The notes under the pieces are model-generated. The model made no database searches, was not told the DNA's origin, and was given only the letters and a program-made list of their open reading frames with translations. The position numbers and the translations under genes are program-made. A DNA stretch of 64,000 bases from Atriophallophorus winterbourni. Lineage: Eukaryota; Platyhelminthes; Trematoda; Plagiorchiida; Microphallidae. How positions within the stretch are numbered: the stretch's first letter is position 1; each line of letters begins with the position of its first letter. The stretch lies in NCBI GenBank assembly GCA_013407085.1, contig JACCGJ010002714.1:80420-144419 (forward strand), in the 5' to 3' direction. Below, piece by piece: positions 1-64,000 of the stretch.

Positions 1-2
1 AT

Positions 3-557
3 GAGAAGGACTTAGAAGATGTACTTCTGTCGACATACTTGCTACGAGACGACATGGAAAATACATCTCGTGTATTTGTTGATGTGCCCTGGTCGGAACG
101 GGCAAAATCGCCACTGAAAGGTAACCAAAATAAAGCAAACGATCGCAACAAGCGCACCCTTATTCTGTTAAATGTCCCAGAAGATGCCACCGGTTCCGAT
201 ACAAAGTGTAAATCCAACCACGACCTACAACAGTGGAGATTTATCAGTAATGCTATCCAAACCACCAATGTAACGGTTATCGATACGTTCCGAATCCCAA
301 AGTCATCGAATTACGAAGGTAATGGTCCACGACCCCTTAAACTGACACTTTTGACCACCACTATGGTGAACACCGTGCTTAACAACTGGAAACAGTATCG
401 ATACAAAGTTCCACGAGAGATCAAAATTGTCGGTAAACACCTGAAAACCTGCTCTATCGTGGAAGTTGCCGGACCCGTTGGTAATGAGCACAGTGATGCC
501 GGGACTCCTGCTCCAAAAAACGGATGTCGACCGACTCTATCGGAGTCGGTGATGTAA
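3..557 (+). CDS. LINE ORF1 C-terminal part (5' partial)
   Basis: This frame is open from the left edge, so the true start lies outside the window; the first ATG at 39 is internal, because residues before it (EKDLEDVLLSTYLL) align with the ORF1 at 44108-45628. The visible part is the C-terminal region shared by all ORF1s here: a DVPWSER block, an LLNVPED block, QQWRFISNA, and an SNYEGNGPRPLKLTLL block. The N-terminal PHD-like finger would lie upstream. In such LINEs ORF1 is thought to bind the element RNA. It ends 34 nt inside ORF2, so the two ORFs overlap in different frames. No disabling change is seen. Confidence 0.8.
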   Translation, partial: EKDLEDVLLSTYLLRDDMENTSRVFVDVPWSERAKSPLKGNQNKANDRNKRTLILLNVPEDATGSDTKCKSNHDLQQWRFISNAIQTTNVTVIDTFRIPKSSNYEGNGPRPLKLTLLTTTMVNTVLNNWKQYRYKVPREIKIVGKHLKTCSIVEVAGPVGNEHSDAGTPAPKNGCRPTLSESVM

Positions 558-3439
558 TATACCCATTAACACGAGGCCCAACATCTTTGACACGTACTCA
601 ACTTACATGCTCAAATACTCATCATCCAACACTTTTATCAAGATCTACCATCAAATGTTTATACACCAACGCACAATGCTTGATAAATAAGTTACCCGAA
701 CTAATCGAGCTTCGTCAAAAATATTCACCACTCCTGATAGCCGTAACGGAAACTTGGTTCAATCAGCAATTAGTTGAGGAGGAAATTTCCATTCCAAACA
801 TGTTTCTTTTTCATCGTACTCGAATGGATCGTGGAGGAGGAGGTGTTGCTATTTACTATGATCAACACCTCACGTTCAGAGAAATCACGGATAATGATTT
901 GATACTGGAAGATACACTTTGGTGTTCACTTGAATTAGCAACAGGTGAAAACTGTGTTGTTGGTGTGATTTACCGACCACCGTCAGCAGACGAAGCATAC
1001 AATGCTAGTTTAATTGAGAAAACTCAGCTGGTTGTTTCCAGATATCAAAACAACGTCCTGATCATGGGTGACTTTAATCTCCCGAATTTACTAAAAAGCG
1101 AGATTCCACCGGTGAACTCTCTTGATCATCTATTCTACAAAATGTTCAACGAAATTCCTTTATTCAACCACATCTCAAGCAGCACTCGCTTCAGAGGCAC
1201 AAACACACCGTCCATTCTCGATCTTGTTTTGACTAGCGAGGAAAATGTCATCGAGGATATCCGTTATGAAGCACCTCTTGGAAAGAGTGATCATGTAGTC
1301 ATTGTTTTCGACTATATATCTGAAGCGATAAGAGCAAGTGATGCTCAGAAGTTGATAAGAAAAATCGATACGGTTGCATTATCAATGTCTCTTCAAGAAG
1401 TCACCGACTGGGCACCGATTAGCACTGATGTCCAACAATGCTGGTCATCGATACTTCAGAAAATCAACCGAAAAATAGAACTCCACTCAAAATATGTTTC
1501 AAAACAACTGAAAAAAGGATTCAAATTCGTGATCCGGAGTCGAACACGGAAATGGATAAAGGTGAGAAACTGTGCGTGGAGAAGCCACATACTGCATTCA
1601 ACACCTGAATCTTGGGAATCTTACCGTTTGTTGAGAAACAAAGTTACTAAACTTGTCCAGGAGGATAAAGAAAAGTATCAAATGAATCTGATGGATAAAA
1701 TTGAACGAAATCCGAAGCTCCTCTTCCAGATCGTGAACAGAAAGGCCAGGGTAAAGCCAGGTGTTTCTGCTTTACTTACAACAACTGGAACTACATCCAC
1801 AGCTCTCGAAGCCGCTAACGAACTCGCTCAATTTTACTCTAGAGTGTTCTACCCTAACGAGCGCGTATCCTACGATATACCTGCATTCAGGTCGCAGAAT
1901 ACAATACACGAAATCGTTGTGAAACCCGAGAGTGTCCTGGTAAAGCTACGCGGGTTAAATACAAAAAAATCCCCAGGTGCTGATGAAATAACACCATTCA
2001 TCCTAAAGCAATGCGCCCATGCTCTATTCTCACCACTCTCTGACCTTTTCAACCTGTCCTTGAGTTGTAGCACGGTTGCTAATGACTGGAAATGTGGACT
2101 AATCACTCCGATATACAAAGGAGGGAACCGATCTGATGCGTCTAACTACAGACCAGTCACGTTGTTGCCAGTGGTCTCTAAAGTTCTCGAACGACTTGTG
2201 GCCGACGAACTTATCAAACACTTGGAACAAAATAAGCTTCTTTCCATCGCACAGCACGGATTCAGGACAAGACACTCCTGTCTCACCAATCTTCTCATAA
2301 CTCTTGATAATTGGACTCGAGCCGTGGACGATGGATGCCCTATCCATGCGTGTTACTTGGACATGTCTAAAGCTTTTGATCGTGTTAACCACAGCATACT
2401 GCTACAAAAATTGGAGCAGCTCGGGGTATGCGGCAGATTATTGGCCTGGATAAAGGACTACTTGACTGGTAGAGTTATAAGGGTTAGAGTTGATGGGGCA
2501 CTATCAAGCCCAGTAGAAGTTACAAGTGGCGTACCTCAAGGCTCAGTCTTGGGGCCAATACTCTTCCTCGTGTACGCGAATGATATACCTGAAATCGTAC
2601 GCAGAAAAATCATTTTATTTGCGGATGACATCAAAGTCTGGACTAGCATACGCACCATAGAAGATTGCGAAATTCTGCAAAAAGATCTCGAAGCACTTCA
2701 TAATTGGTCCTTGCGGAACTGCTTACCATTCAACATCCAAAAATGTAAAATGTTGAACGTCGGTAAATCATTCGAATTCTCATACTCTCTGGGATCTCAG
2801 CAACTTCCATGGGTTACTGAAGAGAAAGACCTGGGCGTGTGGATTAGCAGTAACCTGAAGTCTTCACGGCACTGTTCTGTTGTATACAAAAAGTCCTGCC
2901 AAATCTTAGCATTGCTCAGAAGGATCTTCGGTCGTTTCTCAAAGCAGATACTCCCACGTATAATTAACACCTATATCAGACCAACAATGGAGTATGCTGT
3001 TCAAGCATGGTCCCCATGGTTACAAAAGGACATGACCTTGCTGCAACGGGTATACCACCGCGCTACAAAACTGGTGACCGGTCTATACAACAGGCCATAC
3101 GAGGAGCGGATTGCAACACTAAACCTCTTTGACTTTTCGTACCGTCGTCTCAGGGGTGACTTGATCCTGCTTTTCAATATTCTGCATACAGTGGATCACC
3201 CACTCGAACACCTGTTTCATCGGCAAGAAGCACGTGGTAGCAGATCGCATGGATACAAGTTAATTATTCCACACTCCAGATCAAATTGTCGAAGGTTTTT
3301 CTTTGCTGTCAGAGTCTGTTTTCTATGGAACTCCCTGCCCCCACATATCATTTGCGCAACAAGCCTGAACATGTTCAAGGCTGAACTTGACAAGTATATG
3401 TTGACCAAACCCAACCTTGCACCTGAATACACGTGCTGA
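524..3439 (+). CDS. LINE ORF2: AP-endonuclease and reverse transcriptase, 971 aa
   Basis: This is an intact replicase-type polyprotein that would nick target DNA and prime reverse transcription of the element RNA. The N-terminal endonuclease motifs are visible: TNAQ (Asn49), TETW (Glu76), GVIYRPP (147-153), GDFNLP (182-187) and SDH (255-257). The reverse transcriptase follows from about residue 480 (SPGADEITPF), with LDMSKAFDRV near 610, GVPQGSVLGPILF near 668 and the catalytic FADD near 698. The C-terminal region has the WNSLPP motif typical of this clade. No RNase H domain is seen. The ATG at 524 overlaps the end of ORF1, matching a translational-coupling layout. No stops or frameshifts are visible, so activity is possible. 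Confidence 0.92.
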   Translation: MSTDSIGVGDVIYPLTRGPTSLTRTQLTCSNTHHPTLLSRSTIKCLYTNAQCLINKLPELIELRQKYSPLLIAVTETWFNQQLVEEEISIPNMFLFHRTRMDRGGGGVAIYYDQHLTFREITDNDLILEDTLWCSLELATGENCVVGVIYRPPSADEAYNASLIEKTQLVVSRYQNNVLIMGDFNLPNLLKSEIPPVNSLDHLFYKMFNEIPLFNHISSSTRFRGTNTPSILDLVLTSEENVIEDIRYEAPLGKSDHVVIVFDYISEAIRASDAQKLIRKIDTVALSMSLQEVTDWAPISTDVQQCWSSILQKINRKIELHSKYVSKQLKKGFKFVIRSRTRKWIKVRNCAWRSHILHSTPESWESYRLLRNKVTKLVQEDKEKYQMNLMDKIERNPKLLFQIVNRKARVKPGVSALLTTTGTTSTALEAANELAQFYSRVFYPNERVSYDIPAFRSQNTIHEIVVKPESVLVKLRGLNTKKSPGADEITPFILKQCAHALFSPLSDLFNLSLSCSTVANDWKCGLITPIYKGGNRSDASNYRPVTLLPVVSKVLERLVADELIKHLEQNKLLSIAQHGFRTRHSCLTNLLITLDNWTRAVDDGCPIHACYLDMSKAFDRVNHSILLQKLEQLGVCGRLLAWIKDYLTGRVIRVRVDGALSSPVEVTSGVPQGSVLGPILFLVYANDIPEIVRRKIILFADDIKVWTSIRTIEDCEILQKDLEALHNWSLRNCLPFNIQKCKMLNVGKSFEFSYSLGSQQLPWVTEEKDLGVWISSNLKSSRHCSVVYKKSCQILALLRRIFGRFSKQILPRIINTYIRPTMEYAVQAWSPWLQKDMTLLQRVYHRATKLVTGLYNRPYEERIATLNLFDFSYRRLRGDLILLFNILHTVDHPLEHLFHRQEARGSRSHGYKLIIPHSRSNCRRFFFAVRVCFLWNSLPPHIICATSLNMFKAELDKYMLTKPNLAPEYTC

Positions 3440-3532
3440 CTTTCCATGTGTATAAAACATTTGTGTTGTTTTTATGAATTCCCTATATTTTTAATCTGTG
3501 GTTACTGTAAAGTATTTACTTTTTGGACCATT

Positions 3533-3557
3533 AAAACTTTGAATTACTTTGAATTAA
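3533..3557 (+). repeat. 3' microsatellite tail of LINE 1
   Basis: About two and a half copies of a 10-bp period (ACTTTGAATT) end the element. This replaces a poly(A) tail and differs from the 7-bp TTGAATC tail of the other CR1-like group in the window. Confidence 0.8.
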
Positions 3558-4397
3558 AAAACTCTTTTGTTCCATACTTGGCTCGATACATGGTTGATCA
3601 GTCGAAAGCTGTTATGGAGTTGTAGAAGCGCTTGACAATTTTTTAAATGACGCTGAAATGTTCCAGTCATTCTCCAATTTTTGTTTTTCAAATTCGCCTC
3701 ACATTTGTTTAGCTTATGGTAACCTGACACTTTATTAGCTCAAGCATCATTTCATTGTGCTGCACTTTATACATTTTATGATATTTGTATTTTGTGGAGA
3801 AATTAATGTATTTCTGAAAATTCGTGTAAACGAATAGAGTCGTTCTCTTCTTCTTCTTCTTTATTGTGTCCGCGAACAGCAAGAATAACAAAACTGCGTG
3901 GGTCAAATTTTTACTCATGGTTTAAAATTCTTTTTCTTTCCCACCAAGGAATATCATCATGTATGCGACATTTATTCTGTGAACATGTACGAACCAAGTA
4001 AGAGTTTAAATGAACGTCTTCCATCTCTTTTTGGCTTTTGAGAGTTATTCTCAGTAAACGTGTTTCGTCAAGATAAGCAGAATTAAGGTGCCGACTTAGA
4101 CGGGTTATTGAGTCAGGCAGTAACGAGCTCATATCCATCATTGAACACAGCTGGTACCATTGTTCAATGTCGTGAGTTCTTTTACTCGACAGAAGTGTCC
4201 CTGATTTTTCCGGTTCACGTTTGGGAGATGAAATTTGCGAGGTTCATGTGTGAACGTATCGCAATGTATTGGATGCAAATTAACGAGTAAAACAGTCCTG
4301 CTTACCGTAGATTAAATCTCGCACAAAGGATGCACAGCTTGTTAAATTCAGCATAAGAAGATCTTCCGAACGATATCCGTCCCGACCAAGTCACAAG
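3558..4397 (-). repeat. Left arm of an inverted duplication (partner 61366-62880)
   Basis: Read on the minus strand, this block matches 61366-62880 almost base for base over long stretches, for example around 3700-3850 versus 62580-62720 and 4150-4390 versus 61380-61530. The left arm lacks the middle of ORF1 that the right arm keeps. The match continues into the hh240 repeats on both sides. Confidence 0.85.
3700..4160 (-). pseudogene. LINE ORF1 remnant
   Basis: The frame at 3911-4141 on the minus strand keeps recognisable ORF1 blocks: SITRLSRHLNS, LLRITLKSQKEMEDV and DIPWWERK. It then decays into a low-complexity lysine-coding run. It keeps a base (GACGAAACACG) that the right-arm copy has lost, so this arm preserves the frame where the other is frameshifted. 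The N-terminal finger is deleted. It is not expected to be functional. Confidence 0.75.
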
Positions 4398-4655
4398 AGC
4401 TGGTAGTAATATGTAACTGCGACTGATATGAGCAACACACTGCTTTGGTCATCCATAAGCGTCTCGAGTGCTTGACCACGAATCACTATGTGATTCTGTG
4501 CTTGAACATCGTGTTCGTTGTACGAACCACATGCACCAGTGGCATCCACGTACAACTTTGTTTACAATTCATCCACGATTTCAAGGCTCACAGAACCTAA
4601 TCTCACCGTCCCAATCTGATGACAGCAAACAGCCAACAACCGATACTGGTGTGTA
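4398..4655 (+). repeat. hh240 repeat unit, interrupted by LINE 2
   Basis: One unit of the ~240-bp dispersed tandem family, with the conserved hairpin GAATCACTATGTGATTC and a decayed hammerhead near 4617-4650. The repeat breaks off after GGTGTGTA and resumes at 9457, which fixes the insertion point of the LINE between them. Confidence 0.75.
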
Positions 4656-5125
4656 TTGTATGTATTCAACGGGCGTATATTTCGGCGCTCCTACGATTTT
4701 GAATCTACTTCACTCCCGGTTTGTCGTATCTGGATATTTTATACCTTTTCGGATTCCTCTCATAACAAGCATTGTGAACACAATATTCTTGGAGAGAAAA
4801 CACGCAATTTCTAAAGAAATTCATCCTTTACCTTCTGAACCAAACTGAACGCACGCGTGCAAGTTTGAGTAAACTACGGAATATTCGACTGATTTTACGA
4901 CTGTTCGAAAGAGCTCGAACTTCTACTTCGCTTGTCACCTTGGACCACAAAATCGGATCCAATTTTGAGGAGCTACGCGGCTTTTTACCCATACTACACT
5001 AGGCGCGATTTTTCACTCACCTAGTTCGTTTCATCCGCTACGAAACCCGTCTACACATCATACGGACCTACACGAACACACCCACTTACCCGAACCATCG
5101 ATCGATAATTTTTCGCTCCGGTGCC

Positions 5126-6453
5126 ATGACCTCAAAAACGAAGCCCATTGACAGCGGTCACGTGTGCAAACTTTGTCGAAAGGCCGTAAGCCGCAAAGCC
5201 CGACAGGCTAATTGTTTTGTTTGTCGTGAGAAGGTTCATATGAAGTGCGATGCTACTTTGACCGTCGATGCCCTTACTGTTATCAATGCAGACGAAATTC
5301 CAGGAGTTTGCTACATCTGTCAGACATGCAGATCTCAATCGAGAAATTTTACGAAGAAAACTGTGAGCACACAGACCGACGCGGATACGAAAATTTTATG
5401 TTTAGAGAGTAGTGTACAAAGAATCGAAGGTCTGTTAAACGAGCTACTGATTGGTAAACTCGGATCTAGAGCAGATTGTGAACATCATGTCTCTTCCGCG
5501 GTTATAGAAAGGCAGCACACCGAAAAAGATGATGATCAACCTGTACACAAGCGCCCACATAATTCGAAACACTTTTCTGACGCGAACTCCTCTGTCACTA
5601 AAACGATTACGAAGACCAAGATGCTTGCTCATCGGGTGGTTCCGCTCAAACAATCGGTTTTAACACCTAATGTTGCCGCCGCAAAGATCGCAAAAAATCT
5701 CTCTGTAATCTGTACCAACATACAGGAGTCTAGCGAGACACTTCTGGTGAATAGACAACGATACGACCTAGAACAATGGTCCAAACTTTTTACGTTGATG
5801 GGGTTGGAAACGATAAAACCTTCAGCTGTTACACGTTTGGTTCGCCACCAAAGCTCCCCACACTTCGGTGAAGCGCGGCTACTAAAAGTAACACTAAACA
5901 GTGAGAGGGATATGGAGATTATTCTTTTGAATTAAAACTTGTTACGTGACAAACCTACGTGCAATACTCGAATCTACGCCGATATACCCTGGTAGGAAAG
6001 AAAATGAGGCGGAGACGTTCGTAAGAAAATCAATGAGCGCAGTCTGATCCTTCTAGGCGTTCCGGAGGCTACCAGTACAACAGAGGCCGCGAAACTACAA
6101 CAACACGACTATAAACAGTGGTTATACGTTGCAGAAGCGATTGGAGCACGCGAAAGTGTTGTCGCAAATACCTTCAGGATACCGAGGTCATCAAACTACA
6201 AAGGTGATGGACCACCCCCTTTAAAACTCACTTCCCTAACTTCTGTTATGACAGCTTTGTCAGACAAAATTGGAAAATACACAGAAAAAATATACCAAAT
6301 GAGCTCAGACTCAGCATACCGAAGGTTGCCTCCGAAACACAAGCTGCAGCGACGCCGGGCGAAGACACGGATAGACTGAACTCGGAAGTTGTTTCAAAAA
6401 ACTGCAATGGTCCGGCTCTCGGGGGGTCGGACATACAAACATCATCCGCGTAG
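5126..6453 (+). pseudogene. LINE 2 ORF1, broken
   Basis: The N-terminus has a PHD-like C4HC3 zinc finger at residues 13-69: CKLC, CFVC, the HMKC pair, then CYIC and a last Cys. Such fingers in CR1-type ORF1s are thought to bind nucleic acid or chromatin. After a low-complexity linker comes the ORF1 core (LSVICTNIQESSETLL, then ITRLVRHQ-like and WWERK-like blocks). The frame stops at 5933-5935 (TAA), with further in-frame TAG and TGA near 5993 and 6005, and a frameshift near 6253. The ATG at 5126 was chosen because it directly precedes the finger. Confidence 0.85.
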
Positions 6454-6459
6454 GCTCGC

Positions 6460-9243
6460 TACACACTAAAACCACTGTTAAATGCCTATACACAAATGCA
6501 CAGTGCTTGCGGAGCAAAATCGCCGAATTATCCCATTTTAACGCTCAGTTTTCTGCTGACATCATTGCTATTACCGAAACATGGTTCTACGATCAGGTGA
6601 ATGATTGCGAGTTGGCACTTCCCAACATGATCCTACTTCGACGAGACCGTTCAAGATCAGGTGGTGGAGTTGCTTTGTATTATAACGAGCGTCTTCAATG
6701 CACAGCTGTACCTGACACAACGTTTGAGCTCGAGGACACCATGTGGTGTAGCCTTTTCTTGGAAACTGGATAGAACTGTATACTTGGTGTTATCTACCGC
6801 TCGCCCAACTCTTCCGATGCCCACAATGAAACGTTGTTACAAATGATGCGCAACGCTGGAAACCTTAGAGGATGCCAATTGTTAATAATGGGTGATTTTA
6901 ACCTCCCACATCTCTACACCAAAAGTGTGCATACTCAGCAATCCCTTGAGTACAAATTCCGTGAGATAATCACTTTTACTCCCCTAAACAACCATGTCCG
7001 TTCATTCACTCGACAAAGGGAACTCAATGAACCATCAATTCTAGATCTGGTTTCAACCTCCGAAGCAACAGCAGTGGAGTCAGTGCAGTATCATAGTCCT
7101 TTGGGGCTAAGTGACCATCTTGTGTTGTCCTTCGAATTCGTGTGCAACCCCCGAAGGGCGTCGGGCGACGTTAAGTTCATCAGGAGAGTCGATTACTTCG
7201 GCCTTCGCGGAGGAAAAACATCTCGATCTAACGAATGCAGATACTCATTGTTCTAGTCTGTTAAGTTATATCGGTACAAAACTAGACGAAAATTCTACCT
7301 GTGTTCCCAAAAGAAAATCAAGAACATTTTGCTTCAAACTCCGAAGCCGCACTCGGAAGTGGATAGCCATGCGAAACTCCGCATGGGCTGCACATAAAAT
7401 AACACGAACAGACGCATCTTGGGAACACTTTCGTAGTTTTCGTAACAAGGTGACGTCCTTAATTCGAGAAGACAAGCAATATCACCATTTTAAGCTGATC
7501 GACCAGATGGAACGACATCCTAAGTTGCTGTACACCATCGTAAACACCGCGACCAAGGTTAAACCAGGTGTATTTCCTATCCAGACAGAGAACGGACTGA
7601 CTGATAATGTCAAGGATACAGCTGATTCCCTAATATCATTTTATGCGCAAGTATTTTGTCCAAAGAACGTGTCAACGCTGACGTCTTTGCCGCACCCACT
7701 ACAAGTCGAATGCCTTAGCAACATCGAGGTAAATCCTACGGTTGTGCGAAAGCATCTACGCCGGCTGAACGTTCACAAATCACCATCAGAGGATGGAATA
7801 ACACCCGCTGTTCTAAAGTCATGCGAGCTGGAGCTTTGTGGCCCACTAAGTGGTCTATTCAGGCACTCATTGAATACGGGAACCGTACCAACTCAATGGA
7901 AAACCGGTGTTATCACACCAATCTACAAAGGGGGCAGTCGTTCTGATCCGGCGAATTACCGCCCCGTGACGCTTCTTTCAGCGGTTTCTAAAATTTTGGA
8001 ACGCCTGGTGTGTGAACGACTTGTTGAACATCTCGAGAACCATCAGCTAATAACTTTCACACAACACGGATTTAGGAAAACATATTCATGCCTGTCTAAC
8101 TTACTCACGACTCTAAATGACTGGACGCAAGCACTAGACCAAGGGGGTTTCGTTCATGCCGGTTACTTAGATATATCTAAAGCATTCGACAGAGTGAATC
8201 ACTCCTTACTGCTTCAGAAGCTGCAGAATGTTGGCGTCATCGGAAACCTACTAACATGGTTCACAAGTTACCTGTCTGGACGCAAAGTAAAAGTCAGAAT
8301 AGATGGTGAAACTTCTCGAACAATTGAAGCCACGAGCGGAGTCCCTCAGGGTTCGGTTCTCGGTCCGATACTGTTTCTCTTATTTATAAATGACCTACCG
8401 AACTTACTAGCATGTAAGCTTGTTTTATTCGCAGACGACGTAAAAATCTGGACGAAGGTCAACTCTATCGAGGACTGTCAAGTTCTGCAAGGAGATTTGA
8501 ATAAACTGCACCAGTGGTCAATCCAAAACAAACTGCCATTTAATTTCCGCAAGTGCAAAATGTTGCAAGTCGGAAAACCCTTTCCCTTTCCCTATACACT
8601 TGGCAGCCACCCGCTTGAATGGAGTACATCACAAAAAGATCTCGGAATCTTGGTGTCTGGCACTTTGAAGAACAGCCTACAGTGCGAAGCCGTCTACAAG
8701 CGTGCGTGCAGCTTGCTAGGTTTACTGAAACGCATTTTCGGACGTTTCCCACCACACTCACTCGTGAAATTACTAAACACTTACATACATCCTGTCGTTG
8801 ACTACGCTGTACAAGCTTGGACGCCATGGATGGAAAAAAACATCTCGCTCCTCGAACGAATTTATCACAAGGCAACCAAAACGGTTACCGGATTGAATAA
8901 TTTACCCTTTGAGCAGCGACTGACCAGACTTGGACTGTGCACCCTCGAGCGCAGACGTATCCTACACGAACTCACTCTGACATATCGAATCATCTACGCG
9001 AAATCCCACCCTCTCAAACACCTCTTCAAGTTTCGTTCCGTTGTCCCCACACGCAGCCACCCTTTGACCCTTCAAATCCCACACTCACGATTGAATTGTC
9101 GTCGTCACTTCTTCGCTGTTCGTGTATGCTTCTTGTGGAATAGCTTGCCGATAGATATTGTTACCTCATCGAACGAGCACATCTTTAAACAAAGGTTACG
9201 AAACCTTATGTTGAGAACTACTGCGTTGGCCCCTACCTATTGA
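6460..9243 (+). pseudogene. LINE 2 ORF2: endonuclease and reverse transcriptase, broken
   Basis: The endonuclease (TNAQ, TETW, GVIYR, GDFNLP, SDH) and reverse transcriptase (FADD, GVPQGSVLGPILF) are both present. Two lesions break it. A TAG at 6771-6773 replaces a sense codon. A 17-bp deletion between 7210 and 7211 shifts the frame; the bases missing here are still present in the related fragment at about 21828-21844. From about 7211 to 9243 the frame is open through the whole reverse transcriptase. The start is uncertain because no good upstream ATG is in frame. Confidence 0.88.
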
Positions 9244-9437
9244 TGTCTATAAAATTTTAACGCACGGAACTACCGTCCATCCAAAGATTCTTTTCCCTCA
9301 GTCTGTGTTGCCATTGAGGATTATTTTTGCTCCACCTATGAAGAACATGGACATGATCATACAAGTAACGATTTTTTTTATAATTTTTTATACGTATATC
9401 CTATGGTATTGTACAGCAATTTGCTTTTTTAACCATA

Positions 9438-9456
9438 AATCTTGAATCTTGAATCT
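9438..9456 (+). repeat. 3' tail of LINE 2
   Basis: Two to three copies of the 7-bp period TTGAATC end the element. hh240 sequence (AAGTGCAG) resumes directly after it. Confidence 0.85.
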
Positions 9457-10356
9457 AAGTGCAGATATGTAAGCAACACATCATATTGGTCCTCCGCAAG
9501 CGCCTAAAGTAATCGACCACGAAACACTATGTGATTCTGAGTTCTGAACGTGTGTTGTGGGAACGCTGTAACAGTGATATTCAATATAACCTAGTTCTGC
9601 ATTTATCCGCTGTTTCAAGGCTCATTGAAACTGGTTTTTCTGTCTCCACCTGATGAGGTCAAACAACCAGAATCATGGAGTGATATGTAACTGCCACTGA
9701 TGTAAGCAAAACAAGACTTTGGGCATCCATACGGCTCTGGAGAGCTTTAAACGAATCACTATGTGATTCTGTGTTTGAACATAGCGGTTCTTTGTACGAA
9801 CCATATACAACAGTGGCATTCAAGTATAACCTTGTTTACGATTTATCTACGGTTTTCAAGGCTCACTGAACTCAATCTCATTGTCCCAACCAGATGACAG
9901 CAAACAGCCAGAAACCCGTAGTGCAGTGTTATTGCGAGGATGTAACCAACACATTTCTTTGGTCATCCTTAAGCGCCTCGAACGCTCAACCACGAATCAC
10001 TATGTATTTCTGAGTTTGAACATCTCGTCCGTTATAGGAACGCTGTGTAACAGTGGCATTCAAGTATAACCTTGTTCAGCATTTATCAGCTGTTTCAAGG
10101 CTCATTAAAACTGATTTTACAGTATCCACCTTATGACGGCAAACAGCCAGATACCGGTAGTCGTGTGTAACTGCGAATGATGCGAGCGAAGCATTACTTT
10201 GATTATATTCAGGCGCCTCCGAAGCTAGAATACCAATCACTACGTGATTCTGTGCTTAAACATAGTTGTTCGTTGTAAGAAATATATGTAACAGTGGCTT
10301 TTACGTATAACCTTTTTACAATTTAGCCACTGTTTCAAGTCTCATTGAAAATAATA

Positions 10357-10410
10357 TTACTTTATCCACCTGATGACGTCGAACAGCCAGAAACCGGTAG
10401 TGGTGTGTAA
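10357..10410 (+). ncRNA. hh240 hammerhead ribozyme, well-preserved copy
   Basis: Type I hammerhead layout: CUGAUGA (370-376), a weak stem II with a short loop, GAAA (390-393), then CCGG-U-A with cleavage expected after A399. Stem I pairs CCAC (366-369) with GUGG (400-403), and beyond an internal loop UUAC (357-360) pairs with GUAA (407-410). Helix III is the palindrome ACCGGU and needs a second copy to pair. Stem II is weak in this unit, so activity may be low. Confidence 0.6.
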
Positions 10411-10595
10411 GTTCGGGGATCTGAGCATCATATTACTTATGTCATCCATAAGCGCCTTGAGTGCTCGACCACGAATCACTATGTGATTCTCTGTGAGAAC
10501 ATCGTGATTCGTTGCACGATCCCAATGCAGCAATGGCATTTAAGTATAACCTTGTTTACCATTTATCCACTGTTTCAACGCTCAATGATCCTAAT

Positions 10596-10651
10596 CTTAC
10601 TATCTCCACCTGATGAGGGCAAAGAGCCAGAAGCCGGTAGTGGAGTGTAAG
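10596..10651 (+). ncRNA. hh240 hammerhead ribozyme copy with a G15.1 change
   Basis: CUGAUGA at 610-616, stem II GGC with GCC, and stem I CCAC with GUGG plus an outer 5-bp helix CUUAC (596-600) with GUAAG (647-651). GAAA has become GAAG, turning the A15.1-U16.1 pair into G-U. The two-part stem I with an internal loop is best seen here. Confidence 0.5.
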
Positions 10652-10891
10652 TTCGGGGGATGTGAGCAACATATTACTTTGGTCTTCCATAATCGCTTTG
10701 AGTACTTCACCAGGAATCACTTTGTGATTCTGCGTTTGAACATTGTGGTTCGTTGTAGGAACACTATGCAACAGTGGCATTCAAGTATAACCTTCTTTAC
10801 CATTTATCCACTGTTTCTAGACTCACTGAAACTGATCTTACTGTCTCCACCTGACGATGGCAAACAGCGAGAAACCGGTAGTGCAGTGTAA

Positions 10892-11774
10892 AGGATGGGT
10901 CGTGTGGGATTATTGCCGCGATTAATGTCTTCGAAGACCAGTTTCCTCAAATAATATACTACATGATTTCTGTTTGTCTGAGTTATCTGTATGAAAATGG
11001 ACAAGTTATTCCCAATTATGAAGCATCCAGAGGGCTTACGAAGCACACCGGCCGAAAGCAATACATAGGATTAGTTTTGTTTACGTCGATCAGGATGACA
11101 TTGGCTGTAAAAGAAATATGATCATGAATCCGAAGTCTTTTTTCGCTTTGCAATCTAAAAATATATAATTTCTTTACCAAAAGCAATTAAAGCTGACTAT
11201 GGTCTCCTATCAATGCAAAAACAATCTTTAGTCTATGTCACATTTAATCATTCAACACTGTCGATTGACGTTCCATGTGAATTTTTTTGAGTTGACAATG
11301 AAATCTTCGAACAGGACTCTACCCGAAGTGAGTGAAGCTTCGGTTTAGCATGACGAGAATTGCCTTCGGGATTTGTACGAATTGTATTGAGGGCGCTTGT
11401 TTTATGATTGTAAAATTGATCGAGGCTATGTACCGAGAATGTGTGCTAGTTTTGCGGTAATGCTTGATATGATAGCATTGGTTGACTTTCGTTAAACTGA
11501 AGTTTTTACATTTCAATCTACTTTCTGTGACAAACAGTCCAATTATTGGACGTAGGATGATAATGATGATGATGTTAAATGGTTAAATGAAAAACTGTCT
11601 AATGATTGGTATTTCATTGCTAAGATAACACAGTCAGTGTTCATTGCTTTAGATAAAATGATTATATATGTTTTGATTGCAAATTGAAGAAAGCCTTCGC
11701 ATTCATTATCATATTTCTCTTATAGCACACTTCGAGTAAAATCAGTTGCAAAGATCCTTGGAACAGTGGTAAAG
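10892..11774. other. Fragments of the BTB-like repeat block in both orientations
   Basis: About 11120-11520 resembles 47720-47930 (same orientation), and about 11570-11730 resembles 36120-36250 (opposite direction relative to the block). 10892-11110 is unassigned AT-rich sequence. No intact gene is seen. Confidence 0.5.
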
Positions 11775-11945
11775 TAGTAAAAATTTTTTTACTTTAATGC
11801 CACTGTTACATAGGGTTCGTGCAACGAACCACGATGTTCTTACACAGAATCACAAAGTGATTCTTGGTCCAGCAATCAAGTCGCTTATGTATGACCAAAG
11901 TAAAGTGTTGCCACATCCTCATCCTTTAGTCTCCACTGGCTGTTT
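11775..11945 (-). repeat. hh240 fragment
   Basis: Contains the diagnostic AATGCCACTGTTACATAGGG block and the CAGAATCACAAAGTGATTC hairpin on the minus strand. The hammerhead part is degraded. Confidence 0.6.
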
Positions 11946-11949
11946 GATA

Positions 11950-12720
11950 ATAAAAACGGGATTTTTTGCTTACTGTGCAGTTCCGGAATCATGTCATCCG
12001 CAAATAACAAGATATTGCAGCGAACGAGTTTAAATAAGTCATTGGCATGCATCAGTAAATTAATTGATGCAAGCACTCATCCCTCGGCACCACACTTTTT
12101 ACTGTAATAGGTCGTGACAAAGCCTAATCAACCATTACTCGAATGTCGCGGAGATAATCCCCAAAGCACGCTAGTAATGAACACTTGATTACCCATAGCT
12201 CCGTATTTTGTAGTAACAGACTGTGGTTGACACGATCGAATGCTTTTGACATTTCAAGATAACAAGCGTGTATGTTGAGACCTTTGTCTACAACTTGTAT
12301 CCAGGCATTGATGACGTGCAAAAGGTTTGAAAGGCAAAATTGTCTCTTTCTAAAGCCGTGTTGTTTGACTGCGAGCAAGCAATTGTCTGTCAGATGTTTT
12401 GTAACGCTGTTTGCTACGAGGCGATCTATCACTTCAAAGATCACCGGTAGTAGTGTTACTGGTCTATATTCGGTTACTTCGAAACGGTTTCCTCCTTTGT
12501 AGATCGGGGTAATGATGCCCTTCTTTGAATCACAGGGAACAAAACTTTGGGTTAAATAGATGTTCAACAAATAGATGAGATGCGTACACAAATTAAAAGC
12601 ACAGATTTTAGGAATCAGCAAGGTAATTTCGTCAGCTCCAAGAGGATTTAGATGTCCTGAATCACGAGGTTCAACAAAATCAAATACCTTCAAACATACG
12701 CAAATGTAAAACGTACACCT
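11950..12720 (-). pseudogene. LINE reverse transcriptase remnant
   Basis: The frame 12124-12693 (minus) shows GADEIT, GIITPIYKGGNR, YRPVTLLPV, QHGFRK and YLEMSKAFDRVNHSLLL. A further piece at 11885-12076 shows LLFADD. The segment between them is missing and the frame is broken, so it is an old CR1-like fragment. Confidence 0.8.
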
Positions 12721-13440
12721 TGACCGTCAATACGAGCATACATATAATCATGATCATGCAAAACCGGGATAATGCCAACGCGTAGAAGGATCAGCGTAGC
12801 TGCATTACTGATAACCTTGAACCGAATAGTCAATGCCTGAAAGGAAGCACATCAGTAACCCGGCTATGCTGAAATTGATCGATTTAACATAAAGTAGACC
12901 GAGGAACTCGTGGTCAAGGGCATCATTGCCAATACGCAATCTTGAGCAAAGTCTATAAGTCAACTGAATCTATCATTCTGCAAAATCATAAAAAACTATT
13001 TCTCTAATGACTTTAGTGAAAATAATATCAATAACTTTCATTGAATTAGGGATTTTCATTGATTTACAAATTTCAACAACATTTCGTTACCTAACGCGTT
13101 GGTCTCATCATTATCTAATATAAGGCCAGCTCTCAAAACATTGAAAATTTTAGCCAAATTTTCAAGATGATCCTAAATTTCAAACCATTCAGATGATTTA
13201 GACTACTGGAACTCATGCAGGGTATCATTTGAGGAAACTGGTATTCACAATTAATACAATACAATACATAAGCCGATTTTCAATAGTGGCAAAACACGTT
13301 TGCTGTTTTTTTTTATAAATTTTTGATATTTTAATCCATGAAGAAAACGTGCGTGGATAATCGCCGTACAACAAAACGAGACAGATTATATGTCTGGATT
13401 AATCTAGCACGGTTGAAAAGCTTCGGGTTCGCACCCTAAT
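12721..13440. other. Unassigned, with a dispersed fragment
   Basis: No gene is seen. About 13010-13190 is an inverted relative of 33790-33960, and 13190-13270 resembles 36480-36555 in direct orientation, so this is another old dispersed family. Confidence 0.4.
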
Positions 13441-14575
13441 ATGGATATTGCTCGATGCCGCGGTAATTCGGAAGATCATTTTATGTTGGATTCAACAAAA
13501 ACGGGTTCCGTGTGTTTGAGATCAAATATACGGACACCACGACTGTATCACCGGATAATTCGCATCTAATACATTGTGATACGCTCTCACACTAACCTCA
13601 CAAATTTCATCTTTTTAAGGCTATTCGTTTCTTCTTCTTCTTGGAATCTTTCTAAACTCATATAACCTTGACCTCAACTGCCATAGGAACTCAGGACCAT
13701 AGAAAAATACGCGCGATATGTGTAAAAGTTGCAAAAAGTGAGTTCAAGTAAAATCAAACGAGTCATGTTTTATTTGCGTTCCGCAAAATACACACTTCTT
13801 GCGTAAAGGTTTTACTAAAGAGACAGTTGCCTTGAATAATAATGCTAGAATTCCATGTGTCGGAATTATGTGCAGTTTTTGCGCAACAAAGCGGGTAAAA
13901 GGCATCGAGAACTTTGTATCAAAACCAGAAAACCTAGAAGATCGCATCAAATACTTAGAGAAGGTTTCTCAAACGTTAGAGAAAACGTTAAATTCGCGGG
14001 TAATTACCAACAACAACACAGCTAGCGTGAAAGCAACCTATATCAAACACTACATCCTGTAACTTCACAAGATTTTTCGCTACGCAAAAGGAAATTCGCT
14101 TGAGACTGAACACTTAAACAGTTACTTTTCTCAAGTAGTCGAACTCACGACATTAAACAATGGCATGAGCTTTGTTAAATGATAGGTATGAGCTATTGAA
14201 AGCCAAAAATATATGTAGGACTTTTTCTGAAATCTTAAATGTTGTTTACTTGTTCAGAGACTAAATGCCGCATACATGCTGATATTGCTTTCTGGGGAGA
14301 AAAAGGTTATTCAAACAATGGAGATAAAATTGACGAACGCAGTGTGGCTCTTCTTTCTGTTCGCAAACACACTAACACTGCTTCGGTTTGTGAAATACAG
14401 TAACACCATTACAAATAGTGTGTTTGCATTCTGGGTTATAGTTCATAGGAATTTCCAGAAATATATCATAATTAGTGATCCCGGACATTCTACACCGAAA
14501 CAAAATAATGAATCACGGCTTTCTCAATCGAACGAGACACGGATTATAAAAATCGTGTAAATCCCGGTGAGATAT
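13441..14575 (+). pseudogene. LINE ORF1 remnant, same group as 61614-62520
   Basis: The 5' UTR-like part (13450-13620) and a decayed finger region precede the frame 13799-14062, which matches the ORF1 at 61614: NNARIPCVGIMCSFC corresponds to NNAEIPSVCYVCSVC with key Cys lost. 14150-14560 matches 62270-62580. Multiple stops are present. Confidence 0.65.
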
Positions 14576-15002
14576 CCATGTACTCAAACTCACCCATCCT
14601 CACCTAAACAAATGAGACCTGGTTCCAAATAATGATCGCGAGCTCTCTATTCAAAACACGACTTTGTTTCGGAGAAACCGCCTTAAAGCAATGCATTACT
14701 TTGATACACAATGCAGTCGGCAATTACTGATTGTTAGAGACTTTAATCTGCCACAACTATTTGAATTTATTGAACAATTCGTCATAGCAAAACAAGATTT
14801 CATTTGAATCCAAAATTGCGAAATATAAAAATATGCAATGATTTCCCATTCTCCTACAACCTAGAGTCACGTCAATTGGAATGAACAATAAAGAAAATGG
14901 ATCTAGGCATTCTGGTTAGTGGAAATATTGAAAATAGGAACGAGTGCGTATTTATATACCACTGATCTAGCTGCATGCTGGGTACGCTTCAGCTCATAAC
15001 TA

Positions 15003-15038
<36 letters not shown>

Positions 15039-15125
15039 TAATATATATATATATATATAACAGACGAATATTTTGTGGTTGTGTACAGATACAAGCTTTT
15101 CTACCCTAAATTCTTGAATCGTGAA
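14576..15125 (+). pseudogene. LINE ORF2 remnant with tail
   Basis: Short decayed pieces of an endonuclease (GAGACCTGGTTCC, coding ETWF) and of the GDFN region appear, then a jump to the 3' part and a tail TTCTTGAATCGTGAATC at 15107-15124. A (TA)n tract interrupts it. Confidence 0.5.
15006..15060. repeat. (TA)n microsatellite
   Basis: About 55 bp of alternating TA with one interruption. A second tract lies at 60236-60274, next to sequence related to this neighbourhood. Confidence 0.95.
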
Positions 15126-15280
15126 TCGGGACTTCTCTTAAAAATGTGATGAGACATGACACTAATGAGCAGTTGATAACTCGAATTTGCTCATCGAACT
15201 CCACCAGGAAGCGGATTACTCAGTTCAAGCTTAAGCACAATGAACGACATCAAGCTGATCGATAGGATTTAAATTAATAA
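15061..15280. repeat. Dispersed block related to 59520-59690 and 60170-60240
   Basis: 15061-15206 matches 59520-59690 on the opposite strand, and 15207-15280 matches 60170-60240 on the opposite strand, but the order of the two halves is swapped at the second site. Confidence 0.7.
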
Positions 15281-16129
15281 AGCATAATAATCAAGGTAGT
15301 CACAAAAATAACTGAACTTAAGTGAACTTCGCTGCTTAATGCAATATTGTAGCAGGTGGTAAGATATATGCTGTCGATTGAACAAACAAACATTTTTCAT
15401 CCTATATTAATGCAAATGATTTCGAAAGTTACATTTGCCTAATTCGGTCGATGTCTCTCATTATTGCGCATCATCATCACACGGTCTTTTCATGTTTCGC
15501 GGCTTCTCTAATGATTAAACAGCGTGATTCAGGATGATTAGTTTCATTGCAGCAATTAAAGCTCAATCTATTCCATTGCAACTTGTAAACGTAGTTTTAC
15601 ACAATGCCTCAGATGTGTGCGATCAGGAGCAACTATTTGCCAACTCATGAGGTAAATGCTACATAATTTTGATGTCTTTGTAACCTAACGGCTGTCTGAC
15701 AAATGGTCTACTTTCTTATTCAGGCCCACTATACATTACATCGTTCGGAATAGGACCATTTATCTAATGTTTATACAAGAACATGTGATGCATCTTCTCT
15801 TTCACTGTCGGGTTTTTTTTCTTGGTTAGCATTGGAATTATGCTATCATTCATTATGTTGAACATAAGAAATCGTGTGTTGTTCATGGTGTATTTAAGCT
15901 GATCTAAAAGGCAAAAAGTTCGCACCATTGTTCTTTATATGCTAATTTTTATGTGAGAATATTTAAAAAGACAGCTTCGTTGTTACACTAATTGTGTCTG
16001 TTTTATACTGATATCTACTTGCAATACAACGACGAAACGAAACAAAATGGTATCCCTTCTTTAAACACAATTCTTTGAATCTAATAATTTTCAAGTAATT
16101 TATCAAAACTTTCGATCAAAACCAATAGA

Positions 16130-16611
16130 AAATCTTCAATTTAAGCCTTAGTTTTGCACTTGCAATGTGCACATATCCACCGAAATTAGATTCGTACACC
16201 ACATTGTTATGCCCACGAATGTGGGTGCCAAATTATGAACGTGCCACTGTTGACCTGAAAGTTACTCATCGTGGGTATTGTTTTGATGTACATTCTGATG
16301 TACTGAGCACAGTTTTAGCGTGCGCCGCGATCTCTGGTCACGCGCCATCCATAAACTTCGAAGAAACCTAACCGGAACTTTAGTAATGCAAACACCGAAG
16401 CTTCACTGAATTCCGGTATTGTCGTGTTTGAGGATTTCATTGTTAACTCAAATAATAAACTCCAGACAGAACGACAATCGACGGTGTTGGATGGTAAAAT
16501 ACAAAATAGAATAATGTTTAGTATTGCTTTGCCAGAAACCAAAGTCAGCTTTGATAACTTTCGTTTGAGAAAGTGTATATTTATAGATTGCAAATAAAAA
16601 CGCCTTCGCAT
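16130..16611 (+). pseudogene. Multi-copy coding remnant with a BTB-like stretch
   Basis: The frame from 16165 reads MCTYPPKLDSYTTL and then TVDLKVTHRGYCFDVHSDVL. The spacing of D-L-K-V, F-D-V-H and V-L resembles the start of a BTB/POZ fold, as in kelch-like proteins; this is a pattern impression only. Related frames lie at 47965-48153 (minus), 57125-57346 (minus) and 35780-35900 (plus, broken). Downstream another frame (EASLNSGIVVFEDFIVNS) is also shared with the 36 kb copy. Frame changes between these parts argue for a pseudogene. Confidence 0.4.
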
Positions 16612-16639
16612 TTATTTTTATATTTAACCATGAACGACA

Positions 16640-17002
16640 TAAATGTAACCAATTATATACTGCTTCAAGTCTTAATGAACCTAATCTTACTGCGTCCACC
16701 TGATGACGGCAAAGAGCCAGAAACCAATCGTGGTGTGTAAGTGCGGGCGACGTGAGCAACGCATAACTTTGGTAATCCATAATCGCCTTGAAAGCTTAAT
16801 CACGAATCACTACGTGATTCTCAGTTTGAACATCGTGTTTCGTTGTACGAACCCTATGTATAGGAAAAATTCAACTCTAAACTTGTTCATAATTTATCCT
16901 TTGTTTCAAGGCCCACTGAATTTAATCTCACTGTTTCCACCTAATGACGGCAAACAGCCAGAAACTGGTAGTGGTGTGTAAGTGCGAAGAATGTGCGCAA
17001 CA
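16640..17002 (+). repeat. hh240 units, interrupted by the short LINE
   Basis: Two hammerhead-like segments are visible, at about 16691-16740 (helix III lost: CCAAT replaces CCGGT) and 16940-16985 (CUAAUGA core change). The repeat is cut at GTGCGCAACA and resumes at 19144. Confidence 0.8.
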
Positions 17003-17334
17003 ATACTGGCGTGGGGTCGCATTTTTGTTGTTCTGACACTTTTGCCCGTTTCTTCACCAAATCAACTCGGATTTTAACCGTTCAAAAACTTTTTGCTATA
17101 CTTTGACGAGAGCTATCGGAATTTATACGTTTTGAGCTGGTCCGTCGATTAACAGCAAATTTACCGTTTCAACGTAAATATATCGGTTTGCTCACGCGTG
17201 CAAACTTTCTCCCACAGTTAAGTATCGTACGGTTTATGCTTTCATTGCAAAGATCACATCGAACTACACATTTTGATACGCCATTCTGTGCTCTACTCTG
17301 TGTGGTTATTGAGTTATCACGGATTATTCGCAAA

Positions 17335-18800
17335 ATGACCAAATGAAGAATTATAACCCAGCTAAATCGACCAGTCGAACGGACGACCATTCTTCAACCG
17401 GTCGTCCCAATTCAGCCTACAATGCGTGGTCGACTCACGAGATCCAACACCCACGCGAAAAAATCGATCGATCATGGTGTGCATACGACGGTTGTTCCCC
17501 CGATAGCGACATCAAACCACCTTGACCTCTGCGCCAAGTGCCTGTACCCGGTAAGCAATGATAGTGCATTGGTTAAATGTATTTTTGTGATATACATGTG
17601 CACGTGGCCTGTGATGAGACTTTGACCGATGAGTGTGTAAAGATCGTGAATGATAAAAATCTCCCATCCGTTTGCTATTTCTGTATTGACTGTAGAAATT
17701 CAATAGCGAATCATAATCCCAACAGTACACAATTCTCTGCTAGAAACGAGACTAATACAATAGAGAATAGATTATTGATAATAGAAGAGGAACTTGCAAA
17801 TTTAAAGAATAATCTACGACCAATAATCAAGACTAAAACAGTTGAATTGAATAATGGAATACGCTCGACCTCACCGCCACAGAGTGCTTCTAAAAAGGTT
17901 AAATTACGCGACACTGAAGTGATACTTAAAAAGGCCTTGAAGCAGAAACCGTCTACGTCGAACGCTCCTTTGGCCAAAGCTGCCACGAAAAATACTCCGC
18001 TTAATGTTATCTGCACCGATTCGGCACCAATTGAAACGCCCCCGGTGGTACAAAAATCATACAGAGAAATACTTTTGCGGTCGACCTCCGCTGCACAATC
18101 TGAGCCTGGCACACTAAACCTAAATCAAAAAGCCTCACATTCTATGAAGAATGACCGGACACGCGACAAGCATTCTCATTCGTTAAGCGTAATATGTACG
18201 AATGTTAAAGAGTCCGGTGAGAGCTTGTTAGATAGAAAACACAAACACGACCTCGATATATGGTCTCAAATTTGTCAACAGTTGCAAATTGAGCATGTTA
18301 CTCCTGACAAACTGATTCGTCTAACTCGCCATTCCACCTCACCTTATAGTGATGAACCTCGGTTACTGAGAGTCACACTGAAGTGCGAGGCTGATATCGA
18401 AAACATACTGCTAAATTCGTGCCGACTAAAGACGGATCCGACTTCAAATTGCCGGATATATCCTGATGTGCCATGGTGGGAACGGAAGGGTGCCTCAAAC
18501 ACTAAGGAAAAAACGGTATCGCGGTGTATGTTTTTACTTGGGGTACCAGAAAATACCACTGAAGCATCGGGACAGGAAACAGCAGATTATGACTTCAAGC
18601 AGTGGCGTTACATTGCGTCTTTTCTTAATATTTCTAACGTTGTGATCACTGACACCTGCCGGGTGCCTTTTTCAATAAACTATAAGGGAGACGGACCGAA
18701 ACCTCTCAGGATTACCTTTTTAACTACCGACATGGCTGAATTTGTCAAGTCCGAATGGAAAATAGCAAAACGTGCATTACCGAAAGACATCAGACTTTGA
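17335..18800 (+). pseudogene. ORF1 of the deleted LINE, broken
   Basis: Compared with the intact copy at 44108-45628, the fourth codon is TGA (17344-17346), and one T is missing in the T-run near 17582, shifting the frame inside the zinc finger. From 17577 to 18800 the frame is open for 407 residues and contains ICTNVKESGESLL, RLTRHSTSP, YPDVPWWERK and GVPENTTEAS. The finger begins CAKC...CIF before the break. Confidence 0.85.
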
Positions 18801-18879
18801 CCACCGAGACCAAGTTCCATGAGTGAGACACATTCGCGGCTAGTGGCGGTAGACGGCAGCGTTCCCACCGAAACGGAAG

Positions 18880-19019
18880 CAATCAATACATCAAAAAACG
18901 TAGTGGTTCTATGGAATGCGCTACCGCAAGATGTTGTGAATGCAACGACAATTGATGTTTTCAAATCGAAATTGGATGCATACGTCAAACAAAACCCTGA
19001 ATTTGGCCCGGTGTATTGA
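18880..19019 (+). pseudogene. ORF2 C-terminal remnant
   Basis: VVLWNALPQDVVNAT and the following FKSKLDAYV match the last residues of the intact ORF2s (WNSLPP...FKAELDKYM). The endonuclease and reverse transcriptase are absent. Confidence 0.8.
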
Positions 19020-19143
19020 AGCAACACGAACCCAAAAAACATTAACAATGTGATTTTGATTGATTTTTTTTCGCAATAGTTGTCATCCAATGGTACGTGT
19101 AAAGCATTAGTTTTTATCACCATAAATATTGATTCTTGATTCT

Positions 19144-19371
19144 TGGTCATCCTCAAGCGCCTCAAGTTCTTGACCACGAAACACTACGTAATTTCGAGTT
19201 TGAACTTCGTGGTCCGTTGTACAATCACCATGTATCAGTGTCATTCAAGTATAACATTGGTTACCGTTTATCCACTGTTTCAAGGCTCCTTGAAACCAAC
19301 CTCAATATCTCCACCTGATGACGGCAAACAGCCAGAAACCGGTAGTGGTGTGGAAGTGTGGGAAATGGTTC
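19144..19371 (+). repeat. hh240 unit
   Basis: Continuation of the unit cut at 17002. It carries one hammerhead with a perfect core and ends where an RTE-like 5' end (GGTTCCAAAGGTTGT) begins. Confidence 0.85.
19311..19348 (+). ncRNA. hh240 hammerhead ribozyme with intact core
   Basis: CCAC (311-314), CUGAUGA (315-321), stem II GGC/GCC with loop AAACA and a C-A mismatch at its base, GAAA (335-338), CCGG, U343, cleavage after A344, GUGG (345-348). All core residues are canonical. The outer part of stem I has decayed here. Confidence 0.6.
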
Positions 19372-19744
19372 CAAAGGTTGTCATAGCCGGGGGTGGCAGT
19401 GGGGATAAGCTCCCACTGTTTATATAATGCTCTCATATGGCACGCGTCTCAAATAGCCTCTGACAATCAAGTCCAGCTTCTGGCCTGCACGAGTGGCTCT
19501 CCGAGCCCGGCGGAACTGCTTTTACCAACAGAAGAAGGGGCGAGGGCGAGTGACTGGCGCCTGAAAACCAGTTTTCTTCGGGCAGTTGGAGCTCGTTAGC
19601 CTGGGAGGGCTTTTCATCTAAGGGAAGGAAAACCCTGATTTTCAACCTCCGCTGCTTTGTGGGATACCAGATTGCGGGAAAGGCTTCGGGAGGAAAGCAT
19701 GAGGAAAAACCTGGAACAGAGTCTGGTAGACCACCTCTTTCATG
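19372..19744 (+). mobile_element. 5' end fragment of an RTE-like element
   Basis: Matches the minus strand of about 46690-47090 and, less closely, 29400-29885, where it lies upstream of an RTE-like endonuclease region. All three copies start with the same GGTTCCAA boundary inside or beside hh240 sequence. It is cut at 19744 by gypsy-like sequence. Confidence 0.6.
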
Positions 19745-20399
19745 TCTTCGCTGATCTTATTTGGTTAAACATTTTCTGATCGAGTCGTCGAAATGTAGTT
19801 TTTTGTCAACAATTGAAACATCATTTGACGTTGTGGCAGTCTGAATCATTCGTGAATCTTTCTTAAGATTTACTAAGCGTAAATATTCTGTCGTGAGCTC
19901 TTCAATAGATAGCTGAGCAGTGTCAAGTTTGGACACTATCCTTTTAGAATATCGGCATCACTCGATGAAGTTAATCCGGAAACAAAAAGCAGTGACTTGA
20001 ACTGATCATCTGATATACTTTTAAATTAAATTGTCCATACTCGCGGCATACGATAAAATGTCTTCATCTGATGATTTGTTTATTTTGATGAAATTGTACC
20101 GAATGTTGAAAGGCGATGTTCTTTCGCCAAACATGACTTTATGCTTGCTGCGGTTCTGCATGTACTTGAGTATTCAAATTAAGTTTCGACAAAGAAGCAT
20201 CAAATAGTTTGTTTTGACGTTGCTCCGTTTCTCTGATTAAACGAACGATTTCTTTATTCAGGCTCATCCCGCCACTGTTTTGAAAGTTTATACCTGGCGC
20301 CAAAATATTATAACTGTGGGGTGTTGCACTGGCCCAGCCGTCAGTCAGAGAACACAACCGAACTTGAACTCGTCTATTGGCCGAATGAATGAATAACAA
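19745..20399 (-). pseudogene. Ty3/gypsy-like gag remnant
   Basis: On the minus strand a methionine soon after a TGGCGCC primer-binding-like motif starts a frame (MSLNKEIVRLIRETEQRQ). Further down, in shifted frames, are the gag-like strings FGERTSPFNIRYNF, SDEDILSYAAS and ELTTEYLRLVNLK, which resemble gag proteins of gypsy-type elements. Stops and frameshifts break it. Confidence 0.65.
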
Positions 20400-20560
20400 T
20401 CTTGGTACAGTGAGTGAATATCACATTGTCTATACCGTATACAGTAATCACTCTTTACATTAACAATCTATATCGATCGATCAATAATCGATTCACGAAT
20501 AACGATTAATGTGGTGCACGCGAGGCATGGCACGTTCGCTGCTCCGCATCACCTCCCTTT
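20305..20560 (-). repeat. LTR-like direct repeat (copy 1)
   Basis: About 150 bp (20405-20560) is repeated in direct orientation at 21900-22055, including ATCGATCGATCAATAATCGA. On the minus strand the pol C-terminus runs into it and gag follows it, as expected of an LTR. A GGCGCCAGG primer-binding-like site lies just downstream near 20300. Exact ends are uncertain. Confidence 0.6.
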
Positions 20561-20935
20561 TCCGAAGCCTGTTCACGTAGGTTTTCCTGTAAGGATCGAT
20601 GTTCAGCCGATTCACGGGGTATCGCGTGCGTTGTGATCTTCCTAATGATTCGCTTGTGTTGGCGTTCGGCTCTGTTATCTGCTTTGTTTCTTGTGATACG
20701 GACAGTAGAAGGCGATACCAGACTAGAAATAAGTCTAATGGCGTTTCACAATTTTCATTCTGGTTTCCATTGGACTTCGTCCGGCGGCTTCTGATATGAT
20801 TAATATGTCTCATTTGTATCACTCCCCCAAAACGGACCTTATAAATAACTGTTCCGACAGGTTGTATAATAAATGCAGGCTACCAATATGAACCTTTTTT
20901 TCTGAACACGCGTATATAAACCGTATCTCCAGACG
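20493..20935 (-). pseudogene. Gypsy-like pol C-terminus (integrase end)
   Basis: The minus-strand frames give SGDTVYIRVFRKKGSYW, FIIQPVGTVIYKVRFGG and IQMRHINHIRSRR, the usual C-terminal barrel region of gypsy-type integrases. A basic tail (LGRSQRTRYPVNRL) follows and runs into the LTR. It is joined at about 20936 to CR1 sequence. Confidence 0.65.
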
Positions 20936-21898
20936 TGAGCAAGTTAGACAGGCATGAATATGTTTTTCTAAATCTGTGTTGTGTGAATGATTTCAGCTGA
21001 TGGTTTTCGAGATGTTCAACAAGTCGCTCACACACCAGGCGTTCCAAAATTTTAGAAACCGCTGAAAGAAGCGTCACGGGGCGGTAATTCGCCGGATCAG
21101 AACGACTGCCCCCTTTGTAGATTGGTGTGATAACACCGGTTTTCCATTGACTTGGTACGGTTCCCGAATTCAATGAATGCCTGAATAGACCACATAGTGG
21201 GCCAAAAAGCTTTAGCTCGCATGAATTCAGAACAGCATCCTCTCCTGGTTATTTGCGAACGTTTAGCTCGCGTAACTTCTTTCACACAACCGTAGGATTT
21301 ACCTCGATGTTACTTAGGCATTCGACCTGTAGTGGGCGCGGCAAAGAAGTCAGCGTTGACACGTTCTTTGGACAAAATACTTGCGCATAAAATGATATTA
21401 GGGAATCAGCTGTATCCTTGACATTATCAGTCAGTCCGTTCTCTGTCTGGATAGGAAATACACCTGGTTTAACCTTGGTCGCGGTGTTTACGATGGTGTA
21501 CAGCAACTTGGGATGTCGTTCCATCTGGTCGATCAGCTTCCTATGGTGATATTGCTTGTCTTCTCGAATTAAGGACGTCACCTTGTTACGAAAACTACGA
21601 AAGTGTTCCCAAGATGCGTCTGTTCGTGTTATTTTATGTGCAGCCCATGCGGAATTTCGCATGGCTATCCACTTCCGAGTGCGGCTTCGGAGTTTGAAGC
21701 AAAATGTTCTTGATTTCCTTTTGGGAACACAGGTAGAATTTTCGTCTAGTTTTGTACCGATATAACTTAACAGACTAGAACAATGAGTATCTGCATTCGT
21801 TAGATCGAGATGTTTTTCCTCCATAATCGTAATGGCACCGCGAAGGCCGAAGTAATCGACTCTCCTGATGAACTTAACGTCGCCCGACGCCCTTCTGG
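20936..21898 (-). pseudogene. CR1 ORF2 fragment captured inside the gypsy-like element
   Basis: The fragment is nearly identical to 7151-8115 of LINE 2 and in the same sense as the LTR element. It starts directly after ~150 bp of LTR sequence and ends directly at the integrase codons. It keeps the 17 bp lost from LINE 2, but has its own small changes near 21250-21290. No LINE tail is present, so this is not an ordinary LINE insertion. Confidence 0.75.
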
Positions 21899-21899
21899 C

Positions 21900-22055
21900 A
21901 ATTGAGTGAATATCACATTGTCTATACCGTATACAGTAATCCCTATTCACGTCAAAAATCTCTATCGATCGATCAATAATCGATTCACCTTTAAGGATCA
22001 ATGTGGTGCACGCGAGTCATGGCACGTACGCTGCTCCGCAGCACTTTTGCACTGC
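21900..22055 (-). repeat. LTR-like direct repeat (copy 2, truncated)
   Basis: Matches 20405-20560 with scattered differences. It is followed on the minus strand at once by the CR1 fragment, with no primer-binding site between. Confidence 0.65.
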
Positions 22056-22059
22056 AACC

Positions 22060-23197
22060 AATGAAATAGACTGAGCATTTCATGCCTCAGTGGAAAAATA
22101 CAACGAATTTGAGCAGCATTGGGGGACAGCCTATCAGATCGAGCATTTCAAAATAGACCCAATAACCAACAACTTCGGTCTTGCTCATGCTGGTTTTTTG
22201 CCCAAATGCATTGCAAGCTGACAAGAAACAGTACATTAGCGTTTTGAGGTTCTCTTGGGAGTGAACAATAAATGCTGCATCGACGGCAAACAGCGGGTCT
22301 CGGATAAGCACATCTCGTGCAATGGTTTTGTCCTCTCAATTTATTCAGTTTTACAAGCTTGCCATCTCTCTATGTGCGTAGGTAAATGGCTTGTGTCCTG
22401 GTCCCGAGAATGTGCTTGAGATGCGACGAGAAGCATACACAAAAAGCGTTTGAGCAAGCCCACACTTAGTTGACGCCTTGATTGATTTCAAATGCGTCGA
22501 AACTGAAACCATTAAAATAGACTGAGCCCTTCATGCCGGCGTTGAACAAAATAACGCGTTAAACCAGTCTTGAGAACAACCTATGAGATTGAACATTTTG
22601 AAAAGTCGTTACCTGCTGACGTGGTCCAAACCATTCGTTAAATCAATAAAACATCCTATTATGTCGTTCCCGACACTCCTCTTGAAGTTGTCTCATGGAA
22701 AAGATCATGTCAACGGTTAATCTTTTCTTGCAAAAGCCACATTGAAATTCGTAGTAAATACTGTCCGCTAAAATTTGTAGTTGGATCTGCAAGACTTCAG
22801 CAAACAGTTTGCCTACAAAATACAGAAGGGAGAATCATTCGTAATTGTTGCATACGACTATATAACCGTTATATTTACATATATTGATGATCTTCGTGTA
22901 TTGAACCTCTTGTGGGACCGGCTCATTCAGCTAGCCATGAAGAAGCGAATTATGAACATGTTGTAATGATGCTTCTCTGCAGCATTTAGTGAGCTCAGGT
23001 GATTGTTGTCGCCACTATAACCCTTCCTTTTCGCTTATCTGTCGATTATATCTAGAGATTCAATGGTTGGCAACCGTTTGACATTTTCAAGTGCATGCGT
23101 TAGAACCGTACTGTCCCTGAAGTAGAGAAATGAAGGATCCTCTACCCATCTTTCCATCTGTTGAGTTTTGTCGACAATAGGGTTATTAGATACAGAC
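22060..23197 (-). pseudogene. RTE-like reverse transcriptase, 3' half
   Basis: The frame 22087-22311 (minus) reads LIRDPLFAVDAAFIVHSQENL and then LSACNAFGQKTSMSKTEV, the RTE-clade version of the catalytic region (usually LLFADDAA). FADD has become FAVD. It is frameshifted relative to the overlapping frame 22148-22339. Confidence 0.7.
23190..23197. repeat. Target-site duplication, left copy (ATACAGAC)
   Basis: The same 8 bp occur at 27886-27893, directly outside the other end of the array. The homologous RTE copy near 50830 has one corresponding ATACTAAC. Confidence 0.75.
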
Positions 23198-23427
23198 AAA
23201 CCTCGAAACCGGTCCTGTGCTTCCGGTGAGATTTGAGCGTTTCGGAATGGTATTCTACTTCGAACTAGCCTGGGGTTGTAATAACCCTCGCGGTAACAGG
23301 CCGTTCGATCAGTTGGGGCTTAGTTTAGTCCCTTCAGCTACTTATAAAGTAGCGAGTAGACGCGAACTTCGATTCACATTGCGCCATCCGTCTACACAAA
23401 TACTAGTTCGAAACGCGAAGAGTCCAG

Positions 23428-23482
23428 CGGATACGCATAGCTGATGAGAGGCAAAAACCTCGAAACCGGTCCTGTGCTTCCG
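23428..23482 (+). ncRNA. Hammerhead ribozyme, array copy 1 (reference copy)
   Basis: Type I layout. Stem I: CGG (428-430) with CCG (480-482), internal loop AUAC/UU, then GCAUAG with CUGUGC. Core CUGAUGA (441-447), stem II GAGG/CCUC with loop CAAAAA, GAAA, helix III ACCGGU, and C17 at 471. All invariant core residues are present. Helix III has no loop and is self-complementary, so it can only form between two molecules or two units. Loop II and the stem I internal loop are placed where natural hammerheads make their tertiary contact. Confidence 0.88.
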
Positions 23483-23684
23483 GTGAGATTTTAGCGTTTC
23501 GGAATGGTATTCTACTCCGAACTAGCCTGGGGTTGTAATAACCCTCGCGGCAACAGGCCGTTCGATCAGTTGGGGCTTAGTTTAGTCCCTTCAGCTACTT
23601 ATAAAGTAGCGAGTAGACGCGAACTTCGATTCACATTGCGCCATCCGTCTACACAAATACTAGTTCGAAACGCGAAGAGTCCAG

Positions 23685-23739
23685 CGGATACGCATAGCTG
23701 ATGAGAGGCAAAAACCTCGAAACCGGTCCTGTGCTTCCG
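23685..23739 (+). ncRNA. Hammerhead ribozyme, array copy 2
   Basis: Same as the reference copy; C17 at 23728. Confidence 0.87.
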
Positions 23740-23941
23740 GTGAGATTTTAGCGTTTCGGAATGGTATTCTACTTCGAACTAGCCTGGGGTTGTAATAACC
23801 CTCGCGGCAACAGGCCGTTCGATCAGTTGGGGCTTAGTTTAGTCCCTTCAGCTACTTATAAAGTAGCGAGTAGACGCGAACTTCGATTCACATTGCGCCA
23901 TCCGTCTACACAAATACTAGTTCGAAACGCGAAGAGTCCAG

Positions 23942-23996
23942 CGGATACGCATAGCTGATGAGAGGCAAAAACCTCGAAACCGGTCCTGTGCTTCCG
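23942..23996 (+). ncRNA. Hammerhead ribozyme, array copy 3
   Basis: Same as the reference copy; C17 at 23985. Confidence 0.87.
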
Positions 23997-24198
23997 GTGA
24001 GATTTTAGCGTTTCGGAATGGTATTCTACTTCGAACTAGCCTGGGGTTGTAATAACCCTCGCGGCAACAGGCCGTTCGATCAGTTGGGGCTTAGTTTAGT
24101 CCCTTCAGCTACTTATAAAGTAGCGAGTAGACGCGAACTTCGATTCACATTGCGCCATCCGTCTACACAAATACTAGTTCGAAACGCGAAGAGTCCAG

Positions 24199-24253
24199 CG
24201 GATATGCATAGCTGATGAGAGGCAAAATCCTCGAAACCGGTCCGGTGCTTCCG
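24199..24253 (+). ncRNA. Hammerhead ribozyme, array copy 4, weakened stem I
   Basis: Core intact; loop II is CAAAAU. CUGUGC has become CGGUGC, giving one mismatch in stem I, and the internal loop AUAC is AUAU. C17 at 24242. Confidence 0.75.
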
Positions 24254-24455
24254 GTGAGATTTTAGCGTTTCGGAATGGTATTCTACTTCAAACTAGCCTG
24301 GGGTTGTAATAACCCTCGCGGCAACAGGCCGTTCGATCAGTTGGGGCTTAGATTAGTCCCTTCAGCTACATATAAAGTAGCGAGTAGACGCGAACTTCGA
24401 TTCACATTGCGCCATCCGTGTACACAAAAACTAATTCGAAACGCGAAGAGTCCAG

Positions 24456-24510
24456 CGGATACGCATAGCTGATGAGAGGCAAAAACCTCGAAACCGGTCC
24501 TGTGCTTCCG
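24456..24510 (+). ncRNA. Hammerhead ribozyme, array copy 5
   Basis: Same as the reference copy; C17 at 24499. Confidence 0.87.
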
Positions 24511-24710
24511 GTGAGATTTTAGCGTTTCGGAATGGTATTCTACTTCGAACTAGCCTGGGGTTGTAATAACCCTCGCGGCAACAGGCCGTTCGATCAGTTG
24601 GGCTTAGTTTAGTCCCTTCAGCTACTTATAAAGTAGCGAGTAGACGCGAACTTCGATTCACATTGCGCATCCGTCTACACAAATACTAGTTCGAAACGCG
24701 AAGAGTCCAG

Positions 24711-24764
24711 CGGATACGCATAGCTGATGAGAGGCAAAACCTCGAAACCGGTCCTGTGCTTCCG
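24711..24764 (+). ncRNA. Hammerhead ribozyme, array copy 6
   Basis: Core intact; loop II is one base shorter (CAAAA). C17 at 24753. Confidence 0.85.
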
Positions 24765-24966
24765 GTGAGATTTTAGCGTTTCGGAATGGTATTCTACTTC
24801 GAACTAGCCTGGGGTTGTAATAACCCTCGCGGCAACAGGCCGTTCGATCAGTTGGGGCTTAGTTTAGTCCCTTCAGCTACTTATAAAGTAGCGAGTAGAC
24901 GCGAACTTCGATTCACATTGCGCCATCCGTCTACACAAATACTAGTTCGAAACGCGAAGAGTCCAG

Positions 24967-25021
24967 CGGATACGCATAGCTGATGAGAGGCAAAAACCTC
25001 GAAACCGGTCCTGTGCTTCCG
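24967..25021 (+). ncRNA. Hammerhead ribozyme, array copy 7
   Basis: Same as the reference copy; C17 at 25010. Confidence 0.87.
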
Positions 25022-25222
25022 GTGAGATTTTAGCGTTTCGGAATGGTATTCTACTTCGAACTAGCCTGGGGTTGTAATAACCCTCGCGGCAACAGGCCGT
25101 TCGATCAGTTGGGCTTAGTTTAGTCCCTTCAGCTACTTATAAAGTAGCGAGTAGACGCGAACTTCGATTCACATTGCGCCATCCGTCTACACAAATACTA
25201 GTTCGAAACGCGAAGAGTCCAG

Positions 25223-25276
25223 CGGATACGCATAGCTGATGAGAGGCAAAACCTCGAAACCGGTCCTGTGCTTCCG
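25223..25276 (+). ncRNA. Hammerhead ribozyme, array copy 8
   Basis: Core intact; loop II is CAAAA. C17 at 25265. Confidence 0.85.
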
Positions 25277-25478
25277 GTGAGATTTTAGCGTTTCGGAATG
25301 GTATTCTACTTCGAACTAGCCTGGGGTTGTAATAACCCTCGCGGCAACAGGCCGTTCGATCAGTTGGGGCTTAGTTTAGTCCCTTCAGCTACTTATAAAG
25401 TAGCGAGTAGACGCGAACTTCGATTCACATTGCGCCATCCGTCTACACAAATACTAGTTCGAAACGCGAAGAGTCCAG

Positions 25479-25533
25479 CGGATACGCATAGCTGATGAGA
25501 GGCAAAAACCTCAAAACCGGTCCTGTGCTTCCG
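25479..25533 (+). ncRNA. Hammerhead, array copy 9, probably inactive
   Basis: G12 of the GAAA core is A. This base acts in general-base catalysis, so cleavage should be lost. C17 at 25522. Confidence 0.7.
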
Positions 25534-25735
25534 GTGAGATTTTAGCGTTTCGGAATGGTATTCTACTTCGAACTAGCCTGGGGTTGTAATAACCCTCGCA
25601 AAAACAGGCCGTTCGATCAGTTGGGGCTTAGTTCAGTCCCTTCAGCTACTTATAAAGTAGCGAGTAGACGCGAACTTCGATTCACATTGCGCCATCCGTT
25701 TACACAAATACTAGTTCGAAACGCGAAGAGTCCAG

Positions 25736-25790
25736 CGAATACGCATAGCTGATTAGAGGCAAAAACCTCGAAACCGGTCCTGTGCTTCCG
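25736..25790 (+). ncRNA. Hammerhead, array copy 10, probably inactive
   Basis: G8 of CUGAUGA is U (CUGAUUA); G8 is the general-acid residue. C17 at 25779. Confidence 0.7.
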
Positions 25791-25992
25791 GTGAGATTTT
25801 AGCGTTTCGGAATGGTATTCTACTTCGAACTAGCCTGGGGTTGTAATAACCCTCGCGGAAACAGGCCGTTCGATCAGTTGGAGCTTAGTTTAGTCCCTTC
25901 AGCTACTTAAAAAGTAGCGAGTAGACGCGAACTTCGATTCACATTGCGCCATCCGTCTACACAAATACTAGTTCGAAACGCGAAGAGTCCAG

Positions 25993-26047
25993 CGGATACG
26001 CATAGATGATGAGAGGCAAAAAACCTCGAAAACGGTCCTGTGTTCCG
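25993..26047 (+). ncRNA. Hammerhead, array copy 11, probably inactive
   Basis: C3 is A (AUGAUGA), breaking the C3-G8 pair, and helix III ACCGGU has become AACGGU. C17 at 26037. Confidence 0.7.
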
Positions 26048-26249
26048 GTGAAATTTTTGCGTTTCGGAATGGTATTCTACTTCGAACTAGCCTGGGGTTG
26101 TAATAACCCTCGCGGTAACAGGCCGTTCGATCAGTTGGGGCTTAGTTTAGTCCCTTCAGCTACTTATAAAGTAGCGAGTAGACGCGAACTTCGATTCACA
26201 TTGCGCCATCCGTCTACACAAATAGTAGTTCGAAACGCGAAGAGTCCAG

Positions 26250-26304
26250 CGGATACGCATAGCTGATGAGAGGCAAAAACCTCGAAACCGGTCCTGTGCT
26301 TCCG
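26250..26304 (+). ncRNA. Hammerhead ribozyme, array copy 12
   Basis: Same as the reference copy; C17 at 26293. Confidence 0.87.
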
Positions 26305-26506
26305 GTGAGATTTTAGCGTTTCGGAATGGTATTCTACTTCGAACTAGCCTGGGGTTGTAATAACCCTCGCGGCAACAGGCCGTTCGATCAGTTGGGGCTT
26401 AGTTTAGTCCCTTCAGCTACTTATAAATTAGCGAGTAGACGCGAACTTCGATTCACATTGCGCCATCCGTGTACACAAATACTAGTTCGAAACGCGAAGA
26501 GTCCAG

Positions 26507-26561
26507 CGGATACGCATAGCTGATGAGAGGCAAAAACCTCGAAACCGGTCCTGTGCTTCCG
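26507..26561 (+). ncRNA. Hammerhead ribozyme, array copy 13
   Basis: Same core and stems as the reference copy; C17 at 26550. Confidence 0.87.
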
Positions 26562-26763
26562 GTGAGATCTTAGCGTTTCGGAATGGTATTCTACTTCGAA
26601 CTAGCATTGGGTTGTAATAACCCTCGCGGCAACAGGCCGTTCGATCAGTTTTGGCTTAGTTTAGTCCCTTCAGCTACTTATAAAGTAGCGAGTAGACGCG
26701 AACTTCGATTAACATTGCGCCATCCGTCTACACAAATACTAGTTCGAAACGCGAAGAGTCCAG

Positions 26764-26818
26764 CAGATACGCATAGCTGATGAGAGGCAAAAACCTCTAA
26801 ACCGGTCCTGTCCTTCCG
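26764..26818 (+). ncRNA. Hammerhead, array copy 14, probably inactive
   Basis: G12 is U (UAAA), the outer CGG is CAG, and CUGUGC is CUGUCC. C17 at 26807. Confidence 0.7.
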
Positions 26819-27020
26819 GTGAGATTTTAGCGTTTCGGAATGGTATTCTACTTCGAACTAGCCTGGGGTTGTAATAACCCTCGCGGCAACAGGCCGTTCG
26901 ATCAGTTGGGGCTTAGTTTAGTCCCTTCAGCTACATATAAAGTAGCGAGTAGACGCGAACTTCGATTCACATTACGCCATCCGTCTACACAAAAACTAGT
27001 TCGAAACGCGAAGAGTCCAG

Positions 27021-27075
27021 CGGATACGCATAGCTGATGAGAGGCAAAAACCTCGAAACCGGTCCTGTGCTTCCG
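27021..27075 (+). ncRNA. Hammerhead ribozyme, array copy 15
   Basis: Same as the reference copy; C17 at 27064. Confidence 0.87.
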
Positions 27076-27277
27076 GTGAGATTTTAGCGTTTCGGAATGG
27101 TATTCTACTTCGATCTAGCCTGGGGTTGTAATAACCCTCGCGGCAACAGGCCGTTCGATCAGTTGGGGCTTAGTTTAGTCCCTTCAGCTACTTATAAAGT
27201 AGTGAGTAGACGCGAACTTCGATTCACATTGCGCCATCCGTCTACACAAATAGTAGTTCGAAACGCGAAGAGTCCAG

Positions 27278-27333
27278 CGGATACGCATAGCTGATGAGAG
27301 GCAAAAAACCTCGAAACCGGTCTTGTGCCTCCG
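27278..27333 (+). ncRNA. Hammerhead ribozyme, array copy 16
   Basis: Core intact; loop II is one A longer, and the base after C17 (27322) is U, turning the first stem I pair into G-U. Confidence 0.8.
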
Positions 27334-27535
27334 AAGAGATTTTAGCGTTTCGGAATGGTATTCTACTTCGAACTAGCCTGGGGTTGTAATAACCCTCGCA
27401 AAAACAGGCCGTTCGATCAGTTGGGGCTTAGTTCAGTCCCTTCAGCTACTTATAAAGTAGCGAGTAGACGCGAACTTCGATTCACATTTCGCCATCCGTC
27501 TACACAAATACTAGTTCGAAACGCGAAGAGTCCAG

Positions 27536-27590
27536 CGGATACGCATAGCAGATGAGAGGCAAAACCCTCGAAACCGGTCCTGTGCTTCCG
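27536..27590 (+). ncRNA. Hammerhead, array copy 17, probably inactive
   Basis: U4 is A (CAGAUGA), a core change. C17 at 27579. Confidence 0.65.
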
Positions 27591-27792
27591 GTGAGATTTT
27601 AGCGTTTCGGAATGGTATTCTACTTCAAACTAGCCTGGGGTTGTAATAACCCTCGCGGCAACAGGCCGTTCGATCAGTTTTGGCTTAGTTTAGTCCCTTC
27701 AGCTACTTATAAAGTAGCGAGTAGACGCGAACTTCGATTCACATTGCCCCATCCGTCTACACAAATAATAGTTCGAAACGCGAAGAGTCCAG

Positions 27793-27847
27793 CGGATACG
27801 CATAGCTGATGAGAGGCAAAAACCTCGAAACCGGTCCTGTGCTTCCG
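27793..27847 (+). ncRNA. Hammerhead ribozyme, array copy 18
   Basis: Same as the reference copy; C17 at 27836. It is the last complete ribozyme before the array ends. Confidence 0.87.
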
Positions 27848-27885
27848 GTGAGATTTTAGCGTTTCGGAATGGTATTCTACTTCGA

Positions 27886-27893
27886 ATACAGAC
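27886..27893. repeat. Target-site duplication, right copy (ATACAGAC)
   Basis: Pairs with 23190-23197. RTE sequence resumes here, followed by a short (TTTG)n stretch at about 27900-27919. Confidence 0.75.
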
Positions 27894-29320
27894 TTAATGT
27901 TTGTTTGTTTGTTTGTTTGTGCCAATGGCTCACCTAATCCCATCATACATACCGTGAAAATTTCCTGTATCCGCAGCGTTTTGGATATTGAGGCTAATTT
28001 CAGTCCAGTAGTCGTTTGCACATCGCCATGCAGCCTGTTTGACCTTATTTCTAGCTGCTCTTATACGTCGTAAGTCTTCAGCTGTTGGCATACCTTTGAA
28101 CCTTAGGAATGATGAGCGTTTTCCATCCAAAACAGCAGTCATCTGTGGAGCCTTTGCTTCGCTCGTTTGAGCTTTCTTCGGACCGAAACTTGAAAGTGAG
28201 ATCCGTCATATGCAGCTTTTTATCGATTCCTAGTTTTCTGAAGCCAAATCGAGTGGGGTTGTTTTGATGAACTCGGCTGTGAAGGATTTCGCAAATCGCG
28301 CAGCTAGATTAGGTTTGCATATGCGAGTGACGTCTATCCTATGCTTAGCAGACAATTTGGTTCAGTGAAATCTCGTGTAGGAAATCACATGCACAGACTA
28401 ATGCATGATCAGTGTCACAGTCTGCGCTTTGATATGATCTGGTGAGGAGTACGCCTCCTATATTAGTGTGCCTAACAAAAATAAGATCAAGCTGATGCCA
28501 ACGCTTAGAGCAAGGATGTTTCCAACAGACCTTATGCTGCGGTTTAATTTAAAAGAACGTGTTACTGACACAAAGACTGAACTGTTTGCACAATTATAAC
28601 AGGTGTAGTCCATTTCCATTGATTTCACCTGCACGAAAACTCCTAAGACAGTTTTGTTAAGACTCGTAATCAGCACCAACTCTAGCAGTGAAATTACCCA
28701 ATACCACAAAACAGTTTTTTTGTGGCACGTTTTTGAGGAGATTTGTGAGGTTGTGATATTAAGCGTCTTTTTCAGGAGGTGTCGCAAAGAGCGTCGGTGC
28801 ATAAACTTTGGTTAACGTAATGGTACCAGTAATGCACTTTAGATTTGAAGTCCAAATCCGTTCGATCCCACTTTTGCTCGGTTCTTCCGCTTATAGTAGG
28901 TTGTTTTGAATGGTAAACCTATCTTAACGCAGTCGAGGCTCATCGAAACACCTTCCTTTCCGAAAAATGTGCAGTCACATTCTGTTTGTATATCAGTGTC
29001 TACTAATCGCGCTCTTGCAGAGCAGTCACGTCAAGATGCAGCCTCTTTAGCTTATTGTTAATTACAGCTGATTTCTTACGCCTTTGATATTCGAGACGTC
29101 GTCATGAAATCCAGGAAGCATGGACGGGACGTTCGAGGTTCCCAGTTTCAGAAATGACATTTGTAATTTAGTAGTTCGTTTCGCTGGTGCAAAATGCAAT
29201 CTGCTTGTCTTTTGATTCCTAATCTCCAAGCACCCAATGAGGATAGCAGACGAGACGGCGAGTCGGCACCATATTGACTGGGGGCTGCCCAGCTTAAGGT
29301 GGGCGGTAACCATATAATGA
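27894..29320 (-). pseudogene. RTE-like endonuclease and linker, 5' half
   Basis: Frame 27930-28142 (minus) ends NIQNAADTGNFHGMYDGIR, the linker between endonuclease and reverse transcriptase typical of RTE elements. Upstream (28200-29320) the endonuclease is decayed; several stretches match 51200-51640 of the second copy. Confidence 0.6.
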
Positions 29321-29885
29321 GACCTAAAATTCTCTCCCTCGTCAGAGGCAGATGGTATCCGCTGCTTCCCGCGTGATTATCCGTAGAAGCGGAATAGAGT
29401 GTCCTCTCCATTGGTGCGTTGTGATGTACGTCAGGGCAGTTCAAAATAAAGAACTAGCTGTTGCTCATGCAGCAAGGGCTCCCTCTCTACGGCACCACCG
29501 CAACCAAAGAAACAGCTAGGTTGATTCGTTTGGACAACGATGCAGTCACAGAAGCTGGCAGGACGACGTTGAATAATCTTCGGACTGCTTAACGGTATTC
29601 TGGCTCTCTAGGTTGAGTCATGAAGCCTTTTCTACGATCGGATGTAGCCGAAAAGCAGTGGAGGTTTAAGATAATGGTTTTTCTTCCCCATGCCTGTTTT
29701 CAGGCGCCAGTCAGCCGTGTCCGCCCTTTTCCCTGTCAGTAGAAGCAGTTCCGCCGGGTCACACTGGACAACACGTGCAGGCCAGGAGCTGGATTGGTTG
29801 TCTTATGCTATATGAGACGCGTGCAATTGGAGCATTTTTGGAATTGAGAGATTATCCCCAAAACCGCACCGGCTTTTACAACCTT
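29321..29885 (-). mobile_element. RTE-like 5' region
   Basis: On the minus strand it begins GGTTCCAAGGTTGT at 29885 and is related to 19372-19744 and to 46690-47090 on its minus strand. It lies directly upstream of the RTE endonuclease remnant and borders hh240 sequence. No intact ORF is seen. Confidence 0.55.
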
Positions 29886-31345
29886 GGAACCAGTGGCGAT
29901 AATGTAAAACCTTGTCAATCATTTATTCTCTGATTTAAGGCTCACAAAAACTAATCTTACTGTATTTTCGTGATGAAAGCTAACAGCCAATAACCGGTAG
30001 TTATGTGCAAGTGCAGGGGATGTGAGCAACACACATTACGTTCTTCACACATATAGGCCCTCGAGTGCTTGACCAGGAACAACTACGTGATTATGTGTTT
30101 CAACATCGTGGTATTTATGTATAATCTTGTTTACCATTTATCCACTGTTTCAAGTCTCACTAAACCTAATGTTACTGTTTCCACCTGATGACATGAAACA
30201 TCCAGAAACCAGTAGTGGTGTGAAGTGCGGCAGTTGGGGGCAACACATTAATTGGTTTTGCATAAGCGCCTCGAGTGGTCGACCACCAATTACTATGTTC
30301 AGTTTGACATCGAAGTCCGTTTTAAAAACCCTATGTAACAGAGTCATTGAAGAATGACCTTGATCAGCGTTTATTCAGACTCTGTCACAAGGCTCACTGA
30401 ACCTAATCTCAATGTGTCTAACTGACTCAAAATGATTCAAAGTTGTAATGGTCGAAAAAGCATTTAGCTTAACAATAACCATAGGATGAAGTTATGAGGT
30501 ATATACAATAAAAAAGAAGAACAGGGAAACTCATGTAGTGTAAATCGTATCAATCCAAACAGCCGGAAAACGGTAGTGGTAAGTGCGGGGCGTGTGAGAA
30601 ATAAATTACTTTGGTCATCCATAAGCGCCTAGAGTGCTTGACCACCACGAATCACTACGTGATTCTGTGTTTGAACAGCCCGCTCCGTTGAGCGAAACGT
30701 ATGTAACAGTGGCATTCAAGTACAACCTTGTTTAAAAATTAAAAACTGTTTCAAGTCTTCTTGAAACTAATCTCAATGTCTCCACCGGATAACAGCAATT
30801 AGCCAGAAATCGGTGGTGGGGTGCATGTGCGGAACGTGTGAGCAACACATTACTTTGGTCATCCATAAGCGCCTTGATTGCTCGACCACAATTCACTATG
30901 TGATTCCGTGTTTGAACATCGTGGTTCATAGTACGATCCCTGTTTAATACTGGCATTTAAATATAACCTGATTTATAATTCATTCTCTGTTTCAAGGCTC
31001 ACTAAAACTAATCTTACTGTTTCCAGCGAATGACAGCAAAAACCCAGAAACCAGTAGTGGTGTGTAAGTGCGGGTGATGTGAGCAACACAGTACTTTGTT
31101 TATTCATGAGCGCCTCGAGTGATGGACCAGAAATCACTATGTGATTTTGTATTGGAACATCCTGGTTCGTTGTAACAGTGACATTCAAGTATAACCTTGT
31201 TTAGCATTTAAACACTGTTTCAAGTCTCACTGAAACTAATCTTACTGTATCCACCTAATGCCGCCAATCAGTTAGAAAATGGTAGTGGTGTGTATTTGCA
31301 CAAGATGTGAGCAACACATTACTTTGGTTATCCATAAGCTTCTTG
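29886..31345 (+). repeat. hh240 tandem cluster, about six units
   Basis: Hammerhead-like segments lie at about 29970, 30188, 30565, 30790, 31030 and 31260, all with one or more core changes (for example CGAAUGA at about 31027, CUAAUGC at about 31254). Hairpins such as GAATCACTACGTGATTC are conserved. A 125-bp LINE end is inserted at 30428-30552. Confidence 0.8.
30428..30552 (-). mobile_element. Very short 5'-truncated CR1 insertion
   Basis: About 125 bp nearly identical to 41105-41229, the 3' end of the nested LINE, in the same orientation, including the ATTCAAAG tail. It lies in the middle of an hh240 hammerhead block. It is a dead-on-arrival LINE copy. Confidence 0.85.
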
Positions 31346-31559
31346 AGTGAATGTAGTGCCCAAGAAAATTAAACTGTCATGCTCTGAGAGTCAAGTTAAA
31401 AAGCGCTAGTTTCGCACAAATGGTTTACTCTGTAGGCGCTCTATCTTACAAAACCTGGAATTATTATGAGAGAAATATTCAATGTTTGGTTTGAAGGAAT
31501 CTGTTTAACTGAGTTGTTTTTTGCAGCGAAGCAAAAATAATCATTAGATGAAACAAAAT
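31346..31559. other. Unassigned
   Basis: AT-rich sequence between the hh240 cluster and the LINE remnant; nothing recognisable. Confidence 0.4.
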
Positions 31560-33316
31560 TCAATTAAATGAGATTTTCACAAAGCTACCAACACAAGTGA
31601 TACTCGGTGAAATTCACATGCCTCCGGAACAAATTTATCAGCTTTATTCGAGTTGATAAACGAGCTTCCAAATAACAATCGGTTTCTCAGATGCGAATCA
31701 GTTATGTAGTGTGGTAAAAGATAAAACTAATATTAAACAAGGAGTCTCTGCCCAAAGTCTTCGCCAGGCTTCACAGAGTCCAAAGCTGTTCAAAAACTGT
31801 CATGCGCCGCTATCTGAACCTATATCTTACATGTTTATTAATTTGCTCGAAGCTGTTGTGGTAGCAAAATACCGGAAACTGGGAAAAATAATACCCATTT
31901 GCAAAGGTGGTTGCCGTTTTGAAGGTAAAACTTGCAGGCCGGCGACATTGTTGTCTTCGGTATCAAATGTTTTTGAGCGGATAATAACCACATAAATCTT
32001 ACGGAATCTGGAAACGAACCACCTTTTGGCAGTTTTCCAAAACATTTGCCGACAATCATACACGATTGAACGAGGATTGTAGATGCGGGATGCTGTATTC
32101 ATGCATGCTACCTGGACATTTCTTAATCTTTCGACAGAGTTTATCATAAGTGACTCTTGAACAATCGAAAAAAGCACAATATTGTGTTGAGACTATATGA
32201 ATTTATATATGATTACATCAGCAACAGACACATCAGAGTCCATGTCGACGGTCTATTATCGAAAAACACGATATCACTAGCGTTGTTACACAAGGCTCAG
32301 TGCTTGTATCAATGCTGTTCCAAGTTTATATGAACGATATACCAATGCCAAATAAGAGTAAGATAGTATTTTGCTGAAGATATAAAACTATGGAGGCAAA
32401 TCAGCAATGCTGCTAGTTTCAATTTGTTGTAAAACTAATTGAGTGCTCTGCACAACTGGTCCTCAGAAAATAAACTGCCGTCGAATATGCAAATGTCCTA
32501 GATAAATTACTTCGGTCCTTACCTTCGCTTTTCTTATCAATACTCGTTCGGCGACAAAAACCTGTATTATAACGAAGAAGAAAAGGGCATGCGTGTTTTG
32601 ATTTTCGGAAAGTTGAAAAATGGTCTAAATTAAAATGCCGCGTACAAATGCGCGATTCATCTGCTCGGCATTTTCCTCCGATATTCCGACGTTTTCCCCC
32701 GAGGAGTTTTCGTTTCATGATGAACACATATATACACTAGGTTCTAAACTATGCGACGCTCACCTGGACATTTTGGCTTCAAAATGTGATCCCTTTTCTG
32801 GATTGCATATATCAGAGAGCTTCTAAGCTTGTGATTGGACTGGAAAATATGCCATCCGCCGGGCGACTCAGACGACTGGAACTAAGGACCTTAAAACAAA
32901 GGCGAATGCGAGGTGATCTCGTTCTCTCATACGAAATACTGTTAACTGGTTCCCACCCACTGGACATATTATTACACCACCGAACTTCCAGCAACAACCG
33001 TGCCCATGGTTGTAATTTGGAGATACCACATTCTGAACGGAACTGCCTCAGAAATTTTGATACAGTGCGGGTGTGCTTTTTTGGAATTCCCTGTCTGCCA
33101 CTTTGATAAGCTCAACCAGTTTACCTATATTCAAATCGATACTTCACGATTACATGAAAGCTAATTCCGATTTTGCCCTCAATTATCAACGAAATATCAT
33201 CGTCCCTTTGATTTTGATTTTATTTTAACGGATAATTACATTTATACCTATAGTTCGACCTAATAGTTGTTGTAAAGTTAATTGTATTTTCAACCACAAA
33301 TATTGAATATTGAACT
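31560..33316 (+). pseudogene. Decayed LINE ORF2 with tail, group of 38245-39814
   Basis: Recognisable pieces in shifting frames are KIIPICKGGCRF and TCRPATLLSSVSNVFERI at 31880-31985, a GVTQGSVLVS-like site near 32290, and YQRASKLVIGLENMPSAGR from 32810. The tail is ATTGAATATTGAAC near 33300-33315. Many stops are present. Confidence 0.75.
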
Positions 33317-34200
33317 TCGGTTAATCCGCCTGTTTTCGAAAGTGATCATTTGCATTAATTTTAAAGGTTGACTTGGCCACTGTGATAACCGATTTGGCCT
33401 ATTTATCTTTTCTATACGCTCACATGTTGTAAAACAATGTCGTCCATGTGTACCTTGGTTAAACATTTTGAAATTTCCAACTTATCACAGAAACCATATT
33501 ACCTTCTTCACAAAATTATGATAAGCACGCAAAAACCGTTTGGGTTGGATTTTGACAATGGAGATGATCACTTGTAAACGTGTCTAGTTATATATTATTA
33601 CAAAGCTCACTGCTACCACGTATTTTGATATAGTTCAAATCTTGACTGAACATTTAATGCAATTTGTTGCATTTTGTAATATATTTTATTACTTTTCTAG
33701 TTACAAGTTCTATCCCAGTTCTGGAAGATCACACCACAGCATGAAATAATCATAAACATAAATTTGAGAAGTATATGCTTGTTTTGAAATTAAGCATCAT
33801 TTTGAAAATTTGGCTAATATTTTTAATGTCTGGATAGCTGACCTTATATTACATAACTATGAGACCACCCCGTTAGACAAGACAAAGTTGTTCAAATCAT
33901 TAGATCCGTGCAAATCAGCAATCGGATCAAAATTATTAAAATTAGTTTCAATAAATTCATTCGAGTACGAGTGTTGATGGTTTATCTGAATGATACTTTT
34001 AGTTACAATATTCATTGTTTCCCAACTTCCTATTAGTAATATCGACTAGTTAATTTTATAAAACGGCAACCAATGCGGGATGATAACGCACAAGTTCTCT
34101 TAATTCTAATGATGTATGTGACAAAGGCCTGCGTGAGAGATGTTTTATATGTTTCTGCACACCCACACTTGCATTTGCTTCACATTCGCAAAAAGAAACT
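33317..34200. other. Unassigned, one dispersed fragment
   Basis: 33790-33960 is an inverted relative of 13010-13190. Nothing else is recognised. Confidence 0.4.
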
Positions 34201-34234
34201 GCTTCTCGTATTTGTTCACGATTCTCTATAAGAA

Positions 34235-34444
34235 ATGATGCCCATCAACCTCAGCCTCTTACTTTTAGTTGTGTATATTCTGTCAATCCCAGCATGGCCA
34301 TTCGCTGTTTGTGAGTCATGTGCTGCATCACTTCAACTAGCTTCGTCGCTCGGTGGTACACTTTACACAGCAATTTAATATCTTTTCGCAGCCACGGATC
34401 CAAAAAGGAACCATGTTCTCATTCGTTGGATTGATAATGATTAA
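34235..34444 (+). CDS. Candidate small secreted protein, two exons
   Basis: From ATG 34235 the reading frame gives a strong signal-peptide core (NLSLLLLVVYILSIPAW). At 34311 the frame meets a good splice donor (GTGAGTC). An acceptor (TTTTCGCAG) at 34391 would join codon T|CC to a 51-nt coding stretch ending TAA at 34442-34444, giving 42 residues. Exon 1 ends in phase 1, as in the gene at 54400. Unspliced, the frame stops at 34376. No clear TATA box or AATAAA signal is seen. It could be chance. Confidence 0.25.
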
Positions 34445-35440
34445 AGTTCGATTTACATATTTGTAATTCATTTATAATTATATAAAACTTATAATTTATT
34501 TTTATTTATAATTCGTGGTAACGTTTTAGGAGAGAACCTCCAAATATTCTTCTCAAAATTCTAAAGATACCACTTGCCATATTGAAGAGTTTCTGGCAAA
34601 GACTATTCGGTTTCAGAAAAAAAGTCGTACCTAGGAATGGCGTGCATAGCGCATTCACGACTGTTTATCGAATTTAGAGACATGATCCAATATTTTCAGG
34701 TTGATTTTAAAACAAATCACCTTATTTAACGAAGCTTTAAATTGTGTTTTAGCTACTTGCCCTGTTCGATGTTTGATGAGAGTTGTCTGTTCAATGGCGA
34801 GTCGAAAAGTGCAGGGATTGCTTTCCGTACTAGAACACTGTCGTTACTGGTACTAAATTAATATACCTAATAATATCTTCTAAAAATAATGAGCAAATTA
34901 ACCAAAGGAGTCGCAAACAGAACTGAACGTAGGGTAACTTCGATTTCGACTGCTAAATTGTAGCTGTTGGGGAGTTGAATGCTGCGATTGAAGTTATTTT
35001 TGACTCTATTTAGTCGATGTCGATCATGAATGCACATCAAAATCACGTGATATGTTATATGTTCCATAGATATTCTAATGACTAACAGGTCGATTTAAGA
35101 GGCATATTCTCTCATCCATCGCCCGCAACGATACTCAGTACACCGTCGAACAACACCCGATGCGATCTACTTTTTGAAGCCAAGGTCTCGATCTTTTCCA
35201 CTCAGCTTGTTATCGACATTTGATATAATGCCTTTATTGCCTGCGTTTAGAAGCATGTATTTTCCAACTTTTCTGGTCAACGCCAAAAGCTTTCATATCT
35301 ATTATCAATTTCTACGTGAGGCAAGGACTGTCTGCCCAATGGTCGACTTCTTGATTTGAACTCCCCTAGAGAATATATTTTGAAAAACGACCATTTTCGT
35401 TAATTTTATAGAAAAAAGATGTGATTCATTTTCTCTTGCT
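34445..35440. other. Unassigned AT-rich sequence
   Basis: Short ORFs occur, but none has recognisable features or homology within the window. Confidence 0.4.
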
Positions 35441-36270
35441 GCGTCGGGGTTTTTCATTGGTTATCATTTGAATTAGGCTATAATGCAATAGGTTACACAA
35501 AATAAATCGTGTATTGTACTGAGAGAATTAAAGTCGATCTAAAAGTCAGAAAGTTCCTAAAACAGTTCGCTTTATACTCATTTTTCCGCGATGATTATTA
35601 CGATGCAATGTATGAAGTTTGACTGCTCGTTCCCTTAGTTATCTGGTTTGTACATGCGATACCATGACAAAATGTAATACCATGTTATCTCTTCGTAAGC
35701 CACAATTCTTTTGAATAAAATTCTCGTCAATTAATTTATCCAAACGTATGATCAGAACCAAAAGTCGCCTAAGTTTTGCTCTTGCAATGCGCACATATTC
35801 ACCAAAAATCGATTTGTACACCACATTGTTTTGCACACCACTGTTTTTGCCAAATTTTGAACCATCCACTATTGACCTGATACACATCATGATGATTGTT
35901 TTGATGTAAATTTCGATGAAAAACGCACAGTTTTTCGTGCGCCGCTTTTTCAGTTCACGCGCTTTCCATAAACTTCGTAAAACATAAACGGAATTGTACT
36001 AATGCTAAGACGAAGCATCAGTGACTTACGGTAGTGTCCTGTTGGAGCATTTCATCGTCAACCTAAATGAGTAATTCCACAGCGAACGTCAATCAACGGT
36101 ATTGGATGGTGAAAACTAAACTAGCTTAACGATTGGTATTGCATTGCTTAGAGACACCACAGAGCTTTGATTGCCTCGGGTTTAGTGAATGAATATTTAT
36201 AGATTGCAAAGTGAAGAAAGCCTTCGCATTCATTTTCAAATTTCACCATGAAAGACATAAAAGTAGCCAG
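35441..36270 (+). pseudogene. Third copy of the BTB-like repeat block
   Basis: Parallel to 15790-16650 at lower identity. It retains YTTL, the DLYTTL context and a second shared frame (EASVTYGSVLLEHFIVNLNE) near 36017-36078. Frameshifts and stops are present. Confidence 0.45.
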
Positions 36271-36909
36271 GTCACTGTATTGGTTTTTTGCCGGTGTGCT
36301 TCGTGAGCTCTTCAAACTTTATAACTGGGCATAATTTGTTCAGTTCCATACACTTGACCCAAACCTCTCGTGCCTAATTGCCGACATTGTAAGGTTTAGA
36401 GAATATCTGTTCTGTTGCCGTTCTAAATAATCGAGCATTTAAGCTCGTCGACAGATTTTAATACCGGATACACGGTCAGAGATTCAGATTTTTAGAAATT
36501 ACCGGAACTCATACAGGATATTATTTGAGAAAACTAGTATTTAAATTTATAATTTTCAGTAATATCCCATAATCCTGGAAATCTTTTTGAGCTCCCTCAA
36601 ATATGATCATATCCGATATTCCCGTCAGAGCGGTCGCGTGCGTTTTCCTACTAACAGTGTCTCTTCTCAGCTAAATTCCATCCGATATGATGTTCAAAAT
36701 CAATTAATTACGAAAATATATTTCTGTGCATTTCTGTGCTTTTCAAGAAAACACTTTTAATAATTTTACTAGCGTATCTTCATTGGTCGCATCGTTTTTT
36801 TCGAGAATTTGCTCGAATTTACTTGCAAAAGTGTTTTCCTTTCAGAGAGTTAGCGTTTTGGCCATACAAGGAGGTGTTAATTGGTAACCGTTTGTTTCAG
36901 TTATTGTAG
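36271..36909. other. Unassigned
   Basis: 36480-36555 resembles 13190-13270. Otherwise nothing is recognised. Confidence 0.35.
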
Positions 36910-38060
36910 CCGTCAAAACTGATCACATTATTGCTAAACTAAACCAGCATTGTACGCTTCGTCTTCTGACGGTGGTCGGTAAATCACAACATGTTCACAG
37001 TTGGCAGCTGTTGCAAATTCAAGTGAACACCACAATGTGCGTTCCAGTATCAAATGGTATTCCGTGATTTCATTGAACATGAAGTGTTCATCAAAGTGAG
37101 TAGTAACACCTCAACATCTACGGTCCATACGATCACGGTGCAAAAGATAAGTTGACAACGTGTCAAAGGTGGTTGCCTTCGTGTTGGTGGGTACATTACA
37201 TCAGCGACCTTCACAGAGTCGGTCAACATCCGTTTTTGGATCGAGGTATTCCGTGTTGCTGTGCTCGGCAACGTCTACGATGGCGTCGGTTATTATTTGC
37301 TTACCGATAATTTTGATCACTCATGGATCTTTTTGTCGATACTGTTTTCAATTGTTAATCACGGTGTCTACCATAGTGGAGGTCCAGATTGTCCGTCTAA
37401 GTGGTTATGGACCAATACCTTCGTAATTCGGTGACTTCAGGATTTCGAAATTATCGATTACAGTTTCATCGCGGGTTTGGATAGCATTACCATTGTTTGA
37501 TTTCCTGGTTGTATTTAAAGTTTGTATCAGAACCAATGTCATCTTCTGCGACATTGAAGGAAAAAGTTTGCGCTTATTACGACCTTTTTTTTTGTTTTGC
37601 TTGCATTCCGGTGGCGATTTGGACTGTTCTGAACAGAGCACATCAACAAATACACAGGATTGATTTTCCATGTCGCTCCTTAGCAGTTATGTCGACAAAA
37701 GTAGATCTCCTTAATCCTTCAAATATCGCACTACTATCATGTAAAACAGCGGTTTAACTTTGTTTAACGCTTTGGGAGAAGTACTCAAGCGATTTAACTA
37801 TATCGGGTAAATCACTGTCAGATTCGTCGGATTGACATTTTTAACCATTCAGCTAAGTCATTCTGATGTCTATTCGAGAATAATATATCAGTGGACTCTA
37901 GCACGTGAGCATAGATAATACTAAGCGAAATAACTTCTGAGGCAATTTTGGTTAATAAGACATTCGACGTGAACGACTTTGACTTTAGAACGTTTTTAAC
38001 ACTCTTCTGGGTGTCGTCCTAGAACAAGTTCACCTTTTTAGGAGCATGGTATGTTGGTGG
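36910..38060 (-). pseudogene. LINE 1-group ORF1 and start of ORF2, decayed
   Basis: The minus-strand frame 37405-37671 (SCVFVDVLCSEQSKSPPE, then SPNYEGIGP) matches ORF1 of LINE 1. 36920-37150 matches the ORF2 endonuclease region, and 37920-38050 matches the linker after the ORF1 finger. Frameshifts are many. Confidence 0.7.
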
Positions 38061-38244
38061 TAAAGTTTAGCATATTCGTTTTATTAGTTCAAATATTTAG
38101 GCTTGAATAATGGCTCTACAATATTCTTCACTTGTTCAGCCTTTTCCCAGTTGCGACCAACTGTTCCATATTATAATAAGGACATTTCCAACAGATGAAT
38201 CTATACTCTTGCCATTTATATTTGAATTTCGACAGGCATTGCGT
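38061..38244. other. Unassigned boundary
   Basis: A short stretch between two LINE fragments of opposite orientation; no feature seen. Confidence 0.3.
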
Positions 38245-39814
38245 AGATAGCAAACTGTCAGAAGCTGTCATGCGCAGCTCTCGGAACCTTTATCTCGTCT
38301 GTTTAACGAATTGCTTCAAGTTGGAATGGTACCAATCGATTGGAAGCTGGGACTAATTACACCAATTTACTAAAGTGGATGCCGTTCTGAAGTGAAAAAT
38401 TACAGGCCTGTGACATTTCTGTCTTTGGTTTCAAAGGTTTTTGAGCGCATAATCACTGCAGAAGTAGTGCGCTACCATGGAATCATACGGACTCTTGACA
38501 ATTACCCAACATGGATTTCACAGAAACCGCTCTTGTCTGACTAATTTGGTGACATGTTCGGACTACTGGGCTTGTGTAATGGACGCTGGAGGCAGTATTC
38601 ATGCATGCTACCTTGACATTTCTAAAGCTTTTGACAGAGTTGATCACAACTTACTGCTGAACAAGCTAAAGAAACACGGTATTGCTGGAGGACCGTATGA
38701 CTTGTTGCGAGACTATCTCAGCAAAAGACACATACGGGTTCGAGTTGACGGTATACAATCGAAGGAAATCGACGTCACTAGCGGTGTTCCACAGGGATCC
38801 GTGCTTGGACCGATACAGTTTCTGATTTATATGAATGACCTGCAAACACCACGCGGCATTAAGATGGTTCTGTTCGCAGGCGACATAAAAATCTGGAAAA
38901 AATCAGCACTGCCGAGGATTGCAGTGTGCTTCAAAGTGACTTGGATGCTGTGCGAACGTGGTTATCTGAAAATAACCTACATGCAGAAGTCTCGAATCAT
39001 GCACATCGGTCGTGTACTTAGCTTTTCTCATTCATGCAAGCTTTGTAACAATATCCTGGAGTACACCAAAGAAGAAAAAGTCCTGGGTGTCTGGATTTGC
39101 GGTAGCCTGAAAAATGGTCTACAATGCGAAGCGGTTTACAAACGCGCGTCTCGGATGCTCGGTGTGTTAAGGCGGATATTCGGACGTTTTTCCCAGAGCT
39201 GTTTTTCTCTGATGATGAACACGTACATACACCCGCTTATTGATTGCGCTTCACAAGCCTGGACCACATGGCTCCTAAAAGACATTTAACTATTGGATCG
39301 CATATATCACAGAGCCTTAAAGTTGGTCATTGGGCTCGAAAACCTACCATTCGCCGACCGACTAAGTAAACAGAAGCTGACGACACTTGCACAAAGGAGA
39401 CTGCGAGCCGACCTCCTCCTCACATTCAAAATCCTTAACAATGTTTCCCACCCTTTGGATATACTATTTCACCGACGAACATCAAGCAACAACCGCGGTC
39501 ACAACTGCGAGTTGGAAATATCCCACTCCAATCAGAACTGCCGCAGGTATTTTTATGCTGTGCGTATTTGTTTCGCTTGGAATTCCCTGCCAGCCAATTT
39601 GGTGAGCTTGAACACTTTTTCTATGTTTAAATTAAAACTGGACGATTTCCTGAGAGCTAATCCAAACTATTTATAATCTATCGTTAACAGAATTATTTTG
39701 ATTTTGAAATTTTTCCACACACATATACACATATACACTTGTACCTATAGTTCAACTGCATGGTTATTATAAAGTAATTGCTTTTTCAACCATAAAATCT
39801 TGAATCTTGAATCT
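38245..39814 (+). mobile_element. 5'-truncated CR1-like element, 3' half of ORF2
   Basis: It starts within the reverse transcriptase, continues to the end of ORF2 and ends in a (TTGAATC) tail at 39795-39814, directly against hh240 sequence. A close inverted relative lies at 62930-64000. Confidence 0.85.
38300..39676 (+). pseudogene. Reverse transcriptase C-terminal half, broken
   Basis: QHGFHRNRSCLTNL, YLDISKAFDRVDH and GVPQGSVLGPIQFL are clear. The catalytic FADD reads FAGD. One A is missing in the run after TGG near 38897, shifting the frame, and an 8-nt deletion near 38978 restores it; an in-frame TAA at 39287-39289 follows. The FAGD change and the 1-nt loss are shared with the copy at 62930-64000. 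Confidence 0.85.
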
Positions 39815-40925
39815 CGAGATTCACATAGTGATTTATTCTCGAGCACTCGAGACGCCTATGGATAACCAAATAATGTGGTGCCAACAAACGCCACACTTAC
39901 ACACCACAACCGGTATCTGGTTGTTTGAGGTTGTTAGGTTGAGACAGCAAGATTAGTTTCAGTGAGACTTGAAACAGTGCATAAATGGTTAACAATGTTA
40001 TACTTAAATACCACTGTTACATAGGGTTCGTATTAAGAACCACGAAGTTGAAATACAGAATCATATGATAAATCGCACTCGAAGAGCTTATGGATTACCA
40101 AATTATTTTGTGGCTCAAATAACCCGCACGTACACACCACTACCGGTTTCTGGCTGTTGGCCGTCATCAGGTGGAGACAGAGTGGCAAGTTTAGGTATGC
40201 ATTGAAACAGTGGATAATGGCTAAGCAAAGTTTTACATAAAAGCCACGGTTACAAAGTATTCGTATATACAACCACGACGTTCGAACACAGAATCACTTT
40301 GTAATTCGTGGTAGAGCACTCGAGACGCTTACATATATAACCAAAGTGATGTGTTGCTCACATATCCCTTACTAAAAACTACTACCGGTGTCCGGCAGTT
40401 CAGCTTCATCAGGTGGAGACAGTAAGATAAGGTACAGTTAGCCATGGAAAAGTGTTTATATTTTAAACAAGGTTAACATTAAAAGCCACTGTTGCATAGG
40501 GTTCGTACACGAACCACGATGTTCAAACACAGAATCGCATAGTGATTCGTGGTCGAGCAGATGAGGCGCTTGAGGATTACCGAAGTAATGTGTTGTTCAC
40601 ATCTCCCGCACTTACTCACCAATTCCTGGTTCTGGCTGTTTGGCGTTCTCAGGTAGAGACAGTAAGAATAGTTACAGTGAGCCATGAAACAGTGAATAAA
40701 TGCTGACAAGGTTATACTTGAATGCCACTGTTACATAGGAGTCGTATAACGAACGTAGATGTTCAAACACAGAATCACATTGTGCAGTGTGGTGTAGCAA
40801 TTGAATCGCTTATAGATCACCATTGAAATGTGTTTTTCACATCCGCCGCGCTTGAACAACAGTGCCAAAAGCTAGCTATTTGCTGTCATCAGGTTGAGAC
40901 AGTAAGATTACGTACAGTGAACCAT
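39815..40925 (-). repeat. hh240 tandem cluster, about five units
   Basis: Hammerhead-like segments on the minus strand lie near 39925, 40150, 40395, 40635 and 40880. The best is at 40137-40174. The block AATGCCACTGTTACATAGG recurs in each unit. Confidence 0.82.
40131..40174 (-). ncRNA. hh240 hammerhead ribozyme with intact core, minus strand
   Basis: CCAC (174-171), CUGAUGA (170-164), stem II of GGC with GCC, GAAA, CCGG, U142, cleavage after A141, GUGG (140-137). Helix III is again ACCGGU. The stem II loop is slightly altered (CAACA). Confidence 0.55.
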
Positions 40926-41090
40926 AAAGAAGAATCAAGAATCAAGAATCAAGAATCAAGATTTATGGTGATAAAAAGCTAATGCTTTACACGTACCATT
41001 GGATGACAACTATTGCGGAAAAAAATTTAATCAAAATCACATTGTTAATGTTTTTTGGGTTCATGTTGCTTCAATACACCGGGCCAAATT

Positions 41091-43959
41091 CAAAGTGATT
41101 CAAAGTGATTCAAAGTTGTAATGGTCTAAAAAGCATTTAGCTTAACAATAACCATAGGATGGAGTTATGAGGTATATACAATAAAAAAGAAGAACAGGAA
41201 AACTCATGTAGTGTAAATCGTATCAAAGTTTGGGTTGTCTCTCAAGTATTTGTCCAAATTAGCTTTAAAAATATCCAGGTTGGCTGAGTGTGTAACAGTG
41301 GAGGGGAGGGTGTTCCATGTGAAACTTACACGTACAGCATACGAATATCTTCGACAGTTCAGTCTTGAAGTGGGAATAAGCACTGAAAGTTCATGTTTCC
41401 GACTGGCACGGGGTGGCGAGCGTGTGAAAAGTTTGGACAAGGGATGGTTAGGGACGTGCATAATATTGTACATCAGTATGAGGTCACCTCTTAGTCGACG
41501 ACAGCGAAAGTCGAAAAGATTGAGACTCCTCAAACGTTCTTCATATGGTTTAGCAGCTAGTCCGGGTACAAGCTTTGTGGTTCGGTGGTAAATACGCTGC
41601 AGAAGATTGATGTCTTTCTGAATCCAGGGTGACCAAGCCTGAACAGCGTACTCCATCGCTGGTCTCAGATAGGTGTTCATGATACGGGGCACCGACTGAT
41701 TGGAGAATCTGCCGAAAATTCGTCTCAATAACGCCAATACTTGTGACGCCTTTTTGTATGCCGCTTTGCACTGCAGTGAAGTCTTCAGACTTGAACTGGT
41801 CCAAACACCCAAATCCTTCTCTTCAGTTGTCCAGACGAGTTGGTGGGACCCAAGAGTGTAGTTGTAATTAACAGTCTTTCCAATGTTTAACGCCTTGCAC
41901 TTTTGGAAGTTGAATGGTAGTTTGTTTCTCAAAGACCAATCTTGCAATGTGTTTAGATCCTTCTGCAAAGTTTCACAGTCATCATTGGTACGTATGCTTC
42001 TCCAAAGCTTTATATCGTCTGCAAATAACATAATCTTGCATTTAACACGCTCGGGAATGTCGTTTGCGTAGATCAAAAACAAAATCGGTCCGAGGACCGA
42101 ACCCTGGGGCACTCCGCTCGTAATTTTGAATGGTTTCGATAAGGCGCCGTCAACTCTGACTTGGGCACTCCTGTCGCGTAAATAGTTTTCTAGCCAAGCA
42201 AGAAGTTTTCCTGTTATCCCGTGCAATTCAAGTTTCTGGATTAAAATACTATGATTGACGCGGTCGAAAGCCTTTGACATGTCTAAAAAGCATGCGTGGA
42301 TGGAGTAACCATTGTCCACACACTCAGTCCAGTCGTTTAAGGTGAGCAAGAGGTTAGATAGACATGAGTGATGTTTCCTGAAACCGTGCTGTTCAGTCGC
42401 AAGCAGTCTATTGTTTTCGAGGTGATGGGTGATCTTTTCCGCTACTAAACTCTCTAGCACTTTAGAAATTACTGGCAACAACGTAACTGGTCTATAGTTC
42501 GCAGCGTCAGATCGACTCCCGCCCTTGTAGATTGGTGTGATGATACCAGATTTCCATTCCGCGGGAACGATACTATTTTCGAGCGAAATTTGGAATAATG
42601 TGCTGAGTGGACCACACAATGAGGATGCGCATCGTTTGAGGATAAAAGGAGTGATTCCATCTGCTCCTGGTGACTTTGCGGTATTCAAACGAAGAAGTTT
42701 GAGCATGACACACTCATTGTTTATTGAGATTTCATTTAGTATTTCATTGGAAAAGCCAATCGAATGCGGTGTAAGATGCACTGATTCCTTGGGGCAAAAC
42801 ACTTTGCAGTAGTAACCTGCAAGAACTTCGGCAGCCTCGAACGCAGTCGTAGTTAGACCATTTGGTGTGCGTAGTGCTGAGATTCCTGGCTTAATTTTTG
42901 ATGTAGTGTTAACGATCTGGTACAGGACTTTGGGGTTCCGCTCCATCATGGTCAGTAGTCTTGCCTGATGAGACTGCTTATCCTCGGTGATAAGAGAGGT
43001 GACCTTGTTCCTCAACAGACGATATGTTTCCCAATTATCTGGCATCGGATTGTGGACATAGTTTCTCCATGCATCGTTGCGTATCTTAATCCACTTCCTT
43101 GTGCGGCTTCTCAACGTGAAGGTAAATCGTTTTTTCGCTGTCTGTGGCACAAGTCTGGAATGTAGGTTTATTTCATCACACAGCTTCTCTGTGAAGTTTA
43201 CCCAAGAACGATGCACGTCCGTGGTGTCTGGTTTCCAGTCAGAAATCGTTCGAAGAGCATTTTGAAGACTTCCAATATCCAGTTGTAGTTTTGTTTTGTT
43301 GATGTCATTCGTTCTCTCAGCTTGACAAACATAATCGAATAAGAGGACCAGGTGGTCGCTAGAACCCAATGGAGTTTCGTAGCTCAGATTTTCGACGGCA
43401 TGTTCCTCACTCGTTAGTATTAGATCCAGGACAGATGGCATGTTACCATCTCTATATCTAGTGTTATCGAAGACGTGGTTATAAAAAGGAATATCGAAGA
43501 TCAGTTCTTGAAACGCCTCGTCGAGCGAATTCGTTGAAAGAGCATTATTCTTCATCAAGTTTGGAAGGTTGAAGTCTCCCATAACCAGGAGTGGCGATTG
43601 AAATCTGGCAGCCAGAAGTCGAATTTTCTGGAGTAGTTCAACATTGTGCGCATCACTTGCGCTTGGAGCCCGATAAATCACGCCAATAATACAATCATCT
43701 CCGGTAGTCTGCTTAATTGAGCACCACAGAGTATCCTGTACACGTAGGTCAATATCGTCAATTTCTCTGCAGGATAACTGTTGGTTGTAGTAAAGTGCTA
43801 CGCCACCGCCGCGTCCCAAACGGTCTTGACGGAGAAGACACATTCCTTTTAATGCCAATTCATTGTCTGATAAGTGAGGTTCAAACCATGTTTCGGTAAT
43901 TGCAACTAAGTCCGGTGAGTGCTGTGTACATACGGTATCAAGCTCCTGTATTTTGTTTC
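41091..43959 (-). mobile_element. Nested CR1-like element, slightly 5'-truncated
   Basis: It is inserted into the last codons of the host ORF2 remnant: host sequence reads AAACCCTGA up to 43960 and resumes ATTTGGCCCGG at 41090. It ends with the (TTTGAATCAC) tail type of LINE 1. Truncation is just inside the endonuclease. Confidence 0.85.
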
Positions 43960-44020
43960 TCAGGGTTTTGTTTGACGTATGCATCCAATTTCGATTTAAA
44001 AATATCAATTGTCGTTGCAT
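41204..44020 (-). CDS. LINE ORF2: endonuclease (N-terminally truncated) and reverse transcriptase
   Basis: The frame is open for 938 codons. The first ~20 codons (44020-43960) come from host DNA; LINE sequence starts at about RNKIQELDTV. It keeps ITETWF, GVIYRAPS, GDFNLPNL and SSDHLV, but lacks the first endonuclease Asn (TNAQ). The reverse transcriptase is complete, with LDMSKAFDRVNHS, GVPQGSVLGPILFL and LFADDIK. No stop or frameshift is visible through residue 938. Without the first motif the endonuclease is probably inactive, but the copy looks young. Confidence 0.88.
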   Translation of the reverse strand: MQRQLIFLNRNWMHTSNKTLRNKIQELDTVCTQHSPDLVAITETWFEPHLSDNELALKGMCLLRQDRLGRGGGVALYYNQQLSCREIDDIDLRVQDTLWCSIKQTTGDDCIIGVIYRAPSASDAHNVELLQKIRLLAARFQSPLLVMGDFNLPNLMKNNALSTNSLDEAFQELIFDIPFYNHVFDNTRYRDGNMPSVLDLILTSEEHAVENLSYETPLGSSDHLVLLFDYVCQAERTNDINKTKLQLDIGSLQNALRTISDWKPDTTDVHRSWVNFTEKLCDEINLHSRLVPQTAKKRFTFTLRSRTRKWIKIRNDAWRNYVHNPMPDNWETYRLLRNKVTSLITEDKQSHQARLLTMMERNPKVLYQIVNTTSKIKPGISALRTPNGLTTTAFEAAEVLAGYYCKVFCPKESVHLTPHSIGFSNEILNEISINNECVMLKLLRLNTAKSPGADGITPFILKRCASSLCGPLSTLFQISLENSIVPAEWKSGIITPIYKGGSRSDAANYRPVTLLPVISKVLESLVAEKITHHLENNRLLATEQHGFRKHHSCLSNLLLTLNDWTECVDNGYSIHACFLDMSKAFDRVNHSILIQKLELHGITGKLLAWLENYLRDRSAQVRVDGALSKPFKITSGVPQGSVLGPILFLIYANDIPERVKCKIMLFADDIKLWRSIRTNDDCETLQKDLNTLQDWSLRNKLPFNFQKCKALNIGKTVNYNYTLGSHQLVWTTEEKDLGVWTSSSLKTSLQCKAAYKKASQVLALLRRIFGRFSNQSVPRIMNTYLRPAMEYAVQAWSPWIQKDINLLQRIYHRTTKLVPGLAAKPYEERLRSLNLFDFRCRRLRGDLILMYNIMHVPNHPLSKLFTRSPPRASRKHELSVLIPTSRLNCRRYSYAVRVSFTWNTLPSTVTHSANLDIFKANLDKYLRDNPNFDTIYTT

Positions 44021-44107
44021 TCACAACATCTTGCGGTTGCGCATTCCATAGAACCACTACGTTTTTTGATGTATTGATTGCTTCCGTTTCGGTGGGAACG
44101 CTGCCGT
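43960..44107 (-). pseudogene. ORF2 C-terminal remnant of the host element
   Basis: VVVLWNAQPQDVVNAT and IFKSKLDAYVKQNP match 18880-19010. It is cut by the nested LINE. Confidence 0.75.
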
Positions 44108-45628
44108 CTACCGCCCCGGCCGCGAATGTGTCTCACTCATGGTACTTGGTCTCGGTGGACAAAGTCTAATGTCTTTCGGTAATGCACGTTTTGCTATTTT
44201 CCATTCGGACTTGACAAATTCTGCCATGCCGGTAGTTAAAAAGTTAATCCTGAGAGGTTTCGGTCCGTCTCCTTTATAGTTTATTGAAAAAGGCACCTGG
44301 CAAGTGTCAATGATCACAACGTTAGAAATATTAAGCAAAGATGCAATGTAACGCCACTGCTTGAAGTCATGATCTGCTGTTTCCTGTCCCGATGCTTCAG
44401 TGGTATTTTCTGGTACCCCAAGTAGAACCATACTCCGCGATACCGTTTTTTCCTTAGTGTTTGAGGCACCCTTCCGTTCCCACCATGGCACATCAGGATA
44501 TATCCGGCAATTTGTAGTCGGATCCATCTTTAGTCGGTACGAATTTAGCAGTATGTTTTCGATATCAGCCTCGCACTTCACTGTGACTCTTAGTAACCGA
44601 GGTTGATCACTATGAGGTGAGGTGGAATGACGAGTTAGACGAATCAGTTTGTCAGGAGTAACATGCTCAATTTGCAACTGTTGACAAATTTGAGACCATA
44701 TATCGAGGTCGTGTTTGTGTTTTCTATCTAACAAGCTCTCGCCGGACTCTTTAACATTCGTACATATTACGCTTAACGAATGAGAATGCTTGTCGCGTGT
44801 CCGGTCATTCTTCATAGAATGTGAGGCTTTTTGATTTAGGTTTAGTGTGCCAGGCTCAGATTGTGCAGCGGAGGTCGACCGCAAAAGCATTTCTCTGTAT
44901 GATTTTTGTACCACCGGGGGCGTTTCAATTGGTGCCGAATCGGTGCAGATAACATTAAGCGAAGTATTTTTCGTGGCAGCTTTGGCCAAAGGAGCGTTCG
45001 ACGTAGACGGTTTCTGCTTCAAGGCCTTTTTAAGTATCACTTCAGTGTCGCGTAATTTAACCTTTTTAGAAGCACTCTGTGGCGGTGAGGTCGAGCGTAT
45101 TCCATTATTCAATTCAACTGTTTTAGTCTTGATTATTGGTCGTAGAGTATTCTTTAAATTTGCAAGTTCCTCTTCTATTATCAATAATCTATTCTCTATT
45201 GTATTAGTCTCGTTTCTAGCAGAGAATTTTGTACTCTTGGGATTACGATTCGCTATTGAATTTCTACAGTCAATACAGAAATAGCAAACGGATGGGAGGT
45301 TTTTATCATTCACGATCTTTACACACTCATCGGTCAAAGTCTCATCGCAGGCCACGTGCACATGTATATCACAAAAAATACATTTAACCAATGCACTATC
45401 ATTGCTTACCGGGTACAGGCACTTGGCGCAGAGGTCAAGGTGGTTTGATGTCGCTGTCGGGGGAACAACCGTCGTACGCACACCATGATCTATCGATTTT
45501 TTCGCGTGGGTGTTGGATCTCGTGACTCGACCACGCATTGTAGGCTGAATTGGGACGACCGGTTGAAGAATGGTCGTCCGTTCGACTGGTCGATTTAGCT
45601 GGGTTATAATTCTTGATTTGGTCATTTT
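44108..45628 (-). CDS. LINE ORF1 with PHD-like zinc finger, 506 aa, intact
   Basis: This is the best-preserved complete ORF1 here. The ATG at 45628 (MTKSRIITQLN) was chosen because the same ATG opens ORF1 in the sister element; a longer frame to 45772 reads through the 5' UTR. A C4HC3 finger lies at about residues 47-100 (CAKC, CIFC, HVAC, CYFC, C). A Lys/Thr/Ser-rich linker follows, then the ORF1 core with SVICTNVKESGESLL, RLTRHSTSP, IYPDVPWWERK and LGVPENTTEAS. In this family ORF1 is expected to bind element RNA; the finger role is not known. Although intact, it is linked to a deleted ORF2. Confidence 0.82.
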   Translation of the reverse strand, partial: KMTKSRIITQLNRPVERTTILQPVVPIQPTMRGRVTRSNTHAKKSIDHGVRTTVVPPTATSNHLDLCAKCLYPVSNDSALVKCIFCDIHVHVACDETLTDECVKIVNDKNLPSVCYFCIDCRNSIANRNPKSTKFSARNETNTIENRLLIIEEELANLKNTLRPIIKTKTVELNNGIRSTSPPQSASKKVKLRDTEVILKKALKQKPSTSNAPLAKAATKNTSLNVICTDSAPIETPPVVQKSYREMLLRSTSAAQSEPGTLNLNQKASHSMKNDRTRDKHSHSLSVICTNVKESGESLLDRKHKHDLDIWSQICQQLQIEHVTPDKLIRLTRHSTSPHSDQPRLLRVTVKCEADIENILLNSYRLKMDPTTNCRIYPDVPWWERKGASNTKEKTVSRSMVLLGVPENTTEASGQETADHDFKQWRYIASLLNISNVVIIDTCQVPFSINYKGDGPKPLRINFLTTGMAEFVKSEWKIAKRALPKDIRLCPPRPSTMSETHSRPGR

Positions 45629-45885
45629 GCGAATAATCCGTGATAACTCGATAACGACACAGAGTAGAGCACAGAATGGCGTATTAAAATGTGTAGTTCG
45701 ATGTGATCTTTGCAATGAAAGCAAAAACCGTACGATAGTTAACTGTGGGAGAAAGTTTGCACGCGTGAGCATACCGATATATTTACGTTGAAACGGTAAC
45801 TTTGCTGTTAATCGACCAGCTCAAAACGTATACATTCCGATAGCTCTCGTCAAAGTATAGCAAAAAGTTTTTGAACGGTTAAAAT

Positions 45886-46570
45886 CCGAGTGGATAAATG
45901 GTAAACAATGTTATACTTGAATGCCACCGTTGCTTAGGGTTCGTACGCGAAACACAATGTTCAAACAAAGATGCATGTAGTGATTCATCGTCGGGCACAC
46001 CAGGCGCTTATGGATGGCCAAAGCAATGTGTTGCTCACTTCCTTCCTACATACACCCCGCTACCGGTTTTTAACTGTACGCCATCATCATGTGTCGACAG
46101 TAGTATTACGTTCAATGGAACCTGAAACAGTGGATAAATGAAAAAGTAGATTTTGCTTAAATACCACGTTACATAGGGTCCGCACAACTAACCACGGAGT
46201 TGAAATAGTGAATCACATCATAAATTGTGGTCAAGCACTCGAAGCGCTTATGGATGACCATTGTAATGTGTGGCTCACATCCTTCGCACTTACACGCCTT
46301 ACAGCTTTCTGGCTGTTGGCCGTTATCAAATGAAGACAGAGTGGTAAATTTCAGTTATCCTCGAAACAGTGGACAAATGGAAAACACGTTATACTTTAAA
46401 GCCAATGTTATATATGGTTCGTACAACAAACCAAATTTTTGAAAAACAGAATCAATATGTGATTCGTGGTCGAGCACTCGAGACGCTTAAGGATGACCAA
46501 AGTAATGTGTTACACACCTTTCTCACACCTACCTTCTTTTACTTTACTTTTGTGCGACTATCTCCTCATG
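45886..46570 (-). repeat. hh240 cluster, about three degraded units
   Basis: Hammerhead-like segments near 46065 and 46310 have several core changes. Hairpin blocks and GCCACCGTTGCTTAGGG-type blocks identify the family. Confidence 0.75.
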
Positions 46571-47090
46571 GAGGATGAGTCGGCTTCAATAAAGATTCTT
46601 GGGAATTTGGGTACAAAGCGGCGTCCCTAGCACCACTGGACGTTTGTTCGAGTCAGCTTCTCTAACCTTTGCACAACTAAGTGCGACCCTCAAGGCAGCA
46701 GGAAGTTGCCAGAAAGAGGTGGGCTACCAGAATCTGTTCCAGGTTTTTCTTCATGGTTTTCTCCCGAAGCCTTACCCGCAATCCGGTATCCGCAGAGCAG
46801 CGGAGGTTGAAAATGAGAGTTTTCCTCCCCTTAGATGGAATGCCCTCCCAGGCTAACGAGCTCCAACTGCCCGAAGAGAAACTGGTTTTGAGGCGCCAGT
46901 CACTCGCCTTTGCCCCTTCTCCTGTTGGTAGAAGCAGTTCCGCCGGGCTCGGGAAACCACTCGTGCAGGCCAGAAGCTGGACTTGTTTGTCAAGGGCTAT
47001 TCGAGACGCGTGCCATATGAGAGCATTATATAAACAGTGGGAGCTTATTCCCACTGCCACCTCCGCCTATGACAACCTTTGGAACCTATC
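46571..47090 (-). mobile_element. RTE-like 5' fragment (arm d')
   Basis: It starts on the minus strand at GGTTCCAAAGGTTGTCAT near 47090 and runs to about 46580. It matches 19372-19744 and then extends beyond the point where the other copy is cut. Frames on both strands are open for more than 100 codons, but no domain is recognised. Confidence 0.6.
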
Positions 47091-47640
47091 CCACACTTCC
47101 ACAACACTACCGGTTTCTGGCTGTTTGCCGTCATCAGGTAGAGATAGTCAGTTTGGTTTCGAAGTGCCTTGAAACAGTGGATAAACGGTAATCAATGTTA
47201 TACTTGAATGCCACTGATACATGGTGATTGTACAACGGACCACGAAGTTCAAACTCCAAATCACGTAGTGTTTCGTGGTCAAGAACTTGAGGCGCTTGAT
47301 GATGACCGAAGTAATGTGTTGCGCACATTCTTCGCACTTACACACCACTATCAGTTTCTGGCTGTTTGCCGTCATTAGGTGGAAACAGTGAGATTAAATT
47401 CAGTGGGCCTTGAAACAAAGGATAAATTATGAACAAGGTTAGAGTTGAATTTTTCCTATACATAGGGTTCGTACAACGAAACACGATGTTCAAACTGAGA
47501 ATCACGTAGTGATTCGTGATTAAGCTTTCAAGGCGATTATGGATTACCAAAGTTATGCGTTGCTCACGTCGCTCGCACTAACACACTACGATTGGTTTCT
47601 GGCTCTTTGCCGTCATCAGGTGGACGCAGTAAGATTAGGT
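47091..47640 (-). repeat. hh240 units in arm d'
   Basis: Uninterrupted equivalent of 16640-17002 plus 19144-19371. Hammerhead segments lie at about 47100-47150 (core intact, stem I weakened), 47340-47385 and 47580-47625. Confidence 0.85.
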
Positions 47641-48993
47641 TCATTAAGACTTGAAGCAGTATATAATTGGTTACATTTATGTCGTTCATGGTTAAATATA
47701 AAAATAAATGCGAAGGCGTTTTTATTTGCAATCTATAAATATACACTTTCTCAAACGAAAGTTATCAAAGCTGACTTTGGTTTCTGGCAAAGCAATACTA
47801 AACATTATTCTATTTTGTATTTTACCATCCAACACCGTCGATTGTCGTTCTGTCCGGAGTTTATTATTTGAGTTAACAATGAAATCCTCAAACACGACAA
47901 TACCGGAATTCAGTGAAGCTTCGGTGTTTGCATTACTAAAGTTCCGGTTAGGTTTCTTCGAAGTTTATGGATGGCGCGTGACCAGAGATCGCTGCGCACG
48001 GAAAACTGTGCTCAGTACATCGGAATGTATATCAAAACAATACCCACGATGAGTAACTTTCAGGTCAACAGTGGCACGTTCATAATTTGGCACCGACATT
48101 CGTGGGCATAACAATGTGGTGTACGAATCTAATTTCGGTGGATATGTGCACATTGCAAGTGCAAAACTAAGGCTTAAATTGAAGATTTTCTATTGGTTTT
48201 GATCGAACGTTTTGATAAATTACTTGAAAATTATTAGATTCAAAGAATTGTGTCTAAAGATGGGATTCCATTTTGTTTCGTTTCGTCGTTGTTTTGCAAG
48301 TAGATATAAGTATAAAACAGACACAATTAGTCTAACAACGATGCTGTCATTTTATATATTCTCGCATAAAAACTAGCATATAAAGAACAATGGTGCGAAC
48401 GTTCTGCCTTTTAGATCGGCTCAATGCACTTTGAACAATACACGATTTCTTCTGTTCAACATATTGAATGAAAGCATAATTCGAATGCTAACCAAGGAAA
48501 AACCATGACAGTGGAAGAGAAGATATATCACATCTTTTTGTATAAACATCAGATTATTGGTCGTATTCCGAACGATCTAATGTATAGTGTGCCTAAATAA
48601 GAAAGTCTACCATTTGTCAGACTGCCGTTAGGTTACAAAGACAACAAAATTATGTAGCAAACTCTTGGCATTTACCCTACTAGTTGGCAAATAGTGGCTC
48701 CTGATCGCACACATCAGAGGCATTGTGTAAAACGACGTTTACAAGCTGCAATGGAAGAGATTGAGCTATTTGCTGCTGAGAAAAAACTATTCTTGATGAA
48801 TGACGCTGTTTAATCATAAGAGAAGATGTGAAACATGAAAAGACCGTGTGATGTTGATATACAATAATGAGAGACATAGACCGAAGAAAGCAAAGTTAAC
48901 TTTTGAAATCATTTGCATTAATTTAGAATGAAAAATATTTGTTTGTTTAATCGCCAGCATTTATCTTACTACTGGCTAAAATATTGCATTAAG
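47641..48993 (-). repeat. Segmental inverted duplication, arm d'
   Basis: Inverted copy of 15330-16640 at high identity. See the entry at 15330. Confidence 0.85.
47708..48180 (-). pseudogene. BTB-like remnant, copy 2
   Basis: The minus-strand frame 47965-48153 reads MCTYPPKLDSYTTL and then FDIHSDVLSTVFRAQRS. It differs from 16165-16371 by few residues. The downstream shared frame is on the same strand. A few frame changes make an intact gene unlikely. Confidence 0.4.
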
Positions 48994-49205
48994 CCTTTCC
49001 ATTCATTATATTTGAGTAATCGGTAGTGAACCTTCAAGAAATTTCCAATTACAACGGTTTCCCAATAACCGTGGATTATTGACCGTTGGCAAGCTTCATA
49101 ATGCAATTGTCTTCGTTTTTCTTCCGTTGTCGAACTTCTTGTTTTATCTTTTTGAGATTGTACGACGCTCTGATCCGAAAAATTACTCAAATGAAGGTAT
49201 TGCAT
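48969..49205 (-). CDS. Hypothetical 78-residue ORF
   Basis: A charged frame (SQKDKTRSSTTEEKRRQL, then ACQRSIIHGYWETVVIG) sits just outside arm d'. No recognised domain, no signal peptide and no clear splice sites. It could be an exon or chance. Confidence 0.15.
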   Translation of the reverse strand: MQYLHLSNFSDQSVVQSQKDKTRSSTTEEKRRQLHYEACQRSIIHGYWETVVIGNFLKVHYRLLKYNEWKGLMQYFSQ

Positions 49206-49799
49206 GATATGATATGTTTGAATGACTATTGTTAGAGTGAAGTTTCACAATCCAATCTACTTTCGGAGACAAACAGTCCAATCATTGGAAGAAGAATGAT
49301 AATTAATCTATTTCTATTCCGAATCAGAATCTGTCATAAGTTATCGGGGTTACAGATTAACAGGAGCATTAATGGACATTTATTATACAAATTTTGTGTA
49401 CCTTTCTAATTCACTTTCTTTGTCGAACAGCCTAAAACATGGACTAAGTGAATGAACATGATAATCCTTCATGTGGAAGCCAAGCCAATCAACTGAATAT
49501 TGTTTGGTGCTCCAAAAGGATTTGAATGTTCTGAATCACTGGGCTTAACTGGATCAAATACCTTCTATCATACGTAAATCTTGAATGTTGAAACATGACT
49601 GGCAATATGAGTATACATATAATCTTGATCATGCAAAACCTGAATTGTACCATCGCTGATTTTTGATGTGGGTGGTCTAGGTTTTCCTGCCGTGCAGTAA
49701 GGCATTTACAGTCAGCTTGTGAATACTCCAAACATGAGAGTTCAATCGGGACGAAAGGACAGCTGCTCTGCAAATCCGCTTATCAATATTCGTTCCTAG
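49206..49799. other. Mixed fragments
   Basis: 49245-49310 resembles 11505-11565. 49500-49660 resembles 12640-12780 and is a decayed minus-strand LINE ORF2 piece. The rest is unassigned. Confidence 0.45.
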
Positions 49800-51720
49800 C
49801 AAGAGGGCATCCGCAATGGTTCAATCACGATATGTGAAATGATGTACAGGTTCCAGCGGACAGTCTCCGACAGTGATGATTTGAGGCGATATAATCTGTT
49901 GACTAACAACTTTGGTCGTGCTCATGCTTAGCTTTATCCCAAAGTCATCGTAGGCTAACCGAAAATAGTACATAAGCGATTAGAGGTTCTCTTTAAGGTT
50001 AGCAAGAAATGCTGCATCGTCGGCAAACAGCAGGTCACGTATTAGCACATCCCGTACCATGTTTTGTGCTCTCAATCTGTTCAGTTTGAAAATCTTTTCA
50101 TTGTTTAGCGTGCGTAGGTAAATGCATTCTGTCATCGTTTTGAAAGCGTGCTTCAGAAGCGAGTCAAAGCTAAAACCGAATAGCGTGAGAGCAAGTACGA
50201 ACACCCTGTTTACTCCTTGACGAATTTCAATGGCATAGGAACTGAACCCGCTGAAATGGACTGAGACTTTCATGCCGGAGTTGAACATAATAACGAGTTA
50301 AAACAGTCTTTCAAAACAACATAACAGATCAAACATTTTAAGCAGTCCTTCTCTACTGAGCAAATCGAATGCATTATTAAATGAATACAAACATCGAATA
50401 ATGGCATACGTCGTTCCCGACAATATTCCGAAATTGTCTCAGGGAGAAGATCATGTCAATAGTTGATCTTTCATTGCGAAACCCACATAAGTATTATTAG
50501 TAAATATTTTCAGCTAAAATGTGTAGTTGGATCTGCAGGACATCCGATAGCACTGAAGAAGCAAATGGTGAACTGGTTGTATTGATGCTCCTTTGCAGCA
50601 TTTGATGAGCTCAGGTGGATTTTTGTCGTCATTAGGGCCTGCTTATTCGCTAAGCTGTTGATTGCAGTATGCTTTCATGAACAGCAGAAGGAGTATCCAG
50701 ATATTCAACCGCTCGACATTTTCAAATACATGCGGAAAAAACGGAGTGTCCGTAGATTAGAGAAAGGAATGTGCTCTGCCAATTTTCTCATCTGGTGCGT
50801 TTTGTTGACAACAGAGTCACCAGATACTAACTCAATGGAAGCCATTTCAAGTTTGTTTGAACCAATAGCTCTCTTGATTTCATCAACATACTGTAAAATA
50901 ATATAGTGTCCGCAGCTTTTTGAATATTAAGGATACGTTTACTCCAATATACGTTATCACATGGCTTTGCTGTCTGTTCGATTTTCTGTTAGCTTTTCCT
51001 AGAAATCGTGAGGTTTTGTCTGTTGGAATACGTTTTTCAACTTCAAGAATGCTGACCGTTTCTCATGCAACGCAGAAGTTATCTCCGAAGCTTTTGTTTC
51101 GAACCAGTTGCTCGTTTGATCATTTCTTTGGACCGCATGTGAAATGTGCGACTCAACATATGCCGCAGTTTATTGATTAGCAGTTTTTTGAAGCAGTTTT
51201 GAGTTGGGTTATCTTGTTGAATTCGGATGTGAAGGCTTTCGATGACTTGTGTGAGGTTATGATAACAAGCGTCTTCTTAAGCTGGATTCGCAGTGACCGT
51301 CGGTGCATAAACGAAGACCAACGTGTTGATACCAGTAATGCACTACATATTTAGAGTCCACATCCATTTGCTTTTACTGCTTCTCGGTTCTGCTGCATTT
51401 ATTAGGTCGTTCCGCTCGGCAAACTGAATTAGATGCAGTCCTAACGCTTCATAATCCCTTCTTCTCCACAAATGTGTAATTGGTTTCTATTATCAAAGCC
51501 GTGTCTGGTAATCTCGTCCGTTGCAGGGCAGCCACGTGTCTTCAGTGTCATTGTTAATCAGCTGATTATCTTACGCCTCTGTTATTCTTGACGTCGTCCT
51601 GAATTCCTGGGAGCATGAATCGGACGCTACAGGTTCATTGAACTTGAGGAATGGTTACATATTTTATTTCGAAATGACTTACATGGTATACACATGGCGT
51701 CAATAAGTCAGATCGCTCAT
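49800..51720 (-). mobile_element. RTE-like element, copy 2, uninterrupted
   Basis: Frame 49980-50288 (minus) contains IRQGVNRVFVLALTLFG, LRTLNNEKIFKLNRLRAQN and LIRDLLFADDAAFLANLKEN, the RTE-clade reverse transcriptase. 50900-51640 matches the endonuclease-side fragment at 27894-29050. Catalytic FADD is kept, but the frame is broken on both sides. Confidence 0.75.
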
Positions 51721-51761
51721 GGAAAATGTCCTAGCCAATTCGTGTTTGCTCCAAGCACAAA

Positions 51762-52034
51762 TTGACTTACATCACCGTATATATGCTGACGGACCTTGGT
51801 GGGAAAGACAACGAACACCGAATGGTCGAGATCAAGCAGCATCGTAGAAAATTATTCTGTTTACCGTTCCTCATGAAAGAGAAGTGCACGTTCGTAAACC
51901 GTGGTCATTCATGGCCAATACTATCGGATCCTCGATTTGAGTTGTCGCTGACACATAACAAAGAACTTGCTCGAAGAAGTTTCGAAGGGAAATGTTCAAA
52001 TCCACTTGAGATTACATTTTGTCGCGTAGTATGA
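51762..52034 (+). CDS. Hypothetical 90-residue ORF
   Basis: Reads LTDLGGKDNEHRMVEIKQ and then RFELSLTHNKELARRSFEG. Not recognised. It lies between the RTE copy and a LINE remnant and may be part of either. Confidence 0.12.
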   Translation: MTYITVYMLTDLGGKDNEHRMVEIKQHRRKLFCLPFLMKEKCTFVNRGHSWPILSDPRFELSLTHNKELARRSFEGKCSNPLEITFCRVV

Positions 52035-52039
52035 CAGAT

Positions 52040-54206
52040 GCGGTGCAATCCAAATTAAATTACATAGAAAGATATTACCTGATAACGTTAGTTTGTGCAA
52101 TCCTCATGTCGTTGACACTGTCAAATTGCAGCGCTCCATAGCAAAGTCATCTGATACCTGCAAAATGTCATCAAGGAAAATATCTCAACTTGTTTCGAAA
52201 AACAACAAGATTCAGAGGTCGAAAGCGTCGGATCGATCAATAGTGCTACTGACTCAATGTTAGATGCCAAAAGCTAAATAATGTGTCTCTATACGAATGA
52301 CCAAAGTTTGTTTTATAAATTAGCCTAAATAACCAAGCTGTACAAATGATACTCACCACACAGCATCGCGGTGTCTAAAACATGATTTCAATCTTGTATG
52401 GATGAAAGAAATCTGTCGATCCGAAACATGATACTATTAAGGAACGATCGTTCACGAAACGTTGTTGGTGTGGCTCTATACTGTCACGAACGCCTTCAGC
52501 GCATGAAGATTCACTATCTCAACCTAGAAAAAGGAGATACTCTCTGGTGTAGCCATACGCAGAAGTCACAGAACGACTGGATCATTGACATAATAATTCG
52601 CCCTCGGTCTCCGACAAATACTAAAAACGACAGGTTATTAAAGACTCAACTATATACCGGAGGGATGTGTCGATTTCAATTCCAAGTCATAAGGGAATAC
52701 ACGATTTCTCATCTTTTCAACAGATCAGATAAACTTATACACACAACTCATTTTTATTTCCTTGAGCGCACTCAATGATTTAACATCACTATGTGTCTGA
52801 CTTCACTCACAGAACAGGATCAAAGTTTTGGATCCTCACTGTTTGATCTTCACTTCTGAGAGAACAGCAGTTAACGGTATTAACTGAATGCCACCCATTG
52901 TTGAAAGTGATCATCTTGTGTTAAGATTTGAATACGTATGCAGCCCTAGGTGAATATAGGAGTCAGCTAATGTAATCCGAATGATCGAATAAGTGAGTTC
53001 ATCACAACACGTAAAAAACCTTTTCAGAACTCACACTAACAAAAAGACCTTGGTCAAACATATATCCCAATTTGCGTATTGTTGATGAACGACCGGTAAA
53101 CGACTTCCGCTTTAAGCTTTGTAGTCAAACGCAAAAATGGAACGCGTAATGCAAGCTTGGGTTCATAACGGAAATAACAGGACTGATGCTTCCTGGTAAA
53201 CATTTCGCAACAAAGTAAACACTCTTATCAAGGAATAAAAGCAAAATTTGCATCGCATTGTATCTTTAAAAATAAAAGGAAATCCTGATTTGCTGTATCT
53301 GATTGTCTATGCTCGATCTAGCGTGAAACCAGGGGTGTTTTCTGTTATTATTATTGTTCTTATTGACGATGGACTAACGGCCTAAGCAAAGAAAAATAGC
53401 TGATGATTTTGCTCATTTGTATGATAAAGTATTTAGTCCGTTAGAAATTAGATCCACTTGAGAATTACCGCCATCAACGATGACTCAACAAATGACTGAC
53501 ATCGAGATCAATTCAGCGATTATACAACAACATGTTTGTATAATATTAATTTTCTTTCAACAACCTACCAGAAACTCTCTCTCTTCACTGATGATATTCA
53601 AATTTGGACTCTGATGAAATCCAATGAGTACTGCGTACTGAAACGTGATCTAGATGGTTTTCAGGAATGGTCGGTAAGGAATAAGTTGCCATTCAATTTA
53701 AAAGAGTGCAAGAGGTTGCAAATAGATAAGACATTTCAGTACCGATATCACATTGGGCAGACGATTTAGAGCTCGACAGAGTCAGAAGGGGATCTTGCAA
53801 TCTAATTATGTGGCAGATTAAATAACAGTCTGCATTTAAATTTCATCAACAAGCCTGGTTACATTTATCTGAGTATGCTGCGATGGATATTGCTTGATAA
53901 AATATAACATCATGCAAAGGAAATCGTAAGTGGTTTCCGAGTGTACGTGTCTGTTATCTTTGTAATGCCATCCTCGAAACTATTGGCATCGCTCCCAGCG
54001 TCGAAACGTTTCACAGGAATTTTGGATACTTATTTGTTGCATATCGATTTAACGACACATGCGTATTGACTCGTGTTAATTATTTAAGTGGACTATACTT
54101 GATATTACATGTTTATTTTATAACGTTTCCTGAAGGAATATTTACTATTGTATGGTAATTGTTAATCTATGTGCCTTCTGCTACCATGAATGTTTAATCT
54201 TGAATA
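52040..54206 (+). pseudogene. Decayed LINE 2-group element with tail
   Basis: The end of ORF1 (LVSKNNK) and endonuclease (NMILLRNDRSRN, VGVALYCHERLQ) are seen at 52398-52778. A reverse-transcriptase piece (LFTDDIQIW, SVRNKLPFNLKECKRLQI) is at 53536-53769; FADD reads FTDD. A 3' end with TTTAATCTTGAATAC is near 54193-54206. Many stops. Confidence 0.75.
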
Positions 54207-54340
54207 CATCTGCCATCTGCAGAATACATTCTTTATGTGAACGCTCATCATTGGTGCGTTCAATGTGCAAATTAAACTGCACATCAATCTTGCATAATCA
54301 ATGAACAAATTCCAGTTGGTTGAGGGAGAACAAATTAAAC

Positions 54341-54346
54341 TATAAA
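54341..54346 (+). promoter_or_regulatory. TATA box of the small secreted-protein gene
   Basis: TATAAA lies 59 bp upstream of the ATG. Transcription would start near 54370, leaving a 5' UTR of about 30 nt. Confidence 0.55.
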
Positions 54347-54399
54347 AGCAGTCTGATTAATATGTTGACGTATATCACCTATATTAAACTTGTAGAATA

Positions 54400-54838
54400 A
54401 TGGCATATGCAGCTATTGCTTGGACGCTGATTCTTTGTAGCACATTGTTGTCGGTGCAAGGTGAGTCAAATCTCTCATGTCATTCGAACACGTTATTTCT
54501 ATAAATTTAATGATAGTATTGGTTTTATCTGCGATATTATTCATTTCGCCTACAACACAGCAACGATTGCAACTTTACTCCTTTTCCTCATTTCAGTTGG
54601 ATCTGTTGTATTGAGTGAAAATACAAGTGTACAAAATCGGAGGTAAGAACGCGGTTTATTGATTTCTCATTTCCAGAGAATTGTTCTTATTTTGTATTGA
54701 GGCGGAACGAATAGATGCAACGAATCATGGTAAGTATCGGTTTTTTAATTAAGACGATCACGAACTTTCGTTTTCGGTGTGACAGGATTCGTAGATAATT
54801 TGAAACAGAGCTGTCGCAGTGTGGGACTTGTATTTTAA
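54400..54838 (+). CDS. Small secreted protein from a four-exon, micro-exon-type gene
   Basis: Coding exons 54400-54460, 54597-54642, 54677-54729 and 54786-54838 (61, 46, 53, 53 nt) join in one frame to 70 residues plus TAA. All introns are GT-AG with good donors (GTGAGT, GTAAGA, GTAAGT) and pyrimidine-rich acceptors; they are 136, 34 and 56 bp. Residues 1-20 form a signal peptide (AWTLILCSTLLSV core). The mature part is about 50 residues, with one N-x-S site (Asn29) and two Cys (42, 63). A TATA box lies upstream and AATAAA downstream. Very small introns and exons with a signal peptide are hallmarks of schistosome micro-exon genes, although exons there are often multiples of 3. No homolog is recognised; the function is unknown, presumably secreted. 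Confidence 0.62.
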
Positions 54839-54948
54839 CCCAAGCTCGATGGTGGATAGTGGACTTCCGCATAGAAATGTACTGAACTATTGTGAAGATC
54901 CATCTGTTGTTTCGCGTAGAAAAGCCTGTGCATTATTATTAATTTGCA

Positions 54949-54954
54949 AATAAA
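54949..54954 (+). terminator. Poly(A) signal AATAAA
   Basis: It lies 111 bp after the stop codon of the small secreted-protein gene, giving a compact transcript of roughly 370 nt after splicing. Confidence 0.5.
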
Positions 54955-54959
54955 CGCAT

Positions 54960-56450
54960 TTTAAAATTAATGTTGTTTGATATTATTATATGCCCGTGGA
55001 TGAATCATGTTGGCTCTCGCAAAACAAACGTAGTCTTGTTCAAAATAATGTTAGTGTTGGGTTTCTAGAAAAAATGTTAAAACGTTTCACCTATGAGCTG
55101 ATTGAGTAATGGTTTCACAGGTTTATCAGGAGCATATGTGTTGTAAAAATCTAAATAACTCAGAATTAAGATTAACAAATTTAAAAACACAGATCCGATA
55201 AGCAGCCTAGCAATTCCACTGAATATCAATCACTGATCAGAAAGTCAGTTATTACTGAGCCCTTTTTTGAAACCGATCATACGTCTGATCTCAAAACGTG
55301 AAAGTGATGATACCATACATCAAGCGACCTCACGGTGTGACATTTTGATAAAAGGCTGGTAAAATGTGGTAATAATCGCAAATGGGGTTGATATCTCAAC
55401 AAACCCTCGTCCTATTTCGTGTTTGATGAACACTAACATTCGAAATCAACGATTACGCATTCATGCTAATCGGTAAACGAATATCAAATATTAATGGACA
55501 GAGTCAAAATGATTGAGAATTTACAAGCTTGCTTGCCTATCTTAACAAGCACAGTACCCACGATGGCCAGTGGAGTTGTCAGCTAGCTAAATATTGGTAA
55601 GGTGGATACAAATTGAAATTGACCATTAATCCTACTGCCACATTTGGTTCGAATACAATTCTAACAGAAGCGATATAATTTAACAATGAATTACGCAACA
55701 ATTGATTCACTAGAAATGACTTTATCCCGTAAATGATATCCCAATTGGTCGAAAACATTCTGCCATATTTGCTACCGTTTCGAATAATGGATGAACGCGA
55801 TTAGCGTTCAAATTGATGTTTTGACTTCTTCCGGCCGATGTTGAAGTTGAACGTATCTTGCAAGTGTAGGATTTCTTGATACTCCACAGTGTTTGGGATC
55901 ACATCACAGTCCGTTTTCTGCGTTTGATCTTGCTCACAGCAACCACTGCGAAAAACAGTACTCGGGCGATCGACTTTCGATAAATCCTGACGGCAGGATT
56001 TACGTTTAGCAGCAGTGAGCATTAGGTGATATTTCACAGTGTTAGAAGGCTCTGATCATGAAGAATAAAGCAGCCCGTATCGTTGATTAGTTGGAAAAGG
56101 GACACTATTTGTAATCAGCGCAACATATTCCAACTCACTGCTCGACCAACTTATTCAAACACATGTGCTTAAACACACGTAGTTTAGGTTGAAACTCATG
56201 TGTGCAGTACAAATACCTATCAGATTGAACCAGTATATAATTTAGCTTATCTTGTTTCAGCAAGTGGGGACAACCTCTCGCTAGACACGAAGATTGATTC
56301 GCATTGAATCAGTAAACGCATAGAAAACAATGCTCCAGCATCAAAGCCGCTGCTGATTCAAATTGATACAATTTGCTTAATCGTTCATACGAGCACATCA
56401 TACATTTTTAAATGTAATTAAGCGAAATCGGTTGCACACATTATCCACGT
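54960..56450. other. Unassigned, possibly unique sequence
   Basis: No repeat match within the window was noticed. A minus-strand frame at 55801-56037 (78 codons; LSKVDRPSTVFRSGCCEQD) has biased composition but no recognisable domain. Confidence 0.35.
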
Positions 56451-56720
56451 TTGCCAGCTTTTTATTTAGATTATCAACAACAGGAAACAGGTCCTAAGGT
56501 GCCTTACTGTGATGAAAATGCGAGCAATTTCGAAATAAGAATGTATTGTGCTCATTACAACACGTTGTACATCACCCAAAGGTTGTTTGTGGGTCGCATA
56601 CGCAATTTTTCAAATATTCTTTATTTGTTTCAAAGCATGTACCTTTCCCACCCGTTGAGTGCGAACACCACGGAACCGATCGTTTGGTATGATGAAAATG
56701 CAGGCAAATATCTATCTTAG
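56451..56720 (+). CDS. Hypothetical 89-residue ORF with an internal repeat
   Basis: YCDENASN near residue 23 and WYDENAGK near residue 79 resemble each other in protein and DNA (GATGAAAATGC in both). No signal peptide at the ATG; it could be an exon of a longer gene, or two decayed repeat copies. Confidence 0.18.
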   Translation: MPAFYLDYQQQETGPKVPYCDENASNFEIRMYCAHYNTLYITQRLFVGRIRNFSNILYLFQSMYLSHPLSANTTEPIVWYDENAGKYLS

Positions 56721-57109
56721 TTCACCACGATTGGTGCAACACTGTATATGTGAGTATGGGTACGTGATTGAACAGATAGATCCTACTGTCCCATAGATGA
56801 ATGAATTGATTTGTTTGATCCCATTCGTTCCATGAGGGGCACTGATTAACGGGGAATGTTTACCGTCACCTGGAATGATACAATATACTACCTAATACGG
56901 TCGTGAACGACTGAATGCAATTGCTTCTCGAATGAGCTAGGAATTAGTTGACAAGTTTTCACGGCTGCTATACATTCCGGTGTAACACCGGGATATATAT
57001 GACAGTGTATTGTTAATTACTTCCGAAAATTTATTAGGAGGGAATATAGGAGAGGCGCGCTTGTGAGTGAATTTGAAACGATTTATATGAGTTCGAAAAA
57101 ATTGTTAAT
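56721..57109. other. Unassigned
   Basis: No feature seen. Confidence 0.3.
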
Positions 57110-57984
57110 GTAAAGACAATTTCCTCAAATAGAATTCAGGTTACGTTTGTACGTAGTATATGGATAGCGCATGACCCGAGATCGCGGCGCACGGTAAACT
57201 GTGCTCACTACATCGGAATCTACATCAAAACAATGACCACAATGAGTAATTTTTAGAACAACAGCGGCTCGTTCAAAACTTGACAAACACAATTGTGTGC
57301 AATACAAAGTAGTGTACAGATCGGTATTCTGGCTGTAAGTGCGCATTACAGCTGCAAAATTTAAGATCGATTATCGGTTTTGATCAGACGTTTGGTTAAA
57401 TTAATTATCCTGAATTTTATTAAATATAATTGTGGCTCAAAATGAGATGAAATTGTATTCTGTTTCGCGTTGCAGAGCATGTTGAAGTCGGTTTAAAACG
57501 GGGACAAGCAGTCTAACACGGCATCATTTAGAGAATTGTGATGCGATCTATCTGTCTTTTAGATCGGCTTCAATGCATCCAAAATTATTTCACGATTTCT
57601 TTCGAATAACCTTTTGGATGATAGCACCATTGAAATGTTAGCCAAGGATAAACTTCAACGCTGCAAAAGAAGGTGCATATTATCTTCTATAAACTTCAGG
57701 AAAATGGTTTATTCCAAAAGATCTACTCTAAAGTGAGTCGAAATCAGATTGTGGACCTATGTGCAGACCTCAATTGTGGCAAAAACATTGTCATATAGAT
57801 ACGAAAGATTTTGACAGTGACCACACGAGTTAGAAAAGATTTGCTCCACACACATTAGAGTCATGGCGTTAAACGTCGTATGCAAGTCGGGGTGGAGCAA
57901 ATTAGGTGCTTTGCTTCTTAACGCAAATCGTCCGGTGGGCTTTAATCTGGCACCATTCGTGAAGGAGCTACATACTGCATTCAA
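57110..57984 (-). pseudogene. BTB-like remnant, copy 4, most diverged
   Basis: The frame 57125-57346 reads DLYTTLYC, ERAAVVLKITHCGHCFDVDS and DVVSTVYRAPRS, parallel to 16165 and 47965 with many substitutions but an open frame. The frame 57757-57984 carries FNAMTLMCVEQIFSNS, aligned to LHNASDVCDQEPLFANS at 48680-48877. Open frames in a diverged copy hint at past coding constraint. Confidence 0.45.
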
Positions 57985-59050
57985 AACCTGAAGTCTGGGA
58001 ATCCTACAGTTTGCTGAGGAACAAAATTTACCAAAATGTATAGGTGGATAACAAGATGTATCAAATCAATCTGATGAATAAAACTGAACAAAATCCAAAG
58101 CTCTACATTCAGATGGTGAAATTGAAGGCCAACTTAAAGCCAGGCGTTTTCGCATCACTTCCGTCACCTCCTTTGATCCACCAAACTACTCGCTTAATTT
58201 CACTCTAATGTTAGCTATCCTAACTAACGCTTATACTATGTCATGCATGCGTGGTGATCATAAATTAACACAATTCACGGAATAGCTGTTGACGTTAAGA
58301 ATGTACTGGTAAGTCTTTCGGTGCAAATACACTATATTGTTTGAGTATTGATGGAAAAACTCCTGTCCACCAATAATAATGTGCACATGCTCTATTCTAA
58401 CCACCCTCTGGTCTTTTTCAACCTGTATCTGAGTTGTATAGAGGTTGCTACTGCCTGGGAAAGTTGATTAATTAGTACGATATAAAAAGGCAAGATCAAA
58501 TCCGACGTATCTTACTACAGACTATTCACGTTGTCGCCAGTGTTCTCTAAACTTATCGAAGTATTTGCAGCTTTTGAACGTATCAAACATTTGGAACAAA
58601 ATACCGATAACAGGAATGGTATAGTTATTAGGGTTAGGATTAAAGGAGCAATATCCAGCACATTGTAAGATACAAGTGGCTTACCTCGGGGCTCTGTTCT
58701 GCGGCCAGTAATAATCATACTCGTATAAGCGAACGATTTGCTGGAAATAGTACGCAGCAAGTTCATGTTATTTGCCGATGACATCAAAAGTCAGGACCAG
58801 CAAAATTCCTGTATTCTTGGGTGTGTCGATTAGCATTGAATTGGTGTATCAACGACCGTGTTCTGTGTTGTTTGAATCGTCCTTACAAAGTTGAGCACTG
58901 AGTATAGCATCTTCGTTAATTTTACCATGCAGGCACTCTCACGGAAAACTAACAACTATATGAAGTAAGCTGTTCACGCATGGTCACCATGGTTCCAAAA
59001 ATACATGACCTTTCAACGAATTGCATAATTTCCAATTGCGGGTCTTGACG
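57985..59050 (+). pseudogene. Decayed LINE 1-group ORF2
   Basis: 57970-58160 corresponds to 1590-1765 of LINE 1. 58500-58800 includes a LFADD-like site (ATGTTATTTGCCGATGACAT) and GVPQGS-like remains. 58950-59040 corresponds to the 3' third. Many indels. Confidence 0.7.
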
Positions 59051-60235
59051 CATATTTTCTCATGACCTCAAAGATACTGTCGCTTGATCCACACAAATGC
59101 CATCAAACCGGAACCCGGAATATTACGTGTTTGAAATTGTCGTCGTCGTCGACCATTTCGGTGATCATTTCTCATGTGTTGTGTCGGAGGGTAAATTCTT
59201 CATGACATTCGAAAGCTCGTGATTAGCGCTAATCACTAATAAACTTTGCCCCATAACAATATCATTTTACATTCGCACTCAAATAGAACCACATTTTTTC
59301 TTGAAATCTTATCTATGTCAACTCAAAGATGTTGTGTTAAGTATGACTTGGTTATGCCTTATTATCGGGGAGCATCATCGTGCACCGAGCTGTTTGACAT
59401 TCCAATCTTAGCATTTAACCCATAAGTGAGGATTACTATATTATTCTACTCTAGTGTATATCACATTCTCCTCTAATGTGAAAACATGCTCAAATTACCC
59501 GCAGATACATAACACAACCGCTTACTGGCTTTTGTGTCACAAGGTGGAGTTCGATGAGCAAATTCGAGGTTTCAACTACTCATTAGTGTCGTGTCTCATC
59601 ACATTTTTAAGAGAAGTCCCGATTTACGATTCAAGAATGTAGGGTAGAAAAGCTTGTATCGGTACACAGCCACAAAATATTCGTCTGATATTATAAACTC
59701 TTCTTGTATTTAAAAAAAATGTTAAAGATTATCTGGAGGTGACGTAAAAATATTGACTACGATAAATTTCGTGAGGAGATCTCTCAAAAAAGTTAAATAG
59801 ATGTCATGTAGAGTGGTATTAATACGCATAAATATATCCATTTTCTTCCTGAAAATATTTTACTGGATAGTTTCACGACATTTGATGGCGGGGAGTTTTA
59901 TATGAATCTAACGCGCACGGAATATAAAATCCGACAGGTGTTTTAGAGAAAACGTTGAATATCAAATGCCAGTGGGTGAACAGCTGTGGTATTGCTTGAC
60001 CAGATGCAAGATAAAGGTGTCTAACAATGCCTATTTGAGTTCATAATTTATTTTAAGATAGGACTAGATCCAATATAAATTCTGTGCACGATAGTGTATC
60101 CTAATTAATATGCACCGGTCGATCCTCATATGGTAGGATTCTGAGACATACATTTTAGTTGATCTCTGATAAATCCTATTGATCAGCTTGATGTCGTTCA
60201 TTGTGCTTGAGCTTGAACTGAGTAATCAGCTTCCT
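59051..60235. other. Mostly unassigned, two dispersed blocks
   Basis: 59520-59690 and 60170-60235 are inverted relatives of 15061-15280. The rest is not recognised. Confidence 0.45.
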
Positions 60236-60236
60236 G

Positions 60237-60274
<38 letters not shown>
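60236..60274. repeat. (TA)n microsatellite
   Basis: About 38 bp of TA, at the junction of hh240 sequence and the dispersed block. Confidence 0.95.
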
Positions 60275-60276
<2 letters not shown>

Positions 60277-61365
60277 CGTACAACGAACCACGATGTTTAA
60301 GCACAGAATCACGTAGTGATTCGTGTTCTAGCTCCGGAGGCGCCTAAATATAATCAAAGTAATGTGTTGCTCGCATCATTCGCAGTTACACACCCCTACC
60401 GGTATCTGGCTGTTTGCCGTCATAAGGTGGATACTGTAAGATCAGTTTTGATGCGCCTTGATACAGCTGATAAATGCTGAACAAGGTTATACTTGAATGC
60501 CACTGTTACACAGCGTTCATACAACGGACTAGATGTTCAAACTCGGAAATACATAGTGATTCGTGGTTGAGCATTCGAGGCGCTTAAGGATGACCAATGT
60601 AATGTGTTGGTTACATCCCCGCAATAACACTGCACTACGGTTTTCTGGCTGTTTGCTGTCATCAGGTTGGGACAGTGAGATTGAGTTCAGTGAGCCTTGA
60701 AAACCGTACATAAATATTAAACAAGGTTATACTTGAATGCCTCTGTTGTATATGGTTCGTACAATGAACCAATATGTTCAAACGCAGAATCACATAGTGA
60801 TTCTGTTAAAGCTCTTCAGAGCCGTATGGATGCCCAAAGTCTTGTTTTGCTTACATCAGTCGCAGTAACATATCACTCCAGGCTTCTGGTTGTTTGACGT
60901 CAATCGGTGGAGACAGAAAGACCAGTTTGAATGAGCCTCGAAACAGCGGATAAATGCTGAACGAGGTTATGTTGAATATCACTGTTACATAGCGTTCCTA
61001 CAACACACGAGATGTTCAAAATCAGAATCACATATTGTTTCATGGTCGATTAATTAAGGCACTTACGAATGACCAAATTAATGTGTTGCTTACATCACTG
61101 CACTTACACACCACTATCGGTTTCTGGGTGTTTGCTGTCATCAGATTGGGACAGTAAGATTAGGTTCTGTTAGCCTTGAAATCGGGGATAAATTGTAAAG
61201 AAAGTTGTACGTGGATGTCACTGTTACATGTGGTTCGTAAAACGAACACCTTGTTCAAACACAGAATCACATAGTGATTCGTGGTCAAGCACTCGAGACG
61301 CTTATGGCTGACCAAAGCAGTGTGTTGCTCATATCAGTGGCAGTTACATATTACTACCAGCTGTT
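60275..61365 (-). repeat. hh240 tandem cluster, right arm of the inverted duplication
   Basis: On the minus strand, unit-specific details match the cluster at 4398-4655 plus 9457-10290: for example AAGCAAAACAAGACTTTGGG occurs only at about 9703 and its counterpart near 60850. Hammerhead segments near 60400, 60640, 60880 and 61120 have mixed core preservation. Confidence 0.85.
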
Positions 61366-62880
61366 TTGACTTCGTCGCGACCGATATCGTTCGGAAGATC
61401 TTCTTTTGCTAAATTCAACAAGCTGTGCATCCTTTGTGCGAGATTTAATCTACGGTAAGCAGGACTGTTTTACTCGTTAATTTGTATCCAATACATTGCG
61501 ATACGTTCCCACATGAACCTCGCAAATTTCATCGCTCATACGTAAACAAATCGATACGCGCCCAGGTGTTTCACTGAAAGCTATCACCACCTACACTCAA
61601 CGATCAGACCACCTTGGCCAGACGACCTCAACAGCTATCTAGACCTACGAAAACTACGCGTGACTTGTGTCAAATTTGCAAAAAGGGGGTAAGTGTGAAG
61701 TCGAAAGTAGTCATGTGTTATATGTGCTCTACTAAGATACACACTAATTGCGATAAAGTTTTGACTAACGAGGCAGTAGTAATTATTAATAATGCTGAAA
61801 TTCCAAGTGTCTGTTATGTGTGCAGCGTCTGTAGAACAAAGCCGTCAAACGGCTACAGGACACATGTATTACAATCAGGAGACCTAGAATATCGCATCAA
61901 ATACTCAGATAACTGTTCCCGAAATCTTCGAGGAAACGTTGAAGTTAACATTACTTGCCAAGAATAACTCACTCAAAAATTAAACTGATATAGACCCAAC
62001 GCTACATCCCGTAACTCCACAAGTTACTCCATTTCATGAAGAGAATTTGCGGGAGGCTGCACAGTTTAGTGATGCAAACGCTAGTTGCGACTCAGAAGTT
62101 ATTCACATTAGAAAGTCGAAAGGGCGTGTACTGACTGTCCAACAGCAGAATTCCTTTACTTCAAAAACTAATACTGAAATGAAAACAAATTTGATGAACC
62201 TCAGTGTAATTTTCACCAATGTGCCAGAGACATCAGAGACACTTCTGTCGAGTAAAAGAACTCACGAAATTGAACAATGGTACCAGCTGTGTTCAATGAT
62301 GGATATGAGCTCGTTACTGCCTGACTCAATAACCCGCCTAAGTCGGCACCTTAATTCTGCTTATCTCGACGAACACGTTTACTGAGAATAACTCTCAAAA
62401 GCCAAAAAGATATGGAAGACGTTCATTTACACTCTTACTTGGTTCGTACATGTTCACAGAATAAATGTCGCATACATGCTGATATTCCTTGGTGGGAGAG
62501 AAAAAGAAATTTAAACCATGAGTAAAAATTTGACCCACGCCGTTTTGTTATTCTTGCTGTTCCCGAACACACTAAAGAAGTAGGAGAGAACGACTTTATT
62601 CGTTTACACGAATTTTCAGCAATACATTATTTTCTCCACAAAATACAAATATCATAAAATGTATAAAATGCAGCACAATGAAATGATGCTTGAGCTAATA
62701 AAGTGTCAGGTGACCATAGGGTAGACTAATGTGAGGCGAATTTGAAAAACAAAAATTGGAGAATAACTGGAACATTTCAGCGTCATTTGAAAAATTGTCG
62801 AGCGCTTCTTTAAATCTATAACAGCTTTTGATTGATCAACCATGTATCGAGCCAAGTATGAAACAAAAGAGTATTTAAAT
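61366..62880 (+). repeat. Right arm of the inverted duplication (partner 3558-4397)
   Basis: Keeps the 5' UTR, finger and core of ORF1, of which the left arm lost the middle. Flanked by hh240 sequence on the left, as in the left arm on its right. Confidence 0.85.
61614..62520 (+). pseudogene. LINE ORF1 with PHD-like finger, broken
   Basis: The frame 61614-61967 starts MARRPQQLSRPTKTT and contains a full C4HC3 finger: CQIC, CYMC, HTNC, CYVC, C. It stops at 61965-61967. A second frame, 62047-62385, has the core (LSVIFTNVPETSETLL, SITRLSRHLNS) and is then shifted by one missing base near 62374 relative to the left arm. DIPWWERK follows in the new frame near 62490. Confidence 0.8.
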
Positions 62881-62929
62881 TTGTTATTTCTAGAATAGGG
62901 AATAACATAGTTACTTCGGGTGGAGATAA

Positions 62930-64000
62930 AAGATTCACAAGATTCAAGATTCTAGATTCAAGATTTTATGGTTGAAAAAGCAATTACCTTACAATAACCA
63001 TGGAGTTGAACTATAGGTACAAGTGTATATGTGTATATGTGTGTAGAAAAATTTCAAAATCAAAATAATTCTGGTAACGATTGACTATAAATAGTTCGGG
63101 CATAATTTGGATTGGCTCTCAGGAAATCGTCTAGTTTTAATTTAAATATAGAAAAAGTGCTTGAGCTTACCAAATTGGCTGGCAGTGTATTCCAAGCGAA
63201 ACAAATACGCACAGAATAAAAATACATGCGACAGTTCTGATTGGAGTGGGGTATTTCCAACTTGCAGTTGTGACCGCGGTTGTTGCTGGATGTTCGTCGG
63301 TGAAATAGTATATACGAAGGGTGGGAAACACTGTTAAGGATTTTGAATGCGAGGAGGAGGTCGGCCCGCAGTCTCCTTTGTGCAAACGTCTTCAGCTTCA
63401 GTTTACTTAGTCGGTCAGCGAATGGTAGGTTTTCGAGCCCAATGAGCAACTTTGAGGCTCTGTGGTATATGCGATCCAATATTGAAATGTCTTTATGAAG
63501 CCATGGAGTCCAGGCTTGTGAAGCGCAATCAGTAAGCGGGTGTATGTACGTGTTTATCATCAGAGAAGAACAGCTCTGGGAAAAACGTCCGAATATCCGC
63601 CTTAACACACCGAGCATCCGAGACGCGCGTTTGTAAACCGCTTCGCATTGACGACCGTTTTTCAGGCTACCGCAAATCCAGACACCCAGGTCTTTTTATT
63701 CTTTGGTGTACTCCAGGATATTGTTGCCAAGCTTGTATGAATGAGAAAAGCTTAGCACACGACCAATGTGCATGATTCGAGACTCCTGCATGTTTAGCGG
63801 TAGGTTATTTTCAGATAACCACATTTGCAAAGCATCCAAGGCACTTTGAAGCACACTGCAATCCTCGGCAGTGCTGATTTTTTCCAGATTTTTATGTCGC
63901 CTGCGAACAGAACCATCTTAATGCCGCCTGGTGTTGACAGGTCATTCATATAGATCAGAAACAGTATCGGTCTAAGCACGGATCCCTGTGGAACACCGCA
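62930..64000 (-). mobile_element. CR1-like element, 3' part, runs off the right edge
   Basis: Tail (TTGAATC-like, on the minus strand) at about 62930-62971, then 3' UTR and ORF2. It is a close inverted relative of 38800-39814. Confidence 0.85.
63060..64000 (-). pseudogene. Reverse transcriptase C-terminal part, broken
   Basis: GRFSQSCSSLMINTYIHPL and IYHRASKLLIGLENLPFADR lie in the open frame 63060-63617. Upstream, the catalytic motif reads FAGD and the A-run after TGG is one base short, exactly as in the copy at 38300-39676. This copy lacks the 8-nt compensating deletion and the TAA of that copy. Confidence 0.85.

Follow-up and report, generated by a model that had tools for sequence, protein, structure and literature searches.

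The window analysed here is a 64,000-nt stretch of the trematode Atriophallophorus winterbourni (contig JACCGJ010002714.1, positions 80,420 to 144,419) that contains a tandem array and, farther along, a LINE (Table 1). TRF reports the array at 23198–27886 with a period of 257, 18.3 copies and a 97% match, and together with the unit alignment this bears out the 257-bp periodicity and the 18 units of the original prediction, whose end coordinate, 27885, coincides with the boundary set by the target-site duplication. The unit has a GC content of 49.0% and is non-coding (the longest stop-free stretch in the tripled unit is 68 codons), and the ends of the array are not LTRs. A plain inverted-repeat search returned nothing beyond two overlapping 14-mers. 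Within the window array, the similarity between units is flat with respect to lag, with no sign of multi-unit block copying. Two features of the locus were absent from the original prediction: the loopless stem III and the duplicated ATACAGAC around the array.

Table 1. Features of the window (positions are those of the 64,000-nt stretch).
Feature	Position	Strand	Basis
8-bp target-site duplication ATACAGAC, left copy	23190..23197	.	Flank comparison; single copy at L039 empty site
Tandem array, 18.25 head-to-tail retrozyme units of 257 bp	23198..27885	+	TRF, unit alignment, target-site duplication boundaries
Predicted cut after C17, first 5'-truncated hammerhead; unit position 1 = 23215	23214..23215	+	Sequence, inferred from hammerhead chemistry
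Hammerhead, typical copy, 1 of 18	23680..23751	+	Rfam HH9 alignment, sequence
Terminal partial unit, stops at 3' site A (unit position 49)	27839..27885	+	End mapping
8-bp target-site duplication ATACAGAC, right copy	27886..27893	.	Flank comparison; single copy at L039 empty site
LINE: ORF1 44111-45820; ORF2 41207-44020 (endonuclease + reverse transcriptase)	41207..45820	-	Pfam PF00078, PF03372, PF14529

Reading out all 18 hammerhead sites of the array gave an intact core, defined as retention of CUGAUGA, GAAA and the GUC triplet, at 13 of them, exactly the count that had been predicted; the remaining five carry core changes (rows at 25481, 25737, 25995, 26766 and 27538). The assignment of a type I hammerhead to every unit is upheld for both motif and type by the sequence and by matches to Rfam RF02275 (Hammerhead_HH9). 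In a search of the whole window HH9 matches all 18 sites, with E-values between 1.7e-7, the value at eight of them, and 0.18. At the gathering threshold, Rfam has no match anywhere in the window, since the best HH9 score is 42.5 bits against a cut-off of 52. The covariance search thus supports the predicted hammerheads in that the model is matched by every site, and falls short in that every match lies under the cut-off. The low scores are explained by the HH9 alignment, in which the model's five loop-III positions are missing from the array's sites.

The typical copy pairs CGGA..CAUAG with CUGUG..UCCG in stem I and has GAGG-CAAAAA-CCUC as stem II, together with CUGAUGA, GAAA and a loopless CCGG; the predicted cut follows GUC. 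The loops of stems I and II are HH9-like in the Rfam alignment. Stem III is both loopless and palindromic (A-CCGG-U, in which CC would face GG with zero loop), and a single unit is therefore unable to fold the classical ribozyme. Cleavage should accordingly need a partner hammerhead, and on this folding model self-cleavage by one unit is unlikely. The calculated energies count against our preferred reading, because the double hammerhead comes to −33.3 kcal/mol and two free monomers to −53.4 kcal/mol, so that the double form is not favoured under a nearest-neighbour model that ignores core and tertiary contacts. A rod fold of the unit has 96.7% of cells paired, and with six double-change cells it is without covariation support.

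The same unit is abundant elsewhere in the genome. An exact 31-nt core occurs 960 times (489 + 471) and its reversed control pattern not once (0 + 0), which rules out chance at the genome level; viral contigs contain no exact cores. We sampled these copies in two rounds. The first took 31 regions from at least 35 contigs among the matches listed (296 matches in total), omitting three contigs with the match at the contig end and one further contig that is the window itself. The second took 10 of the 47 contigs among the matches listed for the exact core (3 of the 47 had already been sampled), seven with single cores and three (L046, L047 and L048) with neighbouring opposite-strand cores. The end survey covers the window plus 41 further loci, and loci L001–L008 were left out of the end analysis. 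Many arrays are short and dispersed (median 2.7 units among parsed arrays), and the longest of those sampled, L029, has at least 36.7 units and runs to a contig edge.

The window array is one insertion inside a dispersed repeat, flanked on both sides by ATACAGAC. An uninterrupted paralogue of that repeat, L039, has ATACAGAC once and aligns across the joined flanks at 73% over 542 nt, and a second, L023, aligns across the same join at 72% over 539 nt with the target site altered. The original description of an 18-unit satellite therefore stands for its tandem periodicity and not for the word satellite, given the dispersed insertion, its target-site duplication and the empty paralogous sites. 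When the flanks of 28 insertions were joined in this way, a spanning match was found for seven, five of them clean (the window, L012, L020, L035 and L047). Exact duplications of 8–14 bp border 10 of 27 complete insertions, compared with 2 of 702 mismatched flank pairs (Fisher 4.9e-14); a 51-bp fragment in L021 was kept out of this test and retained in the end counts. The other 17 of the 27 have no duplication of 8 nt or more, which counts against the preferred reading, and the duplication at L032 sits in an AT-rich simple repeat. L030 was considered as a fusion with a 240-bp family and rejected as such, as insertion into that family with a target deletion fits better.

Where the arrays begin and end within the unit differs sharply between the two sides. 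Ends lying no more than 25 bp from a locus edge, or beside N, were set aside, and array pieces more than 60 bp apart were treated as separate insertions (at L035, a (+) array lies 135 bp before a (−+) pair). Outer 3' ends cluster at two unit positions, ~50 and ~166, which together account for 47 of 52: 26 at 43–57 (site A) and 21 at 162–173 (site B), the other five lying at positions 7, 9, 13, 19 and 136. Only one of 20 outer 5' ends falls inside the same windows (3' versus 5', Fisher 6.6e-12), and the 5' ends are spread in a manner that a uniform distribution fits (KS p 0.54). Narrower windows had been fixed before the second sample was taken, and they captured 8 of the 15 ends in that sample where 1.6 were expected (p 4.8e-5). 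The final windows were chosen after that sample and hold 12 of the 15; without L046, L047 and L048 the figures are 3 of 9 in the pre-set and 6 of 9 in the final windows. At the 16 3' junctions resolved by duplications, nine lie at site A (46–50) and seven at site B (163–172), and seven of the 16 have target/RNA microhomology of at least 2 nt, compared with 6% at random and 11% for other duplications. No outer 3' end (0/52) and no outer 5' end (0/20) lies 5 nt or less from the hammerhead cut; within 10 nt of it there are two 3' ends (at 7 and 9) and three 5' ends (at 7, 9 and 9). As mapped from sequence, the ends speak against the 3' end being the hammerhead cut.

Twelve of the 28 complete insertions are head-to-head double arrays, and none is tail-to-tail (0/28). 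This share is inflated because opposite-strand cores could already be seen in L046, L047 and L048 when these loci were chosen; leaving the three out brings it to 9 of 25. Target-site duplications are present in six of the 12, and so far 8 of 10 head-to-head pairs combine one site-A end with one site-B end. This arrangement suggests that both target strands often prime.

Our preferred reading, to which we assign a probability of roughly 0.75, is that the array is a non-autonomous retrozyme of the non-LTR type, its RNA circle being reverse-transcribed over many turns with target priming at two start sites inside the unit. The sequence itself shows the anatomy of the hammerhead, the duplications and empty sites, the two fixed positions of the 3' ends, the scatter of the 5' ends and the head-to-head arrays; from these we infer cleavage, circularisation, a circular template and an enzyme. 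Neighbouring hammerheads in an array transcript would pair through a shared 6-bp stem III (ACCGGU with ACCGGU) and would cleave one another, releasing monomers of 257 nt that a host ligase may circularise, by analogy with published work on other animals. A LINE-type endonuclease/reverse transcriptase would then nick the target, and the free DNA end would prime on the circle at site A (~46–50) or site B (~163–172). The LINE in the window, whose best named relative is from Paragonimus westermani (64% identity), is a candidate for the type of enzyme that mobilises the retrozyme. By circling the template many times and dropping off anywhere, such an enzyme would produce a long array whose 3' end is fixed and whose 5' end falls at random. 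The second target strand would often prime too, usually at the other site, so that two cDNAs would join head to head, and closure of the insert would leave the 8–14-bp duplication. It is reasonably probable, in our judgement, that each free DNA end has a dedicated start site and that two enzymes circle at once, giving a head-to-head array within one duplication. In that case, genomic arrays would directly record target-primed reverse transcription of the rolling-circle kind.

The template could instead be an uncut linear multimer, namely read-through RNA of an existing array, target-primed at internal sites. We regard this as unlikely, even though it would explain the target-site duplications equally well, would make mosaic arrays simple copies of mosaic parents, and gains from the prospect that a dimer-only hammerhead may cut poorly. 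It leaves without reason the two start positions and the lack of any ends within 5 nt of the cut, and L029 would require a long RNA to survive dozens of largely intact hammerheads.

Mosaic arrays bear on a further possibility, in which a non-LTR reverse transcriptase jumps from one linear 257-nt monomer to the next as it copies them. Many arrays mix subfamilies, which counts against the preferred reading and implies that the enzyme changes template or that later recombination blurs the record. Switches are more common between units (56/268) than within them (15/306), in a count that omits arrays shorter than 400 bp and drops unclear cases (52 of 358 units and 47 of 315 neighbour pairs). While this excess agrees with jumping, as do the two 3' and three 5' ends lying 7–9 nt beyond the cut, the interval surveyed is longer between units (146 nt) than within (65 nt) and the excess per base is therefore no more than about twofold. 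Template jumping is known to leave extra bases, and among 355 rotated units none carried an inserted base at the 257/1 join; insertions just before position 257 occur in 0.8% of units, the mean per site being 0.2%. There is no accumulation of 3' or of 5' ends at the cut, and the fixed internal 3' ends, none of which comes within 5 nt of it, fit a circular template better than they fit linear monomers of 257 nt. We therefore consider jumping highly improbable. Ordinary satellite DNA, propagated by unequal crossing-over or DNA circles with the hammerhead as a relic, is disfavoured and the least probable reading, for although it suits the long arrays, the mosaic unit order, the five dead hammerheads among the window's 18 and a hammerhead whose divergence is barely below that of the rest of the unit outside the subfamily sites, the arrays are dispersed and often short, bear target-site duplications and empty sites, form no large blocks without insertion boundaries, and have ends fixed on one side and head-to-head yet no tail-to-tail pairs.

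The divergence figures also bear on selection. None of the 16 subfamily-splitting sites falls among the 54 hammerhead positions (random placement, 0.02), and low hammerhead divergence was considered as a sign of selection. This fails once those sites are set apart: divergence in the remainder of the unit (0.024) is then nearly as low as in the hammerhead (0.018), and selection on the ribozyme is therefore not demonstrated.

The resemblance to animal retrozymes that had been proposed holds for the type I hammerhead, the tandem 257-bp units, the dispersal and the target-site duplications. Metazoan non-LTR retrozymes, in the portions of the published account used here, carry type I hammerheads in tandem repeats of 150–450 bp without LTRs, with target-site duplications of more than 4 bp, a highly self-paired unit, many copies, and a GC content given as below 50% in the text and below 45% in a figure legend (Cervera & de la Pena 2020, PMC7229834). 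Hammerhead type, repeat size, dispersal, high copy number, strong self-pairing of the unit, duplications, lack of coding capacity and lack of LTRs are common to both. Against those portions of the source, the fluke unit differs in that stem III lacks a loop altogether and in its mapped ends, with start sites at two internal positions and double arrays arranged head to head. One possibility raised there is that circular RNA is copied into tandem cDNA by target priming, and the return of RNA circles to the genome appears in those portions as a proposal without mapped integration ends (PMC7229834). Among the papers listed, one, on an LTR element, combines retrozymes with target-primed reverse transcription and circular RNA. 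In literature searches, retrozymes and twin priming were not found together among the matches listed, with subscription journals mostly outside the scope, and hammerheads combined with fluke names gave nothing relevant among the matches listed. The kind of retrozyme is known, and its integration footprint appears to be new. The sharpness of the ends in A. winterbourni names the start sites for retrozyme re-integration, and makes it testable whether a LINE reverse transcriptase starts at sites A and B on a 257-nt circle.

Hammerheads with a weakened stem III have precedents. The minimal hammerheads of Penelope-like elements have stem III reduced or absent and cleave as dimers (Lunse et al. 2017; Cervera & de la Pena 2014, via PMC7761336). 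As that source describes them in the parts used, they lack helix III or the contacts between the loops of stems I and II, whereas the fluke unit keeps HH9-like loops (PMC7761336). We rejected a Penelope-like element with a minimal hammerhead because the loops are kept and the unit has no long reading frame (at most 68 codons), where such an element would encode a Penelope reverse transcriptase. The hammerheads of Schistosoma mansoni W elements and SMalpha are type I, lie in tandem repeats and have an extremely short stem III, with functional in vitro evidence given in the portion of the source consulted (PMC8490949). The same portion gives units of 335 bp for W36.2_W001 and 403 bp for W27.2, connects one family with SMalpha SINE-like elements and raises the possibility of a duplication at one W25.2 copy (PMC8490949). 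Compared by description, the schistosome and A. winterbourni units are both tandem repeats of flukes with a type I hammerhead and a very short stem III, and differ in length. Axolotl retrozymes, with units of 330–350 bp, are described in the passages used as efficient only as dimers owing to a weak stem III of one or two base pairs plus a tetraloop (PMC7229834); stem III is weak in both animals, and on that description the tetraloop cap is found only in the axolotl.

Tandem Repeats Finder placed a 257-bp tandem array at 23198-27886 of the window (18.3 copies, 97% match), as the original prediction of an 18-unit array had it, and reading the sites from the sequence likewise recovered a type I hammerhead in each of 18 units, with every core base kept in 13 of the 18. 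A 5'-truncated extra hammerhead lies at the array start in addition to these. In the covariance search that had been suggested, HH9 (Rfam RF02275) matched all 18 sites, with E values from 1.7e-7 to 0.18, and every match scored below the curated cut-off of that family.

That this array is an insertion is shown by its flanks. The sequence ATACAGAC is found on either side of it and, when the flanks are joined computationally, they align across the join to another locus of the assembly, L039 (73% over 542 nt), where the ATACAGAC site occurs once. A second locus, L023, also spans the join (72% over 539 nt) with the site slightly altered. Spanning matches were obtained for 7 of 28 joined flanks, cleanly for the window array and loci L012, L020, L035 and L047, and uncleanly for L030 and L042; the joined flanks of L047 are 90% identical to a LINE copy within the window. 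Exact duplications of 8–14 nt flank 10 of 27 complete insertions, compared to 2 of 702 mismatched flank pairs, although one of the ten (L032) sits in an AT-rich simple repeat. The other 17 insertions, which have no duplication of that length, may owe this to age, deletion or imprecise ends.

The family was surveyed in the 537-Mb assembly (15,840 contigs). Of the 692 first-look candidates for a one-unit query, 40 were scored and yielded at least 296 matches; an exact 31-nt core occurs 960 times (reversed control, 0). We drew a first sample of 31 loci from the best-match list and a second of 10 loci from 10 of the 47 contigs listed in contig order of exact cores; three of these ten were chosen with opposite-strand neighboring cores already visible. 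In all, 45 insertions were parsed.

The outer 3' ends of the arrays mostly fall at two internal positions of the unit, counted from the first base after the predicted hammerhead cut. Of 52 such ends, 26 lie at positions 43–57 (site A), 21 at 162–173 (site B) and five elsewhere (7, 9, 13, 19 and 136), whereas only 1 of 20 outer 5' ends falls in these windows and a uniform spread fits the 5' ends (KS p = 0.54). Narrower windows fixed before the second sample (43–53 and 156–171) held 8 of its 15 ends, with 1.6 expected (p = 4.8e-5), and the final windows hold 12. With the three strand-picked loci removed, these counts become 3 of 9 for the earlier windows and 6 of 9 for the final pair; over all loci, 41 of 46 ends then lie in the final windows. 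At the 16 junctions resolved by a duplication, nine site-A ends map to 46–50 and seven site-B ends to 163–172; the first target bases match the next RNA bases over at least 2 nt in seven of the 16, compared to 6% of random genomic stretches and 11% of other duplications. The 3' junctions of the L009 and L020 insertions, which differ in their terminal bases, share one ATACTGTCAGG site within a single repeat family, a hint of a preferred nick site.

Fixed internal starts, random stops, one array of at least 36.7 units (L029, which reaches the contig edge) and unit joins with no inserted base between positions 257 and 1 in 355 units together fit a circular template. Insertions just before position 257 occur in 0.8% of these units, against a per-site mean of 0.2%. 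A linear multimer is also possible as the template. Linear monomers would predict ends at 257 or 1, and none of the 52 outer 3' and 20 outer 5' ends lies within 5 nt of the cut, the nearest being two 3' and three 5' ends at positions 7–9. The two main subfamilies are mixed in many arrays, which suggests a change of template during copying or later recombination, with switches at 56 of 268 between-unit intervals (146 nt) versus 15 of 306 within-unit intervals (65 nt). The window array is pure for subfamily, and variants held in common are scattered among distant units of its alignment.

Two arrays pointing apart make up 12 of 28 complete insertions, or 9 of 25 when the strand-picked loci are excluded, and none of the 28 has arrays pointing inward. 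Because the arms point apart, both outer ends are 3' ends, and 21 of 24 fall in the two windows. Both ends lie in the windows in ten of these insertions, eight of which pair one A with one B (p = 0.05); all six head-to-head insertions with a duplication show this pairing. The arms overlap by at least 2 nt at 8 of 13 joins, often by 2–15 nt, while the other five range from no overlap to a 23-nt filler. This pattern would be expected of twin priming, in which each free target end would prime on the RNA, with the resulting pair of cDNAs then joined.

The ribozyme has HH9-like loops, with UAC in stem I and CAAAAA in loop II, and five loop-III positions of the HH9 model are missing from the unit. 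Since a CCGG stem III without a loop cannot close on itself, and ACCGGU, being self-complementary, can pair with its counterpart in another hammerhead, the working form predicted from the structure should be a dimer. Dimer action is described in passages of PMC7229834 for newt and other hammerheads with a weak stem III. A nearest-neighbor model, which ignores core and tertiary contacts, does not favor the double hammerhead (−33.3 kcal/mol versus −53.4 for two monomers). Folded as a circle, the unit gives a rod of −95.0 kcal/mol (z = −6.1 relative to 200 dinucleotide-shuffled sequences), with too few changes among units to judge it by covariation.

Positions of the hammerhead parts in the 257-bp unit and of repeat features in the window
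Feature	Reference	Positions	Strand
Unit position 1, first base past predicted cut	window	23215	
Stem I, inner (CAUAG/CUGUG)	unit	222-226 / 1-5	
Stem I, outer (CGGA/UCCG)	unit	214-217 / 8-11	
CUGAUGA	unit	227-233	
Stem II (GAGG/CCUC)	unit	234-237 / 244-247	
GAAA	unit	248-251	
Stem III (CCGG), then UC	unit	252-255	
LINE copy, ORF1 and ORF2 in several frames, 240-bp repeats both sides	window	4383-10906	+
LINE copy, ORF1 and ORF2, 240-bp repeats both sides	window	39803-46533	-
240-bp family	window	9431-10906, 16644-17007, 19143-19367, 29874-31350	
240-bp family	window	39803-40948, 45879-46533, 47084-47675, 60264-61366	

In 343 near-full units drawn from 32 loci, divergence is 0.018 per site in the 54 hammerhead positions and 0.055 in the rest of the unit. 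Because the latter drops to 0.024 when 16 subfamily-splitting sites are excluded, divergence does not demonstrate selection on the ribozyme, save for the absence of all 16 sites from the hammerhead (chance 0.02).

We rate the element as a further member of the known metazoan non-LTR retrozymes, whose testable defining features it shares, with a borderline GC content of 49%. Its ribozyme stands between the classical hammerhead, with which it shares the loop contacts, and the minimal Penelope type, with which it shares a reduced stem III. As far as our literature searches show, two internal start sites and twin-primed double arrays have not been described; passages of PMC8490949 give one possible duplication for W25.2 of S. 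mansoni.

Penelope-like enzymes are the favorite helper in published work. Our comparison covered LINEs, and a LINE would be the most natural candidate helper; hammerhead-bearing repeats of a separate 240-bp family surround the ORFs of two LINE copies in the window. LINE copies with endonuclease and reverse transcriptase are abundant in the window, and several retrozymes lie within or adjoining LINE ORFs. One intact ORF2 has its nearest named relative in a lung fluke, Paragonimus westermani (64% identity), which makes a digenean fluke the probable host. A further open LINE frame with both domains spans 497-3439 (+; 980 codons). In the two copies with 240-bp repeats, putatively of the CR1 type, these repeats precede ORF1 and follow ORF2 in the sense orientation. 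One literature search found no published link of a hammerhead ribozyme to a CR1 retrotransposon; the terms co-occur in one paper, in unrelated contexts.

The 240-bp hammerhead, CTGATGA C GGC AAACA GCC A GAAACCGGTA, is degenerate, with a C-A mismatch at the stem II base and the same loopless CCGG stem III as the retrozyme. It is absent from the Rfam results for the window even at E < 1, and the CUGANGA..GAAA core is kept in 19 of 52 family matches in the window and loci. Unlike most copies, a member at locus L033 (1204-1271, −) has a canonical core: its stem II (GTGC/GCAC) is paired throughout, with G-C at the base, and the cut triplet is GTC.
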